Assembly: GCF_031884435.1 (NCBI RefSeq)
Contig: NZ_CP134779.1
Coordinates: 3,782,001-3,846,000 of the forward strand
DNA length: 64,000 bases
Reading direction: 5' to 3'
Origin: Bosea sp. 685
GTDB taxonomy: Bacteria > Pseudomonadota > Alphaproteobacteria > Rhizobiales > Beijerinckiaceae
The first letter of the stretch is position 1, and each line of letters opens with the position of its first letter. Made by a program: the position numbers and the translations under genes. Positions 1-64,000 of this stretch are shown piece after piece. The notes beneath the pieces are model-generated. The model was not told the origin of the DNA. It was given only the letters and a program-made list of their open reading frames with translations, and ran no database searches.

Positions 1-261
1 TGCTCCTTCTCGCTGCCGATGGTGATGCGCTGGGCGATGGGCGTGCAGCCGCAATGCGACGCGGCCCTGCGCAGGGTCTTCGGCCCCGACCTCGAGGCTG
101 GCGCCGAGCGCCTGACCGCCTTCCTGCACGATCTCGGCGTGAAGACAGAGCCCTCCGCCTACGGGGTCTCGCCGGCCGACTGGAATCGCCTCGTCGACAA
201 GGCGCTGGAAGGCGAGCGCGGCCGCAACTTCATCGGGAGGCACGCCGCCAAAGCCGCCTGA
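1..261 (+). CDS. Iron-containing alcohol dehydrogenase family protein, C-terminal part (5' end outside window)
   Basis: The reading frame is open from base 1 and ends at a TGA, so only about 86 C-terminal residues are seen. The stretch from AFLHDLGV through GVSPADWNRLVDKAL to ERGRNFIG has the shape of the helical C-terminal domain of group III iron-dependent alcohol dehydrogenases (a short helix, 'xLGV', then a helix ending before a conserved loop). The NAD-binding and metal-binding parts lie upstream and cannot be checked. It sits 100 bp upstream of phnD on the same strand, so it may act on an aldehyde or alcohol made during phosphonate breakdown; that is inference. Another helical C-terminal domain cannot be excluded. 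Confidence 0.65.
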   Translation, partial: CSFSLPMVMRWAMGVQPQCDAALRRVFGPDLEAGAERLTAFLHDLGVKTEPSAYGVSPADWNRLVDKALEGERGRNFIGRHAAKAA

Positions 262-266
262 CAAGC

Positions 267-299
267 GGGCCTCTCGCGGGTCTCTCGCAAATCTCTCGG
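267..299. repeat. 11-bp tandem repeat x3 in the gap before phnD
   Basis: Three consecutive 11-nt units (GGGCCTCTCGC, GGGTCTCTCGC, AAATCTCTCGG) share the core TCTCTCG. The 11-bp period is about one helical turn, so a protein-binding array is possible, but simple slippage is equally likely. It lies in the 100-bp gap between the dehydrogenase and phnD. Confidence 0.6.
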
Positions 300-361
300 G
301 CAATCATGCCCACGCGTTCACCGGCAAGGTCAAAGACCACCGGATCATCTGGGAGGATGAC

Positions 362-1270
362 ATGAACATTTCACGTCGGAGAATTTCACGCCCAACACTG
401 TCACGCCGGAGCATGTTGACGGGGTCGCTCGCGGCCGCAGGCGCCCTGCTGGCGATGCCCAATCTCGGCAAGGCGCAGACCAAGCTCATCCGCGTCGGCC
501 TGATTCCGTCGGAAGATTCGCGCGCCATGCTGGAATCGAGCCGGCAGCTGCTGGATGCGCTTGAAAAGAATCTCGGCATCAAGGTCCAGGGCTTCGTCGC
601 CTCCGATTACAACGGCGTCATCGAGGCGATGCGCTCGGGCCATGTCGAAGTCGCCTATCTCGGCCCCTTCTCCTATGTGCTGGGCACCACGGTCGCGGCC
701 ATCGAGGCCTTCGCGACCGCCGAAACCGCCAAATCGGGCCGGACCTTCTACCACAGCCAGATCATCACCAGGAAAGACAGCGGCATCAAGGAGGTGAAGG
801 ACCTGAAGGGGCGCAGCTTCGCCTTTGTCGACCCGTCCTCGACCTCCGGCCATCTCTTTCCCAAGGCGGGGCTGATGAAGCTGGGCTTCGATCCGGAGAA
901 GGATTTCGGCCGGGTCCTGTTCACCGGTTCGCACGACGCCAATGCGCTCGCCGTCACCAATAAGCGCGTCGACGCCGCCACGATCGCCGACCGGATCCTC
1001 GACGCCGCGGTCCAGAAAAAACTGGTCGATGCCGCCGACATCCACGTCGTCTGGCGTTCGGACCCGATTCCGGAATCGCCGACCTGCTGGCGCAAGAACC
1101 TGCCCGACGACCTCAAGCAGCAGATCAAGACCGCCTTCCTGAACATCCGGGACATCACCTGGGCCGATCAGGGCAAGCTCAACCGCTTCGTCGAGACCAA
1201 TGATCAGGCCTACGACATCATTCGCGACACCGCGAAGGTGCTGAAGCTCGATCTGGTCAAGATGAAGTAG
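362..1270 (+). CDS. phnD: Phosphonate ABC transporter, periplasmic substrate-binding protein PhnD
   Basis: 302 aa. The N-terminus has a twin-arginine signal (SRRSMLTG, then a hydrophobic stretch ending near GKAQ), so export is probably by Tat. The mature part begins with the family start (LIRVGLIPSEDSRAML) and carries the PhnD-type hinge regions GHVEVAYLGPFSY and FAFVDPSSTSGHLFP, in which the phosphonate group is held by helix N-termini. The start has a good ribosome site (GGGAGG, 5 nt before ATG). It is followed after 29 bp by phnC and then phnE, in the order binding protein, ATPase, permease. It binds phosphonates such as 2-aminoethylphosphonate, phosphonoacetate or related compounds; the exact ligand cannot be read from sequence. 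Confidence 0.93.
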   Translation: MNISRRRISRPTLSRRSMLTGSLAAAGALLAMPNLGKAQTKLIRVGLIPSEDSRAMLESSRQLLDALEKNLGIKVQGFVASDYNGVIEAMRSGHVEVAYLGPFSYVLGTTVAAIEAFATAETAKSGRTFYHSQIITRKDSGIKEVKDLKGRSFAFVDPSSTSGHLFPKAGLMKLGFDPEKDFGRVLFTGSHDANALAVTNKRVDAATIADRILDAAVQKKLVDAADIHVVWRSDPIPESPTCWRKNLPDDLKQQIKTAFLNIRDITWADQGKLNRFVETNDQAYDIIRDTAKVLKLDLVKMK

Positions 1271-1299
1271 CAGCCCGGCGCGACCGGGGAGGATCCATC

Positions 1300-2112
1300 A
1301 TGATCAAGATCGAAGGCCTGAAGAAATCCTATGCCGGTCGCCCTGTCCTGCAGGGCATCGACCTGACGGTGGAGCCCGGCGAATTCCTCGTCGTGCTCGG
1401 GCCGAGCGGGGCTGGCAAATCGACGCTGCTGCGCTGCATCAACGGGCTGGTGCAGCCCGATGCGGGGCGCACGCTGATCGACGGCGCCGTCTACGACACG
1501 AAGAGCAATGCGCGTGGCGAGCGGCCGGTCGCGATGATCTTCCAGCACCATAATCTGGTGAAGCGGCTCTCCGTCCTGAAGAACGTGCTCGTCGGCCGGA
1601 TGGCGGGTCTCTCCTCCATCCTGACGATGCTGCAGCTCTTCCCCAGGCGCGATGTCGAGATCGCCATGGAGGCGCTGGCGCGGGTCGAGCTGCCACACAA
1701 GGCGAATGCGCGCGGCGACCAGCTCTCGGGCGGCGAGCAGCAGCGCGTCGGCATCGCCCGGGCGCTGGCGCAGCAGCCGGCCGTGATCCTCTGCGACGAG
1801 CCGGTGGCGAGCCTCGATCCGAAGACCTCGCGGATCGTGCTCGGCTACCTCAAGGCGATCTGCAAGGAACAGGGCATCGCCGTGATCTGCAACCTGCACC
1901 AGGTCGACTATGCCGTCGAATTCGGCGAGCGGATCGTCGGTCTCAGCGGCGGCAAGGTGGTCTTCGACGACACACCCGACCACCTGACCGCCGAGATCGT
2001 CCACCAGATCTATCCCGGCCTGGAAGACCCCGGCATCGGCCGCGTGCTGAAGCCGCGCGCCGCCGCCAGGCAGCCGCTTGCGGCTCCGCTCGTCGCCACC
2101 GCAACAGCCTGA
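1300..2112 (+). CDS. phnC: Phosphonate ABC transporter ATP-binding protein PhnC
   Basis: 270 aa cytoplasmic ATPase that powers phosphonate import. Walker A is GPSGAGKST (about residues 36-44), the signature is [15 protein letters not shown], Walker B is ILCDEP with the next-door VASLDP D-loop, and the switch histidine is in NLHQVDYA. The NLHQ form, rather than the usual SHD, is typical of PhnC. The ribosome site GGGGAGG lies 7 nt before ATG. The C-terminal 20 residues are a loose Ala-rich tail. It is 29 bp after phnD and 20 bp before phnE, so the three are surely co-transcribed. Confidence 0.95.
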
Positions 2113-2132
2113 AACCGAAGGGACCGCAAGCC

Positions 2133-2936
2133 ATGTCATTGGGTACTTTGCAGCTTGTCCTGCGTCCCCCGCAGGGGCGTTTCGGCTGGTGGGGCGTCAG
2201 CGCCCTGACGCTGGCGATCATCGCCTTCCTGTGGTGGGCGGCGCTGGGCTCCGAGATCAACGCCACCAATCTCTGGAGCGGTTTTCCCTATATGTGGGAT
2301 TTCCTGGTGCGGATGATGCCGCCCAATCCGGAGTTCCTCGACCGGCTCTGGAAGCCGGCGCTGGAGAGCCTCCAGGTCGCGGTCTGGGGCACCCTGCTCG
2401 GCGTCGTCATCGCCGTGCCGGTGTGTTTCTTCGCGGCGCGCAATCTCAGCCCAAGCCCGCTCGTCTACCACGCGACGCGCCAGATCCTGAACTGCATGCG
2501 CGGCATCAACGAGATCATCCTGGCGCTGATCTTCGTCGCCGCCATCGGCCTTGGCCCCTTTGCCGGTGTTCTGGCCCTCGCCATCCATGGCGCCGGCATG
2601 CTCGGAAAATTCTTCGCCGAGGCGATGGAGGACATCGACGAAGGCCCGCTGGAGGCCTTCCGCTCGGCCGGGGTCGGCCCGTTCAAGACGTTCTTCTTCG
2701 GCGTCCTGCCGCAGGTCCTGCCGACCTGGCTGGGCACGGTGTTCTACCGGCTGGAAACCAATGTGCGCCAGTCGACCGTGCTGGGAATGGTGGGCGCCGG
2801 GGGCATCGGCTTCGAGCTCGTCTCCTCGATGAAGCTGTTCAAATACCAGGACACCGCGACCTGCATCCTGCTGATCCTGGCGATGGTGCTTGCCGCCGAT
2901 CTCATCTCCTCCCGCGTCCGCGCCATGATCCGCTGA
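2133..2936 (+). CDS. phnE: Phosphonate ABC transporter permease PhnE
   Basis: 267 aa inner-membrane permease. The first membrane segment is near residues 22-40 (ALTLAIIAFLWWAALG). The later part holds the ABC EAA loop region (EAMEDIDEGPLEAFRSAGVG) where PhnC docks, followed by the PhnE-type motif LPQVLPTWLGTVFYRLETNVR and GMVGAGGIGFEL. One permease gene probably forms a homodimer. It ends in a 62-bp gap holding an 18-bp tandem repeat and then a strong terminator, so the phnDCE transcript probably ends here and does not run into phnA. Confidence 0.95.
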   Translation: MSLGTLQLVLRPPQGRFGWWGVSALTLAIIAFLWWAALGSEINATNLWSGFPYMWDFLVRMMPPNPEFLDRLWKPALESLQVAVWGTLLGVVIAVPVCFFAARNLSPSPLVYHATRQILNCMRGINEIILALIFVAAIGLGPFAGVLALAIHGAGMLGKFFAEAMEDIDEGPLEAFRSAGVGPFKTFFFGVLPQVLPTWLGTVFYRLETNVRQSTVLGMVGAGGIGFELVSSMKLFKYQDTATCILLILAMVLAADLISSRVRAMIR

Positions 2937-2944
2937 AGGCGCTG

Positions 2945-2998
2945 GATCCGCAGAAGACTCCGGATCCGCTGAAGGTCTGGGATCCAGCGAAGGCTCGG
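2945..2998. repeat. 18-bp tandem repeat x3 after phnE
   Basis: Three head-to-tail units begin GATCCGCAGAAGACTCCG, GATCCGCTGAAGGTCTGG and GATCCAGCGAAGGCTCGG. They start 9 bp after the phnE stop and run directly into the terminator stem. The period is a multiple of three, so the array is open in one frame (a DP-x-K repeat), but no start signal makes it a gene. Confidence 0.8.
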
Positions 2999-3025
2999 GC
3001 CGCGACGGCACCCGTCGCGGCTTTT
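2999..3025 (+). terminator. Strong rho-independent terminator after phnE
   Basis: A perfect 10-bp GC-rich stem (GCCGCGACGG paired with CCGTCGCGGC) with a 3-nt loop is followed at once by TTTT. It separates phnDCE from the phnA-phnY pair, so the hydrolase genes should have their own promoter within about 90 bp. Confidence 0.88.
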
Positions 3026-3040
3026 CCGAAAACACCCTGA

Positions 3041-4369
<1,329 letters not shown>

Positions 4370-4371
4370 TC

Positions 4372-5823
4372 ATGACCGTCAACATCAAGCCGCCGCTGCG
4401 CCGCGAGGCGATGCGGATCGCCGGCAAGCTGGTCTCGACCGACGACATGGTCGAGGTTCGCAACCCCTATGACGACAGCGTCGTCGGGCTGATCCCGGCG
4501 GCCAGGCCCGAGCATGTCCGCGAGGCCTTCGCCAAGGCAAAGGCGTTCAAGCCGAAGCTGACCCGTTTCGAGCGCCAGCGCATCCTTCAGACGACGGCCG
4601 AGCTGCTGCGCGACCGCAAGGAAGACTTCGCCCGGCTGATCACGGCGGAAGCCGGGCTGTGCTGGAAGGATTCGCTCTATGAGGCGAGCCGGGCCTATGA
4701 CGTCTGGTCGTTTGCGGCCCAGCTCACCATCAAGGACGATGGCGAGATGTTCTCCTGCGACATCTCGCCCAACGGCAAGGCGCGAAAAATCTTCACGACG
4801 CGCCAGCCGCTGCTCGGGGTGATCTCGGCGATCACGCCGTTCAACCACCCGCTCAACATGGTCAGCCACAAGCTGGCGCCGGCGATCGCGACCAATAACC
4901 GCCTCGTGCTCAAGCCCACCGAGCTGACGCCGCTGACGGCACTGGCGCTGGCCGATGTGCTCTATGAGGCCGGGCTGCCGCCCGAGATGCTCTCGGTCGT
5001 CACCGGCAATCCCTCGACCATGGGCGACGCCATGATCACCGATCCCGATGCCGATCTGGTGACCTTCACCGGCTCGGTGCGCGTCGGCAAGCACATCGCC
5101 GCGACAGCGGGCTACAAGCGCATCGTGCTCGAACTCGGCGGCAATGATCCGCTGATCGTGATGGAGGATGCCGACCTCGACAAGGCGGCCGAACTCGCCG
5201 TCACCGGCGCGACCAAGAACTCGGGCCAGCGCTGCACCGCGGTCAAGCGCATCCTCGTCGTCGAGAGCGTCGCCGAGGAATTCTCAAAACTCGTCGTCGA
5301 AAAGGCGAAGAAATTGAAGTGCGGCGACCCGATGGACCCCGAGACCGATGTCGGCACCGTCATCAACGAGCGCTCGGCAAAACTGTTCGAGGCCCGCGTG
5401 GCGGATGCCGTCTCGCGCGGTGCGCAGGTTCTGCACGGCGCGCCGCGCCAGGGCGCGCTGTTCCACCCGACGGTGGTCGATCACATTCCTTACGATTGCG
5501 AGCTCGTCCATGAGGAGACCTTCGGGCCGGTGATCCCGATCATTCGTGTCCCGAACGATATCGCCGAGGTCATCCGCATCTCGAACTCGACCGCCTATGG
5601 CCTGTCCTCGGGCATCTGCACCAACCGCTTCGACTATATCCAGCGCCTCATCGCCGAGCTCGAGGTCGGCACCGTCAACCTCTGGGAAGTCCCGGGCTAC
5701 CGCATCGAGATGTCGCCCTTCGGCGGCATCAAGGATTCCGGCCTCGGATACAAGGAGGGCGTCGTCGAAGCCATGAAGAGCTTCACCAACGTCAAGACCT
5801 GGTCGACCCCATGGAGCGCGTGA
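4372..5823 (+). CDS. phnY: Phosphonoacetaldehyde dehydrogenase PhnY
   Basis: 483 aa aldehyde dehydrogenase superfamily enzyme that oxidises phosphonoacetaldehyde with NAD to phosphonoacetate, the substrate of PhnA next door. Catalytic Cys288 is in [11 protein letters not shown], the general base Glu254 in VLELGGND, and the cofactor-binding segments are ITPFNHPLN and FTGSVRVGK. Pairing with phnA, 2 bp apart, makes the PhnY assignment much firmer than the sequence of a generic aldehyde dehydrogenase would. An aminotransferase (PhnW) that makes phosphonoacetaldehyde from 2-aminoethylphosphonate is not in the window and may lie upstream. Confidence 0.92.
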
Positions 5824-5939
5824 GGACGAGGATGCCGGCCTAACCTGCCTCCGGCCCCCAACATCCCTCTGTCATCCAACGGTCAACGCGATCCGGCACC
5901 CAGCAGCTTCGGTTCATCTGATTTCCAGGAGGAACTCCT

Positions 5940-7547
5940 ATGACGACGACTTCGAAGAGACAGTCGATTTCGAAGAGACAGTTCCTGCAACTCGTCGGCG
6001 CGGGCGCTTCGGCTCTCGGCCTGCAGTCCCTGGCGGGTCCGTCCGACGTCGCGGCCGCAGAGCTGCCGTCCTGGGCCGCCTTGCCCGCTGGAGCCACGCC
6101 GAAGACCGGTGGCAAGCTGGTCTACGGCCAGACCTATCCGAACTGGGCCGTCGGCACCTCCGACAATGGCAAGCATCCCTATTACTGGATCGACCTCCTG
6201 ACGCGTTCGATCTGGAACTGCCTCATCTGGATCGATCATGACTTCAAGCTTCAGGGCGAGCTTGCGCAGAGCTGGGCAGCCACCGACGCAACCCTCAAGG
6301 TTTGGGATTTCAAGCTCCGCGAGGGCGTGATGTTCCACAATGGCCGGGAGATGACGTCGGAGGACGTGGTCGCCTCGGTCGAGGCGCATATCGCGCAACG
6401 GGGCAGCTCCTTCATCAACAAATGGTTCGACCGCGTCGAGGCCCAGGGCAAATATGGCGTGCGCTTCATCCTGAAGGCGAGCTATGCCGAATGGCCTTAC
6501 GCGCTTGCGGAATATCGCGTGGTCATCGTCCCGGCGGCGCGCCCCGACAGCATCCTGAGGGACGGCGTCGGAACCGGCCCCTTCAAGATCGTCCAGGTGG
6601 ACAACCGACGCGGGTTCCAGGCCGTCCGCAACGAGAACTACTGGCTCAAGGGTCGGCCCTTCCTGGATGAACTCGAAGGCTACATCGTCAATTCGCAAAC
6701 CGCGATCAATGGCTTTCGATCCGGCCAATTCAATGCCGTCTTCAACATCGACCCGACGACAGCAGGTCAGTACGAAGGCGCCGGCGGTCGCATCGACAAA
6801 TCGAAAGGCGGCGACCAGTTCCTGCTGGGCCTGCCGCAGAACATGGACTTCGTCTGGAATAATCCGAAGATCCGGCTCGCCATCAGCCTGTGCATCGATC
6901 GCAACGCCATCAACACCATCGTCTATAACGACCCCGGAAGCTGGGTCGGCAATGACACCCATATGTCCGGCATCAATCCGGAATTCCAGCCGCGCGACAA
7001 AGCCTATGATCTGGCCCAAGCCAAGGCGCTGCTGGCCGAGGCGGGGCATCCGAACGGCCTGACCTTGCCGCCGATGATCTTCTGCCCGTCTTTCCCCGAG
7101 GAGCCGCGGATCATGGCGATCGTCGCGGAATCGCTGAAGCGGGGCGGCATCAGGCTTGAAATCCGCGAGATGCCTTGCGACGGCTTCAACGACTATGCCG
7201 TGCGGGTCAACGCGCCGATCGGCCTTCCCGCCCGCTCCCTCATCGGTCCCCGCAACCCTGCGATCAACCTTGGCCGCTTCATCACCAACCCCACCGAATC
7301 CGGCGGGTGGAAGGGTGCGAAAGCTGACGAGTTCGGGAAACTTTATGAGAAGGCCATCGCCGAGGCGGACGATGGAAAGCGCCTCGAGATGTACAAGGAA
7401 CTGCAGAAAATCGTTCAGGCCGATACGCCGGCCATCGTGCTAGGCGGCCGGCGCAATATGCTGGCGCACGCGCCAAAGGTGCAGAACCTCAAATCGCATT
7501 CGCAGAACTGGAGCAGCCGGTTCGACGACGTCTGGATCTCCGCCTGA
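5940..7547 (+). CDS. ABC transporter substrate-binding protein, family 5 (peptide/nickel/opine type)
   Basis: 535 aa. The N-terminus carries a Tat-like signal in the rarer Lys-Arg form (SKRQFLQLVGAG, then an Ala-rich stretch ending near VAAAELPS). The mature part has the family-5 pattern: LAQSWAATDATLKVWDFKLREGV, FHNGREMTSEDVVASVE, then GTGPFKIV and the late lobe with IRLAISLCIDRNAI. The start has a strong ribosome site (AGGAGG, 7 nt before ATG). It opens an operon with two permeases, a double ATPase and a PHP hydrolase. Family 5 proteins bind peptides, opines, glycosides or metal chelates; the ligand here is unknown. Confidence 0.88.
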   Translation: MTTTSKRQSISKRQFLQLVGAGASALGLQSLAGPSDVAAAELPSWAALPAGATPKTGGKLVYGQTYPNWAVGTSDNGKHPYYWIDLLTRSIWNCLIWIDHDFKLQGELAQSWAATDATLKVWDFKLREGVMFHNGREMTSEDVVASVEAHIAQRGSSFINKWFDRVEAQGKYGVRFILKASYAEWPYALAEYRVVIVPAARPDSILRDGVGTGPFKIVQVDNRRGFQAVRNENYWLKGRPFLDELEGYIVNSQTAINGFRSGQFNAVFNIDPTTAGQYEGAGGRIDKSKGGDQFLLGLPQNMDFVWNNPKIRLAISLCIDRNAINTIVYNDPGSWVGNDTHMSGINPEFQPRDKAYDLAQAKALLAEAGHPNGLTLPPMIFCPSFPEEPRIMAIVAESLKRGGIRLEIREMPCDGFNDYAVRVNAPIGLPARSLIGPRNPAINLGRFITNPTESGGWKGAKADEFGKLYEKAIAEADDGKRLEMYKELQKIVQADTPAIVLGGRRNMLAHAPKVQNLKSHSQNWSSRFDDVWISA

Positions 7548-7610
7548 GCCTGCAAGGAGCAGGGTCTCCCCTGCTTCGCCATTTTCCCGGCTTCATCGAG
7601 GACAGGCGAC

Positions 7611-8588
7611 ATGACGCAGATCGTCAGCATGATGGGGAGAAGGCTGTTTCTGTCCTTCTTCATTCTGAGCTTCACGGCACTGATCGTCTTTCTTGGCACA
7701 GAGGTTCTGCCGGGCGATGCACTGACCGCGACGATGCCGGCCGAGGAACTGGCGTTCTATACGCCCGCGCAACTGGCCAAGCTGCGGACCGAGTACGGGC
7801 TTGATCGCGCGCTGCCGGTCCGGTTCCTCGAAGTGTGGAACCGGCTGTTCAGCTTCGATTTCGGCGTCACGATCATCAAGCGCGAGCCGGTGTATGATCG
7901 CATCATCCACCCCGTGATCAACTCGGCCATCATGGCCGGTGTGGCCCTGCTGGTCATGCTGCTGATCGTGATCACGCTGGGCATCCTCTCGAGCCTCAAG
8001 CCCGGCGGGCGGTTGGATAACTGGATCAGCGGGACAACGCTGTTCACCTACTCGATGCCCGATTTCGTCGTCAGCAACGTGCTCGTCATCATCTTCGCGG
8101 TCTGGCTCGGGCTCACTCCAGCCGTCATCTTCGCGTCCACCAATGCGCCGAAGCTCACGATTCTGGTCGCCGCGATCCTGCCGGTGATGGCGCTCTGCAT
8201 TCACGGCGCCGCCTATCAGTTCCGGCTGCTGCGGACCGGGATGATCGAAGCGCTCGGCAGCGATTATGTCGAGCGGGCGCGGCTGGCGGGCATCCCGAAC
8301 TGGCGAATCTGCCTGAGGCACGCGCTGCCATCGGCCCTGATCCCGATGCTGAACGGGACCGCGACCTTCGTCGCCGCCCTGCTGTCGGGCTCCGTCGTCG
8401 TGGAGTCGGTGTTCAAGTTTCCCGGCGTCGGCGGCGAACTCCTGCGCGCGCTCGCGCAACGGGAAATTCCAACCATCCAGGCGATCGCTTTCCTCGCGGC
8501 CCTGGCTGTCGTTGCCGCCAATCTCGTGGCCGACATCGCCATCCTGATGCTGGATCCACGTGTCCGTACGAGGTCGCAACATGGCTGA
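7611..8588 (+). CDS. ABC transporter permease, DppB/OppB type
   Basis: 325 aa inner-membrane permease. An N-terminal membrane segment (RLFLSFFILSFTALIVFLG) is followed by the DppB-type periplasmic motif (LAKLRTEYGLDRALPVRF) and further membrane segments. The ATPase-docking loop is EALGSDYVERARLAGIPNWR and the conserved end is SVVVESVFKFPGVGGELL. The next permease gene starts inside its last codons (ATGGCTGA overlap), which shows translational coupling. Confidence 0.92.
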   Translation: MTQIVSMMGRRLFLSFFILSFTALIVFLGTEVLPGDALTATMPAEELAFYTPAQLAKLRTEYGLDRALPVRFLEVWNRLFSFDFGVTIIKREPVYDRIIHPVINSAIMAGVALLVMLLIVITLGILSSLKPGGRLDNWISGTTLFTYSMPDFVVSNVLVIIFAVWLGLTPAVIFASTNAPKLTILVAAILPVMALCIHGAAYQFRLLRTGMIEALGSDYVERARLAGIPNWRICLRHALPSALIPMLNGTATFVAALLSGSVVVESVFKFPGVGGELLRALAQREIPTIQAIAFLAALAVVAANLVADIAILMLDPRVRTRSQHG

Positions 8589-9465
8589 TGTGCCTCTCGA
8601 AACCGGCCGGCCGATCGCCGCGCAAAGATTCCTGAATCCATCATTGCGGCGCGCGCTCGCGGAGCCCGCGACCTTCATCGGCTTCGTGCTCGTCGCCATC
8701 CACCTCTTCCTGGCGATCTTCGCGACGCTGATCTCTCCGCATGATCCGAGCGCTCTTGTCGGTGCGCCGCTGCAGCGGCCGTCCTGGCAATTCCTGATGG
8801 GAACGGACCAGATCGGGCGCGACTATTTCAGCCGCATCATCGCGGGCGGGCGGGTCGCTCTGATGGTGTCGTTCTGCGGCGTCGCGATCGCGCTCGCCTT
8901 CGGCACGGCACTCGGCATCCTCGCCGGCTATCTCGGCGGGCGGTTCGATGAGATCGTCATGCGCATCGTCGATGCGATGATGGCCATTCCCGAAATCATT
9001 CTGATCGCGATCCTGACCCTGGCTCTCGGCAAGGACATCGCCGCCCTGATACCGGTGATCGCCACGGTCTATTGCTGGGGCGCGGTCCGTGTCATCCGCG
9101 CCAAGACGATCAGCCTGTCGACGCTCGACTTCGTGCGCTCAGCCGAACTGCGCGGGGAGAGCCGGGTTGCCGTGATGCTGCGCGAGATCCTGCCGAACAT
9201 GACCGGGCTTCTCGGCGTGGAGCTGGCCGTGCGGATCTCGTCGGCCGTGCTGCGGATCAGCGCGTTGTCTTTCCTTGGCCTGGGTATCAGCCAACCCACG
9301 CCCGATTGGGGGCTGATGGTTCAGGAAGCGATGGGCGTCGTCTTCACCGATCCCTGGTTCCTGCTGCTGCCGGCGCTGATGCTGTCGAGCCTGATCGTCG
9401 GCGTGAACTTCATGGTCGACGGGCTATCGCGCGCTTTCGGAATCGCAACGACGGAGCTTGGCTGA
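8581..9465 (+). CDS. ABC transporter permease, DppC/OppC type
   Basis: 294 aa with the start taken at the ATG that overlaps the previous stop; the frame is open 21 bp further upstream (a start at 8560), but the overlap start fits coupling better. It has the DppC N-terminal segment, the motif MGTDQIGRDYFSRIIAGGR, the docking loop ELRGESRVAVMLREILPN, and the terminal motif SFLGLGISQPTPDWGLM. It pairs with the upstream permease to form the channel. The stop is 2 bp before the ATPase start. Confidence 0.92.
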   Translation: MADVPLETGRPIAAQRFLNPSLRRALAEPATFIGFVLVAIHLFLAIFATLISPHDPSALVGAPLQRPSWQFLMGTDQIGRDYFSRIIAGGRVALMVSFCGVAIALAFGTALGILAGYLGGRFDEIVMRIVDAMMAIPEIILIAILTLALGKDIAALIPVIATVYCWGAVRVIRAKTISLSTLDFVRSAELRGESRVAVMLREILPNMTGLLGVELAVRISSAVLRISALSFLGLGISQPTPDWGLMVQEAMGVVFTDPWFLLLPALMLSSLIVGVNFMVDGLSRAFGIATTELG

Positions 9466-9467
9466 CC

Positions 9468-11138
9468 ATGACCCAATCTCCCCATGTCGAAGTCCGCAAT
9501 CTCAAGCTCGTCTACAAGACCGGTCCAAAGAGCGAGTTCGCGGCGATCGACGATGTCAGCTTCACGATCGGCAAGGGCGAGACGCTCGGCATCGTCGGCG
9601 AAAGCGGCTGCGGCAAGTCCTCTCTGGCGCGCGCCTTCCTGTCCTATATGCGGCCGGGCGCCAGGATCGCCGGCGGCGAGCTCCTCGTCTCGGGCGTCGA
9701 TGTGCTCAAACTCGGGGACGCCGCGCTCCTGCGCCATCGCGGCGGGGCTGCGGCGATGGTGCCGCAGAACCCCCTGTCCTCGCTGACGCCGCACCGCACC
9801 ATCGGCCAGCATCTGACGGAGCTGGTCCGCCTGCACAATGCTGCCGGCGAAATGAGCGCGAAACGGAAGGCGATCGCGCTTCTGGCGGCGATGGAGCTGC
9901 CGGACCCTGCCGCCATCTTCGAGCGCTATCCGCATCAGCTCTCCGGCGGGCAGCGCCAACGTGTCGTCATCGCCGCCGCTCTCGTCGCCGAGCCCGAACT
10001 GATCGTGCTGGACGAGCCGACCACCGCCCTCGACAAGACCGTCGAGTCGCAGGTTCTCGATCTGGTCAGCCGCCTGCAGCGGCGAACCAACACGACGCTG
10101 GTCTATGTCAGCCACGACCTCAACGTCGTCGCGCGGATGTGCGGGCGCGTCCTCGTCATGCAAAATGGAAAGGTCGTCGAAGACGGCCCGACCGCCGAGG
10201 TCTTCCACAATCCAAAGACCGACTATGCGCGCACTCTGGTGGCCGCCATCCCGAAACTGCCCGTCGATGCGCATCCCGCGCCGCTGCGCCTGGCCACCGC
10301 GGCGCCGATACTGTCGGTTCGCGGCCTGGATTTCAGCTATGGTCGCGCGGGCAGCTTCAACCCGCTCGCGCGGTTCTTGCCGCAAAAGCCCGTCCCGCCG
10401 ACCTTGTCCGACATTCAGTTCAACATCCCCGCCGGCTCGACGCTGGGGGTTGTGGGCGAGTCCGGCAGCGGCAAGTCGACATTGGCCAGTCTGGTCGCTG
10501 GCCTCGTCGACGGCAGCAGCGGCAAGATCAGCTTCGACGGACAGCCTCTGGCCGGTCTTGCGACACGCCGCAGCCGCGAGTTGCGGCGCCGAGTCCAGAT
10601 GGTCTTCCAGGATCCGATCTCGTCACTGAATCCCCAGCACTCGGTCGAACAGATCATCAGCCGGCCCTTGCAGATTTTCTTCGGCATGACGCGGGCCGCG
10701 AGCCGCGAGCGTGTCGTCGAACTGCTGGCGGAACTCGATCTCGACCCCTCCTGCCTCAGCCGTTCGCCGCGCCAACTCTCGGGCGGCCAGCAGCAGCGCG
10801 TCGCCATCGCCCGCGCCTTCGCCTGCAAGCCCGATCTCGTCCTGTGCGACGAGATCACATCGGCGCTCGACGTGACCGTCCAGGCTCATGTCCTGAAGCT
10901 GATGAAGCGGCTGCAGCGCGAGCACAACACAACCTATCTCTTCATCTCGCACGACCTGCCCGTGGTCGCCGAGATGTCCGACCAGATCCTGGTCCTCGAA
11001 GGCGGCCGCATCCGCGACTATGCCGACACGGGAACGATCCTGAGCAGCCCGAACTCGCCCTACACCAAGAAGCTGTTGGAGGCGTTCAAGACGGCTTCCA
11101 CGCCGCTCGCACAAAGGAACCTGAAGAATGCCTGCTGA
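9468..11138 (+). CDS. ABC transporter double ATP-binding protein (DppD-DppF fused)
   Basis: 556 aa with the start taken at the ATG 2 bp after the permease stop; the frame is open much further upstream but that part is only the permease gene in another frame. Two full ATPase units are fused: the first with GESGCGKSS and [15 protein letters not shown], the second with GESGSGKST and [15 protein letters not shown], each followed by a Walker B ([17 protein letters not shown]). The second unit has ITSALD, where the usual form is PTSALD. Fused ATPases of this kind serve peptide/nickel-type importers with one polypeptide per pair. The next gene begins inside its last codons. Confidence 0.92.
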
Positions 11139-12036
11139 CGCCTTCTCCGCGCCCGGCCGCTTTTTCCGCGGCAACCTGCACACGCATTCGAACCGCTCGG
11201 ACGGCAAGATCAGCCCCGAGGAGGTCTGCGCGCGTTATCGCGAGCGCGGCTACGACTTCATCTGCCTGTCAGACCATTTCATGCCGAAATACGAATATCC
11301 GATCACCGACACGACGGCCTATCGAACCGACGGCTTCTGCACGATCCTCGGGGCGGAGTGCCATGCGCCGGCGACCGCGGCGGGCGAGCAATGGCACATT
11401 CTCGCCGTTGGCCTGCCGCTTGATTTTCCGCCGAACCTGGATGGCGAGACCGGTCCGCAAATCGCCCGGCGCTGCCTCGATGCCGGAGCTTTCCTGGCGA
11501 TCCCGCATCCCGAATGGTACGGGCTGACCACGGAAGACGCCGCCAGCATTCCAGGCGCGCATGCGGTGGAGATCTATAATCATACCAGCCAGGTGCGGCA
11601 GTCGCGCGGTGGCGGCGCCTATTACCTCGACATGCTCCTGGCCGGCGGCCGGCGCATCAATGCGCTCGCCTGCGACGACGCGCACTGGCTCGTCGAGGGC
11701 GATGAAAACCGGGATGCCTTCGGCGGCTGGGTGATGGTCAAGGCCGAGCGCAACGAACCGGCCGCGCTCGTCGCGGCGCTGAAGGCCGGCCATTACTACG
11801 CGACGCAAGGCCCGGTGATCGAGACGATCGCGGTGAAGGACGGCCATATCGAGATCGCCTGCTCGGCCGCCGCGCAGATCATCGTCGTCGGCCGCGCCTC
11901 CAGGAACGAAGCGGTCGCCGGCTTCGACCTGACGCGCGCGCGCTTCCCGCTCGGGAAATTCTCGGGCAGCTGGTGCCGCGCCATGGTCGTGGCGCAGGAC
12001 GGCAAGACAGCCTGGTCGAACCCGATCTATCTCTGA
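11128..12036 (+). CDS. PHP-domain metallohydrolase (CehA/McbA-like)
   Basis: 302 aa, translationally coupled to the ATPase gene (overlap of 11 bp). The polymerase-and-histidinol-phosphatase fold is seen in GNLHTHSNRSDGK (His-x-His and Asp), FICLSDHFMPKY, a Glu in TILGAECHA, IPHPEWYG and ALACDDAHW, all likely metal ligands. The C-terminal 90 residues look like the beta-sandwich that follows PHP domains in the CehA/McbA group, which includes carbaryl hydrolase and other ester or phosphoester hydrolases. Being the last gene of an importer operon, it probably hydrolyses the imported compound in the cytoplasm. With a phosphonate cluster next door, a phosphoester or phosphonate ester is a reasonable but unproven guess. 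Confidence 0.85.
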   Translation: MPADAFSAPGRFFRGNLHTHSNRSDGKISPEEVCARYRERGYDFICLSDHFMPKYEYPITDTTAYRTDGFCTILGAECHAPATAAGEQWHILAVGLPLDFPPNLDGETGPQIARRCLDAGAFLAIPHPEWYGLTTEDAASIPGAHAVEIYNHTSQVRQSRGGGAYYLDMLLAGGRRINALACDDAHWLVEGDENRDAFGGWVMVKAERNEPAALVAALKAGHYYATQGPVIETIAVKDGHIEIACSAAAQIIVVGRASRNEAVAGFDLTRARFPLGKFSGSWCRAMVVAQDGKTAWSNPIYL

Positions 12037-12049
12037 ACCCGGCCGGGAT

Positions 12050-12152
12050 GCACGGCGTGATTCCAAGGATGAACAGCATGCTCCGGCAGGCTCCCGAGCC
12101 AGCCGGAGCATGCTTGAAACGCCGCTTCGCGGCTCCTTGGGATGAGGGCTCG
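12050..12152. repeat. Diverged copy of dispersed palindrome family B, after the PHP gene
   Basis: A 12-bp perfect inverted repeat (12076-12087 with 12102-12113, GCATGCTCCGGC and its complement) is followed by a GC-rich block ending in GGGATGAGGGCTCG. The same right-hand block, GCGGCTCCTcAGGATGAGGG, is found in the two better copies at 29680 and 50836. It begins 14 bp after the last gene of the operon and could stop or protect the transcript. Confidence 0.7.
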
Positions 12153-12293
12153 CATGATCGAACGGCCTCTCAGGCGCAAGGCCGGCAATCCCGATCTGCT
12201 TCACCGGGGGTGATCGGGAAGGGTCGGTCGCCGCAACGACCCGTTCGCATGTGTTCAGTATTGTACCATCATAAAAAACAGCCAAAGCTCGCC

Positions 12294-12381
12294 AGAGCAA
12301 TTTCCGATCCAGTTGGATCGTTCAATAGCTCTAGTTCATTGCTTCACGCGAACCGGTGTCCACTTCGCTCGAAAACGCTCT
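12294..12381 (-). repeat. Dispersed repeat family A, copy 1
   Basis: On the minus strand this reads GAGCGTTTTCGAGCGAAGTG, then GACACCGGTTCGCGTGAAG, and ends near CCAACTGGATCGGAAATTGC. The same blocks recur at 33491, 37461, 44356 and (as a fragment) 60217. All copies are intergenic. The 343-bp gap from 12037 to 12379 holds only this and the family B copy. Confidence 0.85.
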
Positions 12382-12809
12382 AAGCCAGGCTGGCGGCGCG
12401 CGGGGAGAGGCTGACCTCGCGGGCGCGGTCGAGATGACGGCGCAACAGCACCGCCGCGATCTCGCGCTCGCCGGCCTCCAGCCAGGCGATGAAGCGCTGG
12501 ATCGTGGCGCCAAGCGTCGCCGGATCGCCCCGATGCTCCATGATCGCCACCGGGGTTGGGGGCACATCACGGATCATCACATCGTCGCTGGTAAAACGCG
12601 TCTGCATGAGCTTGCTCCTCGCATCGTCGAAAGGCCCGAAGGCCGCAAACCACGGTTCCCAGTCGGGAGACTTCCGGAACGACGAAGGCGATTGGCGATT
12701 CAGCATTGGCATGAAATCAGTATGGCCATGAATTCAGCATTGGCGTGAGCCGATACGAGCCGACCGGCTTCAGCGGGACGCCATAGGCGCGCTTGAAGGC
12801 GTCGTAACG
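12380..12809 (-). pseudogene. Remnant of an AraC-type regulator with GyrI-like domain, with a foreign tail
   Basis: On the minus strand, 12809-12720 reads YDAFKRAYGVPLKPV and YRLTPMLN, the end of an AraC DNA-binding domain; it then hits a stop and shifts frame. The next open part (12712-12380, 110 aa) begins like the linker and GyrI domain that normally follow (FRKSPDWEPWFAAFGPFDDA, then IRDVPPTPVAIMEHRGDPAT, TIQRFIAW). After that Trp the sequence changes to LEAGEREIAAVLLRRHLDRA, which looks like the last helix of a GntR/FCD regulator. A 13-bp direct repeat (ATTCAGCATTGGC at 12698 and 12732) marks a small duplication that probably broke the frame. The first half of the HTH is missing. Confidence 0.65.
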
Positions 12810-12888
12810 TAAAGCCGGTTAGGCTCGACATGCCGTCGTCACAGGGGTGCCCGGTCGCGGCAGCAAGCCGCGCTCAGAATGCTCAAGC

Positions 12889-15800
12889 TCAGAACGCTAT
12901 TGTGAGAGCGGAGAGCGGAACGGCCAGGCAGGTCAGGCATTGATCGGGCTCGCCGTCGAAATCGACCATATGGGCGAAGCGCCCCTCGACGACACGAACC
13001 GAGCAGCTTTCGCATTGGCCGACCCGGCAACCGTTCGGCAGCGACAGGCCAGCAGTGAGCGCGGCATCGAGGATGGGGCCGGCGGCGGGCGTCCAGAGGA
13101 AGGATTCTCCCGTTCCCGCGATCGTCACGGTCTGCGGTTCCAGCCGGGCGGGCATCTCTCCCGGCGCAGAAAAAGCCTCAGTGAAGATGTCGAAGCGCGG
13201 CAGGCCCAGCCGCAGCAGCGCATCCGTCATCGCCTTGTTGAAGCCCGGCGAGCCGCACAGATAGGCGAGCGGCCGCTGCGGGACGAGATCTGCAATGCCG
13301 CTCAGGTCAAGCCGCCCCTCCCGGTCGAAGCGCTTCGCCAGCCGGTCCTCGTCACTTGGCTGCGAATAGGCCGTCACGCGGTGCAGCGCCTCCAGCTCTT
13401 GCGCGAGTTCGTCGAGGCGCCCGGCGAGGTAATGCTCGGCGCCGTTGCGGCAGCCATGCAGGAGGTGAACCTCGTGCGACGGCCTTGGCTTTGCAGCCGC
13501 CAGCGCTTCGAGATAGCCGATGAACGGCGTGATGCCGATCCCGCCCGCGATCAGAATGACAGGGCGCGTGCTGGTGACGGGCAGCGTGAAGACGCCGGAC
13601 GGCGCCTCGACCAGCACCGCGTCGCCGACGCGCAGATGCTGGAGGGCCAGCGAGAGCGAGGCGGCGCCTGTGGTCTGCGCGCTGCGGCGCACCGCGATCG
13701 AGAGTTCGCCTGGGCGGCTCGCCTTGCCCGTCAGGGAATAGGCGCGCGCCAGCGGCTTGTCCGGCAGGCGGATGAGGACATGCTGGCCGGGTACGAAATC
13801 GGGTAGGCCGCGATCGTCGCATGGCGCGAGCGACACTGCGATGGCGTCGAGGCCTTCCGGCTGAGCCGAGGCAACCCTGAAGCGGCGCGTGCCGGTCCAG
13901 CATCCCTGATTCGCGGAGGGGTGGCGCCGGATGTCACATCCGACGGCGCGCAACGGCACCGATCCGCTGACGGGATCGCGCTGCGCATCTCCCAGGACGG
14001 CGTTGATATTCGTCGTGTCGGAGCCGGTGATCGCGCCGCCGGCAAGCCCCAGCGGCACGCATGCCTCCCACCAGCCGAATTCCGCCACGACCGTCCGGTC
14101 GTCGAGCGCCGTGTTGATGCGGACGCGCAAGGTCGCGCGGCCGATGCGCGTCTCGACCATGGCCCAGTCCCCCTGGGACAGCCCACGCGCCTGCGCCAGG
14201 CCCGAACCGATCTCGACCGAAGGATCGGGCGCCTTGCGCCGCAGCGAGGCGATATGGCGATGCGAGCTATGCACGAACCAGCCGCTCTTGGCGGTCGTCA
14301 GCAGCAACGGCAAGGGGCTCGTTTCGGCAGGCCCGTCATCGGCTGAGACGAAATCGGCAAGCGGGTCGTAGCCATGCTCATGCATCAGCTCGGAATAGAG
14401 CTCGACGCGGCGGGTCGGGGTCGCGAAGCCCTGCGCCCCGCCCTCCCCGAGATCGGCGAATTTGCGGTAGTGGAAAGGCTGGGGGAAGCGCTTGCCATCG
14501 GGCAAGGCGCGCAATTCCTCGACCGTGACGCCAAGCGGCGCAAGCTGGTGGTTCCAGCCGGCGACGATGTCTCCTCCAAAGAAGCTGTCCGCCAGGCCCA
14601 TGCGTGTCGCCAGCGCCATGACGATCTCGTAATCGGCGCGGGACTGCGCGAACCGCGGCAGCATCTGGCGCCGGAACTGCACCGTCTCGACGGCTTCCTG
14701 CGTGATCTCGAAGCCGATGCGCAACGCCTCGCGCTCCCAGGGCATGCTCACCGGCAAGACGATGTCGGCGCATTCGGCGGTCGGATTCATGAACATGTCG
14801 GCGTGGACATGGAATTCGAGCGCCTGCAGTGCCGCAAGGTTGCGGCTCGTATCGGCCTGCGAGACGGCGAAATTCGTGCCGAAGCTCATCAGGGCGCGCA
14901 CGCGATAGGGTTCGCCCTGCAGCACCGCCCGGCTGAAGTCGCGCGCGGTGATCCAGCCGCGAGCCGGCGGCCCGAGCGGCAATTCGTCGAGGCCGAGCGC
15001 CTTCTCCTTCTGCCCTGGCGGCAGCAGCGACAGATCGTTGATCGTATTGGCCGGTGGCGGCACCGGCCAGATATTGCCGCCTTCGCGGTCACAGGAGCCC
15101 GTCAGCGCGAAGAGGGTGGCGATCGCCCTCTCGGTCATCGTCGCATTGCTGTGCTGGCCGACGCCGGTCCAGCTATAATAGGCGAGGCGAGGCGCATCTT
15201 CGAGCAGGGCGTGGAAGGCGGCGATCTCGGCCTCGGCGATCCAGGTCAGCTCCGCCACGCGGGAGAGCGTGTAGCCGCGCGCCCGTTCGGCAAGCAGGTG
15301 GAAGACGGTCGTGGCGTCGATCACGCGGCCGTCGAGCGCCTGCAGGGCGACCGCCGCGTCGAGCTGGATGCCGGCGCCATCGGGAAACGTCTGCCTGGTG
15401 TCGTAGCAGGCCGGCTTGCCGGCATCGTCGAGGATGACGAAGCCATCCGGGGCGCCCGCGATGATCTCGGATGCGCGCACAAAGCGGCCCGAGGCGCGAT
15501 CGATCAGAAGCGGCGCATTCGTCCAGTCCCGCACGAAATCGGCATCATAGCTGCGCGTCTCGATCAAATGGCGGATGGCGCCCATGGCAAGGGCGGCATC
15601 GGCGCCCGGCCGCATCCGCAGCCAAAGATCGGCCTGCTGGCCGGAGCCGTCCGGCTTGGGGTCGATGACGACGACCCTGGCGCCGCGGCTTCGCGCCTCG
15701 GCGATCCGGCTCGCCTGCGCCAGCCAGGTCCGGGCCGGGTTATGGCCCCAGAGCACGATCACATCGGCGCGCTCATAGTGCGGAATGCCGAGGCCGCGGC

Positions 15801-16263
15801 CGAATGTCAGCGCATGCGCATAATCCTTGTGCCAGCCGCAGACCTCGACCGCATAGATCAGGTTGGGGCTGCCGAAGCAGCGGATGAAGCGCTCGACCCA
15901 ATCATAGCTGTCGACGATCGGGGTGCCGCTGAAGGTCGTCATGGCGAAGGCGACGGCCTCCGCGCCCGATTCCGCGCGGATCGACAACAGGCGCGCCGCG
16001 ATCTCGTCGAGCGCTTCGTCCCAGCTGATCGGCGCCCATCGCGGCGTGCCGCCGTCCTTCCCGCCGATGCGGCGCAACGGCGTGGTCAGGCGCAGCGGGC
16101 TGTGGACCATTTCCGGCGCCGCGCGCCCCTTGGCGCACAGGGCGCCGCCCGTGGGGTGGCCGGGGCGAGGCTCGACCCCGACCATCCGGCCGTTCTCGAC
16201 GAGGGTCACCGAGCCGCAGCGCGAGCGGCACAGCGTGCAGTATCCGTCATGTCGTTCGATCAT
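12889..16263 (-). CDS. Molybdopterin oxidoreductase fused to a flavin/NAD(P)/2Fe-2S reductase
   Basis: 1124 aa from the Met at 16263; a start at 16311 (16 aa more) is also open. Four domains in order: a 4Fe-4S site with Cys9, Cys12, Cys16 and Cys43 (CTLCRSRC ... ALCAKG); a bis-MGD molybdopterin domain of the DMSO-reductase superfamily with likely Mo ligand Cys142 (VEVCGWHKDY); from about residue 760 a ferredoxin-reductase unit with flavin motif RAYSLTG and nucleotide motif GGIGITPF; and a plant-type 2Fe-2S centre at the C-terminus (GCRVGQCESC ... CLTC, Cys1079, 1084, 1087 and about 1112). No Tat signal is seen, so it should work in the cytoplasm with NAD(P)H as partner and need no other electron carrier. 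It is the last gene of an ABC importer operon. The substrate is unknown; assimilatory nitrate reductases with fused reductase parts are the nearest design known to me, but this is not obviously one. Confidence 0.88.
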   Translation of the reverse strand: MIERHDGYCTLCRSRCGSVTLVENGRMVGVEPRPGHPTGGALCAKGRAAPEMVHSPLRLTTPLRRIGGKDGGTPRWAPISWDEALDEIAARLLSIRAESGAEAVAFAMTTFSGTPIVDSYDWVERFIRCFGSPNLIYAVEVCGWHKDYAHALTFGRGLGIPHYERADVIVLWGHNPARTWLAQASRIAEARSRGARVVVIDPKPDGSGQQADLWLRMRPGADAALAMGAIRHLIETRSYDADFVRDWTNAPLLIDRASGRFVRASEIIAGAPDGFVILDDAGKPACYDTRQTFPDGAGIQLDAAVALQALDGRVIDATTVFHLLAERARGYTLSRVAELTWIAEAEIAAFHALLEDAPRLAYYSWTGVGQHSNATMTERAIATLFALTGSCDREGGNIWPVPPPANTINDLSLLPPGQKEKALGLDELPLGPPARGWITARDFSRAVLQGEPYRVRALMSFGTNFAVSQADTSRNLAALQALEFHVHADMFMNPTAECADIVLPVSMPWEREALRIGFEITQEAVETVQFRRQMLPRFAQSRADYEIVMALATRMGLADSFFGGDIVAGWNHQLAPLGVTVEELRALPDGKRFPQPFHYRKFADLGEGGAQGFATPTRRVELYSELMHEHGYDPLADFVSADDGPAETSPLPLLLTTAKSGWFVHSSHRHIASLRRKAPDPSVEIGSGLAQARGLSQGDWAMVETRIGRATLRVRINTALDDRTVVAEFGWWEACVPLGLAGGAITGSDTTNINAVLGDAQRDPVSGSVPLRAVGCDIRRHPSANQGCWTGTRRFRVASAQPEGLDAIAVSLAPCDDRGLPDFVPGQHVLIRLPDKPLARAYSLTGKASRPGELSIAVRRSAQTTGAASLSLALQHLRVGDAVLVEAPSGVFTLPVTSTRPVILIAGGIGITPFIGYLEALAAAKPRPSHEVHLLHGCRNGAEHYLAGRLDELAQELEALHRVTAYSQPSDEDRLAKRFDREGRLDLSGIADLVPQRPLAYLCGSPGFNKAMTDALLRLGLPRFDIFTEAFSAPGEMPARLEPQTVTIAGTGESFLWTPAAGPILDAALTAGLSLPNGCRVGQCESCSVRVVEGRFAHMVDFDGEPDQCLTCLAVPLSALTIAF

Positions 16264-16369
16264 CACGCGCCTCGAAGCGGTTTCGTCCCAGTGCGCGTCT
16301 TGCGCGCGCATTCTCGTTCGGGCGCGGCCCTCGCCGCGCGCGCGTCATCCCTGCCGGTGCCTCAAAATC

Positions 16370-17431
16370 TCAGAAGGCGCGTGTCGCTGCCGCTGACCAT
16401 GCCGCGACCACGCGGTCGCCCGGCCTGGGAAGCTCGCTCTGCGCGATATCCTGGTTCTGCTTATGGGCGATCAGGCGCTGGCCGGCATCGCTGCGGACGA
16501 TGAATTCGGTCAGCGCACCGCGATAGGAGACCGCCTCGACAGTCGCTGCCATCTGGTTATCCGCATGGATCGCCATTGCAGGCCGGTGCAAGCTGATGCG
16601 TTCGGGGCGGATCGCGATGGTCGAGGCGCCGGCGCGACGCGCATCGGCCGTGATTGCCAGCGTTTCGCCGTTGCTGGCGCGGAAGCGGTCCGGCGCGGCG
16701 AGATCGCCCTCCATGAAGTTCGCCAGGCCGATGAATTCGGCGACGAAGCGGCTCGCCGGCGCCTCATAGATCTCGTGAGGCGTGCCGATCTGCTCGACCT
16801 TGCCCGCCGACATCACCACAATCCTGTCGGCCACGCTCATCGCCTCGTCCTGGTCATGCGTGACGAAGATGGTGGTGAGACCGAGCTTCGACTGGAGACG
16901 CCGCAGATCGGTCCTGACCTCGTGCCTCAGCCTGGCGTCCAGCGCCGACAGGGGTTCGTCGAGGAGCAGGACTTCCGGCTGGTAGACGATGGCGCGCGCC
17001 AGGGCGACGCGCTGTTGCTGGCCGCCGGAGAGCTGCTTGGGCAGCCTGTCCGCCAGATGATCAAGCTTGACGAGGGACAAGGCCTCGATGACGCGCGCTT
17101 GCGTCTCCTCGCGGCCGACCTTGCGCATCTCCAGCCCGAAGGCGACGTTCTGGGCGACGCTCATATGCGGGAAGAGCGCGTAGCCCTGGAAGACCAGGCC
17201 GGCATCGCGCAGATAGGGCGGCAGCACCGTCACGTCGCGGTCGCCGAAATGGATGCTGCCCTCGCTGGCGAGGGCGAGTCCCGCGATCATGCGCAGCGTC
17301 GTCGTCTTGCCGCAGCCGGAGGGGCCGAGGAAGGCGATGAACTCGCCCTGTGTGATCTCGAGCGAGACCTTGTCGACCGTGGTCAGGCTGCCATAGCGCT
17401 TGGTTACGTCGCGAAGTGTGATCTTTGACAT
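16370..17431 (-). CDS. ABC transporter ATP-binding protein (polyamine/iron/2-aminoethylphosphonate type)
   Basis: 353 aa. Walker A is GPSGCGKTT, the signature [15 protein letters not shown], Walker B LLLDEPLSALD, and the switch histidine is in FVTHDQDEAM. The C-terminal 110 residues form the TOBE regulatory beta-barrel (IAIRPERISL, VEAVSYRGALTEFIV). This build is shared by PotA, FbpC and PhnT ATPases. Its start is 10 bp after the permease stop. Between its stop and the molybdoenzyme start there are 58 or 106 bp without a terminator, so the enzyme is probably in the same transcript. Confidence 0.9.
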   Translation of the reverse strand: MSKITLRDVTKRYGSLTTVDKVSLEITQGEFIAFLGPSGCGKTTTLRMIAGLALASEGSIHFGDRDVTVLPPYLRDAGLVFQGYALFPHMSVAQNVAFGLEMRKVGREETQARVIEALSLVKLDHLADRLPKQLSGGQQQRVALARAIVYQPEVLLLDEPLSALDARLRHEVRTDLRRLQSKLGLTTIFVTHDQDEAMSVADRIVVMSAGKVEQIGTPHEIYEAPASRFVAEFIGLANFMEGDLAAPDRFRASNGETLAITADARRAGASTIAIRPERISLHRPAMAIHADNQMAATVEAVSYRGALTEFIVRSDAGQRLIAHKQNQDIAQSELPRPGDRVVAAWSAAATRAF

Positions 17432-17441
17432 CGACGCCTTC

Positions 17442-18272
17442 TCAGAATGCGCGCGTGAGCTTGAAATAGCGGTCCGTGACCACGAGCCCGGCCGCGATGA
17501 GGACGATCTGGACGGTGGCGACGGCCGCGATCGTGGGATCGATGCTCCACTCCAGATAGTTCACGATGGCGATGGGCAGCGTGGTGGTGCCGGGCCCCAC
17601 CAGGAACAGGGACTTCTCGAGGTCGACGAACGAGACCACGAACGAGAACAGCCCACCCGCCACGACACCCGGCCGGATGACCGGCCAGGTCACGCGCCAG
17701 AAGGCCTTGAGCGGCCGGGCTCCCATGGTGAGCGCCGCTTCCTCGAGCTGGCGGTCGGCTCCCAGCAGCGAGGCGGTGACGAGCCTGACCGTCCAGGGCA
17801 GAGCGATGAGGCTGTGGGCGATCGCCAGCCCAGCAAAGGTCATCGCGATCTGGATGCCGGTCACGACCTCGATCTCGATCAGGAACATGTAGAAGGCCGC
17901 GCCCGCGACGATGCCCGGCACGATCAATGGCGCCAGCAGCAAGGCCTGGATCGCCTCCCGCCCGGGAAAATCGCCCCGCGCCAGCACGACGGAGGCGGGA
18001 ACGCCGACCAGCAGGCTGACCAGCGTCGCCACCATGCCCAGTTGCAGGCTGGTGACGAAGCCGTCGCGAAACCGGGTCATCTCCCAGGCAGCCAGATACC
18101 AGTCGAGCGTGTAGCCGCTCGGCGGAAAGCCGATGATCTTGTTCTTGAAGAAGCTGACCCAGATCACCGCGACGAGCGGCGCCAGCACCGCCACGAAGGC
18201 GATGGCGGAGCCCAGGATCATGGCGGGACGAAAGCTGTCGAATCTTACCGGAGTGGCGCGCCGCATCGTCAC
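17442..18272 (-). CDS. ABC transporter permease, PotC type
   Basis: 276 aa inner-membrane protein. A first membrane segment at about residues 16-36 (AMILGSAIAFVAVLAPLVAV) is followed by the PotC loop (FFKNKIIGFPPSGYTLDWYL) and the docking loop EEAALTMGARPLKAFWRVTW. Its start overlaps the stop of the upstream permease by 4 bp. It forms the channel with that permease. Confidence 0.9.
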   Translation of the reverse strand: MTMRRATPVRFDSFRPAMILGSAIAFVAVLAPLVAVIWVSFFKNKIIGFPPSGYTLDWYLAAWEMTRFRDGFVTSLQLGMVATLVSLLVGVPASVVLARGDFPGREAIQALLLAPLIVPGIVAGAAFYMFLIEIEVVTGIQIAMTFAGLAIAHSLIALPWTVRLVTASLLGADRQLEEAALTMGARPLKAFWRVTWPVIRPGVVAGGLFSFVVSFVDLEKSLFLVGPGTTTLPIAIVNYLEWSIDPTIAAVATVQIVLIAAGLVVTDRYFKLTRAF

Positions 18273-19198
18273 ACCATCCCGTAGCGCTTGCGCAGCGTGA
18301 CACTCGACAGCACGGTCAGCGCGAAGGTGACGCCCATCAGGATGAAGGCTAGACTCGCCGCGAAAGGCCAGTTGTAGACCTTGATCGCCTGCTCATAGAC
18401 CTTCGGCGCCATCATCTGGAAGGACGGCCCTCCGATCAGGACGGGCGTCGCATAGGCGTTCACGGCCAGCACGAAGCAGAGCAGGCAGCCGGAGAAGATG
18501 CCGGGCATCGCCAGCGGCAGCAGCACGCGAAAGAACATCGACCAGGGCCGGGCGCCAAGGCTGAGCGCCGCCTCCTCGTAGATTTCGCCGATGCCCTCGA
18601 ACACGCTCTGCAGCGAGATGATCATGAAGGGCAGGAGCACGGCGATGAGGCCGATCACGACCGCAGCGCCCGTATAGAGAATGCGGACAGGCTCGACGAT
18701 GATGCCGGCGTAAAGCAGCGCCGAATTGACCAGCCCACGATCCGCCAGCAGCACCATCCAGCCGGCGGCGCGCACGGCATTGCCCATCAAAAGGGGGATG
18801 ATCGTCGCCAGGATCAGCGCGGTCTTCAGGCCCGGGCTCGTCAGGCGCGTGAGGATGTAGGCCGCAGGCAGGCCCAGCAGCAGGCAGACCACTGTGCAGG
18901 AGGCCGCGACCGTCAAGGTGCGCGCCAGAATCCACAGATAGAACGGATCGCCGAAGAAGCGCGTATAGTTCTCCAGCGTCAGCCCCTCGGTGGCGACCTG
19001 GCCCGGATCGAACACCGCGAGACTCGTCCGCCCCATCATGACGAGGGGCAGGACAAGGCCGGCCAGCACCAGGGTCAGGCTCGGGAGCAGCAGCCAGCCG
19101 GCACTGAACCGGCGGGCGGGGCGCGGCGAAAGGCTCGGTGCGGGGGCATCCAAGGCCAGGGTCAAGCCTTGAATTCCTTGTTCCACCATTCGACCCAT
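18269..19198 (-). CDS. ABC transporter permease, PotB type
   Basis: 309 aa as drawn. The membrane part begins near residue 34 (WLLLPSLTLVLAGLVLPLVM) and the docking loop is YEEAALSLGARPWSMFFRVL. The N-terminus is uncertain: the ATG at 19198 lies 37 bp inside the binding-protein gene, while a TTG at 19165 overlaps that gene's TGA by the TTGA arrangement and has AAGGA about 8 nt upstream. The TTG start would give 298 aa and is my favoured choice on spacing; the coordinates keep the longest frame. Confidence 0.88.
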   Translation of the reverse strand: MGRMVEQGIQGLTLALDAPAPSLSPRPARRFSAGWLLLPSLTLVLAGLVLPLVMMGRTSLAVFDPGQVATEGLTLENYTRFFGDPFYLWILARTLTVAASCTVVCLLLGLPAAYILTRLTSPGLKTALILATIIPLLMGNAVRAAGWMVLLADRGLVNSALLYAGIIVEPVRILYTGAAVVIGLIAVLLPFMIISLQSVFEGIGEIYEEAALSLGARPWSMFFRVLLPLAMPGIFSGCLLCFVLAVNAYATPVLIGGPSFQMMAPKVYEQAIKVYNWPFAASLAFILMGVTFALTVLSSVTLRKRYGMV

Positions 19199-20223
19199 TT
19201 CGGATCGTTCTTGGCCGCGTAGGCGTAGTCGACGAAGTTCAGCTTGGCGATTTGCTCGGGCGTGAGTTCGAGTCGCTTGCGCACATCAGATGCAAGCTCG
19301 GCATTGCCGGTCACCACTGAATAGGAGGTCGCCTCCGCGATCGCGCCCATGGGCTTGGGCTGCAGCATCGCGTCGAGATATTTATAGGCGCCGTCGGTAT
19401 TGCGGGCGCGCTTGGGAATACCGGCTCCGAACGAGACGAAGACCGCGCCTTCCCCGGGGTAGGCCCAGCGGATCGGCAGGCCTTCGACCTCCCATTGCAC
19501 AGCCCGGGCGCTGTAATTGGCCGAGATCCAGATCTCCTCGTCCTTGAAGGCGGCGGCGAGCGCCTGGTGCGAGGGGTAAAGCCGCGGTTGGACGGCCTTC
19601 TTCATATCGAGCAGCGCCGGGAAGGCCTTGCCGACATCGCCCATCGAGCCGCCATGGGAGAGCGCGGCGGCATAGATGTAGTTGAAGTAGATCTGGTCCA
19701 TCAGCCCGACGCGGCCGGCATATTTCGGGTTCCACAGATCGGTGAAGCTCGTGGGGGGCTCGGGAATCTTGGCGGGATTGTAGAGGATCACCACGCCGCC
19801 ATAGATGCAGGGCACGAGATAGGGCAGCCGGAACTTCTCGTTGACGCTGCCAAGGCTGGGGATGCGCGCGACATCGAGCGTCTCGAGCGCGCCCTGTGCG
19901 TTCATTTCATAGGCGTCGGCGTCGCTGAGCCAGGTCACGTCGACGGTGCCGCGCGGCAGCCGGCGCTCGGCGAGGAGCTTGGCCTTGCGCTCAGGCACCG
20001 GAGCGAGGTCATGGACGATGCGCAGCGGCGAGGCACCGAAGGCCGGGGCTTCAAACCCCTTCACGATGCGTTCGTTCCAGTCGCCGCCCCAGTTCGAGAC
20101 GACCAGATCGCCGCTCTGCGCCTGTGAGGGCGTGGGCAGCATTGCGCCCAGGGCAGTGGCCGCCCCAAGTCCGAGAAGGCGCCGACGGTCGAGACCGTCC
20201 GCCGCAAGATGATGATCCGACAC
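19162..20223 (-). CDS. ABC transporter substrate-binding protein, PotD/AfuA-like (type 2 periplasmic fold)
   Basis: 353 aa. A Tat signal (DRRRLLGLGAATALGAM, ending near PSQAQSG) precedes a mature protein starting LVVSNWGGDWNERIVKGFE, the usual opening of polyamine/thiamine/iron-type binding proteins. Further family points are YGGVVILYNPAKI, FTDLWNPKYAGRVGL and ISANYSARAVQWEVEGLP. The acidic pocket residues that hold polyamines cannot be located with confidence, so the ligand is open. It is the first gene of the importer-molybdoenzyme operon and is transcribed away from a response regulator across a 116-bp gap with a direct repeat. Confidence 0.88.
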   Translation of the reverse strand: MSDHHLAADGLDRRRLLGLGAATALGAMLPTPSQAQSGDLVVSNWGGDWNERIVKGFEAPAFGASPLRIVHDLAPVPERKAKLLAERRLPRGTVDVTWLSDADAYEMNAQGALETLDVARIPSLGSVNEKFRLPYLVPCIYGGVVILYNPAKIPEPPTSFTDLWNPKYAGRVGLMDQIYFNYIYAAALSHGGSMGDVGKAFPALLDMKKAVQPRLYPSHQALAAAFKDEEIWISANYSARAVQWEVEGLPIRWAYPGEGAVFVSFGAGIPKRARNTDGAYKYLDAMLQPKPMGAIAEATSYSVVTGNAELASDVRKRLELTPEQIAKLNFVDYAYAAKNDPKWVEWWNKEFKA

Positions 20224-20308
20224 GGTTATTCCCCTTGATTGGGGCCGCTCTCGGCGGCCCGCATTCCTTCACCCTTCGGGGTGTGAACCTGCAAGCTAAC
20301 CTCAGCGC

Positions 20309-20339
20309 GCTTCACGAATGAGTTGTAATTGCTTCACGA
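20309..20339. promoter_or_regulatory. Direct repeat in the gap between binding protein and response regulator: candidate operator
   Basis: GCTTCACGA occurs at 20309-20317 and again at 20331-20339, 22 bp apart (about two helical turns). The gap separates two divergent genes. OmpR-type regulators bind pairs of direct repeats, so this is a candidate site for the regulator encoded immediately downstream. The second half-site touches the proposed TTG start codon. Confidence 0.5.
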
Positions 20340-21113
20340 TTGTTTCAGCCTCGAGGGACTCCAGACAGGGGACGTCCGATCAAGCGACTGCTGCTCATCG
20401 AGGATGACGACACCTTCGGCATTCTTCTCGCCGCCTATTTCAAGACGGCGAGCTACCTCACCGAGAGAGTGGGATCGGCGGAGGCCGGGCTAAGGCGGCT
20501 GGATCGCGAGAGCTGGGACGCCGTCATCATCGATCTCAACCTGCCTGACGAGGACGGCATCGTGCTGACGCGCATGGTGCGGGCGCGGTCGTCCATCCCG
20601 ATCGTCGTGGTCACGGGGCGCCATGGCGCGGAAGACCGGCTGCTGGCGCTGGAAATCGGCGCGGATGATTTCATCACCAAGCCATTCGAGCCGCGCGAGC
20701 TCGTGCTGCGCCTCAACAACATCCTGCGCCGCGGCGAGCGGCAGGACAAAAATCCCGCCATCCGCCTGGGTTGCGCCGGCGGGGAGCTCGATCTGGCGGG
20801 CCGCACCCTGCTCAACGGCGCCGGCGACAGGGTCGATCTGAGCGCGATCGAATTCGCAATGCTGACCGTGCTGGCGCGAAGCCCGGATCGCGTTCTGACG
20901 CGCGCCCAGATGATCGATGCCGTAACCAGTGGCGACGCCCCGGAAACCGAGCGCGCCATCGATATCAGGATTTCGCGGCTGCGCAGAAAGCTGGCAGAGG
21001 CCGGGCTCGACACCGCCTTGCTGAAGACGGTCCGGGGCTATGGCTACAAGCTCGAAACCGCGCCGCGGCTTCAGGCCGGAGGGACCGGCCGCGCCTCGAG
21101 ACGCGACGCATAG
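20340..21113 (+). CDS. OmpR-family response regulator (TorR-like)
   Basis: 257 aa. The receiver domain (about residues 18-130) has the acidic pair in LLLIEDDDTFG, the phosphorylated Asp in VIIDLNLPDEDG, the Thr in IVVVTGRHG and the Lys in ITKPFEPRE. The C-terminal winged helix spans about residues 150-240 (AIDIRISRLRRKL, LLKTVRGYGYKLE). The only usual start codon upstream of the receiver is the TTG at 20340, without a clear ribosome site; the frame closes upstream at 20319. It faces the hybrid kinase gene tail to tail with 43 bp overlap. It probably controls the importer-molybdoenzyme operon on its other side. Confidence 0.9.
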   Translation: MFQPRGTPDRGRPIKRLLLIEDDDTFGILLAAYFKTASYLTERVGSAEAGLRRLDRESWDAVIIDLNLPDEDGIVLTRMVRARSSIPIVVVTGRHGAEDRLLALEIGADDFITKPFEPRELVLRLNNILRRGERQDKNPAIRLGCAGGELDLAGRTLLNGAGDRVDLSAIEFAMLTVLARSPDRVLTRAQMIDAVTSGDAPETERAIDIRISRLRRKLAEAGLDTALLKTVRGYGYKLETAPRLQAGGTGRASRRDA

Positions 21114-23362
21114 TCTGCCATCTGCGCGATCGCGTCGGTGAGGCAGTCGATCAGGAGCCGGTTCTGACGTTGCGATATGGCGCCGTCCGCCTCCGCGATG
21201 GGGTGCAGGGTTCTGTCCGACAGCTCATGGAAGCCGAAAAGGCCGGCGGCGGCATGCACCTTGTGCATCAGCTTTCCGAGTTCGCCCTCACCGCTCGATG
21301 ATTGCGCCAGCGCCTCGGCGGCCTGCCGGAAGGTCGCGTTGCCCGCGACGACGATCGCATGGACATTCTCCGCCCCGACATCACCGACCATGCGGTCGAG
21401 TCGGGAGGTGTCGAAATCGCCAAGGCTGTCCGCCCGCTCGGAAAAGCGCAGGCGATCCTGCGGCTGCAGCACGCCGATGCCGCGCGCGAAATCGCGTGTC
21501 GCCGTCAGCGTCTCCGCCAATTGCTCCAGGGCGACAGGCTTCTCGACGAAGCCGGTGAAGCCCGCCGCGAAATAGGTCTCGATATCGGCGGGCAGCACGT
21601 TTCCGGTCATGGCGATGATGGCTGGCCGGCCCACTGCCGGCCGCGCATTGGCGATCCACCGGGCGACATCGATGCCGGACATGTCCTGCATCGATATGTC
21701 GAGAAGGACGGCGTCATAGGAACGCTGCTCCAGGGCGGCGATGCCCGCCCGGCCGTCGAGCGCGGTCGTCACCCTGTGACCGAGCCTTTTCAGCAGCGCT
21801 TCGGCGACGATCAGGTTGATCGGCTCGTCATCGACGACCAGGACATCGAGCGGTGGGCTACCGGCGCGGGTGATGGCGTCCGAAGCGACTAGCGTCTCCG
21901 GCTGATGCATCTCGCCGAGGCTGGCGAGGGGGACATCGACCCAGGCCCGCGTCCCGCGATGGCGGCCGGGCGCCAGCCCCAGCTGGGCGCCGATGGCCTC
22001 CGCCAGTTCCTCGCTGATCGCCAATCCCAATCCAAGGCCTTCGATTCCCGAGGCGACATGGTCCTTGTGCCTGCCATAAGGCGCGAAGGGGCGTCGCGAG
22101 CGATCCTTGTCGATGCCGGGACCGGAATCGGTGATGGTGACGCGCAGCACCGGGCCGCTGCGGGCATTGTGGCGGACGGATGCCCGCAGCGAGATCGCGC
22201 CCGACGAGGTGTATTTGAACGCATTGCTCAGCAGATTGAAGAAGATCTGCCGCAGGCGCCGGGGATCCGACCAGATCGGCATCAATCTGTCGGGGCTGAT
22301 GCGGGCATGGAAGGTCAGGCCCTTCTGCTTCGCCATGGACCGCGCTAGGCCGGCGATCTCCTGAAGCAGGGGATGACTTTCGACGATCTCGCACTGGATG
22401 GCGACGCGGCCCGAGGTGATGCTTGCGATGTCGAGGATATCGTTCAGGACATCGCGCATCGCGCGGGATGCACCGACAAGGTTCTGGATCATCGCGTGGT
22501 GCCGCTTTGGCATCGTCTCCTCGGCCAGGAGTTGCGCGATGCCGTAGATCACGTTCAGCGGATTGCGCAGTTCATGCCCGACCTTGGTGATGAATTGGGT
22601 GCGCATGGCGATCTCCGCCTCGGCCCTGGCGCGGGCGGCCCTGAGATCGCGCTCGCGCGCCTTGAGCACGGTGATGTCGGCTCGGATGCTGGTCGTGCCG
22701 CCAGAGGGGGTGCGCCTTTCGCTGACCTGGATCCAGCGCCCATCGGCAAGTTGCTGCTCGAAGAAGCCGATACCGGTCCTGTGGAAGGAGATACGCCGCT
22801 CGACCCAGTTGTCCTCGTCATCACTGATCTTGAAGACGCCTCGGCGCACGCTTTCGCGCACCAGATCCGGGAAATAGAGCCCCGGCCTCATGAGATCGGC
22901 GACTGCAGGGTAGAGGCGCTTGTACTGCGCATTGCAGATCAGCATCCGATCTTCCGCATCATAGAGCACGAAGGCTTCCGGCAGGGCTTCCACGCCTTCG
23001 ATCAAGGCGCGGCTCACTGCATCGGATCGCCCCTCGCGGGCGAGCTCATCGGGAAATACCGCACCCGCCGCCTCGAGCGGGCCGATCCACCGGCCAAACA
23101 CCGCGGCGCCATCAATCGCGAGAAAGGGAGGACTGGCGGCGATATGGCCTGTAAAGGCCGAGTTGTCCCGAGCCGCGGACTGCGCGAGCTGGCTGAGCGT
23201 CGCAATCCTCCGATCAGGAAGCCGGACCTGCGCATCGCCTTTGCGGAGCTGCGATGCATCCACGGCCCTCTTGAGGGATGCCGGAATAGTCCATGTGATC
23301 TCGTTTGCACGTCCGGACCAGTGCCAGAGCAACGCATCACCCGAGACAGCTTCATCAACCAT
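21071..23362 (-). CDS. Cytoplasmic hybrid histidine kinase (PAS-HK-REC-Hpt, TorS-like order)
   Basis: 763 aa. Domains in order: an N-terminal region (1-110) that resembles a decayed PAS fold; a PAS domain about 122-235 (ALPEAFVLYDAEDRMLICNA); the kinase H-box with His263 in KVGHELRNPLNVI; the ATP-binding domain (NLLSNAFKYT, DSGPGIDKD, GLGLGLAISEELAE); a receiver (VLVVDDEPINLIVAE, Asp in VLLDISMQDMSG); and a C-terminal phosphotransfer domain (LGKLMHKVHAAAGLFGFHEL). No membrane segment is seen, unlike TorS, so the signal is internal. The order fits a four-step relay ending on the neighbouring response regulator. Confidence 0.9.
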   Translation of the reverse strand: MVDEAVSGDALLWHWSGRANEITWTIPASLKRAVDASQLRKGDAQVRLPDRRIATLSQLAQSAARDNSAFTGHIAASPPFLAIDGAAVFGRWIGPLEAAGAVFPDELAREGRSDAVSRALIEGVEALPEAFVLYDAEDRMLICNAQYKRLYPAVADLMRPGLYFPDLVRESVRRGVFKISDDEDNWVERRISFHRTGIGFFEQQLADGRWIQVSERRTPSGGTTSIRADITVLKARERDLRAARARAEAEIAMRTQFITKVGHELRNPLNVIYGIAQLLAEETMPKRHHAMIQNLVGASRAMRDVLNDILDIASITSGRVAIQCEIVESHPLLQEIAGLARSMAKQKGLTFHARISPDRLMPIWSDPRRLRQIFFNLLSNAFKYTSSGAISLRASVRHNARSGPVLRVTITDSGPGIDKDRSRRPFAPYGRHKDHVASGIEGLGLGLAISEELAEAIGAQLGLAPGRHRGTRAWVDVPLASLGEMHQPETLVASDAITRAGSPPLDVLVVDDEPINLIVAEALLKRLGHRVTTALDGRAGIAALEQRSYDAVLLDISMQDMSGIDVARWIANARPAVGRPAIIAMTGNVLPADIETYFAAGFTGFVEKPVALEQLAETLTATRDFARGIGVLQPQDRLRFSERADSLGDFDTSRLDRMVGDVGAENVHAIVVAGNATFRQAAEALAQSSSGEGELGKLMHKVHAAAGLFGFHELSDRTLHPIAEADGAISQRQNRLLIDCLTDAIAQMADYASRLEARPVPPA

Positions 23363-23608
23363 GGAGCGCTATATGCCTGTTTCAAAGAAGGCCGGCACCG
23401 AGGTTGTTCAATTCGGCATTGGCGCAAAAGCACTTTTCGGCAACCAAAAGAACTTTTCAGCGACGATGAGCATCGGAGTTTGGCAAACTGCGGGCCTGAA
23501 ACCACATCCACGTGCAATCGTGCAGCCACAGTAGCGATTTCGGCCCGGAAACAGGCCACGCCAATCTCTTGTGCATATCGTTTGCGAGCGAATACGGAAT
23601 ACCAAGGT

Positions 23609-23811
23609 TTGTGGTCTGGCGACGGTCGAGGCTGTCTCCTATCAGGGGGCCACGCTCCTATCAGGGGGCCACGGTCTATGTTCATGCGCGCCTCGCCGAC
23701 GGAACCTTCGTGATTTGTGCCGCGACGCCGGAATCCAGCCGTATCGCCGCGCAAGGCGACGCTATCGGGCTGCTGCCGGCCAGAACGCGCCTGGTCGCTT
23801 TCCCGATTTGA
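23609..23811 (+). pseudogene. C-terminal remnant (TOBE domain) of a PotA-type ABC ATPase, broken by a 19-bp duplication
   Basis: Two frames together read LATVEAVSYQGA and then SYQGATVYVHARLADGTF, VICAATPESSRIAAQGDAIG and TRLVAFPI before a stop, the end of a TOBE domain. The frame changes exactly at a 19-bp tandem duplication (23637-23655 and 23656-23674, unit TCCTATCAGGGGGCCACG plus one base). Removing one unit restores a single frame. The ATPase domain is absent; 23363-23608 upstream shows no gene. It is not a piece of the ATPase at 16370, whose TOBE sequence differs. Confidence 0.72.
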
Positions 23812-23887
23812 TGGGCAACGATGCCACGACGCGCAGATTGTCGTTGGGAGGCCTATTCTCAGATGGGGAGACCAGGCGCCGGTGGCG

Positions 23888-24292
23888 TCAGGCAAGATCC
23901 CAGGGATTGATCACGGACACGCCGGTATCGTCGAAATCCACGACATTGCGGGTGACGAGGATGAGATCATGCACGATCGCCGTGGCCGCGATCAACCCAT
24001 CGACGTCACCGCGCGGCCGGATCGCGGCGATGCGGCCCCATTCGACCGAGATCTGGTCGCTCACCGGCAGGATGCGATCGGCATGATCATGGCGGATCCT
24101 GCGTAGCCACTCGGCAAGATGGCTGGCCGCCTTCGGGTCCGACTTTTGCTTCAGGGCGATGCCGCGCATGATCTCGCCGAGCGTCAGGGTGCTGAGATGG
24201 ACGCTGCCGGGAGCGACCGAGCGCAGCCAGGTCAGTGACGGCGGCGAGCCGCGCCTGGCCTCCGAGATGACGTTGGTGTCGACGAGATACAT
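23888..24292 (-). CDS. vapC: VapC-type PIN-domain toxin
   Basis: 134 aa PIN-domain ribonuclease. The acidic site is seen in LVDTNVISEA (first Asp), LTLGEIMRGI (Glu) and DVDGLIAATA, with LVTRNVVDFDDTGV at the end. In this family the toxin cuts tRNA or rRNA when free of its antitoxin. Its ATG overlaps the antitoxin stop by one base (TGATG), the usual coupling of such modules. Confidence 0.9.
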   Translation of the reverse strand: MYLVDTNVISEARRGSPPSLTWLRSVAPGSVHLSTLTLGEIMRGIALKQKSDPKAASHLAEWLRRIRHDHADRILPVSDQISVEWGRIAAIRPRGDVDGLIAATAIVHDLILVTRNVVDFDDTGVSVINPWDLA

Positions 24293-24546
24293 CAGAACGC
24301 CGCGTCGCGGCTCGGCGTCTTGGCGCGCCGCGTCAGCGCCTCGGCGAATTCGTCGTCCCAGGCCGGGCCGGAGAGCAGATCGTCAACCAGAGTCGGCCGC
24401 CCGGCGCGCAACGCATCGTAGTCGGAGGCCGAGAGCACCACAGCGGTGCGCTCGCCGCGCAAGGTGACGATCTGCGGGCCTTCGAGCCGGGCTTTCCGCA
24501 CCACCTTGGAGAACTGGTTCTTGGCGTCCTGGAGCGGCCATTCCAT
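24292..24546 (-). CDS. Antitoxin of the Phd/YefM type, partner of the PIN toxin
   Basis: 84 aa from the ATG at 24546, chosen because AGGAG lies 9 nt upstream; a TTG two codons earlier is less well placed. The N-terminal Phd fold is clear (WPLQDAKNQFSKVVRKARLE, then PQIVTLRGERTAVVLSASDY). This half binds DNA and represses the operon, while the C-terminal half (LLSGPAWDDEFAEALTRRAK) wraps the toxin. A candidate operator with a perfect 15-bp palindrome lies 67 bp upstream. Confidence 0.9.
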   Translation of the reverse strand: MEWPLQDAKNQFSKVVRKARLEGPQIVTLRGERTAVVLSASDYDALRAGRPTLVDDLLSGPAWDDEFAEALTRRAKTPSRDAAF

Positions 24547-24565
24547 GTTCAAGCACTCCTGGTGA

Positions 24566-24616
24566 GCAAGGACTTCTGGTTAGCGAGAGCCTTCGGCTAG
24601 CAAGCGCTTCTGGCTA
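24566..24616. repeat. 17-bp imperfect tandem repeat x3 upstream of the antitoxin
   Basis: Three units follow one another: GCAAGGACTTCTGGTTA, GCGAGAGCCTTCGGCTA and GCAAGCGCTTCTGGCTA. They fill the 5' untranslated space between the likely promoter and the antitoxin start, so they would be transcribed. Confidence 0.75.
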
Positions 24617-24655
24617 GACTGTCTAGCTATATGGCGCGCGTTCTGATTGGATCAA
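24613..24655 (-). promoter_or_regulatory. Candidate promoter and operator of the toxin-antitoxin operon
   Basis: On the minus strand a -35 like TTGATC (24655-24650) and a -10 like TATAGC (24631-24626) are 18 bp apart. A perfect palindrome GCTAGAC-T-GTCTAGC (24613-24627) overlaps the -10. A dyad at this position is what an autorepressing Phd-type antitoxin needs. Confidence 0.5.
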
Positions 24656-24710
24656 TGCCCCACCCGTCCGATTTCCGGCCCGGGTTGTTTTCGAGCGAAG
24701 CGGCTCTCCT

Positions 24711-25361
24711 TCAGCCGGTCGACGCAGCGGTGAAGACCGCCAGCTGCGCGTCGAAGGCACGCTTGTATGCGGGCCGCGCTTCAGCCCGGGCGACATAGGC
24801 ACAGAGGTTCGGATAGTTCTCCAGCAGGCCCGATCCCTGCAGCCTGCGCAGCACCGTCACCATCAGCAGGTCACCGGCGCTGAACGCTCCATCGAGCCAG
24901 TCGGCATCGCTAAGGCGGCTGGACAGCGCGCCCAGCAGTTTCGCGATGCTGTCCTCCAGCGCCCGCAGGCGCCGCTCATACCAGGGTTCGTCGCGCTCGA
25001 AGATCGTGGCGAGGGCGCGCTCGAAGATCGGCGGCTCCAGCGTGTTGAGGGCGGCAAACATCCACGCGATCGCGCGCGCGCGGGCATTCGCATCGCCGGG
25101 CAGCAGGCCCGCATGCCGTTCGGCGATATGGAACACGATCGCGCCCGACTCGAACAGAGCGAGATCGCCCTCCTCATAGGTCGGGATCTGCCCGAAAGGA
25201 TGCAGCGCCAGATGCGCGGGCTGCTTCATCGCGCCAAACGACAGCAGCCGGACATCATAGGCCTGGCCAACCTCCTCAAGCGCCCAACGCACGCGCATGT
25301 CGCGCGCCAGCCCCCTGCCGCGATCGGGGGATCGTTCAAAGGCGGTGATGGTAACGGTCAT
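24711..25361 (-). CDS. Glutathione S-transferase family protein
   Basis: 216 aa with the two-domain GST layout. The thioredoxin-fold half (about 1-85) has the glutathione-binding stretch GQIPTYEEGDLALFESGAIV with its cis-Pro and Glu-Ser. The helical half (about 95-205) has WLDGAFSAGDLLMVTVLRRL, the buried Asp-containing N-capping motif of the family. No catalytic Cys or Tyr can be named with certainty (first strand TITAFERSPDRGRG). GGAG lies 7 nt before the ATG. It stands alone; neighbours do not suggest a substrate. Confidence 0.88.
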   Translation of the reverse strand: MTVTITAFERSPDRGRGLARDMRVRWALEEVGQAYDVRLLSFGAMKQPAHLALHPFGQIPTYEEGDLALFESGAIVFHIAERHAGLLPGDANARARAIAWMFAALNTLEPPIFERALATIFERDEPWYERRLRALEDSIAKLLGALSSRLSDADWLDGAFSAGDLLMVTVLRRLQGSGLLENYPNLCAYVARAEARPAYKRAFDAQLAVFTAASTG

Positions 25362-25543
25362 GGTCAGGCTCCGGATCGTCGCACGCTGCCCCGCGAGGCC
25401 GTCGTTGACAATAAGGCGTCGAACGACCGCTGAGACCTCGAACGCCGCTTCCCGCCCAACCCGGCCGCTGCGTCCGCATGACCGCGAGCGGAAAGGACAG
25501 TCGCGGCGGCACGAACCCTGGTTCTATCCGAGAGCCCTGGATT

Positions 25544-26326
25544 TTATTCCAGAGGCGATCTCGGGCGCGTCAGGATGACCGAAAATCCGGCGAGCACCAC
25601 AAGCGCGATCGCGAGCGGAACGGTCGTGATGTAGCCGATCTGCTTGAAGCCGACCGCGCCGACGATTCCTCCAAACAGGAACAGGCCGATCAGCGTCGCC
25701 AGGATGCGCAGTTTTGTCCGGCTGGCCACGACTCTGAGGCGCCTCCCGGGCGCGACATTGACGTAGACCAGCTTGCCGAGCTCGATTCCAAGATCCGTCA
25801 CCATGCCCGTGACATGCGTCGTGCGCATCCGGGCATTGGAAATCTTCGTCACCATCGCATTCTGCAGCCCCATGATGAAACAGAGCAACGGGATCGCGAC
25901 GGCGATGAAGGCGGTCGTTCCATTGAAAAAATGACCGGAGAGTCCAAAGCAAAGCAACAGGACCGCCTCGACGAACAAGGGATAGGCGAACCGGGCCGAT
26001 TTGTCGTTTCTCCGGCCCCAGTTGATCAGGATCGCCGACAAAGCCGCGCCGGCAAGGAATGCCGCCAAGGCAAGGAGCGCGACGCCGACGAGCGCGAAGC
26101 TGCCAAGCACCACATTATCGGCGATCGACGAGACGATGCCCGACATATGCGAGGTGTATTGCCCCACGGCGAGGAATCCACCGGCATTGGTCGCTCCGGC
26201 GATGAAGCACAGCACTTCCGCCAGACGCAGATCTGCGATCGCGCTTCGCTCGACCGCGACTGTCGATCTCAGATGGTCCGCCAGTCGATGGCTGATCGGT
26301 GGCCGCGTTTCCCGAGCGCGCAACAT
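25544..26326 (-). CDS. DUF1275 (YoaK) family membrane protein
   Basis: 260 aa from the Met at 26326; an upstream start at 26392 is open but adds a weak N-terminus. The family mark is the opening membrane segment with FIAGATNAGGFLAVGQYTSH, then MSGIVSSIADNVVLG and FIMGLQNAMVTKISNARMRT, with THVTGMVTDLGIELGK between segments. About six membrane helices are expected. The family's role is unknown; some members are listed as possible transporters. Confidence 0.85.
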   Translation of the reverse strand: MLRARETRPPISHRLADHLRSTVAVERSAIADLRLAEVLCFIAGATNAGGFLAVGQYTSHMSGIVSSIADNVVLGSFALVGVALLALAAFLAGAALSAILINWGRRNDKSARFAYPLFVEAVLLLCFGLSGHFFNGTTAFIAVAIPLLCFIMGLQNAMVTKISNARMRTTHVTGMVTDLGIELGKLVYVNVAPGRRLRVVASRTKLRILATLIGLFLFGGIVGAVGFKQIGYITTVPLAIALVVLAGFSVILTRPRSPLE

Positions 26327-26589
26327 TGAAATGCCTGCTTTTCCCTGTGGCGCGCGCCGCGCTGGCACCCTCGCCCCGTTGCGCCAGGCCATGCGGCGCC
26401 CCGGCGACCACGCTGCCGCCCAACGACCCCTTGGGCAGACCTAGCAGGTCCGGGCCGGAAATGAATGGCCCGGCGCTCGAATGAGGCCGGCTCTCACCCG
26501 GAGCGGGCCAGCCTGATCGTCCCCGCCGCGTGTGCGACGCTTGAAGAGCGGTCGTTCGAGCGCCAGTTTAGACCGGACGCGAGGGGAGC

Positions 26590-27195
26590 ATGACCGGCAG
26601 AGCTGAAGACTCCGTGATCGCGGTTTACCAGCGCCACGGCGGCGCCTGGGCCAGGCTGCGCGGTGACCGCCCGGCGGAGGGTTCATGGCTGGGTCGCTTC
26701 TGCGGCCTGCTTCCTACAGGAGCTGGAGTGCTCGACATTGGCTGCGGCTCCGGCCTGCCGATTGCGCGCGAGCTGATCGCCCGCGGCTTTGACGTGACGG
26801 GGCTCGACGGCACGCCGGCGGTGCTCGCGCTGTTTCAACGCAACCTGCCGGGCGCCCCGGCGCATCTGGCGGATATGCGCGAGCTTGCCTTGGGCCGGCG
26901 CTTCGCAGGGCTGCTCGCCTGGGACAGCTTTTTTCACCTCTCGCCCAAGGACCAGCGCGCCATGTTCCCGCGTTTCCAGGCTCATGCCGCAGCGGGCGCC
27001 GCGCTGATGTTCACCAGCGGGCCTGCCGAAGGCAACGCGATCGGCGAATTGGAGGGCGATCCGCTTTACCATGGCAGCCTCGGCCCGGACGAATACCGTG
27101 CTCTGCTGGACGCAGCGGGTTTTGAGGTTGTCGATCACGCCGTGGAAGACCCGAGCTGCGATCGAACCGTCTGGCTGGCTCGCCAGGGCGGGTGA
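26590..27195 (+). CDS. Class I SAM-dependent methyltransferase
   Basis: 201 aa. Motif I is VLDIGCGSGLPIA, followed by the acidic residue after strand 2 (VTGLDGTPAVLALF), an acidic strand 3 region (AHLADMRELAL) and motif IV-like LLAWDSFFHLSPKDQ. Sequences of this pattern are usually labelled generic small-molecule methyltransferases. GAGGGGAG sits just before ATG. It lies alone between a membrane protein and a two-component system, so its target is open. Confidence 0.85.
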   Translation: MTGRAEDSVIAVYQRHGGAWARLRGDRPAEGSWLGRFCGLLPTGAGVLDIGCGSGLPIARELIARGFDVTGLDGTPAVLALFQRNLPGAPAHLADMRELALGRRFAGLLAWDSFFHLSPKDQRAMFPRFQAHAAAGAALMFTSGPAEGNAIGELEGDPLYHGSLGPDEYRALLDAAGFEVVDHAVEDPSCDRTVWLARQGG

Positions 27196-27377
27196 CCGGA
27201 CCGGCGGCTGCTTCATGCGACGGGCTGAACGCTGCCAGAGCGCGGACCGCCGGATAGCGGGCCTGCGGATCAGGCCTCGTCCATTGCACGCTATCGATCG
27301 ACTCAGACGAACGGTGATATGAGAGCGCCGACCTCAGCGGCGCGGTATCCAGCGCCAAGCCCGGATACGCATAAGCG

Positions 27378-28052
27378 ATGCGAATTCTCCTCGTGGAAGA
27401 CGAGCCGGAAATGGCGGCTGCGCTTTGCTCGACCCTGAGTCTGCACGACATGGTCGTCGATCATGCCGCGACGCTGGCGGAAGGCGCGGAAGCGATAGAG
27501 GCCCCGGTTCACAACGCGATCCTTCTCGACCGCCAGTTGCCGGATGGCGATGGCCTCACGCTGATCCCCAGGCTTCGCGCGAAAAAGCATCCCACGCCGG
27601 TGATCGTCCTCACCGCACGCGGCGATGTCACGGACCGCGTCGCTGGCCTCGACCTCGGGGCCGATGATTATCTCGCCAAGCCTTTCGCGATCGACGAATT
27701 GCTGGCGCGGCTGCGTGCTGTGCTGCGCCGGCCAGTGGGGCTTGCGCCCGACACGCTGCGGGCCGGCCGCCTGGAGTTCGACTGGCGCGACCGCTGCGCG
27801 AGCATCGATGGCGTGACGCTCGATTTGCCGCGCCGGGAACTTCTCGTGCTGGAGGCGCTGTTGCGTCGGCGCGGCCGCACGGTGCAGCGCGCTGCGCTGG
27901 AGGAGGCGGTTTATGGCTTCGACGACGAAATCCAGTCGAACGCGCTCGACATGCATGTGTCGCGCCTGCGCCGGAAACTGGCCGACGCCGGAGCAGGGCT
28001 GGAGATCCATGGCATTCGCGGCGTCGGCTACCTCCTGAAGCAGGCGATGTGA
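27378..28052 (+). CDS. OmpR-family response regulator (QseB/TctD-like)
   Basis: 224 aa. The receiver domain begins MRILLVEDEPEMAAALC, with Asp51 in AILLDRQLPDGDG, the Thr in VIVLTARGD and Lys in LAKPFAIDE. The winged-helix domain ends NALDMHVSRLRRKLADA and IHGIRGVGYLLKQ. The kinase gene starts with a GTG that overlaps its stop (ATGTGA), so the two are made together. Confidence 0.93.
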   Translation: MRILLVEDEPEMAAALCSTLSLHDMVVDHAATLAEGAEAIEAPVHNAILLDRQLPDGDGLTLIPRLRAKKHPTPVIVLTARGDVTDRVAGLDLGADDYLAKPFAIDELLARLRAVLRRPVGLAPDTLRAGRLEFDWRDRCASIDGVTLDLPRRELLVLEALLRRRGRTVQRAALEEAVYGFDDEIQSNALDMHVSRLRRKLADAGAGLEIHGIRGVGYLLKQAM

Positions 28053-29440
28053 CCAAGCCACCCGCCCAGGGCCACTCGCTCAAATGGCGCCTCGTCCGGC
28101 GCTTTCTCGCGCTGCAGGCCGCCATTCTCTCGCTTCTCGTCGTGCTCGTCATCGGCGCGCTCTATCTCGGCGGCCATCTCTTCAACTTCGAATCCGAAGA
28201 TGTGACCGTCGAGGCCCTGAAGACAGCCGTTGAGCGCCAGGCCGATGGCGGGCTCATCTTGCGGACGACACCTGCGCTTGAGACCTTGCGCGCGGAGGTT
28301 CCCGATCTCTGGTTCATCGTTCGCGATCGGCAGGGCCACACTCTGGTCGAAGGCATGCCACCATCCCATTTCGCCCGCATTGGGGATGCGCTTGACGGTG
28401 TCGGCAATGCGCGGCTCGGCTGGAACCTGGGTGATCCGCCGCGCGCCAGCGCACTGATCCGCTGGGTCAATGGCGCGGCTGGAGAGATCCAGATTGCGAC
28501 AGGGCCAGGCGCGAATGCCCCGCTGAGCTGGCTCGTTCAAGGGGTACTGATCGTCTTCATGAGCTTCGTTTTGCCGGCGCTCGTGATCATGGGGCTCGTG
28601 ACCATCATCGCGACGCCCATCGTCGTGCGCCGGGCTCTCGTCGGGCTCGGGGACGTGGCGGACCAGGCCGAACAGATCGATATCGATCGGCAGGGCACAC
28701 GGCTATCCACCGATTCCGTGCCGAGCGAGGTGAGCCCGCTCGTTGCAGCCATCAATCGCGCCTTGCAGCGGCTGGACGAGGGCCATGCCCGGCACAAACG
28801 CTTTCTCGGCGATGCCGCCCATGAGCTTCGGACACCGATCGCAATCTTGCAGACGCGGCTCGAATCCCTGCCCGAATCAGCTCAGCGGGCCCGCCTTCTG
28901 GAGGATGTGGCGAGGCTTGCAGTGATGGCCGAACAGTTGCTCGACCTTCAACGGATCGAGCACAACCCGGACGATTTCGCCAGGCTCGACCTCGTCGCGA
29001 TGAGCCGGCGCGTCGCCGCCGATCTCGCGCCCCTGGGCATCGCTTCAGGCTATCAATTCGCATTCGAGGCAGAGGCCGAGCCTGTCATTGCATGGGGCGA
29101 CGAAGCCGCGCTTGAACGGGTCCTGGCCAATCTGGTTCAGAACGCCATCGCGCATGGCGGCCGTCGCGGTACGATCACCATCACGGTCGGACGAGAGCGG
29201 ACGATCGAGGTCGCAGATGAGGGGCCGGGCATACCCAGCGAACAGCGCAGCCGCATTTTCGAGCCGTTTTTTCGGCTGGCGCCGCGCGAGCGCGGCGCGG
29301 GCCTAGGGCTGCATCTCGTCGAAGCGATCATCCGGCTTCACTCAGGGGACGTCGCCGTTCTGGACTCATCGACAACGGGTGCGCGCTTTCGCATCACTTT
29401 GCCACCGCCAGCGACCTGGCCCCCACCAGCAGCAGCCTGA
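28049..29440 (+). CDS. Membrane sensor histidine kinase, partner of the upstream regulator
   Basis: 463 aa from a GTG start that overlaps the regulator stop. Two membrane segments (about residues 14-40 and 165-195, ending IIATPIVVRRAL) enclose a periplasmic sensor region of about 125 residues. A HAMP-like linker leads to the H-box (LGDAAHELRTPIAIL) and the ATP-binding domain (NLVQNAIAHGG, VADEGPGIP, GAGLGLHLVEAII). It belongs to the QseC/TctE group. The stimulus is unknown. Confidence 0.92.
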   Translation: MTKPPAQGHSLKWRLVRRFLALQAAILSLLVVLVIGALYLGGHLFNFESEDVTVEALKTAVERQADGGLILRTTPALETLRAEVPDLWFIVRDRQGHTLVEGMPPSHFARIGDALDGVGNARLGWNLGDPPRASALIRWVNGAAGEIQIATGPGANAPLSWLVQGVLIVFMSFVLPALVIMGLVTIIATPIVVRRALVGLGDVADQAEQIDIDRQGTRLSTDSVPSEVSPLVAAINRALQRLDEGHARHKRFLGDAAHELRTPIAILQTRLESLPESAQRARLLEDVARLAVMAEQLLDLQRIEHNPDDFARLDLVAMSRRVAADLAPLGIASGYQFAFEAEAEPVIAWGDEAALERVLANLVQNAIAHGGRRGTITITVGRERTIEVADEGPGIPSEQRSRIFEPFFRLAPRERGAGLGLHLVEAIIRLHSGDVAVLDSSTTGARFRITLPPPATWPPPAAA

Positions 29441-29679
29441 CTTCGGATCTGCCGTGCTTTTTTGAAGCCTCCGCACACCGCATAATGTTGGGATAATCGA
29501 CGCAGCCGAGATGTGGGGCCCCGGCGAGCGTTACCTTTCACGAGGGACGATCTCGCCGCTGAGAAGGGCCCTCACGCGTCGCATGCCTATTGTCCGTCCA
29601 AGAACAGCCGCTGCCGGAAATCGGCGCTACGCCAGAGCGACACGCCATCGCCTGAGAGACCGTTCGGAAACTCCGCGAG

Positions 29680-29796
29680 CCCTCATCCTGAGGAGCCATT
29701 TCCTCGGAAATGGCGTCTCGAAGGATGCTCCAGGAGTCTCCGGAACCATCTGGAGCATCCTTCGAGACGCCGCTGCGCGGCTCCTCAGGATGAGGG
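29680..29796. repeat. Dispersed palindrome family B, full copy, upstream of the patatin gene
   Basis: Two nested perfect inverted repeats: outer arms of 18 bp (29680-29697 and 29779-29796, CCCTCATCCTGAGGAGCC and its complement) and inner arms of 22 bp (29712-29733 and 29750-29771). The structure could fold into one long hairpin. The ATG chosen for the lipoprotein (29790) lies in the outer right arm. The gap 29441-29789 has no gene beyond this element. Confidence 0.9.
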
Positions 29797-31148
29797 CTGG
29801 AATTTCCAAACGGGCTCTGAAAGCTGCAGCGCTCATGCTCTGCGTTGCGGGATGCGCCGAGCCCGCCAATAGGCCCTCAAACGCAGTGCTGACGCATATC
29901 GGCGTGCCCGCTGCCCCAATGACCCCGGCAAAGCCCAGCGACACCGCAGTCATCCTCGCCTTTTCCGGCGGCGGGGCGCGCTCGGCTGCCTTTGGCTACG
30001 GTGTCCTGTCGGCGCTGGTCGAGCAGCACTCTCCGGGTACGGGCACCCGCACTCTCGCAGATGATGTCGCCGTGGTGGCCGGCGTTTCCGGCGGAGGCGT
30101 TCTTGCCGCCCACTTCGCGCTCTACGGGCCAACCGGGCTGTCCGGGTTTCGCCGCGACTTCCTTGATCAGGATCCGGAGGCGTCACTGCGCATGTCATAC
30201 ACGCCGGACAACCTGCTGCGGGCCTATCGCGGTGGCGTCAATGATCTATCGGGCTTCGCGGCCTGGCTCGATGACCATCTCTACCACGGCGCGACCCTGC
30301 GCGATGTCGATCGACGCGGGCGGTCACGGCTCGTGCTGCACGCGACGGACCTCTATAACCGGGCGCCCTTTTCCTTCGATCGCAGGAGTTTCCTCGCGAT
30401 CTGCAGCGACTATGACAGCTTCTCCCTGGCACATGCGGTCGCCGCCTCATCGGCTGTGCCGGTCGCATTCGCGCCCGTCGTCATGCGGAATTTCAACGAC
30501 GCCTGCCCCGTCGCCGGACAAAGGACAAACCCGGCGCGGCCGGCTGTCGAGGCCTCGCTGTTCGAGAGGCATATCTCGGATTCGCAGGAGCGCTATGCCA
30601 GCGCCAGCGACCTGAACTATCTCAAACTGCTCGACGGCGGCCTTGTCGACAACCTCGCGACGAGCAATCTCGCCGGGCTGATGAAACAACCGGCGCCCGA
30701 GCCGCTCCAGCCTGCCACGGCGCAGCAATTGCGGCGTGCGATCATCATCGTCGTCGATGCCTCGACGCGGGTCGGTGGCGACATGTCGAACACCGCCTCG
30801 GGCCCCATCGCGACCGATACCGTCGTCGCTGCCACAGACGCCATGATCGACAGCGCAAGCCGGATGAGTTTCGACGTGCTCGAACGGGAGGCGGCACATT
30901 GGCGCGATCGGCTCACGCATTGGCGCTGCAACACGCGCTCACCACAGACGGGATGCGACAAGCTCGAGGTCAAGGTGGTGCGGCTGTCGCTGGCTGATGT
31001 GCAGGAGGCCAACGCGAAGGCGCGGATCATGCAACTTCATTACAAGCTCAGCCTGAAACCCGGCGATGTCGATTTCCTCGCCGGTCTCGGCGGGCAGCTC
31101 CTGCGTGGCAGCGCCGTGTATCAACGCTTCATCCGCTCGGCGTTTTGA
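29790..31148 (+). CDS. Patatin-like phospholipase, predicted lipoprotein
   Basis: 452 aa from the ATG at 29790, chosen because it opens a lipoprotein signal: a basic start (MRAGISKRALK), a hydrophobic core and the lipobox VAGC with Cys22. The longer frame to 29511 is mostly repeat DNA. The catalytic domain has the oxyanion loop AFSGGGARSAAFGYGVL, the nucleophile Ser in VAGVSGGGVLA (G-x-S-x-G) and the dyad Asp in LLDGGLVDN. The expected action is acyl ester hydrolysis at the periplasmic face of a membrane. No strong ribosome site is seen, since the region is a repeat arm. Confidence 0.85.
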   Translation: MRAGISKRALKAAALMLCVAGCAEPANRPSNAVLTHIGVPAAPMTPAKPSDTAVILAFSGGGARSAAFGYGVLSALVEQHSPGTGTRTLADDVAVVAGVSGGGVLAAHFALYGPTGLSGFRRDFLDQDPEASLRMSYTPDNLLRAYRGGVNDLSGFAAWLDDHLYHGATLRDVDRRGRSRLVLHATDLYNRAPFSFDRRSFLAICSDYDSFSLAHAVAASSAVPVAFAPVVMRNFNDACPVAGQRTNPARPAVEASLFERHISDSQERYASASDLNYLKLLDGGLVDNLATSNLAGLMKQPAPEPLQPATAQQLRRAIIIVVDASTRVGGDMSNTASGPIATDTVVAATDAMIDSASRMSFDVLEREAAHWRDRLTHWRCNTRSPQTGCDKLEVKVVRLSLADVQEANAKARIMQLHYKLSLKPGDVDFLAGLGGQLLRGSAVYQRFIRSAF

Positions 31149-31250
31149 AAGCCATTCGGGGACGACTGAATCAGGATGCGGCGACGATCACAGGTCCCTT
31201 GGAAGGTGCCGTCACCAGGGCACGGCGCCCCTTCAAACCGGGATCGAAGC

Positions 31251-31403
31251 TCATAGCCCGATCTCCAGACTGGCGATCTTGTCGGTTTCGAGGACGAAGC
31301 TGTAGCGCAGATCGACAGGGCCACCGCGGAAATTTCCGGTCACACGGCTGGTGACGGTCGCCCGGTCCTCATCCTGCTCAATGGCGAAGGGCTCGCGGAC
31401 ACA
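31251..31403 (-). pseudogene. C-terminal fragment of an NTF2/SnoaL-like protein
   Basis: The frame ends with ATVTSRVTGNFRGGPVDLRY and SFVLETDKIASLEIGL, which resembles the last strands of SnoaL/NTF2-like proteins (a DG-x-x-A-T-V block, then a strand ending K-I-x-x-L-x-I). The cone-forming N-terminal helices are missing, so it is a remnant. The rest of the gap 31149-31503 shows no gene. Confidence 0.45.
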
Positions 31404-31503
31404 CCCCTTGATCTCGGCTCGTAAGCTGCCGGAGCGCTGACCGCCAGTTGCTGCCAATTCCAGCGCATAAGCGATAGGAGGGCTTTCTATCGCTCATCGA
31501 CCG

Positions 31504-31710
31504 TTGAGGCTGAAGCGCGCTCCCCTCAGCGCGCGTGACAAGGACAATCTCGGCAGGTGGGCCAGCCATGGGACACGACGACAGGAGCGGGCTGGGGGGC
31601 TTGCGTTTCTGGCGGAGTCTGTGGCGAAGGTGGAGTTTGCCGGGCTGGACCTGAAGCACCTGCATGGGGCTGTCGAAAAAGCCGCCGATCTCTTAGGCTC
31701 CCCAACGTGA
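31504..31710 (+). CDS. Hypothetical small protein, overlapping the next gene
   Basis: 68 aa from a TTG start. The last 36 residues (LAFLAESVAKVEFAGLDLKH and on to KAADLLGSPT) look like a normal amphipathic helix, but the first part is rich in Arg and less convincing. Its TGA overlaps the GTG of the next gene (GTGA), which is the main reason to list it. It may be the tail of a broken gene rather than a complete one. Confidence 0.35.
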   Translation: MRLKRAPLSARDKDNLGRWASHGTRRQERAGGLAFLAESVAKVEFAGLDLKHLHGAVEKAADLLGSPT

Positions 31711-32534
31711 CCTCAATCCCTCCCGCTTGGACGCATCTTCAGCCCGACTCTCTCAAGGCGCTCCTGGAGCCGCCCGGCAGGGTCCCGCAGGCTATCCGCC
31801 TGACGCCCTATAACGTCCCCGTCGATGCCGCTCTTCAGGCCCCCATGGTCATCGCGGCACGCCTCCTGCTGGCGCTTGCCGTGGAGAAAGGCGGGCTCGT
31901 GCTCACGCCTGCCGGAGCCCTCAAGCGTGTCGATGTCTGGCATGTCTTCGACAGGACGGAATGGCCGGGATACGACAAGGCCACCACGCTCGCGGTCAAC
32001 AAGGTCATCAACGAGCACGACGCCTACGGGGTCCTCTTCACAAGGATCGTGCTGCAGGCTGCGGGGCTCCTGCGGAAGCGTCTAGGCGTCCTGAAGGCGA
32101 GCAAGGCGGGTAAGGCAATGCTGGCCCCTGAGGCCGCCCCTGCCCTGCTGGCCGAACTGTTTGAAGCGGTGTTCTGGAAGGTGAACCTTCAGGACTTCGA
32201 CAACAACCCGATCGACTTCTGGCCCCAGCACCATATGGGCGTGATCCTCTGGAGCCTGTCCGTGACGGCGCATAGCTGGTCCAACGCTGGCGACCTGATG
32301 GAAGGATGCGCGATCATGGACACGCTCGACGAGGTGCCGAGGCCCGACCTGCCGGAGTTCGCCATGGTGTCCCGCGTCCTGCGACCCCTGACATGGTTGG
32401 GGGTTTTGGAAAGCCGGAAACAGAAGCGGCCTTCCGGCCGGGGGTTCGATGAGGATTTCCGGCAAGTGCCGCTATTGCGCCAGTTGGTGGGGTTTGAGGT
32501 GAAGATGAAGGGGGCGGAGGCGGCGCGGCATTGA
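31707..32534 (+). CDS. Hypothetical protein of unknown family
   Basis: 275 aa from a GTG at 31707; upstream the frame reads into the preceding ORF region and looks non-native. I do not recognise a family. Visible points are a long amphipathic middle part, the segment FWPQHHMGVILWSLSVTAHS with a His pair, and a basic C-terminus (LESRKQKRPSGRGFDED). No signal peptide or clear membrane helix. Proteins of this sort are often found in genomic islands or phage remnants, but nothing in the sequence proves that here. Confidence 0.6.
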   Translation: MTSIPPAWTHLQPDSLKALLEPPGRVPQAIRLTPYNVPVDAALQAPMVIAARLLLALAVEKGGLVLTPAGALKRVDVWHVFDRTEWPGYDKATTLAVNKVINEHDAYGVLFTRIVLQAAGLLRKRLGVLKASKAGKAMLAPEAAPALLAELFEAVFWKVNLQDFDNNPIDFWPQHHMGVILWSLSVTAHSWSNAGDLMEGCAIMDTLDEVPRPDLPEFAMVSRVLRPLTWLGVLESRKQKRPSGRGFDEDFRQVPLLRQLVGFEVKMKGAEAARH

Positions 32535-32693
32535 AGGGCGAGAATGTCGCGGATAGGCTGGAAGCGGATGACCATCCGCGGCCCGGAGCGCCACCACATA
32601 GTCGACGCGCAAGCTGCCGATATCGGCCAAGCTGCCACCCCGCAACTGCCATCGCCGCAGTTGAGGGGCATGGCTCTTGCTCGGCGCCGACCG

Positions 32694-32713
32694 CTTAGCT
32701 ATGCTCTTAGCTA
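32694..32713. promoter_or_regulatory. Direct repeat CTTAGCTA x2 just upstream of the second antitoxin
   Basis: CTTAGCTA occurs at 32694-32701 and 32706-32713, 12 bp apart. TTAGCTAA, at the second copy, is itself palindromic. It ends at the ribosome site AAGGAG of the antitoxin and is a candidate autoregulatory site. Confidence 0.45.
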
Positions 32714-32724
32714 AGGAGATGCCG

Positions 32725-32958
32725 ATGGCCCAGTTCTCGGTTCACGATGCCAAGACCAACCTGTCCAAATTGATCGCGGACGCGCTTGAGGGCGCGGATG
32801 TGGTCATTGCCCGTGGCAGCGTGCCGGTGGTGCGCCTGGTGCCGGTCGCGCCACGCGGCAAGCGGCGCTTTGGCGCGCTCAAGGGAAAGATCGCCATTGA
32901 TGCGCGCTTTGACGAGCCCCTGCCCGAGACTGAACTCGGGGGCTGGAATCTCAGTTGA
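32725..32958 (+). CDS. Antitoxin of the Phd/YefM type
   Basis: 77 aa from the ATG at 32725, 6 nt after AAGGAG; the ATG at 32719 sits against the ribosome site and the start at 32677 is too far upstream. The Phd DNA-binding half is plain (AQFSVHDAKTNLSKLIADAL, then DVVIARGSVPVVRLVPV) and the C-terminal FGALKGKI and PLPETELGGW form the usual toxin-binding tail. The toxin gene starts in its stop codon. Confidence 0.9.
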   Translation: MAQFSVHDAKTNLSKLIADALEGADVVIARGSVPVVRLVPVAPRGKRRFGALKGKIAIDARFDEPLPETELGGWNLS

Positions 32959-33341
32959 GGCTGCTGCTCGATACCCATGCCCTGATCTGGTGGCTTGCGG
33001 GTGATGAAGCGCTGAGCCGCCCTGCCCGCGAGGCGATCGCGGACGAGGCCAACAGCATCGCCGTCAGCGCCGCCTCGGCCATGGAGATCGCCACCAAATT
33101 CCGTATCGGCAAGCTCCCCGACGCGGCGCTGCTGGCGCAAGACTTCGAGGCGATCATCGCCGATCAGGGCTTTGCCGAACTGGCGATCACCGTCCGCCAT
33201 GCCCGGCTCGCCGGTGAGATGAACATTGCGCATAAGGATCCGTTCGACCGCCTGCTCATTGCCCAGACTCAATCCGAGGACATGGTGCTGATTTCGAACG
33301 AAGCCCTCTTCGACGGCTTCGCAGTCAAACGCCTCTGGTAG
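32955..33341 (+). CDS. vapC: VapC-type PIN-domain toxin (second module)
   Basis: 128 aa from a TTG that overlaps the antitoxin stop (TTGA). PIN-domain acidic residues are in LLLDTHALIWWLAGD, SAASAMEIATKFRIGKL and HKDPFDRLLIAQ, with MVLISNEALFDGF at the end. This belongs to the 'LLLDTHxxLW' subgroup, different from the module at 23888. As there, the pair should be autorepressed and translationally coupled. Confidence 0.9.
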   Translation: MRLLLDTHALIWWLAGDEALSRPAREAIADEANSIAVSAASAMEIATKFRIGKLPDAALLAQDFEAIIADQGFAELAITVRHARLAGEMNIAHKDPFDRLLIAQTQSEDMVLISNEALFDGFAVKRLW

Positions 33342-33422
33342 CAGACTCCGATCCGACGCGATAACCGCGGCAGCCCTTATACTGACGGCCTTTGACGCAG
33401 ACTTATGGCTGAGGCTGCTCCA

Positions 33423-33680
33423 TCATTCCGGGGCGGAAGGATCGAGCCCGGAACCCAGAACCGATGACGCTGCTTGGGAAGGCGCGGGTAGAGCGTTTTC
33501 GAACGAAGTGGACACCGGTTCGCGTGGAGAAAACGCGTCAAAACAAAGGGCTCGAGCTGTTGAACGATCCAATGGGATCGGAAACTGCTCAAACCGGCGC
33601 GCTTCATGACGACACGCATCGGTTCTGGGTTCCGGGCCCATATTCTCTCGCATCATTGGCTACGGCCTGCCCCGGAATGA
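33423..33680. repeat. Composite inverted repeat enclosing a family A copy
   Basis: Two pairs of arms bracket the gap: 12 bp (33423-33434 TCATTCCGGGGC with 33669-33680) and 21 bp (33446-33466 with 33617-33637; begins GCCCGGAACCCAGAACC). Both pairs are perfect. The family A copy at 33491-33590 lies in the centre, so the element looks like one repeat inserted in another. The gap 33342-33698 holds no gene. Confidence 0.85.
33491..33590 (+). repeat. Dispersed repeat family A, copy 2
   Basis: Reads GAGCGTTTTCGAACGAAGTG, GACACCGGTTCGCGTGGAG, a TCAAAACAAAG block and the end block GATCCAATGGGATCGGAAAC. It is the longest copy in the window and shows both end blocks in order. Confidence 0.85.
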
Positions 33681-33698
33681 CGGGAATAACGCCGTCGC

Positions 33699-36095
33699 TC
33701 AGCGCTGAACGCCGTCCGGGCCTGCTCCCGCCCGTCCGGCTTGAATCACCCGCCAGATCGCCTGGGGCGTCGCCGGCATGTCGAGATGCGTGACGCCGTG
33801 GGGCGCCAGCGCATCGACCACCGCGTTCATCACCGAGGGCAGCGAGCCCGCGCAACCCGCCTCGCCGCAGCCCTTGGCGCCGACCCGGTTATGCTGCGTC
33901 GGCACGCCCTGGCTGACGAAGGAGAAGAACGGCACATCCGCCGCGCGGGGCAAGGCATAGTCCATATAGGAGCCGCTCATGAGCTGGCCGCTCTCGTCAT
34001 AGACGGTGCGCTCGAACAGGGCCTGGCCGATGCCCTGGACGACGCCGCCATGGAGCTGGCCCTCGACGATCATCGGGTTCACCACCGTGCCGAAATCATT
34101 GACCATGACATAGCGCGCGATCGCGACATGGCCGGTCTCAGGATCGATCTCGACCTCGGCGACATGGCAGCCATTGGGATAGGCCGAGGGCGCCGATTTG
34201 AAGACATGATCGACGTCGAGCGACTGCGGCAGTCCAGGCGCGAGCGCAGTGCCGGCCTGCAGCCGCGCCGCCAGCTCCATGATGCCGATCGCGCGGTCGG
34301 TGCCGACGACGCTGAACTGGCCCGCCGCAAACGCGATATCGGCGCTGTCGGCCTCCAGGACATGGCCGGCGACGAGCTTGCCCTTTTCGATGACGAGGTC
34401 GCTCGCCTCGATGATCGCCGAGCCGCTCGCCATCAGCGATTTCGAGCCGCCCGTGCCGCCGCCCGCGATCAGCCGGTCGCTGTCGCCCTGCACGAGCTTG
34501 ATCTTGTCGAAGGGCACGCCCAGCTGGCTGGTGAGCAATTGGGCGAAAGGCGTCCAATGGCCCTGGCCGTAATCCAGCGTGCCGGTGACGATGGTCACGC
34601 TGCCGTCCGGCTCGAAATGGATTCCGCCCATTTCATTGCTGGGTGGCGCCGTGACCTCAAGATAGCAGCCGATGCCTCGCCCGCGCAGCAAACCGGCCTT
34701 GCGGCTCGTCTTCAATCGCCCGGCATAGCCCTTCCAATCGGCGGCTTCGAGCGCCCGCTCGAACAGCGCCGGGAAATCGCCGCTGTCATAGACCGTGCCC
34801 ACCGGCGTCGCCCAGGGCAGGCTCCTGGGCTGGACCAGATTGCGCCGACGCAAGTTCGCCCTGTCGATCCCCATGCCGCGGGCGGCCTTGTCGATCAGCC
34901 GCTCCATCAGGTAGTTGCCTTCCGGGCGGCCGGCGCCGCGATAGGCACCGATCGGCGCCGTGTTGGTCACCGCGCAACGCGTCTTAACCTCGACGAGCGG
35001 CGTCCTATACATGCCGACCGAGTTCTTGCCGATATTCAGCGTCGCCATCAGCGGCCCGGCGGGGGTGACATAGGCGCCCATATTCGCCACGCCGGTGAAG
35101 CGCGTGGCGAGGAAGCGCCCGCGCGCATCGAGCGCCAGTTCGGCCTCGAAGACCATGTCGCGGCCATGGTGATCCGAGACGAAGCTCTCCGAGCGTTGGT
35201 CGGTCCAGCGGACCGGCCGCTTCAGCACGCGCGCCGCATGGAGCAGCACGACATATTCGGGAAACACGGCGGCCTTCATGCCGAAGGAGCCGCCGACATG
35301 GCCGGTGACCAGGCGCATCTGCGCAGGCTTCACGCCCATGGCCGCGGCCAGATTGTTGCGCATGCCGAAGGCGCCCTGGCTCGGCGCGTGCAGCGTGTAG
35401 CGCTTCGCCTTGCCGTCAAAACTCGCAATCGCCGCGCGCGGCTCGATCGGGTTGACGACGATGCGGTTGTTGACGATCCGCAACCGGGCGACATGCGCGG
35501 CTTCAGCGAAGGCAGCCGCGACCTTGCCGGCATCGCCGGAGTGGAAATCGACGATCAGATTGCCGGCGACATCGTCATAGAGCTGCGGAGCCCCAGGGCT
35601 TAGAGCCGCCTCGGCATCCGTGACGGCGGGCAGGATGTCGATGTCGAGCCTGACCGCTTCGGCAGCGTCGCGGGCCTCCTCGGCGCTGCGCGCGACGACG
35701 ACCGCAACGGGGTCGCCGACGAAGCGGACCTTGCCGTCCGCCAGCGCCGCGCGCCCGGGCTTTCGCATGGCGGTACCATCGCGGGCGGGTATATCGACCA
35801 CCGTCAGGATGACGTTGTAGCCGTGGCCGTCGAGGTCGGCTGCCGTATAGACCGCGACGACGCCCTTCATCGCGCGCGCGTCTGCCGTATCCACCGCCCT
35901 GAGATCGCCATGCGCATGCGGGCTGCGCACGAAGGCGGCGAAGAGCTGCCGTTCGACGCTGAGATCATCGGTATAGCGCCCCTGCCCCTGCACCAGGATC
36001 GCGTCCTCCCGGCGCGGCACGCGCTGGCCGATCTCGACCGAAGCCGCGGGAGCGCCACCAGGGGAAACGTCAGCAGGAGAAACGCGAGAGTTCAT
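33699..36095 (-). CDS. Xanthine-dehydrogenase-family molybdopterin subunit (form II CO dehydrogenase-like large subunit)
   Basis: 798 aa, the molybdopterin-cytosine-dinucleotide subunit of the xanthine oxidase family. Family points: VGQ-type opening (IGQRVPRREDAILVQGQGRY), FVRSPHAHG, HVGGSFGMK, the active loop GAYRGAGRPEGNYLMERLID and the catalytic Glu in GEAGCAGSLPS. The AYRGAGR loop marks form II, not the AYxCSFR loop of true CO dehydrogenase, so the substrate is probably another aldehyde, purine or heterocycle. No FAD (CoxM-like) or 2Fe-2S (CoxS-like) subunit gene is beside it, so those must come from elsewhere. Its stop is 18 bp from a composite repeat. Confidence 0.9.
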   Translation of the reverse strand: MNSRVSPADVSPGGAPAASVEIGQRVPRREDAILVQGQGRYTDDLSVERQLFAAFVRSPHAHGDLRAVDTADARAMKGVVAVYTAADLDGHGYNVILTVVDIPARDGTAMRKPGRAALADGKVRFVGDPVAVVVARSAEEARDAAEAVRLDIDILPAVTDAEAALSPGAPQLYDDVAGNLIVDFHSGDAGKVAAAFAEAAHVARLRIVNNRIVVNPIEPRAAIASFDGKAKRYTLHAPSQGAFGMRNNLAAAMGVKPAQMRLVTGHVGGSFGMKAAVFPEYVVLLHAARVLKRPVRWTDQRSESFVSDHHGRDMVFEAELALDARGRFLATRFTGVANMGAYVTPAGPLMATLNIGKNSVGMYRTPLVEVKTRCAVTNTAPIGAYRGAGRPEGNYLMERLIDKAARGMGIDRANLRRRNLVQPRSLPWATPVGTVYDSGDFPALFERALEAADWKGYAGRLKTSRKAGLLRGRGIGCYLEVTAPPSNEMGGIHFEPDGSVTIVTGTLDYGQGHWTPFAQLLTSQLGVPFDKIKLVQGDSDRLIAGGGTGGSKSLMASGSAIIEASDLVIEKGKLVAGHVLEADSADIAFAAGQFSVVGTDRAIGIMELAARLQAGTALAPGLPQSLDVDHVFKSAPSAYPNGCHVAEVEIDPETGHVAIARYVMVNDFGTVVNPMIVEGQLHGGVVQGIGQALFERTVYDESGQLMSGSYMDYALPRAADVPFFSFVSQGVPTQHNRVGAKGCGEAGCAGSLPSVMNAVVDALAPHGVTHLDMPATPQAIWRVIQAGRAGAGPDGVQR

Positions 36096-36357
36096 CAGGT
36101 ACCGGCCATGAGAGAACGGGAGAGATGGGAGAACGGGGAGGAAAGCTCAGCCTTATTGATAGGGCGGGTGTTGGACCTGCCGAAAGAGCGCAGGATGCAG
36201 CCCCGCCAAGCGCCCAGCGGTTGCGAAACGCACAGAGCATGCCAAACTGAAAGGGGGCGCCAAACGCGTGGACAGAGCCGGCCTCGTCGCGAAGGCAGGC
36301 TCGCAAGCGCATGATGCGTGGCTGCCCGACGACCGGGCGAACGAAACAGGTGTCCTG

Positions 36358-37425
36358 ATGGGCCTTCGCTTCATTTTCATGCTCACGCGCAACGACCGCA
36401 CGGTCAGTGACGCAATGGAGCAGTTGCGGACGGCGCTGGCGCTCGGCGTCCGGCATATCGGCTTCAAGGATATCGGCTTGCCGCTCGACCGGCTGAAAGA
36501 CCTGAAGACCGCGATCAAGGCGGGCGGCGCGACCTCCTATCTCGAGGTGGTTTCGCTCGATCGCGACAGCGAGATCGCCTCGGCGAAAGCCGCTGTCGCG
36601 ATCGGCATCGACATTCTGCTCGGCGGCACCAGGGTCGACGAGGTGCTGCCGCTCCTTGCCGGCACGACGATCCAGTACTGCCCGTTCCCCGGCAGGATTT
36701 CAGGACACCCCAGCGTTCTCGAGGGGACGATCGACGAGATCGTCGCCAGCGCGCGGGCGCTTGCCGCGCGCGAGGGCGTGCACGGGCTCGATCTGCTGGC
36801 CTATCGCTCGCATGAGAACGTGCCGGCGCTGATCGCGGCCGTCTGTGGCGCGGTGTCCAAGCCCGTCTATGTCGCGGGATCGATCGACACGCCCGGCCAG
36901 ATCGCCGCGCTGAAGCAGGCCGGGGCGGCCGGCTTCACCATCGGCACGGCTGCGTTGGACGGCAAATACCCCGCCGACGGCACAGATGTGCCGCGCCAGC
37001 TGGCGACGATCATCCGCGATGTCGCGAAGCTCAACCGGCACATCTCGCCGTTTCACAAGGACAACCTGACACACGCTTTCGGGCGATCGTCCGACCGATT
37101 ATTTTCCGACGGAGGATTGTCCGACAGCTGGCCCCCGCGCCTCGCCACAGGCGTCAACAATCCGCGGATCAGGCTGGCGAAATTCGAGGGCGAGGCCGGC
37201 TGGCATTTCAACAGCGGGGAGGACGAGGTCTTCTTCGTCCATAAGGGCCGGCTTTTGATGAAATTCCGCGACCGCGACGAGGTCATCGAAGAAGGCGAGT
37301 TCATCGTCGTGCCGCGCGGCGTCGAACGCTGCCCGGCCGCGCTGGACACGCGCTGCGAGGTCGTCATGCTCGAGATCGACGCGACGCGACGCGACAGCCA
37401 AGGCGGCAAGGAACAACGCGCCTGA
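36358..37425 (+). CDS. TIM-barrel protein fused to a cupin domain
   Basis: 355 aa from the ATG at 36358; the frame is open from 36268 but the earlier part looks non-native. The first 230 residues form a repeated beta/alpha pattern of a TIM barrel (LRFIFMLTRNDRTVSDA, GVRHIGFKDIG, GIDILLGGTRVDE, GLDLLAYRS, VYVAGSIDTPGQI, GFTIGTAAL), with a phosphate-binding end like HisA/HisF or epimerase families; I know no assigned reaction. The last 100 residues are a cupin (LAKFEGEAGWHFNSGEDEVF, then EGEFIVVPRGVER). The usual cupin metal ligands are mostly lost: the second His is Asn and the late His is Arg. The fusion is unusual. Confidence 0.75.
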   Translation: MGLRFIFMLTRNDRTVSDAMEQLRTALALGVRHIGFKDIGLPLDRLKDLKTAIKAGGATSYLEVVSLDRDSEIASAKAAVAIGIDILLGGTRVDEVLPLLAGTTIQYCPFPGRISGHPSVLEGTIDEIVASARALAAREGVHGLDLLAYRSHENVPALIAAVCGAVSKPVYVAGSIDTPGQIAALKQAGAAGFTIGTAALDGKYPADGTDVPRQLATIIRDVAKLNRHISPFHKDNLTHAFGRSSDRLFSDGGLSDSWPPRLATGVNNPRIRLAKFEGEAGWHFNSGEDEVFFVHKGRLLMKFRDRDEVIEEGEFIVVPRGVERCPAALDTRCEVVMLEIDATRRDSQGGKEQRA

Positions 37426-37451
37426 AGCTTGCGCCCGGGCGCAGGCTTCAG
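37422..37451 (+). terminator. Long hairpin overlapping the stop of the TIM-barrel/cupin gene
   Basis: CTGAAGCTTGCGCCC is followed directly by its near-perfect complement (one mismatch), giving a stem of about 13 bp with a tiny loop. It includes the TGA stop. The following T-rich stretch is weak (GTTTCTG), so termination may need other help. Confidence 0.5.
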
Positions 37452-37460
37452 CTCAGTTTC

Positions 37461-37563
37461 TGATTCAACGGGATCGGAAACTGATTCAGATATTTGTTAT
37501 AATGTCTTGTTTTAGCATGTTTTCTTCACGCGAACCGGTGCACGCTTCGCTCGAAATTGCTCT
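37461..37563 (-). repeat. Dispersed repeat family A, copy 3
   Basis: On the minus strand it reads GAGCAATTTCGAGCGAAGCG, then a CACCGGTTCGCGTGAAG block and, after a spacer with CAAGACATTATAACAAAT, the end block ATCCCGTTGAATC. The spacer is AT-rich and differs from the other copies. Confidence 0.8.
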
Positions 37564-37592
37564 CATTTGCCGGTTCACGACGCCGTGCCAGA

Positions 37593-38987
37593 TCAGGCTC
37601 CGGCCCTGTGCCTTCCGTTCAATGAAGCCGGTAGCAGAAGGCAGGCCAGCACGCCGCACATCGACGCGACAGCGGCAAAGCCGAAGGGCCAGACGAAGCC
37701 GGCAGCGGCAAGGTCGAACGGCGCAAGCGCGCCAAGCGCGGCGACGCCCATCGCGAAACCGGCCTGTCTCGCGATGACGGTGACGGCCGATGCCATGCCG
37801 CTGGCCTCCGGCGGCGCAAGCGCCAGCACGGCCCCGGACAATTGCGGATGCGACAGGGCGGCCCCCGTGCCGATCAGCATCATCCCGGCGAAGGCCCATG
37901 CGAGCGCCAGCACCGTTGCTTGCGTGAGCGCCGCTGCGGCCAGGGCGCATCCGCCGAGCGCGAGCAGCGTCAGCGCCGCCGCGAACAGCCGCCGCCAGCC
38001 CAGCCGGGATGCGAGGTAACCGCCAAAGGGCGGGATGACGAGCATGGGGAGGGTCGCGGCCATGAGCCCGAGCCCCGCCGACCTGGCCGTCCAGCCAAAG
38101 GCCGCGCCCAGGAAAAGGGGCAGGTAGACGAGGACGGCCCAATATCCCGCCGAGACGGCCAGCAGCAAGGCGGCGACGCCGGCCATCGGGCGGCTCGCGA
38201 AAACGGCCGGATCGAGCATCGGCCGCGGCTGCCGCCGTTGCCGGACCGCGAACAACGCGGCAAGCCCGGCCCCCGCCGCGAGCCCGATCGCCATGCGGAT
38301 CAGCGAATGGCGGGCCTCCAGAATGGCAGCGATCACCAGCCCCAGCGCCAGGGTCAGGATGACGACCCCGAGCCAGTCCAGCGGCTTGCCCGTGTCGTCG
38401 CGCATCTCGGCCACGATACGCGGCACCACAAGCGCGATCAGGACGCAGAACGGCAGATTGACCAGGAAGATCCAGCGCCATCCCAGCCCGGAGCTGATCA
38501 TGCCGCCCAGGCTCGGCCCCAGCGCCATGGCGACCCCGGAAACGACGCCGACGATGCCGAAGGCGCGGGCCCGCGCTCCCGGTGCCGGAAACGCGGAGGC
38601 GATCAAGGCGAAAGCCCCGGTCACGAGAAAGGCCGCGCCGCCGCCCTGGGCCGCGCGAGCCAGGAGGAAGAGCGGACTATTCCACGCAAGGCCACAGGCC
38701 AGGGACGCCAGGAGGAACCAGGCATTCCCGATGATGAGCGTCCGCCGCCGGCCGAAGCGGTCAGCCAGGGCGCCGGCCACGAGCAAGGTCGCGGTAAAGG
38801 CGATGCTGTAGGCATCGACGATCCAGGCCAAACCACCCACAGGGACGCCGAGATCCGTCCCGATTGCCGGCATGACGACCACGACCGAGGTCACGTCGAA
38901 ATTCGCCAGGAAGGCGCCAAGGCCGAGCGTGGCCGCGGTCAGCCGGCTACGGGCATTCCAGACATCGTCTTCCAGAAGGTGCTGCAT
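37593..38987 (-). CDS. MFS efflux transporter, DHA2 family (14 membrane helices)
   Basis: 464 aa from the Met at 38987; a longer frame to 39059 is open but overlaps the regulator region. Motifs of DHA2 drug:proton antiporters are seen: FLANFDVTSVVVVMPAIG in helix 1, WIVDAYSIAFTATLLVAGAL, the loop LADRFGRRRTLIIG (motif A), LARAAQGGGAAFLV, and motif C in VSGVAMALGPSLGGMISS. It is transcribed away from a LysR gene over a short gap, the usual regulator-pump pair. The exported compound is unknown. Confidence 0.9.
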   Translation of the reverse strand: MQHLLEDDVWNARSRLTAATLGLGAFLANFDVTSVVVVMPAIGTDLGVPVGGLAWIVDAYSIAFTATLLVAGALADRFGRRRTLIIGNAWFLLASLACGLAWNSPLFLLARAAQGGGAAFLVTGAFALIASAFPAPGARARAFGIVGVVSGVAMALGPSLGGMISSGLGWRWIFLVNLPFCVLIALVVPRIVAEMRDDTGKPLDWLGVVILTLALGLVIAAILEARHSLIRMAIGLAAGAGLAALFAVRQRRQPRPMLDPAVFASRPMAGVAALLLAVSAGYWAVLVYLPLFLGAAFGWTARSAGLGLMAATLPMLVIPPFGGYLASRLGWRRLFAAALTLLALGGCALAAAALTQATVLALAWAFAGMMLIGTGAALSHPQLSGAVLALAPPEASGMASAVTVIARQAGFAMGVAALGALAPFDLAAAGFVWPFGFAAVASMCGVLACLLLPASLNGRHRAGA

Positions 38988-39064
38988 GGCTCCGGCATGG
39001 CGTGTCCGGCCAGCCCACGGCAAATGAGCATTGCTCCGCACGGCATGAAGCTGTTTCATGCGGT

Positions 39065-40081
39065 ATGCGTTCCATCTCAGCCCAGATGCCGCCCTTCGCG
39101 GGCCTGCTCACTTTCGAGGCTGTGCTAAGGCTCGGCAGCATGACGCTCGCCGCCGATGAACTCGGCCTGACGCAGAGCGCCGTCAGTCACCGGATACGGG
39201 CGTTGGAGCGCTTCTTCGGCGTCCCCCTGCTTGAACGGCTCAATCCCGGCCTGCGCGCGACCGAGGCAGGCCTGCGGCTCGCCCGCGAGCTCGCTCCGCT
39301 GCTGGGCACGATCGCGGGCATGCGACGCCGGATCGCCGACCAGCGGGGGCCGCGGGTCTTCCGGCTCGGCCTCAGCCCGTCGCTGCTGGCTTGGTGGCTG
39401 TCGCCCCGCCTGCCCTCTCTCTGCAATGCCTTTCCAGACCTGTCCATCGAGGTTTGCACCTGGGACACGGCGGCCGAGGCCGCGCGCACCGAGGTCGACC
39501 TTGCCCTGCTGTGGCTGCCGCAGGCTGGCAAAATGCAGGCTGACACGATGCAGGTCGACACGACGGAAGACGCCCGCGAGCTGCCTTTCCCGTCCGAGAG
39601 CGTCTTCCCGGTCGTCGCACCGAGGCTGCTGGGGAGCGTCGGCCCGAGTCAGGATTGGCGGGCGCTGCCACTGCTGGCGAAAGGACGCCGAGGCGAGGAG
39701 ACGGAGCGGGAATGGTCCTGGGCGACCTGGCTGCGGAAAGGTCCCGGTCATGAAACGTTGCGCTTCCGTGATATCGGCAGCTCCCTCCAGGCAGCGCTGG
39801 ATGGCAACGGCGTCGCTCTGGCGCGTTCGCTGCTCGTCGCCGATGCCTTGCGTCAGCAACGCCTGGTGCGCCTGCCCGGGCTGGGCGAGGCACATGCCTG
39901 CTCCAACAGGCAGGTCGCCCGGTGGCGGGATCCCCACGACCGGACGGCCGAGAGCATGGCGGCCTGGCTCGTGTCGTCAGCGGGACAGGACATGGCCGAT
40001 GAAGGCAGGTCGACTGGGGAAGGCATGTCCACAGGTGCAGGCATGGCGACAGGTGAAGGCATGGCGGCTGGCGCGCCGTGA
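39065..40081 (+). CDS. LysR-family transcriptional regulator with a repetitive C-terminal tail
   Basis: 338 aa from the ATG at 39065 (the Met at 39086 is a second choice). The winged helix spans about residues 15-75 (FEAVLRLGSMTLAADELGLT, QSAVSHRIRALERFFGVPLL), followed by a LysR effector domain (about 100-300) of the GcvA subgroup type. The last 25 residues are a Gly/Met-rich repeat (TGEGMS, TGAGMA, TGEGMA) encoded by an 18-bp tandem repeat, which is odd for this family. It probably controls the divergent MFS pump. Confidence 0.9.
   Translation: MRSISAQMPPFAGLLTFEAVLRLGSMTLAADELGLTQSAVSHRIRALERFFGVPLLERLNPGLRATEAGLRLARELAPLLGTIAGMRRRIADQRGPRVFRLGLSPSLLAWWLSPRLPSLCNAFPDLSIEVCTWDTAAEAARTEVDLALLWLPQAGKMQADTMQVDTTEDARELPFPSESVFPVVAPRLLGSVGPSQDWRALPLLAKGRRGEETEREWSWATWLRKGPGHETLRFRDIGSSLQAALDGNGVALARSLLVADALRQQRLVRLPGLGEAHACSNRQVARWRDPHDRTAESMAAWLVSSAGQDMADEGRSTGEGMSTGAGMATGEGMAAGAP
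40013..40066. repeat. 18-bp tandem repeat x3 inside the LysR gene end
   Basis: Units start ACTGGGGAAGGCATGTCC, ACAGGTGCAGGCATGGCG and ACAGGTGAAGGCATGGCG and encode (T)G-E/A-G-M-S/A. The period keeps the frame. Two of the units contain an AGGxG-x-x-GGCATG pattern that mimics a ribosome site and start codon. Confidence 0.85.
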
Positions 40082-40282
40082 TTCAGCAGCCGGCGGCGAA
40101 GCGACGCCATGTCTGCCGTCCGCCGATCGCGGTCACCCCGGTTATGGGTTCACGGCCTGCCCCTCGGGGTACCGATCCTTGCGAACAGTGCGCCTCGCGC
40201 TGTGCCGGATTTGCGACAGCGTGCCGGCCGAAAGCCTTGTGAACGCAGGTTAATTACCTCGCCCGCATAGGGCCGTATTCCC

Positions 40283-43200
40283 CTAGGTAAGCAAAGATCC
40301 CCCGACAACCCGGCGCACCCCACCATTCGCAGCCGGCGGCAGCGGCCGGGCGAGCAACTCGCTCACACGCGCCCTCACCTGTTCAACGGCCTTGTCCTTG
40401 ATCGGGCCATAGCCGCGGATATCCATCGGCGCCCTGGCGATCTCGGCTGCCCCCGCCGGCCCCTGCTGCGGCAGGCGCTCCAGCAGCTGCGCGACGATCC
40501 CTTCGTACCAGCCGATCAGGCCCCGCTCCATCCTGCGCTCAGTGGTATAGCCGAACAGGTCGAAGGCGGTGCCCCGCAGCCGCTTGAAGCGAGCCAGCAC
40601 CCGCAGCGGCGTCTGGATCCATTGGCCGAACTGGCGCTTGAGCGGCCTGCCCCGGGCATCCCTGCCGCTCGCGAGCAGAGGCGGCGCGAGGTGGTAGTTC
40701 ACGGAGAAGTCGCCTTCGAACTCGCGCTTCAGCTCGTCGAGAAACCCGCTCTGCATGTGCAGCCGCGCGACCTCGTATTCGTCCTTGTACGACATCAGCT
40801 TGAAGAGCGAGCGCGCCACCGCCTCGGTCAGTATGGTGGAATTGAAGGGCGCCTCCGCAACCCGGACACGCTCGACGGCGTCGCGGTAGCGTCGCGACCA
40901 GGCCTCGTCCTGATAGCCGATGAGAAATTCGGCGCGGCGCGCGATCACCTCGTCGAGCGTCTCGGGGCCGACCGCTTCCTCCCTGCCATTGAAGTCCGGA
41001 TCGGCGAAGGCCAGGCGCCCCGCCGCGAAGGCCTGCCGGTTCTTCTCGACCGAGACCCCGTTGAGTGCGATGGCGCGGTCGAGCGCGGCATGCGAAACCG
41101 GCACCAGCCCTTGCTGCCAGGCATGCCCGAGCATGATGACATTGGCGAAGACGGCGTCGCCGAAAAGCTTTTCCGCCATGGCGTTGGCATCGAAAGCGCT
41201 GACGTTTCCGGCTCCCGCCACGGTCTCGATTTCACGCAGCCGACGGCGCGAGGCGAGATCGGCATCGCGGAAGCGGACGATGTCGCCGGTCGGCATCTCG
41301 GCGAGATTGACGACCGCTCGCATGCCGCGCCGATAGGTCGCCGACGCCTTCGGCGAGGAGGACACGACGATGTCGCAGCCGATCAAGGCGTCAGCCGCGC
41401 CGTTGCCGATCCGGACCTGGTTGATGGCTGATGGCGTATCGGCCAGGCGGATGAAGGACAGGACCGGGCCGAACTTCTGCGCGAAGCCGGTGAAATCGAG
41501 CACCGAGCTGCCCTTGCCCTCGAGATGGGCCGCCATCGCGATCAGCGCGCCGATCGTGACGACGCCGGTGCCGCCAACGCCGGTGACCAGAAGATCGAAC
41601 GGCTTGTAGAGCGACATTGGTGCCGGCGCCGGGAGGACGGCGGCACGAGCCACGAAATCGTCTTCGGTCACGGCCTTCTTGCGCCGCGTGGCGCCTTCGA
41701 CCGTGACGAAGCTCGGGCAGAAGCCGTTCAGGCAGGAGAAATCCTTGTTGCAGTTCGAGAGGTTGATCTTGCGCTTGCGCCCGAACGGCGTCTCCTTCGG
41801 CTCGACGCTCAGGCAGTTCGACTCGACCGAACAATCGCCGCAGCCTTCGCAGACGAGATCGTTGATGTAGGCGAAGCGCTTTGGGTCCTCCATCGTGCCA
41901 CGCTTGCGGCGGCGACGCTTTTCGGTGGCGCAGGCCTGCTCATAGATCAGCACCGAGACGCCCTTCACGTCGCGAAGTTCGCGCTGCACGGCGTCGAGCT
42001 CGCGGCGGTGGTGAATGGTGATGCCGGCGGGCAGGTCGCGGCTTGAGAATTTCTCGGGCTGGTCCGACACCAGCGCGAGACGCTCGACACCTTCGGCGCG
42101 GACCTCCTGCGCGATCGCCTGCACGCTGATCGGCCCGTCGACCGGCTGGCCCCCGGTCATCGCCACCGCATCATTGTAGAGGATCTTGTAGGTGATGTTG
42201 GCTTTGGCCGCGATCGCCTGGCGGATCGCCATCGACCCGGAATGGTAATAGGTCCCCTCGCCGAGGTTCTGGAAGATGTGCCCCTTGCCGGTGAACAGCG
42301 ACGAGGCCGCCCAGTTCACACCCTCGCCCCCCATCTGGATCAGCGAGGTCGTCTCTCGGTCCATCCAGCTCGCCATGAAATGGCAGCCGATGCCTGCCAG
42401 CGCCTTGGAGCCTTCCGGCACCTTGGTCGAGCTGTTGTGCGGGCAGCCCGAGCAGAAATAGGGCGTGCGCGTCGCGCCCGGCACCTGGATGAGGCGGTCG
42501 GCTTCGGGCACCAGGCTCGCCGCCCGCTCGGACAGGCGCAGATCGGGAAACAGCGCATCCAGGCGCCGCGCGACGATCGGCGCCAGCATGATCGGCGACA
42601 ATTCGCCGATCCAGGAGATCAACCGGTTGCCGTCCTCGTCGCGCTTGCCGACCATGGCGTGGGGCTTATGGCCGGGATAGTCGTAGAAATACTCCTTGAG
42701 CTGGCTTTCGATGATGCCGCGCTTTTCCTCGACGACGAGGATTTCAGTCTTGCCGCGCACGAAATCGAGCGCATCGCGGCGCGCCAGCGGCCAGACCATC
42801 CCGACCTTGTAGATGTCGATTCCAAGTTTTCGGCAGACCGCCTCATCGACGCCCAGCAGGCGCAGCGCCTCCATCAGGTCGAGATGGCCTTTGCCGGTGG
42901 TGACGATGCCGAAACTGGCGTCGGGGATGTCATAGATGCGGCGGTCGATCGGATTGGCCTCGGCGAAGGCGAACACGGCCATCTTCTTGGCCTCCATCCG
43001 CTCCTCGATCTGCGGACCGGGCAAATCGGGCCAGCGATAATGCAGGCCGGTTGCGGGCGGCGTGTAGGCGGGCTCGTTGAAATCGCGCGGCGGCGAAATC
43101 TCGACCGATTGGCCGCTTTCGACGGTTTCCGAGATCGCCTTGAAACCGACCCACATGCCGGAATAGCGCGAGAGCGCGTAGCCATATTCGCCGAAAGCCA

Positions 43201-43750
43201 GGTACTCGCCGATCGAGGCCGGATTCAGCGTCGGCATGAACCAGGCCATGAAGGCGACGTCGGACTGATGCGGCATGGAGGACGACACGCAGCCATGGTC
43301 GTCGCCTGCCACGACGAGAACGCCGCCATGCGGCGAGGAGCCATAGGCGTTGCCGTGCTTCAGCGCATCGCCGGCGCGGTCGACGCCCGGCCCCTTGCCG
43401 TACCACATCGCAAAGACGCCCTCGACCTGCTTGTCGGGGTTGGTCTCGACCTGCTGCGAGCCGAGCACGGCGGTCGCGGCAAGGTCCTCGTTCACCGCCG
43501 GCAGAAACGCGATCTTGTGTTGCGCGATCAGGTCCTCGGCGCGCCACAACTCCAGATCGACACCGCCGAGCGGCGAACCGCGATAGCCGGAAATGAAGCC
43601 TGCCGTGTCGAGGCCGCAGGCCTTGTCGCGCCGTGCCTGGTCGAGCGCGATGCGCACCAGCGCCTGCGTTCCGGTCATGAAGACGCGGCCGGAGCCCTTC
43701 GCATAACGGTCGCCAAGCGCGTAGTCGCCAACCGGGACATCGTAAGCCAT
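40283..43750 (-). CDS. Indolepyruvate ferredoxin oxidoreductase family protein (fused large enzyme)
   Basis: 1155 aa from the ATG at 43750, 8 nt after GGGAGG; the ATG at 43768 is less well placed. Parts in order: a pyrimidine-binding region (FMTGTQALVRIALDQARRDK), a transketolase-type core with SGCPHNSSTKVPEGS, and the thiamine-diphosphate region (GGEGVNWAAS ... NDAVAMTGGQP). A 4Fe-4S-like Cys cluster (CEGCGDCSVESNCLS ... CNKDFSCLNGFCPS) leads to the gamma-type domain (VTGVGGTGVVTIGALIAMA). These enzymes oxidise 2-oxo acids such as arylpyruvates to acyl-CoA, giving electrons to a ferredoxin-like or flavin partner. The single-chain form is common in aerobic proteobacteria. The divergent Lrp/AsnC regulator fits control by an amino acid. 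Confidence 0.93.
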   Translation of the reverse strand: MAYDVPVGDYALGDRYAKGSGRVFMTGTQALVRIALDQARRDKACGLDTAGFISGYRGSPLGGVDLELWRAEDLIAQHKIAFLPAVNEDLAATAVLGSQQVETNPDKQVEGVFAMWYGKGPGVDRAGDALKHGNAYGSSPHGGVLVVAGDDHGCVSSSMPHQSDVAFMAWFMPTLNPASIGEYLAFGEYGYALSRYSGMWVGFKAISETVESGQSVEISPPRDFNEPAYTPPATGLHYRWPDLPGPQIEERMEAKKMAVFAFAEANPIDRRIYDIPDASFGIVTTGKGHLDLMEALRLLGVDEAVCRKLGIDIYKVGMVWPLARRDALDFVRGKTEILVVEEKRGIIESQLKEYFYDYPGHKPHAMVGKRDEDGNRLISWIGELSPIMLAPIVARRLDALFPDLRLSERAASLVPEADRLIQVPGATRTPYFCSGCPHNSSTKVPEGSKALAGIGCHFMASWMDRETTSLIQMGGEGVNWAASSLFTGKGHIFQNLGEGTYYHSGSMAIRQAIAAKANITYKILYNDAVAMTGGQPVDGPISVQAIAQEVRAEGVERLALVSDQPEKFSSRDLPAGITIHHRRELDAVQRELRDVKGVSVLIYEQACATEKRRRRKRGTMEDPKRFAYINDLVCEGCGDCSVESNCLSVEPKETPFGRKRKINLSNCNKDFSCLNGFCPSFVTVEGATRRKKAVTEDDFVARAAVLPAPAPMSLYKPFDLLVTGVGGTGVVTIGALIAMAAHLEGKGSSVLDFTGFAQKFGPVLSFIRLADTPSAINQVRIGNGAADALIGCDIVVSSSPKASATYRRGMRAVVNLAEMPTGDIVRFRDADLASRRRLREIETVAGAGNVSAFDANAMAEKLFGDAVFANVIMLGHAWQQGLVPVSHAALDRAIALNGVSVEKNRQAFAAGRLAFADPDFNGREEAVGPETLDEVIARRAEFLIGYQDEAWSRRYRDAVERVRVAEAPFNSTILTEAVARSLFKLMSYKDEYEVARLHMQSGFLDELKREFEGDFSVNYHLAPPLLASGRDARGRPLKRQFGQWIQTPLRVLARFKRLRGTAFDLFGYTTERRMERGLIGWYEGIVAQLLERLPQQGPAGAAEIARAPMDIRGYGPIKDKAVEQVRARVSELLARPLPPAANGGVRRVVGGSLLT

Positions 43751-43889
43751 GAGCGAAACCTCCCGCATATTATCGTTGCGGTCGATTCAACCAGCTCTCT
43801 CCGGAAAGTCCTGTCTTACTGTGTAGGTTTTGCCTGTAATTCGGTCTATCCTACCGGAAATTATCGTGACGCCGGTGGAAATTTCCAGA

Positions 43890-44357
43890 ATGGCAAAGAT
43901 CGAGCTTGGCCCCCAGGACAGCAGGCTGCTGCAGATTCTGCAGTCCGATGCGCGCGTCTCCAATCAGGATCTGGCTGATCAGGCCGGCATGTCCGCGTCC
44001 GCTTGCTGGCGCAGGGTACGGATGCTGGAAGAGGCCGGCGTGATCGCTGGCTACATGGCGATCGTCGACGCCGAGAGGGCGGGGTTTGGCTTCAGCGCGA
44101 TCGTGCATGTGACGCTGCTGCGCCACGAAGCCGACCACGTGTCCAATTTCATCGCACGCATCGCCCAACAGCCCGAAGTGGTGGAATGTTTCTCGACCAC
44201 GGGCGAGGCGGACTATCACTTGCGCGTCGTCTGCCGCGACAAGGACGACTACAACGTCTTTCTTGAGCAGTTTCTCTTTCGCCTGCCGGGCATCGCCCAT
44301 GTGCGCACCAATCTGGTGCTGAAGGAGATCAAGCTGCACGGCAAGATTCCGGCCTAG
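43890..44357 (+). CDS. Lrp/AsnC-family transcriptional regulator
   Basis: 155 aa from the ATG at 43890; starts further upstream (GTG 43875, or 43830) are open. The N-terminal helix-turn-helix is LLQILQSDARVSNQDLADQA with GMSASACWRRVRMLEE, and the C-terminal RAM effector domain follows (FSAIVHVTLL ... VVECFSTTGEADYHLRVVCR). It faces the 2-oxo-acid oxidoreductase across about 140 bp, so it most likely controls that gene in answer to an amino acid. Its TAG stop is the first part of a family A repeat. Confidence 0.92.
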   Translation: MAKIELGPQDSRLLQILQSDARVSNQDLADQAGMSASACWRRVRMLEEAGVIAGYMAIVDAERAGFGFSAIVHVTLLRHEADHVSNFIARIAQQPEVVECFSTTGEADYHLRVVCRDKDDYNVFLEQFLFRLPGIAHVRTNLVLKEIKLHGKIPA

Positions 44358-44460
44358 AGCATTTTCGAGCGAAGCGGACACCGGTTCGCGTGAAGAAAAT
44401 GCGATAAAACAAGGAGGTAGAGTATTTCCGCATTTCGGAGAAACGCGGAAATACTCTAGG
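44356..44460 (+). repeat. Dispersed repeat family A, copy 4, with an extra hairpin
   Basis: Begins at the Lrp stop codon: AGAGCATTTTCGAGCGAAGC, GACACCGGTTCGCGTGAAG, ATAAAACAAGG. It then holds a perfect 13-bp inverted repeat (AGAGTATTTCCGC and complement, 44420-44458) not seen in the other copies. It may also stop the Lrp transcript. Confidence 0.85.
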
Positions 44461-44544
44461 GAGATGGTGCGGCCACCGCGAGGTTGTCATGCATCAGCAC
44501 ACGAATTCGAGCCCTTGAGGGGCGCGCGGGCGACACCAGAATCG

Positions 44545-45684
44545 TCACAAATTGTCGCGCGTTGCGAGAAGGAAGGCCAGAAAGACGGGATGCGGCGCGC
44601 TCGTCGTGGGGGCCAGTTCGGGGTGACCCTGGAGGCCCAGGAAGAAGGGATGCCCGGGCCATTCGACGGCATCGACGACGCGGCCGGCGAAGCTGGTCGC
44701 GCTGACGACGAGACCCGCCTCCTGCAGATCGCGACGCAGCGACGGGGCCAGATGGAAACGATGGTTGCAGCGCACGCGCATCGTCTGCGTTCCCATCAAG
44801 GCGGCGAGACGCGTGCCCGCTACGAGATCGACATTTGCATCGCCGGTGCGATGTTCGGGCAGGGTCGCAGGCCCATCGGCCGTGATGTCCCCCGCCATGG
44901 CGACGAAGCTCTTGGTTCGCGCCTCGGGATCGGCCTCGGCGAGATTGACCATGCCATCCCCCAAAACACTCTGCGCGAAAGCGGTCGTCATGGTCTGCAT
45001 GCCCAGGCATAGGCCGAGCACCGGAACGCCGCGAGCCAGGGCAAATCGCGCCGCACGGATCTGGCCGGGGACATTGCCCATGTCCGAACCGCCCGGCAGG
45101 AGAATGCCCGCGGCATCCTCGTATAGCGCTGCATCGCTGTCCCGCGGATCGATGAAACGGATGGCGATCGCGAGATCGAGGGCCGCAATGGCGTCCTGCA
45201 GCGAGGCGAGCGCAGCCGGGTAGACGTTGCGATGGTCGTGCTCGCGCCCGACGAGACAGATTGAACGGGAGGGCTGGGTGGGCCAGGCCTGGACAGGTGC
45301 TGCTTCCGCCTCCTCCGGCGCTGCGATCTCCTCATCGATCGGAATGCCGGCCTGCAGCGCGCCTTCGCGCAGCAAGCGGCCGTCCTGCCCGAAGCTGGGA
45401 TGGATCGGCACCACGACATCGGCCTGGCGCGCTTCGGACAGGATTTCCGGAACGCTCGCCGCCGCCGCGATCGGGCGCCCCAGGATGCGCTCGGCGAAAT
45501 AGAGCCCGCTCGGCCCGAGGCCGCCGGCGGCATGGACATATTGCTCGGCGTCGGGATGCGCCGCGAGATTAAACATCGCGGGCAGATGCATGAAGCCCGC
45601 GCCGCGCCGGAGCGCCGCGACCGCTGCCGCTGCTCCGAACCGGGCCGGACGAGCCGTGTGGTCGATCACGAGATGCAGGGTCAC
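44545..45684 (-). CDS. Glutamine amidotransferase-like protein (CTP synthase-type GATase domain)
   Basis: 379 aa from a GTG at 45684 (a TTG at 45702 is also open). Residues from about 140 form a class I amidotransferase domain: ICLVGREHDHRNVYPAALAS, the oxyanion strand GILLPGGSDMG, the nucleophile Cys in VPVLGLCLGMQTMTTAF, and the His-Glu pair in GLQGHPELAP. The pattern is nearest to the C-terminal domain of CTP synthase, but no synthetase domain is present. The first 130 residues are of unknown fold. It is the last gene of a seven-gene operon, so it may remove or transfer an amide nitrogen from the compound that the operon breaks down. Confidence 0.82.
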   Translation of the reverse strand: MTLHLVIDHTARPARFGAAAAVAALRRGAGFMHLPAMFNLAAHPDAEQYVHAAGGLGPSGLYFAERILGRPIAAAASVPEILSEARQADVVVPIHPSFGQDGRLLREGALQAGIPIDEEIAAPEEAEAAPVQAWPTQPSRSICLVGREHDHRNVYPAALASLQDAIAALDLAIAIRFIDPRDSDAALYEDAAGILLPGGSDMGNVPGQIRAARFALARGVPVLGLCLGMQTMTTAFAQSVLGDGMVNLAEADPEARTKSFVAMAGDITADGPATLPEHRTGDANVDLVAGTRLAALMGTQTMRVRCNHRFHLAPSLRRDLQEAGLVVSATSFAGRVVDAVEWPGHPFFLGLQGHPELAPTTSAPHPVFLAFLLATRDNL

Positions 45685-45722
45685 GGCGTCCCCATGGTGC
45701 AAAGCGGGCGGTCGATACGGAT

Positions 45723-45760
45723 CAAGCCACTTCTTGGTTCAAGCCTCTTCTTGGTTCAAG
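45723..45760. repeat. 17-bp tandem repeat x2 at the end of the M24 gene
   Basis: CAAGCCACTTCTTGGTT is followed by CAAGCCTCTTCTTGGTT and then a partial third unit that runs into the last codons of the M24 gene (its stop is at 45756-45758). It fills the gap before the amidotransferase gene. Confidence 0.8.
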
Positions 45761-46925
45761 CCACTTGCAGCAGCGCCCTGTCGATGGTGCCGAGCACGCG
45801 GTGGCCGGTTTGCGTCACCACGATCGTCTCGCTGACGCCGACGGTAAAGCGGCCATAGATGCGCAGCGCCGGCGGCAGGTGGAACGCCATGCCGGGCTGG
45901 AGCTCGGTCTTGACGCCCTTGTTCAGGTTGAGGATCGCGCCTTCGCCCCAATCAGGCGCAAAGGAGATGCCGACGCTGTAGCCGAGGCGCTTGCGGAAGG
46001 CGTCGGTGTAGCCGGCCTTGTCGATCACGGCCTGGCAGGCGAGATGGGGCACCTCGCAGGCGACGCCAGGCCGGATTTCGTCCAAGGCGGCGGCAAGGGC
46101 GTCCTGGCAGGCCTTCATCATGTCGCTCGCCACCGCGGGCGGCGCACCGAGCCAGGCCGAGCGCATCAGCGCGGCGTGGTAGCGGTCATGGCAGGCGGCC
46201 ATTTCGAGGAAGGCCGGGTCGCCCGCCTCGATGCGGCGGCGCTTCCAGGTGCCATGTGGCACGCCCGAGCGCGGGCCCGACGAGACCAGCGGCTCCATGC
46301 CCATATATTCCGAGCCGGCCGCGATCGCCGCGCCCATCATCGCCGCCACGAGATCGTTCTCGGTCGCGCCGACCTTCACGGCGGCCAGGCCCGCCTTCAT
46401 CCCGGCATCGACATAAGCTGCGGCATAGTCGAGCTTCTCCAGCTCCAGCGGCGACTTGATGGCGCGCAGCGCCTCGACGACACCAGCCGCATCGCCAATA
46501 GTGCCGAGCTCGGCCTGGAGCGCTTCATAGACGGCGATCGGCAGGAACCAGCCGCGCTTGTCGATGGCGACGCGCTTGCCGGCGAGGCCCTTGTCGCGGA
46601 TCACCTTGGTCAGGAAGCCGACCGGATCCTCGCCATCCTGGTAGATGGCGGCGTCCGCGATGAAGGTGTTGGCGATGAAGTTGAAATATTCGAGCTGCCG
46701 GATGACGAAGACGGGATCGCCCTCGACCGGCAGCACCAGCGCCTGGAAAGTGTAGTAGCCCGGCGTCTGCTGCCCGGTGAGATAGAAGATGTTCTCGGGC
46801 CCGGTGACGACCATCACATCGAGCTCGGCCGCGGCGAGGCGCTGGCGCGCCCTGGCGACGCGGCCGTCATATTCGCTCTTCGGAAAGGCCGATTCCGAAC
46901 CCTGTACGACGCTGCCGATATCCAT
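45756..46925 (-). CDS. M24-family protein without metal ligands (creatinase/ectoine-hydrolase-like)
   Basis: 389 aa: a creatinase-type N-domain (about 20-160, MVVTGPENIFYLTGQQTPGY) and a pita-bread C-domain. The metal ligands of M24 peptidases are mostly gone: the first Asp site reads FLEMAACHDRYHAALMRSAW, the His site GYSVGISFAPDWGE and the first Glu site MAFHLPPALR; only the last Glu (VGVSETIVVT) is kept. Such members (creatinase, DoeA/EutD ectoine hydrolase) hydrolyse C-N bonds without metal. Segments such as GYSVGISFAPDWGE look most like DoeA, but the neighbours do not match an ectoine operon. The start is 3 bp after the previous stop. Confidence 0.85.
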   Translation of the reverse strand: MDIGSVVQGSESAFPKSEYDGRVARARQRLAAAELDVMVVTGPENIFYLTGQQTPGYYTFQALVLPVEGDPVFVIRQLEYFNFIANTFIADAAIYQDGEDPVGFLTKVIRDKGLAGKRVAIDKRGWFLPIAVYEALQAELGTIGDAAGVVEALRAIKSPLELEKLDYAAAYVDAGMKAGLAAVKVGATENDLVAAMMGAAIAAGSEYMGMEPLVSSGPRSGVPHGTWKRRRIEAGDPAFLEMAACHDRYHAALMRSAWLGAPPAVASDMMKACQDALAAALDEIRPGVACEVPHLACQAVIDKAGYTDAFRKRLGYSVGISFAPDWGEGAILNLNKGVKTELQPGMAFHLPPALRIYGRFTVGVSETIVVTQTGHRVLGTIDRALLQVA

Positions 46926-46928
46926 CGC

Positions 46929-48041
46929 TCAATTCTCCCAGAGTGTCTCTGTGCGCTCGCGCGCGAAGGAAAGGCCGAGGCCAGGCAGCGCCGGAGTGGA
47001 CACCAGGCCATCCGCATAGACGAGGCCGGGCGCCGGATCGTTGCTCAGGCCGTCGGCGCCGTAGAGCTCGGCGAAACGCGGCTGCGTGGCGACGCACAGA
47101 TGCAGCGCGGCGGCGGTGGCGAGGCCGCCCTCGTTCATCTGCCCGATCATGCAGGGAACGCCGGCCACGGCCAGCGCCCGGGCGGCGCGCAAAGCAGGCG
47201 CGAGGCCGCCGAGCTTCACCAGCTTCAGATGCGCCATCAGCCTGTGGCCGCCAGCGGCCAGGCGCATCGCGTCATCCTCTCCCCTGACGCTTTCGTCGAG
47301 CATGATCGGGATCGGACTGGCCTCGGCGAGCCGCGCCAGCACATCGAAGCCAACCGGCGCGACCGGTTGCTCGACATAGGCGAGATCGAACGGCGCCAGC
47401 GCTTCAAGCCGCGCCGGCGCATCCGCCAGGCTCCAGGCCGCATTCGCATCGACCGCGATCTTGACGCCGACGCCGAAGCGCTCACGCAGGCTGCGGATGC
47501 GGGCGAGATCCTCAGTGAAATCGGCCGCGCCGATGCGCACCTTCAGATCCCTGAAGCCGCGCCCGACATAGGCCTGCGCCTGGCGCAGGAAGGTCGCATC
47601 ATCCGATATGAACAGGGTCTGGTTGGTCGCATAGCTGACCGGCCCGGCCTCGGGCTTGCCCGGTTCTGACTTGCCCAGGAACGCCGCCAGCGGCTGGCCG
47701 GCGCGTTTGGCGGCGAGATCGTGCAGGGCGAGATCGACCAGCATGCGCAGCGGCGCAGCGGCGCGCGACAGCAGCGGCGGCGGCGCCGCCAGCAGCGTCT
47801 CGGGGGCGGGCGTCAGGTCGAGGTGCGGCAGCAGCGCGAGCGCCTCAGCGGCGACATCCTCCGCGGCGAGCCCGTTGAGATAGGCGATGTTGATCCGGAC
47901 CTCGCCTGTGGCCGTGATGCCGTCTGCGTCCTGCAAAGCGAGATAGAGCGTGTCGAGGCCCGCGACCGGCCCCGACGAGGCCGTGTGCAGCAGCAGGCCG
48001 CCGCCATAGCTCAGCATCGCCCGGTGCAGGGACAGGCGCAT
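46929..48041 (-). CDS. Enolase-superfamily enzyme (mandelate racemase/muconate lactonizing type)
   Basis: 370 aa. The N-terminal capping domain (1-120) is followed by the barrel with DLKVRIG (the first Lys motif, here K-x-R), metal ligands Asp in VDANAAWS, Glu in YVEQPV and Asp in LDESVRGED, and the second base Lys in HLKLVKLGG. This matches the muconate-lactonizing subgroup, which holds racemases, epimerases of dipeptides and N-acyl amino acids, and lactonizing enzymes. The K-x-R form of the first motif is a small departure. With a deacylase and an amino-acid importer in the same operon, an N-acyl amino acid racemase or dipeptide epimerase role is likely; inference. Confidence 0.88.
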   Translation of the reverse strand: MRLSLHRAMLSYGGGLLLHTASSGPVAGLDTLYLALQDADGITATGEVRINIAYLNGLAAEDVAAEALALLPHLDLTPAPETLLAAPPPLLSRAAAPLRMLVDLALHDLAAKRAGQPLAAFLGKSEPGKPEAGPVSYATNQTLFISDDATFLRQAQAYVGRGFRDLKVRIGAADFTEDLARIRSLRERFGVGVKIAVDANAAWSLADAPARLEALAPFDLAYVEQPVAPVGFDVLARLAEASPIPIMLDESVRGEDDAMRLAAGGHRLMAHLKLVKLGGLAPALRAARALAVAGVPCMIGQMNEGGLATAAALHLCVATQPRFAELYGADGLSNDPAPGLVYADGLVSTPALPGLGLSFARERTETLWEN

Positions 48042-48053
48042 CGGCTTTCCCCC

Positions 48054-49211
48054 TCAACCCGACAGCATCGCGACGGCGACGTCGCGATAGATCAGGCTCG
48101 CGGTCACGAACTCGTCGACCGGCACGAACTCGTCGGCCTTGTGCGCGACGGAGAGCGAGCCTGGACCGATCACGACGCCCTCGGCCCCCGTCGCCCGGAA
48201 ATGCACGAGGTCGCAACCGCCCTGGAAGCCGAACGGTCCCGGCTCGGCGATGCCGTGGCGGCGCGCCGCCGCGAGGCTGCGTTGCACGATCGGCCGCTCG
48301 GGGGCGGTCTCGGTGGCACCGCCCGTGGTGGCTTTCCACTCCAGGATATCGGCGCGCAGGCCGAAACGCGCATGGGCCTGTTTCAGCAGCATCGCGATCT
48401 CCGCCTTGACCCCATCCTCGTCCTCGCCCGGCACCAGCCGCCGGTCGAGCAGCAGGTCGCAGGCGCCGGGCAAGACATTGTCGGCATGGCCGCCATGGAT
48501 GCGCGTCACGGTGAGGCTCGCCTCGCCGACGAGCGGGTGGGTGCGGCGTCGGACATTCGCCTCATGCTCCTCGGCGACCATGGCGAGAAGCTGCCCGGCG
48601 CGCAGGACGGCGTTCTCGCCCAGATGCGGCGTGCCCGAATGGGCCGGAACGCCGTGGACGCGTACGAGCGGGCGCAGGCTGCCCTTATGGGCGCTGTAGA
48701 TCGTGTTGGAGGTCGGCTCGCCGACCACGGCGACATCGATCTTCGGCCGCTTGGCGGCATAGTGCTTCGCACCCTCGCTGGCGATCTCCTCATCGGCGAC
48801 GAAGATGGCGAGCAGCGTGCCCGACCAGCTCTGACGCGTCGCGGCCAGCATGCGCACGGCCTCCAGCATGGCCGCGAGCGGACCCTTGCAGTCGCAGGCG
48901 CCGCGCCCGTAGAGGCGCCCCTCCGCCTCGCGCAGGACGAAGGGATCGCTCGTCCAGCCTTCGCCGGCGGGCACGACGTCCATATGCGTGTTGAAGGCGA
49001 AGACCGGCCCCGGCCCGTTGAGAAGGCGCGCCTCCACATTGACGCGGCCGGGCATGTATTCGTCGAGCGTCACGTCGAGGCCGATCTCGCGTAGCCGCGC
49101 CGCGACATAACCGGCCGCCTCCAGCTCGCGCCCGGGCGGGTTTTCCGTGCGGATGGCGATGAGTTCGGCGAGCTCGCGCTTCATGCGGGACGCGTCGGGG
49201 GAGGTTGTCAT
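48054..49211 (-). CDS. M20-family metallo-deacylase (ArgE/DapE-like)
   Basis: 385 aa. Di-zinc site residues are visible in FNTHMDVVP (His and Asp), GRGACDCKGPLAAML (the bridging Asp), FVADEEIASEG (catalytic Glu and ligand Glu), VVGEPTS and the late SVAHKADEFVP (His). The dimerisation domain includes GVPAHSGTPHLGENAV. These enzymes remove acyl groups from amino acids or split small peptides. It is 12 bp upstream of the enolase-superfamily gene in the direction of transcription, and 29 bp after the ATPase gene. Confidence 0.9.
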   Translation of the reverse strand: MTTSPDASRMKRELAELIAIRTENPPGRELEAAGYVAARLREIGLDVTLDEYMPGRVNVEARLLNGPGPVFAFNTHMDVVPAGEGWTSDPFVLREAEGRLYGRGACDCKGPLAAMLEAVRMLAATRQSWSGTLLAIFVADEEIASEGAKHYAAKRPKIDVAVVGEPTSNTIYSAHKGSLRPLVRVHGVPAHSGTPHLGENAVLRAGQLLAMVAEEHEANVRRRTHPLVGEASLTVTRIHGGHADNVLPGACDLLLDRRLVPGEDEDGVKAEIAMLLKQAHARFGLRADILEWKATTGGATETAPERPIVQRSLAAARRHGIAEPGPFGFQGGCDLVHFRATGAEGVVIGPGSLSVAHKADEFVPVDEFVTASLIYRDVAVAMLSG

Positions 49212-49240
49212 GGCGTGTCTCGAAACCGGCAGGTCGGAGG

Positions 49241-49984
49241 TTAGTGCAGGATCTGGTCGAGGAATTGCCGCGCCCGCGCATTCACGGTCCCGCCGAAGAA
49301 ATCCGCGCTCTTGGCGATCGCGACGATCTGCCCGGCTTCCATGAAGACGATGCGGTCGGCGGCGCGCTTGGCGAAGCCCATCTCATGGGTGACGACGATG
49401 CTGGTCATGCCCTCGGCCGACAGCTCCGCCATGACGTCGAGCACCTCGCGGATCATTTCCGGGTCCAGCGCCGAGGTGGGCTCGTCGTAAAGCATCACGG
49501 CCGGCTTCATCGCGAGCGCCCGTGCGATGGCGACGCGCTGCTGTTGCCCGCCGGACAATTCGTCGGGGTAGCTGTCGGTCTTGTCGGGGATGCGGACCTT
49601 CCTGAGCAGCCCGAGCGCAATGTCATGGGCATCGTGGCGCGACAGGCCGAGAACCTTCATCGGTGCGAGCATGATGTTCTCGACGGCGCTCAGATGCTGG
49701 AACAGCTCGAAATTCTGGAACACCATGCCGATCTCCTGCCGGATCAGCGGTGCCGCTCTCAGATCCCTCCCGATATCCTGGCCCTTGAAGAAGATGTTGC
49801 CGCGGTCGGGCGGCTCCAGCAGGTTCACGCAGCGCAGCAGGGTCGATTTGCCGGAGCCCGACGGCCCGATCAGCACGACGGTCTCCTTCTCCTGAACCTC
49901 CAGGGAGCAGGTCTTCAGCGCCTGGAGCTGGCCGAAGCTCTTCTCGATACCGATCAGTTCAAGCAGCGGGCGTTGCGCGGTCAT
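49241..49984 (-). CDS. Amino-acid ABC transporter ATP-binding protein (GlnQ/HisP type)
   Basis: 247 aa, Walker A GPSGSGKST, signature [15 protein letters not shown], Walker B VMLYDEPTSALDPEM and switch His in VVTHEMGFAKRAADR. The segment IRQEIGMVFQNFELFQHLSA is typical for polar amino-acid importers. A 79-bp gap with a 15-bp tandem repeat separates it from the permease gene upstream. Confidence 0.93.
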   Translation of the reverse strand: MTAQRPLLELIGIEKSFGQLQALKTCSLEVQEKETVVLIGPSGSGKSTLLRCVNLLEPPDRGNIFFKGQDIGRDLRAAPLIRQEIGMVFQNFELFQHLSAVENIMLAPMKVLGLSRHDAHDIALGLLRKVRIPDKTDSYPDELSGGQQQRVAIARALAMKPAVMLYDEPTSALDPEMIREVLDVMAELSAEGMTSIVVTHEMGFAKRAADRIVFMEAGQIVAIAKSADFFGGTVNARARQFLDQILH

Positions 49985-50021
49985 GATGGCCTCCCGCGAC
50001 CCTGACAGAATACGTGCGTCT

Positions 50022-50066
50022 GGAATGCTTGCTTCAGGAATACTTGCCTCAGGAATGCTTGCCTCA
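50022..50066. repeat. 15-bp tandem repeat x3 between permease and ATPase genes
   Basis: GGAATGCTTGCTTCA, GGAATACTTGCCTCA and GGAATGCTTGCCTCA follow one another; the last unit ends in the permease stop codon (50064-50066). It occupies most of the gap between two genes of one operon. Confidence 0.88.
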
Positions 50067-50783
50067 TCGGATGTCAGCCGCCGCAGTCAGGCGCTCGCCG
50101 AGCGGCTTGGCCTGCCTTCGTGCACGGGCCCGCTTGGGGTCCAGCGCCTGCTCGAGCCAGGCCTGGCCCGCCATGAAGATGGTCGTGAGCACGAGATAGT
50201 AGATGCCGGCGGCCGACAGGGCCTCGAAATAGCGGAAATTGGCGCTCGCGGTCTGGTTCGCGATCAAAAGCAGCTCCTCCACCGCCACGACGGAGACGAG
50301 CGCGCTCGTCTTCAGCATTCCGATCATCTGGTTGCCGACCGGCGGAAGGATGATGCGCAGCGCTTGCGGCAGCACGACGTGACGCATGACGCCGGCGCGC
50401 GTCATGCCGAGCGCAAGGCCGGCCGTGCGCTGGCCCCTGGTCACCGATTTGATGCCGGACCGCAGGATCTCCGCCATATAGGCGCCCTCGTTCAGCGAAA
50501 GCGCGATCACCGCCGACATGAAGGCCGACAGGCGAATGCCGAAGCCGGGCAGGACATTGTAGATGAAGATGATCTGGAACAGCACGGGCGTGCCGCGGAA
50601 CAGCCAGAGATAGAACAGCGCGATGACGCGCAGAAGCGTCAGCCGCGCCTCTTGAAGCAGGGCGACGACCAGCCCTGCCAGGATGCCGAAAAACAGGGAC
50701 GTCACGGTGATGAGCAGCGTCATCATCGCGCCGTGAAAGAAGATCGGCGACAGCACGTAATCGAGGACGAGCTGAAAGGACAT
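50064..50783 (-). CDS. Amino-acid ABC transporter permease (HisM/GlnP type)
   Basis: 239 aa from the Met at 50783; the longer frame to 50855 begins in repeat DNA and is rejected. It has the polar amino-acid permease pattern: MTLLITVTSLFFGILAGLVV, LFRGTPVLFQIIFIYNVLPG, SLNEGAYMAEILRSGIKSV with the docking loop RGQRTAGLALGMTRAGVMRH and the motif LPQALRIILPPVGNQMI. A single permease gene probably forms a homodimer. Between it and the binding-protein gene lies a family B palindrome. Confidence 0.92.
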   Translation of the reverse strand: MSFQLVLDYVLSPIFFHGAMMTLLITVTSLFFGILAGLVVALLQEARLTLLRVIALFYLWLFRGTPVLFQIIFIYNVLPGFGIRLSAFMSAVIALSLNEGAYMAEILRSGIKSVTRGQRTAGLALGMTRAGVMRHVVLPQALRIILPPVGNQMIGMLKTSALVSVVAVEELLLIANQTASANFRYFEALSAAGIYYLVLTTIFMAGQAWLEQALDPKRARARRQAKPLGERLTAAADIR

Positions 50784-50835
50784 CAGGACACTCGGCCGTG
50801 CTTGGTTCTGAGCGACCGCTTGGAACCTCCGCGAG

Positions 50836-50952
50836 CCCTCATCCTGAGGAGCCATTTCCTCGGAAATGGCGTATCGAAGGATACTCCAGGAGGTTCGGGA
50901 ACCGTCTGGATCATCCTTCGAGACGCCGCTTCGCGGCTCCTCAGGATGAGGG
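50836..50952. repeat. Dispersed palindrome family B, copy inside an ABC operon
   Basis: The outer arms are the same as at 29680 (CCCTCATCCTGAGGAGCC at 50836-50853, complement at 50935-50952). The inner arms match with a few changes. It lies in the 275-bp gap between the binding-protein gene and the permease gene of one operon. Confidence 0.9.
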
Positions 50953-51058
50953 CTGGACGTTCCAAAACGGCTCTGAGGTCTCGCATGGTTCTGAGATCTC
51001 GGCTACGCGGCGACATCATTGGCGGCCTCGTCAGGCGAGGCCGCCAGTCTTCCGGCAC

Positions 51059-51868
51059 TCAGTTGAAGATGGAGACCGAGGCCGGCAGCTTCCACTTCGC
51101 CAGCAGGCCCTTATAGGTTCCGTCCGCGACGACCTCCGCGATGGCCGCCTTGAGCGAGGCCTGCATCGCTTCATCGCCCTTGCGGGTGGCGATGCCGATC
51201 GAGGTGTTCGACTCGAACTCCGCCCCGACCGTCTCGAAGATCCCGGGCAGCTCGTCGAGCACCTTCGCCGCGCCCGGCGTCGAGTCGTAGACCGCGTCCG
51301 CTCGCCCCTGACGCAGGTTCAGCCAGGAATCCTGCGCGGTCGGAAAGGTCTTCACATCGACGCTCTTGAGGCCCTTGTCCTTGCAGTTCTTGTCATCGGC
51401 GCGAGCCTGACTCTCCTGGATGCCGCCGAGCGTGACGGCGATGGTCTTGCCGCAGAGCGTCTCGTTGCGGCCGGTGATCTTGGCGGCATTGCCGGCCTGG
51501 ACCACCACCATGTTGCCGATCTTCATGTAAGGCACGAAATCGACCTGCTCGGCCCGCGCCGGGTTCATGTACATCGCCGAATTGATGATATCGAGCCGCC
51601 CGCCCTGCAGCGCGGGAATGAGGCCCTTGAACTCCATGTTCATCGGCGCCGGCTTGGCCTTCAGCTTCTGGCTGATCGCCTCGACGAAATCGATATCGAA
51701 GCCGGTGAGCTTGCCATCCTTCTGGAACTCGAAGGGCGCAAATGTCGCCGCGACGCCATAGGTCAGCGCGCCGGCCTCGACGACGCCGCTCTTGGGCAGC
51801 TCGGCGGCCATGGCGGCGTGCGCCAACCCCAATGGCACTATGAATGCTGAAGCGAGTTTTCGAAGCAT
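51059..51868 (-). CDS. Amino-acid ABC transporter substrate-binding protein (family 3)
   Basis: 269 aa with a Sec signal (MLRKLASAFIVPLGLAHAAM, cut after AMA). The mature part has the family-3 pattern: LTYGVAATFAPFEFQKDGKL, TGFDIDFVEAISQKL, then GRLDIINSAMYMNPARAEQV with the Arg that usually grips the carboxylate, and VTLGGIQESQARADD. It is the first gene of the seven-gene operon. The gap to the divergent GntR regulator is about 280 bp. Confidence 0.92.
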   Translation of the reverse strand: MLRKLASAFIVPLGLAHAAMAAELPKSGVVEAGALTYGVAATFAPFEFQKDGKLTGFDIDFVEAISQKLKAKPAPMNMEFKGLIPALQGGRLDIINSAMYMNPARAEQVDFVPYMKIGNMVVVQAGNAAKITGRNETLCGKTIAVTLGGIQESQARADDKNCKDKGLKSVDVKTFPTAQDSWLNLRQGRADAVYDSTPGAAKVLDELPGIFETVGAEFESNTSIGIATRKGDEAMQASLKAAIAEVVADGTYKGLLAKWKLPASVSIFN

Positions 51869-52152
51869 GCCATTCCCCTCGTCGCGAACAGATTGCTCTA
51901 TTGGTCAGCAACAATACAAGCCGGAACCGGAAAGGAGTCAACGCAGCCCCCGCGCGGCCCTTGATCAAATACCGGGCACGCACTGGCCAAATCCGCGCCG
52001 AAATCCGCTTGCGGCCCGGGCGATGTGAAGGCGAGGCTCGTATTTTTGCGGCCGTCTGCTCAGCGGCGGCGCCACTGCGCTTGCCCAAAACCGCCACCCC
52101 ATTGTATCGATTGTTTGAAAGCGTTCGATCGATGCGATCAGATGGGGACAGG

Positions 52153-53079
52153 ATGGCCCGCGGTTCGAGCCAGCGGCGGCACAAGCTCGCCAATCAAATT
52201 CTCGATGTCGTCCGCGAGGCGCGCTTTGAACCCGGACACCATCTGCGCGAGCAAGCGCTCGGCGACCTGCTTCAGGTTTCGCGGACGCCGATCCGCTCGG
52301 CGCTGCAGCTTCTCGCCGAGCGCGGCATCCTCGAAGCGCGCCGCAACCACGGCTATTTCCTCCTGGCGCGTCCTGAAGAGCTCTACCGGCTCGAGCTGGA
52401 GGTGCCCTCGACATCCGATCAGGATCTGTATGCGCTCATCGTGCAGGATCGCCTGGTCGGGCGACTGCCGGTGACCTTCATTCAAAGCGACATCGCGCGA
52501 CGTTATGAGGTCGACCGCGCCGCGCTCCAGCGGACGCTGCTGCGCCTGCTCGACGACGGCCTCATCCATCGCAATACCGGGCGCGGCTGGAGCTTCGTGC
52601 CGACATTGGACACCAAGATCGGCATGCACGGCAGCTATGCCTTCCGCAGCATTATCGAGCCCGCCATCCTGCTGCTGCAGGACTTCCGGGCGGATGCGGC
52701 CATGATCGAGCGCAGCCGCCTGCAGCACCTCTATCTCGTGGCCCATCCCGCGATCGAAACGGTGGACCGGGCCCAGCTGTTCGAGACGGATGCCCAGTTC
52801 CACGAGATGCTGGCGGAATTCGGCGGCAACCCGTTCTTCCTCCAGGCCATCCAGCAGCAGAACCGCATGCGGCGGCTTCTCGAATTCGGCGGCTATGTCA
52901 ATCGCCGCCGGGTCAAGGACTGGTGCCGCGAGCACCTGGCCATTCTCGACGCGGTCAGTGCCGGCGCCCGCGAGAAGGCGGCCCAGATGATGGGCGAGCA
53001 TCTGAAAAACGCCTTCGCGGCGGTCCCGAACTTCAGCCTCGAGGATCGCAGCTCCAACCCGGCGAAACCGCGCGCCTGA
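52153..53079 (+). CDS. GntR-family regulator with two winged-helix domains and FCD-type C-domain
   Basis: 308 aa from the ATG at 52153 (52132 is also open; the frame up to 51844 is not native). The first GntR winged helix is about residues 10-75 (ANQILDVVREARFEPGHHLR, VSRTPIRSALQLLAERGILE). A second winged helix follows (FIQSDIARRYEVDRAALQRT, LLRLLDDGLIHRNTGRGW). The C-terminal part is an all-helical FCD-type effector domain (FRSIIEPAILLLQDFRADAA, HEMLAEFGGNPFFLQAI, HLAILDAVSAGAREKAAQMM). Two DNA-binding domains in tandem are less common in this family. It is divergent from the seven-gene operon and probably represses it until an intermediate binds. Confidence 0.88.
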   Translation: MARGSSQRRHKLANQILDVVREARFEPGHHLREQALGDLLQVSRTPIRSALQLLAERGILEARRNHGYFLLARPEELYRLELEVPSTSDQDLYALIVQDRLVGRLPVTFIQSDIARRYEVDRAALQRTLLRLLDDGLIHRNTGRGWSFVPTLDTKIGMHGSYAFRSIIEPAILLLQDFRADAAMIERSRLQHLYLVAHPAIETVDRAQLFETDAQFHEMLAEFGGNPFFLQAIQQQNRMRRLLEFGGYVNRRRVKDWCREHLAILDAVSAGAREKAAQMMGEHLKNAFAAVPNFSLEDRSSNPAKPRA

Positions 53080-53084
53080 CAATA

Positions 53085-53288
53085 GTGGCGAGTTCGTCGC
53101 GGGACGACGACCATGCCGAGCCGCTGAAGGAGCTTCGGCGGCTCTGGCGGCTGGCGCATCAAGGCTATGCGCCGTTTCAAACGGCCCTGCCCTCCCGCGC
53201 GAAGCCGGCAGGTGTCACGGATCGGGACGCCGTCTATCGGATGTGCGCCGAATATGCCGAGGCCTGGAACGCCCGGCACCCGGAATAG
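53085..53288 (+). CDS. Hypothetical small protein after the GntR gene
   Basis: 67 aa from a GTG 5 bp after the GntR stop. The sequence is hydrophilic and plausible as protein (LKELRRLWRLAHQGYAPFQT, DRDAVYRMCAEYAEAWNARH), with no known family recognised. The start codon is uncertain, since no ATG is in frame. The gap 53289-53566 after it shows no gene. Confidence 0.4.
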   Translation: MASSSRDDDHAEPLKELRRLWRLAHQGYAPFQTALPSRAKPAGVTDRDAVYRMCAEYAEAWNARHPE

Positions 53289-53566
53289 CCGTCGATCATG
53301 GCCCCTGCCGGCGTCCATTGCCCGCCCCGGCACGGACCGGGCCGGATGCGACCGGTCGCCGCGATGAGACTTGCGCCATCACAGGGGTTGGCGACGACTG
53401 GCGCGGAATCTGATCGAGGCGCACCTGCATGACGTCAGCGCTTAAACCACGTCACAGCCTGAATAACGTCAGCGACTTTCGCCTGCAATTTTAGCGTTCC
53501 TTGGCACGATGTCGTTCTCTTTCTGTCCTATATCACCGGCCTGATCGTCACAATTGCGCAGGCGCC

Positions 53567-56059
53567 ATGTACCGAACACTGATGTGCTTGACGGATGAGC
53601 ATGCCGCCTGGGTGCTGCCCTTGTCGGCGCTGGTGTGCTGGGTGTCATGCCATGCGGCGTTCGGCCTGCTCAAACAGGCCCGCGAAAGCACGGGCTGGGC
53701 CACCGCCATCTGGCTCGCCGCCACGGGCGCTGCGGCCGGCGCAGGCATCTGGAGCACGCATTTCATCGCCATGCTCGGCTACGAGCCGCCGCTCGCCATC
53801 GGCTATGATCTGCGCCTGACGCTGGCCTCGCTGGGCGTCGCCATGGCGACCGCTTTTTGCGCCGCGAGCCTGATCCGGGGCACTGCCGGCCCCGTCGCGA
53901 TTGTCACCAGCAGCATCGTGCTGACCGCTGGCATCGCCGCAATGCATTTCACCGGAATGGCGGGCGTTCGCATTCCCGGCCGCTTCATCTGGGACGAGGC
54001 GCTCGTCGCGGCGGCGCTCGCCGGCGCTGCCGTGCTGACCTGCGCCGCGCTGTTCGTGTTCACCCGCCGCCCGACCCGCTACCCCCGTGCCGTTGCCACG
54101 ACGCTTCTGACTGGGGCCATCGGCTCCTTGCACTTCGTGTCGATGGCCGCAATGCAAGCGATACCAGACCCCTCGATCGCCGCTCCCGAGGGTGGGCTGG
54201 CGCGCGGGGCGCTGGCGGCGGGCATCGCGGCGGTGATGCTGACGACCCTGGCGTTCTCCGCACTCACCCTGTTCGCCGACCGCCTCAGGCGAGCCAACCA
54301 TGCCCTCGCAGCGCATGGCGCGGCATTGCGCGTGAGCGAGGAACGCCTGGCGCGAGCCCTGGATGCGGGAAGCGACGGCCTGTGGGACTGGAATATCGCG
54401 ACCGGCCAGGCCTGGTACTCCGACCGCTGGCTGACGATGCTGGGCTATGCGCCTGGAGAACTCGAGGGTCTTGTCAGGACCTGGCAAGGCCTGCTCCATC
54501 CACAAGACGAGCCCAAGGCCCTGGAGCTCCTGCAGGCGCATTTCGACGGCCGCTCACCGGTCTATGAGTGCGAGTATCGGCTGCGCCGCAAGGACGGCAG
54601 CTGGGGCTGGGTGCTCGCGCGCGGAAAGGTCGTGGAGCGCGACGCCCAGGGCCTGCCCCAGCGCATCGTCGGGACGCATATCGACATCGAAGCGCGCAAG
54701 CTCGCCGAACAGCAGATTGCCCATATGGCGCGGCATGACGGGCTGACCGGCCTGACCAATCGGACCTGCTTCTACGAGCTGTTGCGCCTCGCCTTGCAGG
54801 AGGTCGCCCATGACGGCGGCACTTGTGCGGTGATGTGCCTGGACCTCGACCGCTTCAAGAGCGTCAATGACACGGTCGGTCACATGGCCGGCGATGAACT
54901 GTTGAAGCGTGTCGCCGGTAGGCTCGCCGAGCGCATGCATCCAGCCGACACCGTGGCGCGCATGGGTGGCGACGAGTTTGCTGTTCTGGTCAGGAGTGAC
55001 CCGAGCGATGCGTTTCTGCGCCGCCTGGCCGAGGAGCTGATTTCCGTCGTGGGCAAGCCGTTCTCCTTCGGCGGACAGGCCATCGAGGTCGGCCTCAGCA
55101 TCGGGATCGCGCGGGCGCCGCAGCACGGTCTGGCCGAAACGCTTCTGTTCAGCCGGGCCGATCTCGCGCTGTACCAGGCGAAGGCCGAGGGTCGTAATTG
55201 CTATCGCATTTTCGACGCGGCGATGGACGAGGCGATCACGCGGCGACGCGAACTCGAGCGCGATCTCAGGACCGGGCTCGCGGAGGGCGGGCTGGAACTC
55301 CACTATCAGCCGCAGGTGAAGGCCAGCACCTGCGAGCTCCTGGGTTTCGAGGCGCTCGCGCGTTGGCGACATCCGGTGCGCGGCCTCATACCGCCAGGCG
55401 AGTTCATCCCGCTGGCCGAGGAGACCGGTCTCATCTCCGCGCTCGGGGAATGGGTCTTGCGGACCGCCTGCAGCGAGGCGGCGCGCTGGATCCGGCCTCT
55501 CAAGGTCGCGGTCAACCTGTCGCCTCGCGAGTTCCAGCAGAGCGACCTTCCCGAGCGCATCTTCGCAATCCTGGCCGAGACCGGCCTGTCGCCGAGCCGC
55601 CTGGAGATCGAAATCACGGAGACGGCGATCTTCGCCGATATGAGCCGCGCGCTCTCGATCCTGCGGCGGCTGAAGGCGCTGGGCATCAGCATCGCGATGG
55701 ATGATTTCGGAACGGGCTACGCGTCGCTTGCGACCTTGCAGGCCTTCCCCTTCGACAAGATCAAGATCGACCGGTCTTTCGTCGGGCAGGTCGAAACCAG
55801 CCCGCAGGCGGCGGTGATCGTCCGCGCCGTCCTGGGATTGGGACGCAGCCTGGGCATCGGCGTCGTGGCGGAGGGGGTCGAGACCGCCGGCCAGATGCGC
55901 TTCCTGGTCGGCGAAAACTGCGAGGAGCTGCAAGGCTATCTGTTCGGCAAACCCCAGCCGATCGAAAGCTTCGCAGAGGCCATGGGCGGCCGGCAGGCCT
56001 CCGGTCTCGCGAGGGCGCCGGCTCGCCAGCCCGCCGCGCGCATGGCCTTCGCCTCGTAA
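53567..56059 (+). CDS. MHYT-PAS-GGDEF-EAL c-di-GMP protein
   Basis: 830 aa from the ATG at 53567. The membrane part (about 1-245) has three MHYT-type repeats (THFIAMLG, AAMHFTGMAG, SLHFVSMAAM), thought to bind copper or sense gases. A PAS domain follows (about 270-390; DAGSDGLWDWNIATGQAWYS). The GGDEF domain has an intact active site (RMGGDEFAVLV), and the EAL domain has GFEALARWRHP, NLSPREFQ, EITETAIF and MDDFGTGYASL. Both making and breaking of cyclic di-GMP are therefore possible; which one wins cannot be told. It may steer surface attachment, which would fit the autotransporter that follows. Confidence 0.93.
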   Translation: MYRTLMCLTDEHAAWVLPLSALVCWVSCHAAFGLLKQARESTGWATAIWLAATGAAAGAGIWSTHFIAMLGYEPPLAIGYDLRLTLASLGVAMATAFCAASLIRGTAGPVAIVTSSIVLTAGIAAMHFTGMAGVRIPGRFIWDEALVAAALAGAAVLTCAALFVFTRRPTRYPRAVATTLLTGAIGSLHFVSMAAMQAIPDPSIAAPEGGLARGALAAGIAAVMLTTLAFSALTLFADRLRRANHALAAHGAALRVSEERLARALDAGSDGLWDWNIATGQAWYSDRWLTMLGYAPGELEGLVRTWQGLLHPQDEPKALELLQAHFDGRSPVYECEYRLRRKDGSWGWVLARGKVVERDAQGLPQRIVGTHIDIEARKLAEQQIAHMARHDGLTGLTNRTCFYELLRLALQEVAHDGGTCAVMCLDLDRFKSVNDTVGHMAGDELLKRVAGRLAERMHPADTVARMGGDEFAVLVRSDPSDAFLRRLAEELISVVGKPFSFGGQAIEVGLSIGIARAPQHGLAETLLFSRADLALYQAKAEGRNCYRIFDAAMDEAITRRRELERDLRTGLAEGGLELHYQPQVKASTCELLGFEALARWRHPVRGLIPPGEFIPLAEETGLISALGEWVLRTACSEAARWIRPLKVAVNLSPREFQQSDLPERIFAILAETGLSPSRLEIEITETAIFADMSRALSILRRLKALGISIAMDDFGTGYASLATLQAFPFDKIKIDRSFVGQVETSPQAAVIVRAVLGLGRSLGIGVVAEGVETAGQMRFLVGENCEELQGYLFGKPQPIESFAEAMGGRQASGLARAPARQPAARMAFAS

Positions 56060-56244
56060 GCTGCCGGCAGGTCGGCTGACGAGCCAGCCCCGGTCGCCTG
56101 TCGCAGCGCTGTGATATATTTGCTGCTTTGTAAACGCTCTGTTCGTTGTGTTGCCGATGCGACCTTGAGCGAAAGGTCGAATCCCGGGACTCTTGCAACC
56201 TGGGGTGTTGCATTTCGCCCAGAACAATCACGGTGGAGGCGGGC

Positions 56245-59118
56245 GTGAGCGAGGCTGCGGGCGTGAAATATCTGGGAAAAGCAAAGTTTCTCGCGGGCGC
56301 CTCCTGCGCCGCTCTCGCTTTGGCCTGCGGGCTCCCGGCCATGGCCGCGACCTACACGGCGAGCACCGACGCCGAGCTGCGCGGCCGCATCGCCCAGGCG
56401 AATGCCGATGGCGACCCGACCTCGACGATCGTGCTGACAGCCAGCTTCACCACCGCCACCACCAGCCTGCCGGCGCCGACCAAGCCGATCACGATCGACA
56501 CCGGGAGCTTTACGCTTTCTGTCATCGGCAGCACCGGCGCGACCATTGGTAACCCGATCAGCATCGTCGGAGTTGCCGGCCTGAGCGATAGCTTCACGCT
56601 GCAAGGCAATTTCAAAGGCGGCGACGCACAAGCGGCAAACGCCGGCTCCGGCATCCAGGCACGGCTCAACACGTCGGTGATCAATCTCGGGACCATTCAG
56701 GGTGGAAACAGCACGGGCGGCGCCGGAGGGACCGGCGTCGATCTCGGCGGGACAGGCACGGTCAACACACTGGTCAACCAGGGAACGATCCGCGGCGGCG
56801 CCGGAGCCACCATAGGCGGCGTTGGGCTCAACGTTCGCGCCAACACCTCCTCCATCGTCAACACGGGGACCATCGAAGGCGGAAGCGGGGCCGCGGCCGT
56901 GCAAAGCAATGCGAGTTTTACGCTGACAAACAGCGGCACGGTCCAAGGTGGGGCTGGAGCGGTCGCAATCGTCACGACTGCGGCGAGCGCAAACCTCCTT
57001 CTCACCAACAGCGGCACGATCCGCGCCGGCGTCGGGCAGGCCGATGCGATCCGGCTCGCTGCGGGCTCGACGGGGCTGATCGACCTGGAGCTTCAGGCCG
57101 GCTCGGTGATCGAAGGCAATGTCGTCGCAAACGCCACCGGCACGAACGACATCCTCCGCCTCGGCGGGACCGGGACCGCGAGCTTCGACGTCTCCGCCAT
57201 CGGCGCCGCGGCGCAATACCGGAACTTCGACAGCTTCATAAAGACCGGCACCGGCACCTGGAGCCTGACCGGCACGGGCACGGCGACCACGAACTGGACG
57301 ATCAGCCAGGGCACGCTGCAAATCGGCAATGGCGGCACCAGCGGCAGCGTCATCGGCAGCATCACGACCGGCAGCGCCGGCACGCTCGCCTTCAATCGCT
57401 CCGATGCCTTCGCCTTCGACAATCTCGTCCTGGGCAACGGCACGCTCCGCCAGATCGGCAGCGGCACGACGATCCTCACCGCCGATAATGCCGCCTTCGC
57501 CGGCACCACCCTGGTCGAGACCGGCACATTGTCGGTGAATGGGGTGCTCGGCGGCACGGTGACGGTGCTCGGCGGCCGGCTGCAGGGCAGCGGCACGGTC
57601 GGCGCGACCACGATCGCGGCCGGCGGCACCATCGCGCCCGGCAACTCGATTGGCACGCTGACCGTCAACGGGGCCTATCTGCAGGCGGCGGGCTCGGCCT
57701 ATCAGGTCGAGATCGACCCCGCGACCGTAACCTCCGACCTGATCCGGGTGAACGGCACGGCGACGCTGGCGAGCGGTGCGGCGTTCACCGTCGCCAATTA
57801 CACCGGAGCCACCCTGCTGGCGGGCCAGCGCTACACCATCCTGACCTCGACCGGCGGCCTGACCGGACGCTATGGCTCGGGCGACTTCGCCATGACGCCG
57901 TTCCTGAGCCTGCGCGATAGCTACGACACCAACAACGCCTATTTGACGGTGATCCAGACCCGCACCGTCGCCTCCGCCGGCGCGACGGCCAACCAGGCCG
58001 AGACCGGCCGGGGCGTCGACAGCCTGGCTTCCGGCAATTCCATCCAGACCGGCATGATCAACCAGCCGACGCTTGATTCAGCCCGCACGGCGCTCGACCA
58101 GATCTCCGGCGAGATCCACGCCTCCGCCAAGACGGCCCTGATCGACGAAAGCTGGCTCCTGCGCGCCGCCGTCAACGACCGGCTGCGCGCGGCCTTCGGA
58201 GGCGTCGGCGCGGCGCCGATGGCGACGCTGAATTACGGCTTCACCGCCGATCTCGCCCCGAGCGTGAAGGGGCCGATGCCGACGCTGAATGCCGACCGCT
58301 TCGCGGTCTGGGGCCAAGGCTATGGTTCCTGGGGCCGCAGCGGCAGCGACGGCAACGCCGCCAGGCTGACGCGCTCGACCGGCGGCTTCCTGCTCGGCGC
58401 CGACACGGCGGTGTTCGACACGCTGCGCTTCGGCGCGGTCGCCGGCTACAGCCGCAGCACGTTCGACGTGAACAGCCGGTTCTCCTCGGGCGAGAGCGAC
58501 AACTACCATCTCGGCCTCTACGCCGGCGGGCGCTGGGGCGCGCTCAGCCTGAGAACCGGCGCGAGCTATAGCTGGCACGAGATCGAGACCAGCCGCACCG
58601 TCGTCTCCTCCGCCTTCGGCAGTAATCTGCGCGCCGATTACGACGCCGGCACGGCTCAAATCTTCGGCGAGCTCGGCTATCGGGTCGATCTTGGCAAGCT
58701 GGCGTTCGAGCCCTTCGCGGGCCTGGCTTATCTCAAGCTGCATAGCAGCGGCTTCAGCGAGACCGGCGGGTCGGCGGCCTTGACCGCCCGCGGCGACGAC
58801 ACCAACCTCGGCTATTCCACGCTTGGCCTGCGCGCCTCGACCAATTTCGCCTTGCAGGGCATGGAACTGAGCCTGCGCGGCGGGCTCGCCTGGCGCCATA
58901 CCTTCGGCGATGTCGACCCGACCACGACGCTCGCCTTCGCCGGTTCGGGCGCGTTTAGCATCGCCGGTATCCCGATCGCCCGGGATGCGGCGCTGGTCGA
59001 GGCCGGACTCGACCTCGCCATCGGCAAGAGCGCCACGCTCGGCCTAGCCTATACCGGCCAGCTCGCGCAGGACACGCAAGACCATGCCTTCAAGGGCGTG
59101 CTGGCGGTGAAGTTCTGA
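56245..59118 (+). CDS. Autotransporter outer-membrane beta-barrel protein
   Basis: 957 aa from a GTG at 56245, 5 nt after GGAGG; earlier GTG codons and the frame to 56146 are less likely. A signal peptide (LAGASCAALALACGLPAMA, cut near AMA-AT) leads to a passenger of about 560 residues. It has Gly/Asn/Thr-rich right-handed-helix turns (NTGTIEGGSG, NSGTVQGGAG, NQGTIRGGAG) and the junction repeat LAGQRYTILTSTGGLTGRYG. The last 270 residues form the barrel (FAVWGQGYGSWGRSGSDG ... GVLAVKF) with the terminal Phe recognised by the BAM complex. The passenger could mediate adhesion; no catalytic motif is visible. Confidence 0.93.
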   Translation: MSEAAGVKYLGKAKFLAGASCAALALACGLPAMAATYTASTDAELRGRIAQANADGDPTSTIVLTASFTTATTSLPAPTKPITIDTGSFTLSVIGSTGATIGNPISIVGVAGLSDSFTLQGNFKGGDAQAANAGSGIQARLNTSVINLGTIQGGNSTGGAGGTGVDLGGTGTVNTLVNQGTIRGGAGATIGGVGLNVRANTSSIVNTGTIEGGSGAAAVQSNASFTLTNSGTVQGGAGAVAIVTTAASANLLLTNSGTIRAGVGQADAIRLAAGSTGLIDLELQAGSVIEGNVVANATGTNDILRLGGTGTASFDVSAIGAAAQYRNFDSFIKTGTGTWSLTGTGTATTNWTISQGTLQIGNGGTSGSVIGSITTGSAGTLAFNRSDAFAFDNLVLGNGTLRQIGSGTTILTADNAAFAGTTLVETGTLSVNGVLGGTVTVLGGRLQGSGTVGATTIAAGGTIAPGNSIGTLTVNGAYLQAAGSAYQVEIDPATVTSDLIRVNGTATLASGAAFTVANYTGATLLAGQRYTILTSTGGLTGRYGSGDFAMTPFLSLRDSYDTNNAYLTVIQTRTVASAGATANQAETGRGVDSLASGNSIQTGMINQPTLDSARTALDQISGEIHASAKTALIDESWLLRAAVNDRLRAAFGGVGAAPMATLNYGFTADLAPSVKGPMPTLNADRFAVWGQGYGSWGRSGSDGNAARLTRSTGGFLLGADTAVFDTLRFGAVAGYSRSTFDVNSRFSSGESDNYHLGLYAGGRWGALSLRTGASYSWHEIETSRTVVSSAFGSNLRADYDAGTAQIFGELGYRVDLGKLAFEPFAGLAYLKLHSSGFSETGGSAALTARGDDTNLGYSTLGLRASTNFALQGMELSLRGGLAWRHTFGDVDPTTTLAFAGSGAFSIAGIPIARDAALVEAGLDLAIGKSATLGLAYTGQLAQDTQDHAFKGVLAVKF

Positions 59119-59220
59119 GAGGTTCGAGCCTGGCCGCCGGCGTTTGCGGAACCCAGCCGAAGCTGGCGGGAGGCCAGCGCGCCCCTTCGCGATCCGCCTG
59201 TGGAGCCGGAGAGGCAGCCG

Positions 59221-59502
59221 CTACGCTTTGCTCGCGCGGCTGTCGACGACCGCAAAATTCTCGCCCAGCGCCGGCTTGGCAGGCTGCTTTTTCACCGGTT
59301 CGGCTTCAGGTTCAGTCCAATGCTTTTCGGCCGCAGTGCCGTCAGGGTCGGCTGGATCATAGGGCGCGTGCGGTCCCGTGGGGTTGACCGAGCGCGGGTT
59401 CGGCCCGGCTCGCCGTTCGGCATCCTCACCGGATTGTCCGGTGCGCTGCGGCGTGCTGTAGGGCGCCGGCGCATCCGTGGCGCGATGTGGATTGTTCGTC
59501 AT
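59221..59502 (-). CDS. Hypothetical small hydrophilic protein
   Basis: 93 aa from the ATG at 59502, which has a very strong ribosome site (GGAGGAGG, 8 nt upstream). The sequence is rich in Pro, Glu and Asp (NPHRATDAPAPYSTPQRTGQ, TGPHAPYDPADPDGTAAEKH) and probably unfolded. No family or signal peptide is recognised. The strong start argues for a real gene. Confidence 0.7.
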   Translation of the reverse strand: MTNNPHRATDAPAPYSTPQRTGQSGEDAERRAGPNPRSVNPTGPHAPYDPADPDGTAAEKHWTEPEAEPVKKQPAKPALGENFAVVDSRASKA

Positions 59503-59594
59503 GGGGTGGTCCTCCTCCAGGGAGAACCGCTTGTCATGGGGTCGGGTTCCCCTGCCCCGGCCTGGATCGGATGGCGCTGCTGCGTCGCGCGCCC

Positions 59595-59900
59595 CTACGC
59601 ATCCGATCGTATCGACGTGACCAGACCTGCCACGATCTGCTCGACATAGCGGAGCCGGGCCGCGGCGGTGTTGGGAGCCGAGCCAAGCCACTCCAGATAG
59701 GCGTCAGGCTTGATCGTGACGACTTCGATCGCTTTCCCGGCGGCGAGCGCCTCGGCCAGAACGCGGCGGGCATTGCGATGCCATGTGGCATAGTCGGGCG
59801 AAATCTCGTCGCGATCATGAGCTAGCGACCAGAGCCGCGCGAAATCCTCCTCCTCGTACCACGGTATCGCGACCGTATACGCCCCGGATAACGGCTTCAT
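59595..59900 (-). CDS. Hypothetical protein, 101 aa
   Basis: Start at 59900, 6 nt after GGGGGAG; the frame is open further upstream but that part reads through the divergent gene. The sequence is that of a small alpha/beta protein (YTVAIPWYEEEDFARLWSLA, WHRNARRVLAEALAAGKAIE, VVTIKPDAYLEWLGS, RLRYVEQIVAGL). I do not recognise a family. It is divergent from the small gene at 60012 across 111 bp. Confidence 0.7.
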   Translation of the reverse strand: MKPLSGAYTVAIPWYEEEDFARLWSLAHDRDEISPDYATWHRNARRVLAEALAAGKAIEVVTIKPDAYLEWLGSAPNTAAARLRYVEQIVAGLVTSIRSDA

Positions 59901-60011
59901 TCGTGGCTCCCCCAGCCAGGCAGACTGCAAGGCGGCGAAAAAGCCGGCCTGCACGAGGTCAGTATGGAACGAAGCCGCCGCCTTGTCTGTTTGGTATTTT
60001 TGGAGGCCGCA

Positions 60012-60218
60012 ATGAAAACGCGCGTGCAACATGATCCTGCCGAGCGGGCATCGGACGCTCCCACGAAAATCCAGATCGAGACGCCGGAAGATTATGCGCT
60101 GGCGCTCAGGCGCATCGAGGCACTGAACAGGTCTCAGCGCTCGCAGAACGAGGGGGCGGAGCTTGAGGCGTTGAACCAAGCCGTTCGCAGCTGGGACAGT
60201 CGTCACGTCGCTGGCTAG
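60012..60218 (+). CDS. Small protein resembling the N-terminal part of HigA-type antitoxins
   Basis: 68 aa from the ATG at 60012, 5 nt after GGAGG. The middle (IETPEDYALALRRIEALNRS, then NEGAELEALNQAVRSWD) recalls the helical N-terminal segment of HigA-like antitoxins, in which 'DYxxALxRIexL' and 'EGxELExLxxxVxxYE' occur, but there is no helix-turn-helix after it. No toxin gene is beside it. Its TAG stop is the first part of a family A fragment. Confidence 0.6.
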   Translation: MKTRVQHDPAERASDAPTKIQIETPEDYALALRRIEALNRSQRSQNEGAELEALNQAVRSWDSRHVAG

Positions 60219-60246
60219 AGCAATGTCCGATCCGATTGGATCGTGC
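60217..60246 (-). repeat. Dispersed repeat family A, fragment
   Basis: Only the end block is present (AGAGCAATGTCCGATCCGAT, then TGGATCG), the same as the right part of copy 1. It starts inside the stop codon of the preceding small gene. Confidence 0.65.
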
Positions 60247-60337
60247 TCGTTGGTTTAGCGTCCCAGGCTTTGCCGAACAGCGCCGAACCCGCGAGTCGTC
60301 GCATCAGAGACATCGCTGCGTCATTCAGGCGGCAGCC

Positions 60338-61693
60338 TCATCGGTGCGCGGCGACGATGGCGGAGAGCAGTTTCGCCACGCTGTAGCCGATATCCTCCCG
60401 CGTTTGTCCCATTCGCAGGATCACCAGTTTCCGCGAGGGGATGATCGTGATCACCTGGCGCAGATGTCCTTGCATCATGAAGGTGTCGGCAGGGAGATTG
60501 AAGCCCTGGCCCCGGGCCAGCCAAAGCTGTCCGCGACCATAGACCGGGCCATGTCCCTCGTCAGACACCGGCACGGGCGAGCGCATGTAATCGACGAAGC
60601 CCGGCAGCAGAAGCTGCTCGCCGTTCCATTCCCCGCCCAGGCGCAGGAATTCGCCAAAGCGCGCCCAATCATGCGCATTGGCGTAGAGAAAGCCTTCGCC
60701 CAGAAATGTGCCGGACGGGTCGGCTTCGAGAACGGCGCTGGTCATGCCCAGAGGCTTGAACAATCGCTCCCGCGGATAAGCGCGTGCGTCCGCTCCAGCC
60801 GCGTCCTGCCAGAGCCGCGCCAGCAGGACGGAGGAACCGCCGGAATAGTTGAACTTCGTTCCGGGCGGGGCGACGAGCGCGCGGTCCCTCGCGAAAGCCG
60901 CAGCATCCCTTGCCAGATTCTCCAATCGTCCAGGGTCGGGAGAATTGCCGTGACTTTCATCCCATTCCAATCCGCTGGTCATGGCCATCAGATCGGCCAC
61001 CGAGATGCCTGAGCGCGCATCGCCGGCCCATTGCGCGAACAGGTTTTTCCGATCCAGCGAAAGCTTGCCGTCCTTGATCGCCAGGCCGGCCAGGGCGGCG
61101 TTGACGGTCTTCGTCATCGACCAGCCGAGCAAGGGCGTCGCGGCGTTGAAGCCTTCGCCATAGGTCTCGGCGACGATGCGCCCGTCATGAACGACAACGA
61201 TCGCGCGCATGCCCGGCCCCTGGAGAACCGGATCGTTCAGCGCCGCCAGCAGGCGCTTGTCGTCGGAGAGTTGCGTGCCCTCGCCGGCCGGCCAGAGCGC
61301 CTCAGGCGTCGCTGGCGGAAAAGGCGGTAAGCCGGCGCGATCGGGGACTTCGTCCCTTGCGAGCAATGTGCAACCGCGCCCCTCCTGATATTGGGCGTAG
61401 CGTCTGGCGAACAGGCCGAGATAGGCCACCTCGACGCGCTGCTTACTGGTATCGAGCTTGATGCTCAGGCGATTGAAGACACGCGGCAGCGCGAACGCCA
61501 CATCGGTCGCAATGACCGCATCCGCGTCGCGCCTGGCGATGAACACGTTCGAGCAAACCATTTTTGCCGCATAGGCCGAGGCGCCCAGCAGCCCCTCGGG
61601 CGGGCTGAAGCCAAGCCAGCCGCTCAGCCCCAAAATCCCCAGAAGCACGATAGCGACCAGAGATTTGAACACGAATGTCAAAACCCGACGCAT
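60338..61693 (-). CDS. Serine hydrolase of the class C beta-lactamase family, membrane-anchored
   Basis: 451 aa from the Met at 61693 (61738 is also open). A membrane anchor is at about residues 4-30 (FKSLVAIVLLGILGLSGWLG). The nucleophile Ser and Lys are in GWSMTKTVNAAL (S-x-x-K), and the Tyr motif is FNYSGGSSVLL, where the usual third residue Asn is Gly. The late motif is near FMMQGHLRQVI. Such proteins are esterases, peptidases or amidases rather than true beta-lactamases. It lies in the periplasm. Neighbours give no hint of the substrate. Confidence 0.88.
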   Translation of the reverse strand: MRRVLTFVFKSLVAIVLLGILGLSGWLGFSPPEGLLGASAYAAKMVCSNVFIARRDADAVIATDVAFALPRVFNRLSIKLDTSKQRVEVAYLGLFARRYAQYQEGRGCTLLARDEVPDRAGLPPFPPATPEALWPAGEGTQLSDDKRLLAALNDPVLQGPGMRAIVVVHDGRIVAETYGEGFNAATPLLGWSMTKTVNAALAGLAIKDGKLSLDRKNLFAQWAGDARSGISVADLMAMTSGLEWDESHGNSPDPGRLENLARDAAAFARDRALVAPPGTKFNYSGGSSVLLARLWQDAAGADARAYPRERLFKPLGMTSAVLEADPSGTFLGEGFLYANAHDWARFGEFLRLGGEWNGEQLLLPGFVDYMRSPVPVSDEGHGPVYGRGQLWLARGQGFNLPADTFMMQGHLRQVITIIPSRKLVILRMGQTREDIGYSVAKLLSAIVAAHR

Positions 61694-61917
61694 GCTTTTC
61701 CGCCTCAAGAGGCTCACGACGGCTCGCCTGGACGGCAAAGCCCGGTCATCACCATGGCACCATGCGCCCGAGATCGTCGAGATCGAGCAGCCCAGCCTAA
61801 CCCTCCGCGTTCAACAGAGGCTGGCCGATAACGATGCCGTTGTTTTCAAAAGCTTGAACATCACGGAAAAACGCGCCGTCATCCTGGACAAGCGGCTCCG
61901 CCGCGCAGCTCCGGCAA

Positions 61918-63025
61918 CTGTGTTGTTTGGAGTGTCATGGTTGGAAGGCGGTGTCAGTTTTGAGCATGGCGTTGAGGGTTACGAGGAGCTTTCTTGCGAC
62001 GGCGATGATGGCGACTTTTGCGGCTGCGCTTCTTGCGCGGACGGCGTCGTAGAAGGTCTTGAAGCGCGCAGATGTCCGGATGGCAGCCAGCGCGGCCATG
62101 TAGAGGGCTTTGCGGACGCGTCGCCTTCCGCCCCTGATCATGCGCTGTCCGCGCCTGCGCCCGCTGTCATTGTTGAAGGGCGCGAGACCGGCGAGCGCGG
62201 CGATGGCCTTTGGCGAGACGTGGCCGAGTTCGGGCATCAGGGCGATGAGAGTGACGGCTGTGACGGGCCCGATGCCGGGCGCCGAGCGCAGCAGAGCTTG
62301 CGTCCTGGCCAAGGTCTCATCTGCCCGCAAGGCCTCGCTGACGAGGTGCTCGAGCGTGGCGATCTCCGCATCGAGCCAGGCGAGATGGCGGGCGAGGCTG
62401 CCGGTGGGATCTTGCCCCTCGCTGTCGCGGACGCGCTCGGCGGCGCGCATCTCGACGAGCTGATCGCGGCGTTTGTGCAGCTGTGCCAAGGCGTTGCGAG
62501 CGGGATCGGAGGCTGCGTCGGGCATGAGCGCCAGCATGCGCGCCATCGCAGCCAGCATCTCGGCGTCGATCGCATCGGTCTTGGCCAGGCGGCCGGTGGC
62601 GCGGGCGAAGTCGCGGGCGCGCGCCGGATTGATCCGGGCGAAGCGGCAGCCGGCCTGCTCCAGGGTCTGGCGCAGCGTGTGGTCATAGGGGCCGGTTGCC
62701 TCGAAGGCGACGAAGCTGGCCTGGCAGTCGAGCGACGACAGCCAGGTCGCGATCGCCTCGCTCGTATTGGCGATCCGAAGGCTCGTCCCGCTCGTCTCCT
62801 CGAACAGGTCGAGATGGCTCTTGGCGATATCGCAACCGATGAAGCAGGGGTGTATGGTCATGGTGCCTGTCCCTGTGCTGCGAGGTCCGGTGCAAGCGGC
62901 CTCGGTCAACTGTTCAGGATGGGGTCTTCGAACGCGGGCGGGAACCGAGCCGGAACGCGGTGTTTGCCACCCGGGATCCAACGGCTTCCCGCCCGCACCA
63001 ATCATGACACCAATCAAACACACAG
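61918..63025 (-). mobile_element. IS110-family insertion sequence
   Basis: The transposase gene is bracketed by imperfect inverted ends: left 61918-61944 (CTGTGTTGTTTGGAGTGTCA) and right 62998-63025, whose complement starts CTGTGTGTTTGATTGG. IS110 elements of the IS1111 subgroup have such ends and make no target duplication. The left end contains the transposase stop codon, and about 140 bp of noncoding DNA lies between the transposase start and the right end. Confidence 0.75.
61935..62861 (-). CDS. IS110-family transposase
   Basis: 308 aa from the ATG at 62861; the frame is open to 63023 but that part is the noncoding end of the element. The RuvC-like DEDD catalytic part starts CFIGCDIAKSHLDLF (first Asp), with FVAFEATGPYDHTL (Glu) and KTDAIDAEMLAAMA (Asp pair). 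The C-terminal Tnp_20 part has LRSAPGIGPVTAVTLIALMP, AIAALAGLAPFNNDSGRRRG and the Ser-containing end typical of the family. No frameshift is seen, so it may be active. Recent work shows that some IS110 elements use an RNA from their noncoding end to choose the target. Confidence 0.93.
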   Translation of the reverse strand: MTIHPCFIGCDIAKSHLDLFEETSGTSLRIANTSEAIATWLSSLDCQASFVAFEATGPYDHTLRQTLEQAGCRFARINPARARDFARATGRLAKTDAIDAEMLAAMARMLALMPDAASDPARNALAQLHKRRDQLVEMRAAERVRDSEGQDPTGSLARHLAWLDAEIATLEHLVSEALRADETLARTQALLRSAPGIGPVTAVTLIALMPELGHVSPKAIAALAGLAPFNNDSGRRRGQRMIRGGRRRVRKALYMAALAAIRTSARFKTFYDAVRARSAAAKVAIIAVARKLLVTLNAMLKTDTAFQP

Positions 63026-63100
63026 GGATCCATGCCGGAGCCTAACCAGGCAACGCTCCGGCATGGATCCCGGGTCTCCTTGCAGTCGCCCGGGATGACG
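63025..63100. repeat. Palindromic repeat family C beside the IS110 right end
   Basis: A perfect 17-bp inverted repeat (63025-63041 and 63055-63071, starts GGGATCCATGCCGGAGC) is followed by a second 8-bp one (ATCCCGGG at 63067-63074 and CCCGGGAT at 63089-63096) and GACGGCGCG. The other side of the IS (about 61875-61895) carries CGCCGTCATCCTGG, the complement of the end of this block, so the IS appears to sit inside such repeat DNA. Confidence 0.75.
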
Positions 63101-63167
63101 GCGCGTTTCAAGAGAAAATTCCAACCGACTGAAATCCTTGCTGACGTTATCGACCAGGCTCTGAGGA

Positions 63168-63187
63168 CCCCCCGGTTCATCGGGGGG
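63168..63187 (-). terminator. Possible terminator hairpin after the alpha/beta hydrolase
   Basis: CCCCCCG and CGGGGGG are separated by 6 nt, 28 bp beyond the hydrolase stop. There is no T-run, so this is a weak call. Confidence 0.3.
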
Positions 63188-63214
63188 CCTGGCGCGGCTG
63201 AGAGCAGCTGCCGA

Positions 63215-63889
63215 CTACTGCAAGGCCTCGAGCCTGGTCAGGATCGCCAGGAACTGGTCAGGCGCCGCGGCGATGATGTTGTGCCTGGTCGGCATCTCCT
63301 CGATCCGCCAGTCCGGGAGCTTTCTGAGGCGCTCGACCGTTGGAGGAAACGGGCTGTCGGCCCAGCCGGTGGCGTAGACAAAGAGCTTCTCGCGAACCGC
63401 TTTCCAGCGCCCGGCCAATCGGATCTTCTGGAGAAACGACGCCATGGGATGCGGCCGGCAACGCGGATCCATATGCGCGGGCGGTCGAACACTGAGACCG
63501 TCCTCGCCGGCCCCCTCAATCGCGGTCGCCCGGAAATGGTCGTTGACCAGGTCCCACCAGGACTGGCCATCCTCGGGCACGAGCGCGTCGATATAGACGA
63601 GCGCGGCTATGCGCTCGGGCATGCGATCCGCCACCCCTGTTATCACCATCCCGCCATAGCTATGCGCGCACAAAACGACATCGGAGAGATCCTCGAATTC
63701 GAGCAGATTGGCCACGTCGAGAATATGCGTGTCGAGGTTGGGGCGCACTGCTGCGAGGTGCACCCGTTCGCCCAATCCGGTGAGTGTCGGCGTGAAGACC
63801 TCATGTCCAAGCGCACGCAGCCTGCGCGCGAAAGGCGTGAGCTCGCAGCCGCCATGCCAGCCGCCCGCCACGATAACGACGTTCGCCAT
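63215..63889 (-). CDS. Alpha/beta hydrolase (EstC/salicylate-esterase-like)
   Basis: 224 aa. It opens VVIVAGGWHGGCELTPFARR, where GGWHGG is the oxyanion loop, then TPTLTGLGERVHLA. The nucleophile Ser is in VVLCAHSYGGMVI, a catalytic acid is near YATGWADSPFP or YIDALVPEDGQSWW, and the His is in MPTRHNIIAAAP. The pattern fits small esterases related to plant salicylate-binding protein 2 and bacterial EstC. It is cytoplasmic, with no signal peptide. No partner genes are within the window. Confidence 0.88.
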   Translation of the reverse strand: MANVVIVAGGWHGGCELTPFARRLRALGHEVFTPTLTGLGERVHLAAVRPNLDTHILDVANLLEFEDLSDVVLCAHSYGGMVITGVADRMPERIAALVYIDALVPEDGQSWWDLVNDHFRATAIEGAGEDGLSVRPPAHMDPRCRPHPMASFLQKIRLAGRWKAVREKLFVYATGWADSPFPPTVERLRKLPDWRIEEMPTRHNIIAAAPDQFLAILTRLEALQ

Positions 63890-63916
63890 CCGTCAACTCC
63901 TCCTCAATGCCCGGCT

Positions 63917-63962
63917 CGATCACGCCGCATTTGGACGGAAGCCTCCGAATGCGGCGTGATCG
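63917..63962. repeat. Perfect 15-bp inverted repeat upstream of the hydrolase
   Basis: CGATCACGCCGCATT (63917-63931) and its complement (63948-63962) flank 16 nt (TGGACGGAAGCCTCCG). It lies 28 bp upstream of the hydrolase start. It could be an operator for a dimeric regulator or a fourth family of dispersed palindrome; only one copy is in the window. Confidence 0.7.
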
Positions 63963-64000
63963 CTTCCAGAAGTTCAGCGCGTCAGGGAGGTTTAGCGCTT

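Follow-up and report, generated by a model that had tools for sequence, protein, structure and literature searches.

Gene content and layout of the locus

The window analyzed is a stretch of 64,000 nucleotides from Bosea sp. 685 (contig NZ_CP134779.1, positions 3,782,001 to 3,846,000), and the locus described here spans its positions 12889–23362. Seven genes are found there as intact, open reading frames in the order given in a preliminary description of this DNA: five minus-strand genes, a divergent response regulator, and a hybrid kinase. The five genes form one minus-strand operon encoding a Tat-type periplasmic substrate-binding protein (SBP; 19162..20223), the PotB-like permease 1 (18269..19198), the PotC-like permease 2 (17442..18272), a PotA/PhnT2-like ATPase (16370..17431), and a self-contained Mo/W oxidoreductase of 1124 aa termed MoOR (12889..16263). 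Within the importer, neighboring genes overlap or leave 10 bp between them, and a gap of 106 bp separates the ATPase gene from that of MoOR. The ATG at 16263 is taken as the MoOR start, since the same M-x-E-R-H segment opens its close orthologues; an alternative frame of 1140 aa begins at 16311. The plus-strand gene of an OmpR-type response regulator (RR; 20340..21113) diverges from the operon and converges with the minus-strand gene of the hybrid kinase (HK; 21071..23362), with which it overlaps by 43 bp. A simple scan of 12000–24800 for sigma-70-like promoters gave 0 hits (mean of shuffles, 1.3). Chance is excluded as the origin of the arrangement, since the same gene set recurs in other genera.

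MoOR contains in a single chain, all over their Pfam cut-offs, the domains Molybdop_Fe4S4, Molybdopterin, Molydop_binding, FAD_binding_6, NAD_binding_1, and Fer2—that is, a 4Fe-4S part, a bis-MGD-type domain, an FAD/NAD(P)-binding part, and a C-terminal 2Fe-2S domain. The molybdoenzyme with its own flavin, NAD(P), and 2Fe-2S domains that had been read from the letters alone is thus confirmed. The C-x2-C-x3-C...C motif of the 4Fe-4S cluster and the metal-ligand Cys (C9, C12, C16, C43, and C142, with Cys142 as the expected ligand) are present in 58/58 rows of the family alignment. For the C-terminal module, the matches are to chains of the flavohemoprotein and phthalate-dioxygenase-reductase kinds; such modules deliver electrons from NAD(P)H, normally outward.

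The two permeases (Pfam BPD_transp_1) keep their place in 9/9 close loci. The SBP (SBP_bac_8/6) carries a twin Arg (R13 R14) that is invariant in 45/45 aligned SBPs, and its structure model (pLDDT 90) resembles PotD/PotF, the GABA receptor Atu4243, and opine-binding proteins about equally well (Z of about 29 to 32); therefore, the fold does not choose among these ligands. The acidic ligand residues of PotD, which we take to be D168, E171, and D257, align with Q177, F180, and F265 of the SBP, and Q177 and F265 are nearly invariant among the 45 relatives. As Gln, Phe, and Phe stand in place of these residues, a polyamine-like substrate, one of those considered in the preliminary description, is disfavored, and the importer is probably not one for polyamines. 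The SBP scores 45 bits with the PotD model (cut-off 582). Against this stands the ATPase (Pfam ABC_tran, TOBE_2), which passes the cut-off of the potA polyamine subfamily TIGR01187 (365.3 versus 355.6 bits). It remains below that of the Escherichia coli PotA equivalog PRK09452 (366.8 versus 482), and its best NCBIfam match is PhnT2 (407.3 bits, below the cut-off of 457.7). Compared with the PotABCD, Atu4243, and opine importers, the system shares the SBP fold, the operon layout, and the potA subfamily of the ATPase, whereas the acidic residues of PotD are not kept and a Tat signal and a partner enzyme are added. An SBP named as coming from Bosea vaviloviae shares 95% identity with the one encoded here. 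Inferring the substrate from other SBP relatives was given up; the matches besides the own gene in the class sample (38–42%) and those of a plasmid search (35–41%) say little.

HK contains PAS_7, HisKA, HATPase_c, and REC domains over their Pfam cut-offs. An Hpt domain obtains no Pfam score, even at E up to 10; the motif HKV[HR]AxAGL[FL]G is conserved at the C terminus of 5/5 HK orthologues, by which this end is called Hpt-like. Hence, of the PAS-HK-REC-Hpt layout proposed earlier, the first parts stand by domain scores, and the last is a candidate by motif only. No membrane-like segment is seen in HK (highest 19-residue Kyte–Doolittle mean, 1.2), in line with the internal sensor claimed before, whereas the TorS sensor is membrane-anchored. 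The RR combines Response_reg and Trans_reg_C. Herein, the hybrid-kinase relay layout and an OmpR-type RR beside a molybdoenzyme resemble TorS/TorR, and the Tor-like relay of the preliminary description holds as a TorS/ArcB-like architecture. Kinship with Tor is rejected on the scores, which lie far below the cut-offs (HK versus TorS TIGR02956, 274 of 676.5 bits; RR versus TorR PRK10766, 151 of 275 bits), and the enzyme is not TorA.

Between SBP and RR, 85 bp upstream of the SBP start, lies a candidate response-regulator box (20309–20347), in which four direct repeats follow each other every 11 bp and read, on the minus strand, TGAAACA-n4. It is present at this place in 5/5 kinase-type loci; L041, the only Xanthobacter locus in the comparison, showed none. 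Across four diverged loci, 21/39 columns of the box are invariant, compared with 18/75 and 8/34 gap-free columns in the flanks. Its self-match is 0.56 at 11 bp and 0.18–0.35 at the other shifts from 7 to 15, and the genome of the window has a single site for a 29-base pattern of the box at ≤2 mismatches (reversed control, 0). The RR would be the protein that binds this box. In the window, the box overlaps the TTG codon that is annotated as the start of RR, which leaves either the RR start or autoregulation uncertain.

Distribution of the enzyme and exchange of its partners

Of 7987 candidates scored in the MoOR search, 809 proteins reach E ≤ 1e-100. The enzyme occurs in 13/67 genomes of the window's genus, in 16/397 genomes of the order (E ≤ 1e-120; seven of these 16 hold reductase-less forms only), and in 5/398 genomes of the phylum (E ≤ 1e-150). 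Its distribution is patchy. Within the genus, the enzyme is split over three reading frames in one genome (G029), and only its last 124 residues are seen in another (G001).

Nine distinct loci are close to that of the window (the window itself, L070, L049, L078, L039, and L040–L043, with L071 as a duplicate of L049). The importer lies directly upstream of MoOR in all nine, which come from Bosea, Methylobacterium, and Xanthobacter, so that importer and enzyme do belong together as had been supposed. Retention of the kinase/regulator pair is less general. It is found in 5/9 close loci and missing in 4/9 and therefore does not belong to the core. In the four Xanthobacter loci, its place is taken by a divergent GntR/FCD gene, which is 58–59% identical to that of a second group. 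This second group comprises 13 distinct loci (L044–L048, L050, L073, L075, L076, L081, L082, L118, and L120; the duplicates L072, L074, L077, and L119 are uncounted), each with the divergent GntR/FCD gene and with a TIGR00366/PF02667-like transporter directly downstream (13/13; the transporter was Pfam-tested in L045 only). No Pot-type operon adjoins the enzyme in this group. A few of its loci have an unlike Pot-type operon several kb off, whose SBP is 23–24% identical to that of the window.

These neighborhoods bear on a possible part in phosphonate catabolism. PhnD, C, E, A, and Y lie over their cut-offs at 413–5823 of the window, 7 kb from the locus, and a similar cluster, judged by gene lengths and starts, stands beside three loci of the second group (L075, L118, and L120). 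The best match of the ATPase is PhnT2, as given above, and the GntR of the second group fits best with the phnR model (103 bits). Such a part is very improbable; both models stay below their cut-offs (457.7 and 271.5), and gene lists inspected by eye contain no such cluster in L046, L047, L048, L050, L073, and L076, in the loci of Xanthobacter, Bradyrhizobium, and Enterovirga, or in the annotated plasmid tables.

In a tree of the Mo domain (IQ-TREE, 42 rows, including 10 of the 13 transporter-type loci and leaving out L078 as broken), the importer loci are monophyletic (eight rows, 100/100). Together with four transporter-type loci, they form a clade of 12 rows (95/88), and with six more, one of 18 rows (100/100). 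The importer clade is nested within the transporter-type loci, and the importer form would therefore have arisen within the transporter form. Read from tree and gene order, the enzyme has stayed constant while importer and regulator were exchanged. In Xanthobacter, the newer importer goes with a regulator of the older kind, but these loci do not branch first within the importer clade (93/79), which leaves the order of the regulator changes ambiguous. Some deeper rows of the tree are long, and their placement is unsure.

Genes for pirin-like, tautomerase-like, UbiD, and phenolic acid decarboxylase proteins neighbor the Xanthobacter loci. The aromatic-acid substrate at which they hint was set aside, these neighbors being seen in Xanthobacter only, and the single PDB row for the tautomerase-like protein is a match to a lysozyme fragment.

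Relation to known molybdoenzymes and proposed role

MoOR reaches none of the NCBIfam cut-offs shown. Its best profile is formate dehydrogenase alpha TIGR01591 (223 bits, cut-off 666), and the NasC profile NF047855 (134 bits, cut-off 1100) and bisC_fam (81 bits, cut-off 1018) are equally out of reach. The nearest solved relative is acetylene hydratase (2E7Z), with formate dehydrogenase chains second in a fold comparison that barely tests the C-terminal reductase part. The same genome holds a separate formate dehydrogenase gene over its cut-off (L003; TIGR01591, 925 versus 666 bits), a separate NasC-like gene (405 bits, also below the NasC cut-off), and separate BisC/TorA-like genes (926 and 820 bits, below 1018).

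The profile and the second place in the fold comparison would suit a dehydrogenase that oxidizes the imported compound and passes the electrons through the fused module to NAD+, as in cytoplasmic formate dehydrogenases. We regard this as fairly unlikely. NAD-linked formate dehydrogenases use NuoEF-type modules, whereas that of MoOR is of the type that normally feeds electrons outward, and the genome has its separate formate dehydrogenase.

With acetylene hydratase, MoOR shares the Cys metal ligand and the 4Fe-4S motif. Compared with it, MoOR adds the fused NAD(P)H reductase with 2Fe-2S domain and the importer operon, its ligand neighborhood mostly reads E-[IV]-C-[NG]-W-H-K-D, and Asp13 is replaced mostly by Arg (position 13 in the 58 family rows: R 48, K 3, V 3, W 2, I 1, and A 1). 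Asp13 is specific to the acetylene hydratase subfamily, and its change to Ala abolishes activity, according to the available portion of PMC12096430. It is found in 0/58 family rows versus 9/10 far relatives, and membership of MoOR in that subfamily is rejected. A non-redox hydratase or lyase of this kind, in which the fused module just keeps the metal reduced and active, has the lost Asp against it and is decidedly unlikely. Catechol dehydroxylases are described as closest to acetylene hydratase in PMC7028382; by that description, this branch of the MopB/DMSO reductase superfamily may be near MoOR. Fusion of an acetylene-hydratase-like module to a partner enzyme domain is likewise seen in the metallopterin-dependent ergothioneine synthase MES. 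Its partner is a cysteine desulfurase, and the sections of PMC9516567 available report it only from anaerobes and describe no NAD(P)H module. Ergothioneine desulfurization, an idea taken from that partial source, was dropped, as nothing seen in the loci supports it.

The usual assimilatory nitrate, S-oxide, or N-oxide reductases (Nas/Bis/Tor) offer a further comparison, as N–O cleavage is normal MopB chemistry and the ABC set of one deeper locus (L083) is, judged by gene starts, NitT/TauT-like, a class that includes nitrate importers. A similar logic is described for Bradyrhizobium, where, in the accessible part of PMC4724949, a cytoplasmic MopB reductase NasC with C-terminal 2Fe-2S domain is fed from NAD(P)H by a separate flavoprotein, Flp, with an ABC nitrate importer nearby. 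In MoOR, the reductase is fused, the NasC and bisC scores lie far below their cut-offs, and importer and regulator types differ. The importers beside close relatives are of Pot and TIGR00366 types, and the NasC-like and BisC/TorA-like genes of the genome are separate. DMSO, TMAO, and biotin sulfoxide reductases have a Ser metal ligand; the ligand position of the MoOR family aligns as Cys in 58/58 rows, and this, with the separate BisC/TorA-like, NasC-like, and formate dehydrogenase genes, goes against the Tor kinship implied earlier. The locus is most likely not a Tor or nitrate system, and for MoOR to be a usual reductase of these kinds is improbable.

We hold it rather probable, instead, that the locus serves importer uptake and cytoplasmic, NAD(P)H-driven reduction under control of the relay. 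Herein, the Tat-exported SBP and the Pot-type ABC importer would take up a small carboxylate resembling an amino acid, which the single-chain bis-MGD enzyme would then reduce in the cytoplasm with electrons passing from NAD(P)H over flavin, 2Fe-2S, and 4Fe-4S to the metal. The soluble phosphorelay kinase would sense a cytoplasmic signal, and the OmpR-type RR, acting on the four-unit 11-bp repeat, would control the operon. Most weight comes from the electron-input module and from the constant enzyme with changing importers; that the enzyme stays while importers change is as expected if the importer serves the enzyme, and both may share one substrate.

Each part of the locus belongs to a known kind; the libraries used give no assignment for the family or its partners. 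In a search of open-licence literature, the titles and abstract openings listed describe no such gene set, and neither these papers nor the databases searched gave a function for the MoOR family, which, among the matches listed, is not described in the literature on acetylene hydratase, ergothioneine desulfurization, thiourocanate, and pyrrole-2-carboxylate. A recurring family with its own ligand neighborhood and its own NAD(P)H module has thus been given no reaction in the papers and libraries searched. Since importer and regulator were swapped while the enzyme stayed, the binding protein offers a direct route to the substrate.

Deeper relatives and neighboring ketimine reductases

Beyond the two groups, 26 deeper loci with both Mo and reductase parts at about 38–50% identity were compared (L080, L083–L090, L116, and 16 of 39 plasmid records, picked for variety). 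The preliminary description had held that homologues lying mostly beside unrelated genes would speak against it. In part this is the case, as distant relatives stand beside other importers or none, which is informative because the enzyme is constant while importers change. A TIGR00366-type transporter adjoins the enzyme in 4/26 (annotated in Paraburkholderia and Rhodococcus opacus 1CP, by similarity in Cupriavidus and Caballeronia) and is missing in 22/26. LIV-like ABC genes lie beside it in Agrobacterium cucumeris and in the window genome's own paralogue. A Ti plasmid of Agrobacterium leguminum has a Pot-like ABC operon in the row SBP–ATPase–permease–permease–MoOR; its SBP matches those of Xanthobacter and Bosea L049 at 31–33%, and the row looks like a second, separate pairing. 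No importer is listed beside the enzyme in Sphingobium L102, Klebsiella L103, Enterobacter L105 and L111, and Mesorhizobium L112, whose gene tables are incomplete. The chain itself varies as well, the Mo and reductase parts being two genes in Variovorax L114 and the enzyme lying in two pieces in Caballeronia L115. Relatives of about 780 aa that lack the reductase occur in eight loci in the order and in a further three from Nocardioides and Phycicoccus; a search of these loci (L051–L053, L091–L098) for the reductase part gave no homologue.

A homologue of pyrroline-2-/piperideine-2-carboxylate (Pyr2C/Pip2C) reductase adjoins the enzyme in 8/26 deeper loci, namely those of Paraburkholderia, R. 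opacus 1CP, Cupriavidus, Caballeronia, A. cucumeris, Phaeobacter, genome G254, and the own paralogue; 18/26 are without it. Two of the eight (L101 and L104) score 390 and 406 bits, over the NF004793 cut-off of 322, and the other six were matched by similarity only. No ketimine reductase homologue was found in the nine importer-type loci. Among transporter-type loci, only L081 and L082 have one (28–32% identity), beside other genes and uncounted here. Many deeper loci have neither transporter nor ketimine reductase adjoining.

Because relatives adjoin this cyclic-ketimine reductase homologue, an alpha-imino acid is tentatively proposed as the product of the window enzyme, which we consider possible but less likely than not. 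The idea comes from the relatives only and is weaker than the reading of uptake and reduction. Quite unlikely, in our estimate, is the wider claim that the family constitutes a new class of self-contained, NAD(P)H-driven Mo reductases that turn oxidized N-containing carboxylates into imino acids. As part of it, one stoichiometry that fits is the two-electron reduction of pyrrole-2-carboxylate to Delta1-pyrroline-2-carboxylate, from which the neighboring ketimine reductase would then form proline; another that fits is cleavage of the N–O bond in an alpha-oximino acid, giving the imino acid. We know of no precedent for ring reduction of pyrrole by a MopB enzyme. The copy in the window would carry this out on a compound that is imported, with the phosphorelay in control. 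Should the imino-acid reading hold, it would mean a new reductive entry into the amino-acid metabolism of aerobic bacteria. In R. opacus, a proline dehydrogenase gene and pruA follow at a distance of about 2.6 kb.

The paralogue and plasmid-borne relatives

Besides the 1124-residue enzyme of the window, the genome of Bosea sp. 685 encodes another fused member of this molybdoenzyme family (L080; C2:5946459-5949749; 47-48% identity). It is accompanied by the genes of a LIV-like ABC importer, an XRE-cupin-like regulator, and a homologue of ketimine (pyrroline-2-/piperideine-2-carboxylate) reductase. Deeper relatives are found on plasmids of Klebsiella (L103) and Enterobacter (L105), where they are surrounded by heavy-metal genes encoding MerR/CueR-like regulators, P-type ATPases, and a CopZ-like small protein. 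The gene tables of these two plasmid loci, which are incomplete, list no importer beside the enzyme relative.

Xanthobacter loci, distant relatives, and interrupted copies

In the Xanthobacter locus L041, UbiX/UbiD-like and phenolic acid decarboxylase genes were assigned by Pfam downstream of the enzyme, at 15331-18004, and the Xanthobacter locus L043 likewise contains UbiD-like and decarboxylase-like genes, as judged from gene starts. Distant relatives (L054-L064) belong to Myxococcota, Acidimicrobiaceae, Mycobacterium simiae, and others. By alignment, nine of ten exhibit the aspartate after the second cysteine that is typical of acetylene hydratase, and an ALCAGNTA-like ligand motif is present in both members whose motif was inspected. 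Three copies are not intact: in one Bosea genome (L078), the enzyme is split over three frames; in another (L079), only its last 124 residues remain; and in Caballeronia NK8 (L115), it occurs in two pieces. These may reflect either sequencing error or decay.

Further genes in the window

A phosphonate cluster of PhnD, PhnC, PhnE, PhnA, and PhnY lies on the plus strand at 413-5823, with all members above the NCBIfam cut-offs, by which PhnA is a phosphonoacetate hydrolase and PhnY a phosphonoacetaldehyde dehydrogenase. A cluster resembling it in gene lengths and starts adjoins the enzyme in L075, L118, and L120, three of the loci with a GntR/FCD regulator and a TIGR00366-type transporter. A Dpp/Opp-like importer row (5940-11138) adjoins the gene of a CehA/McbA-family metallohydrolase (11128-12036, plus strand), which exceeds the NF038032 cut-off. 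The gene of the soluble hybrid kinase is adjoined by a minus-strand pair at 23888-24546 encoding a PIN-domain toxin-like and a Phd/YefM antitoxin-like protein.
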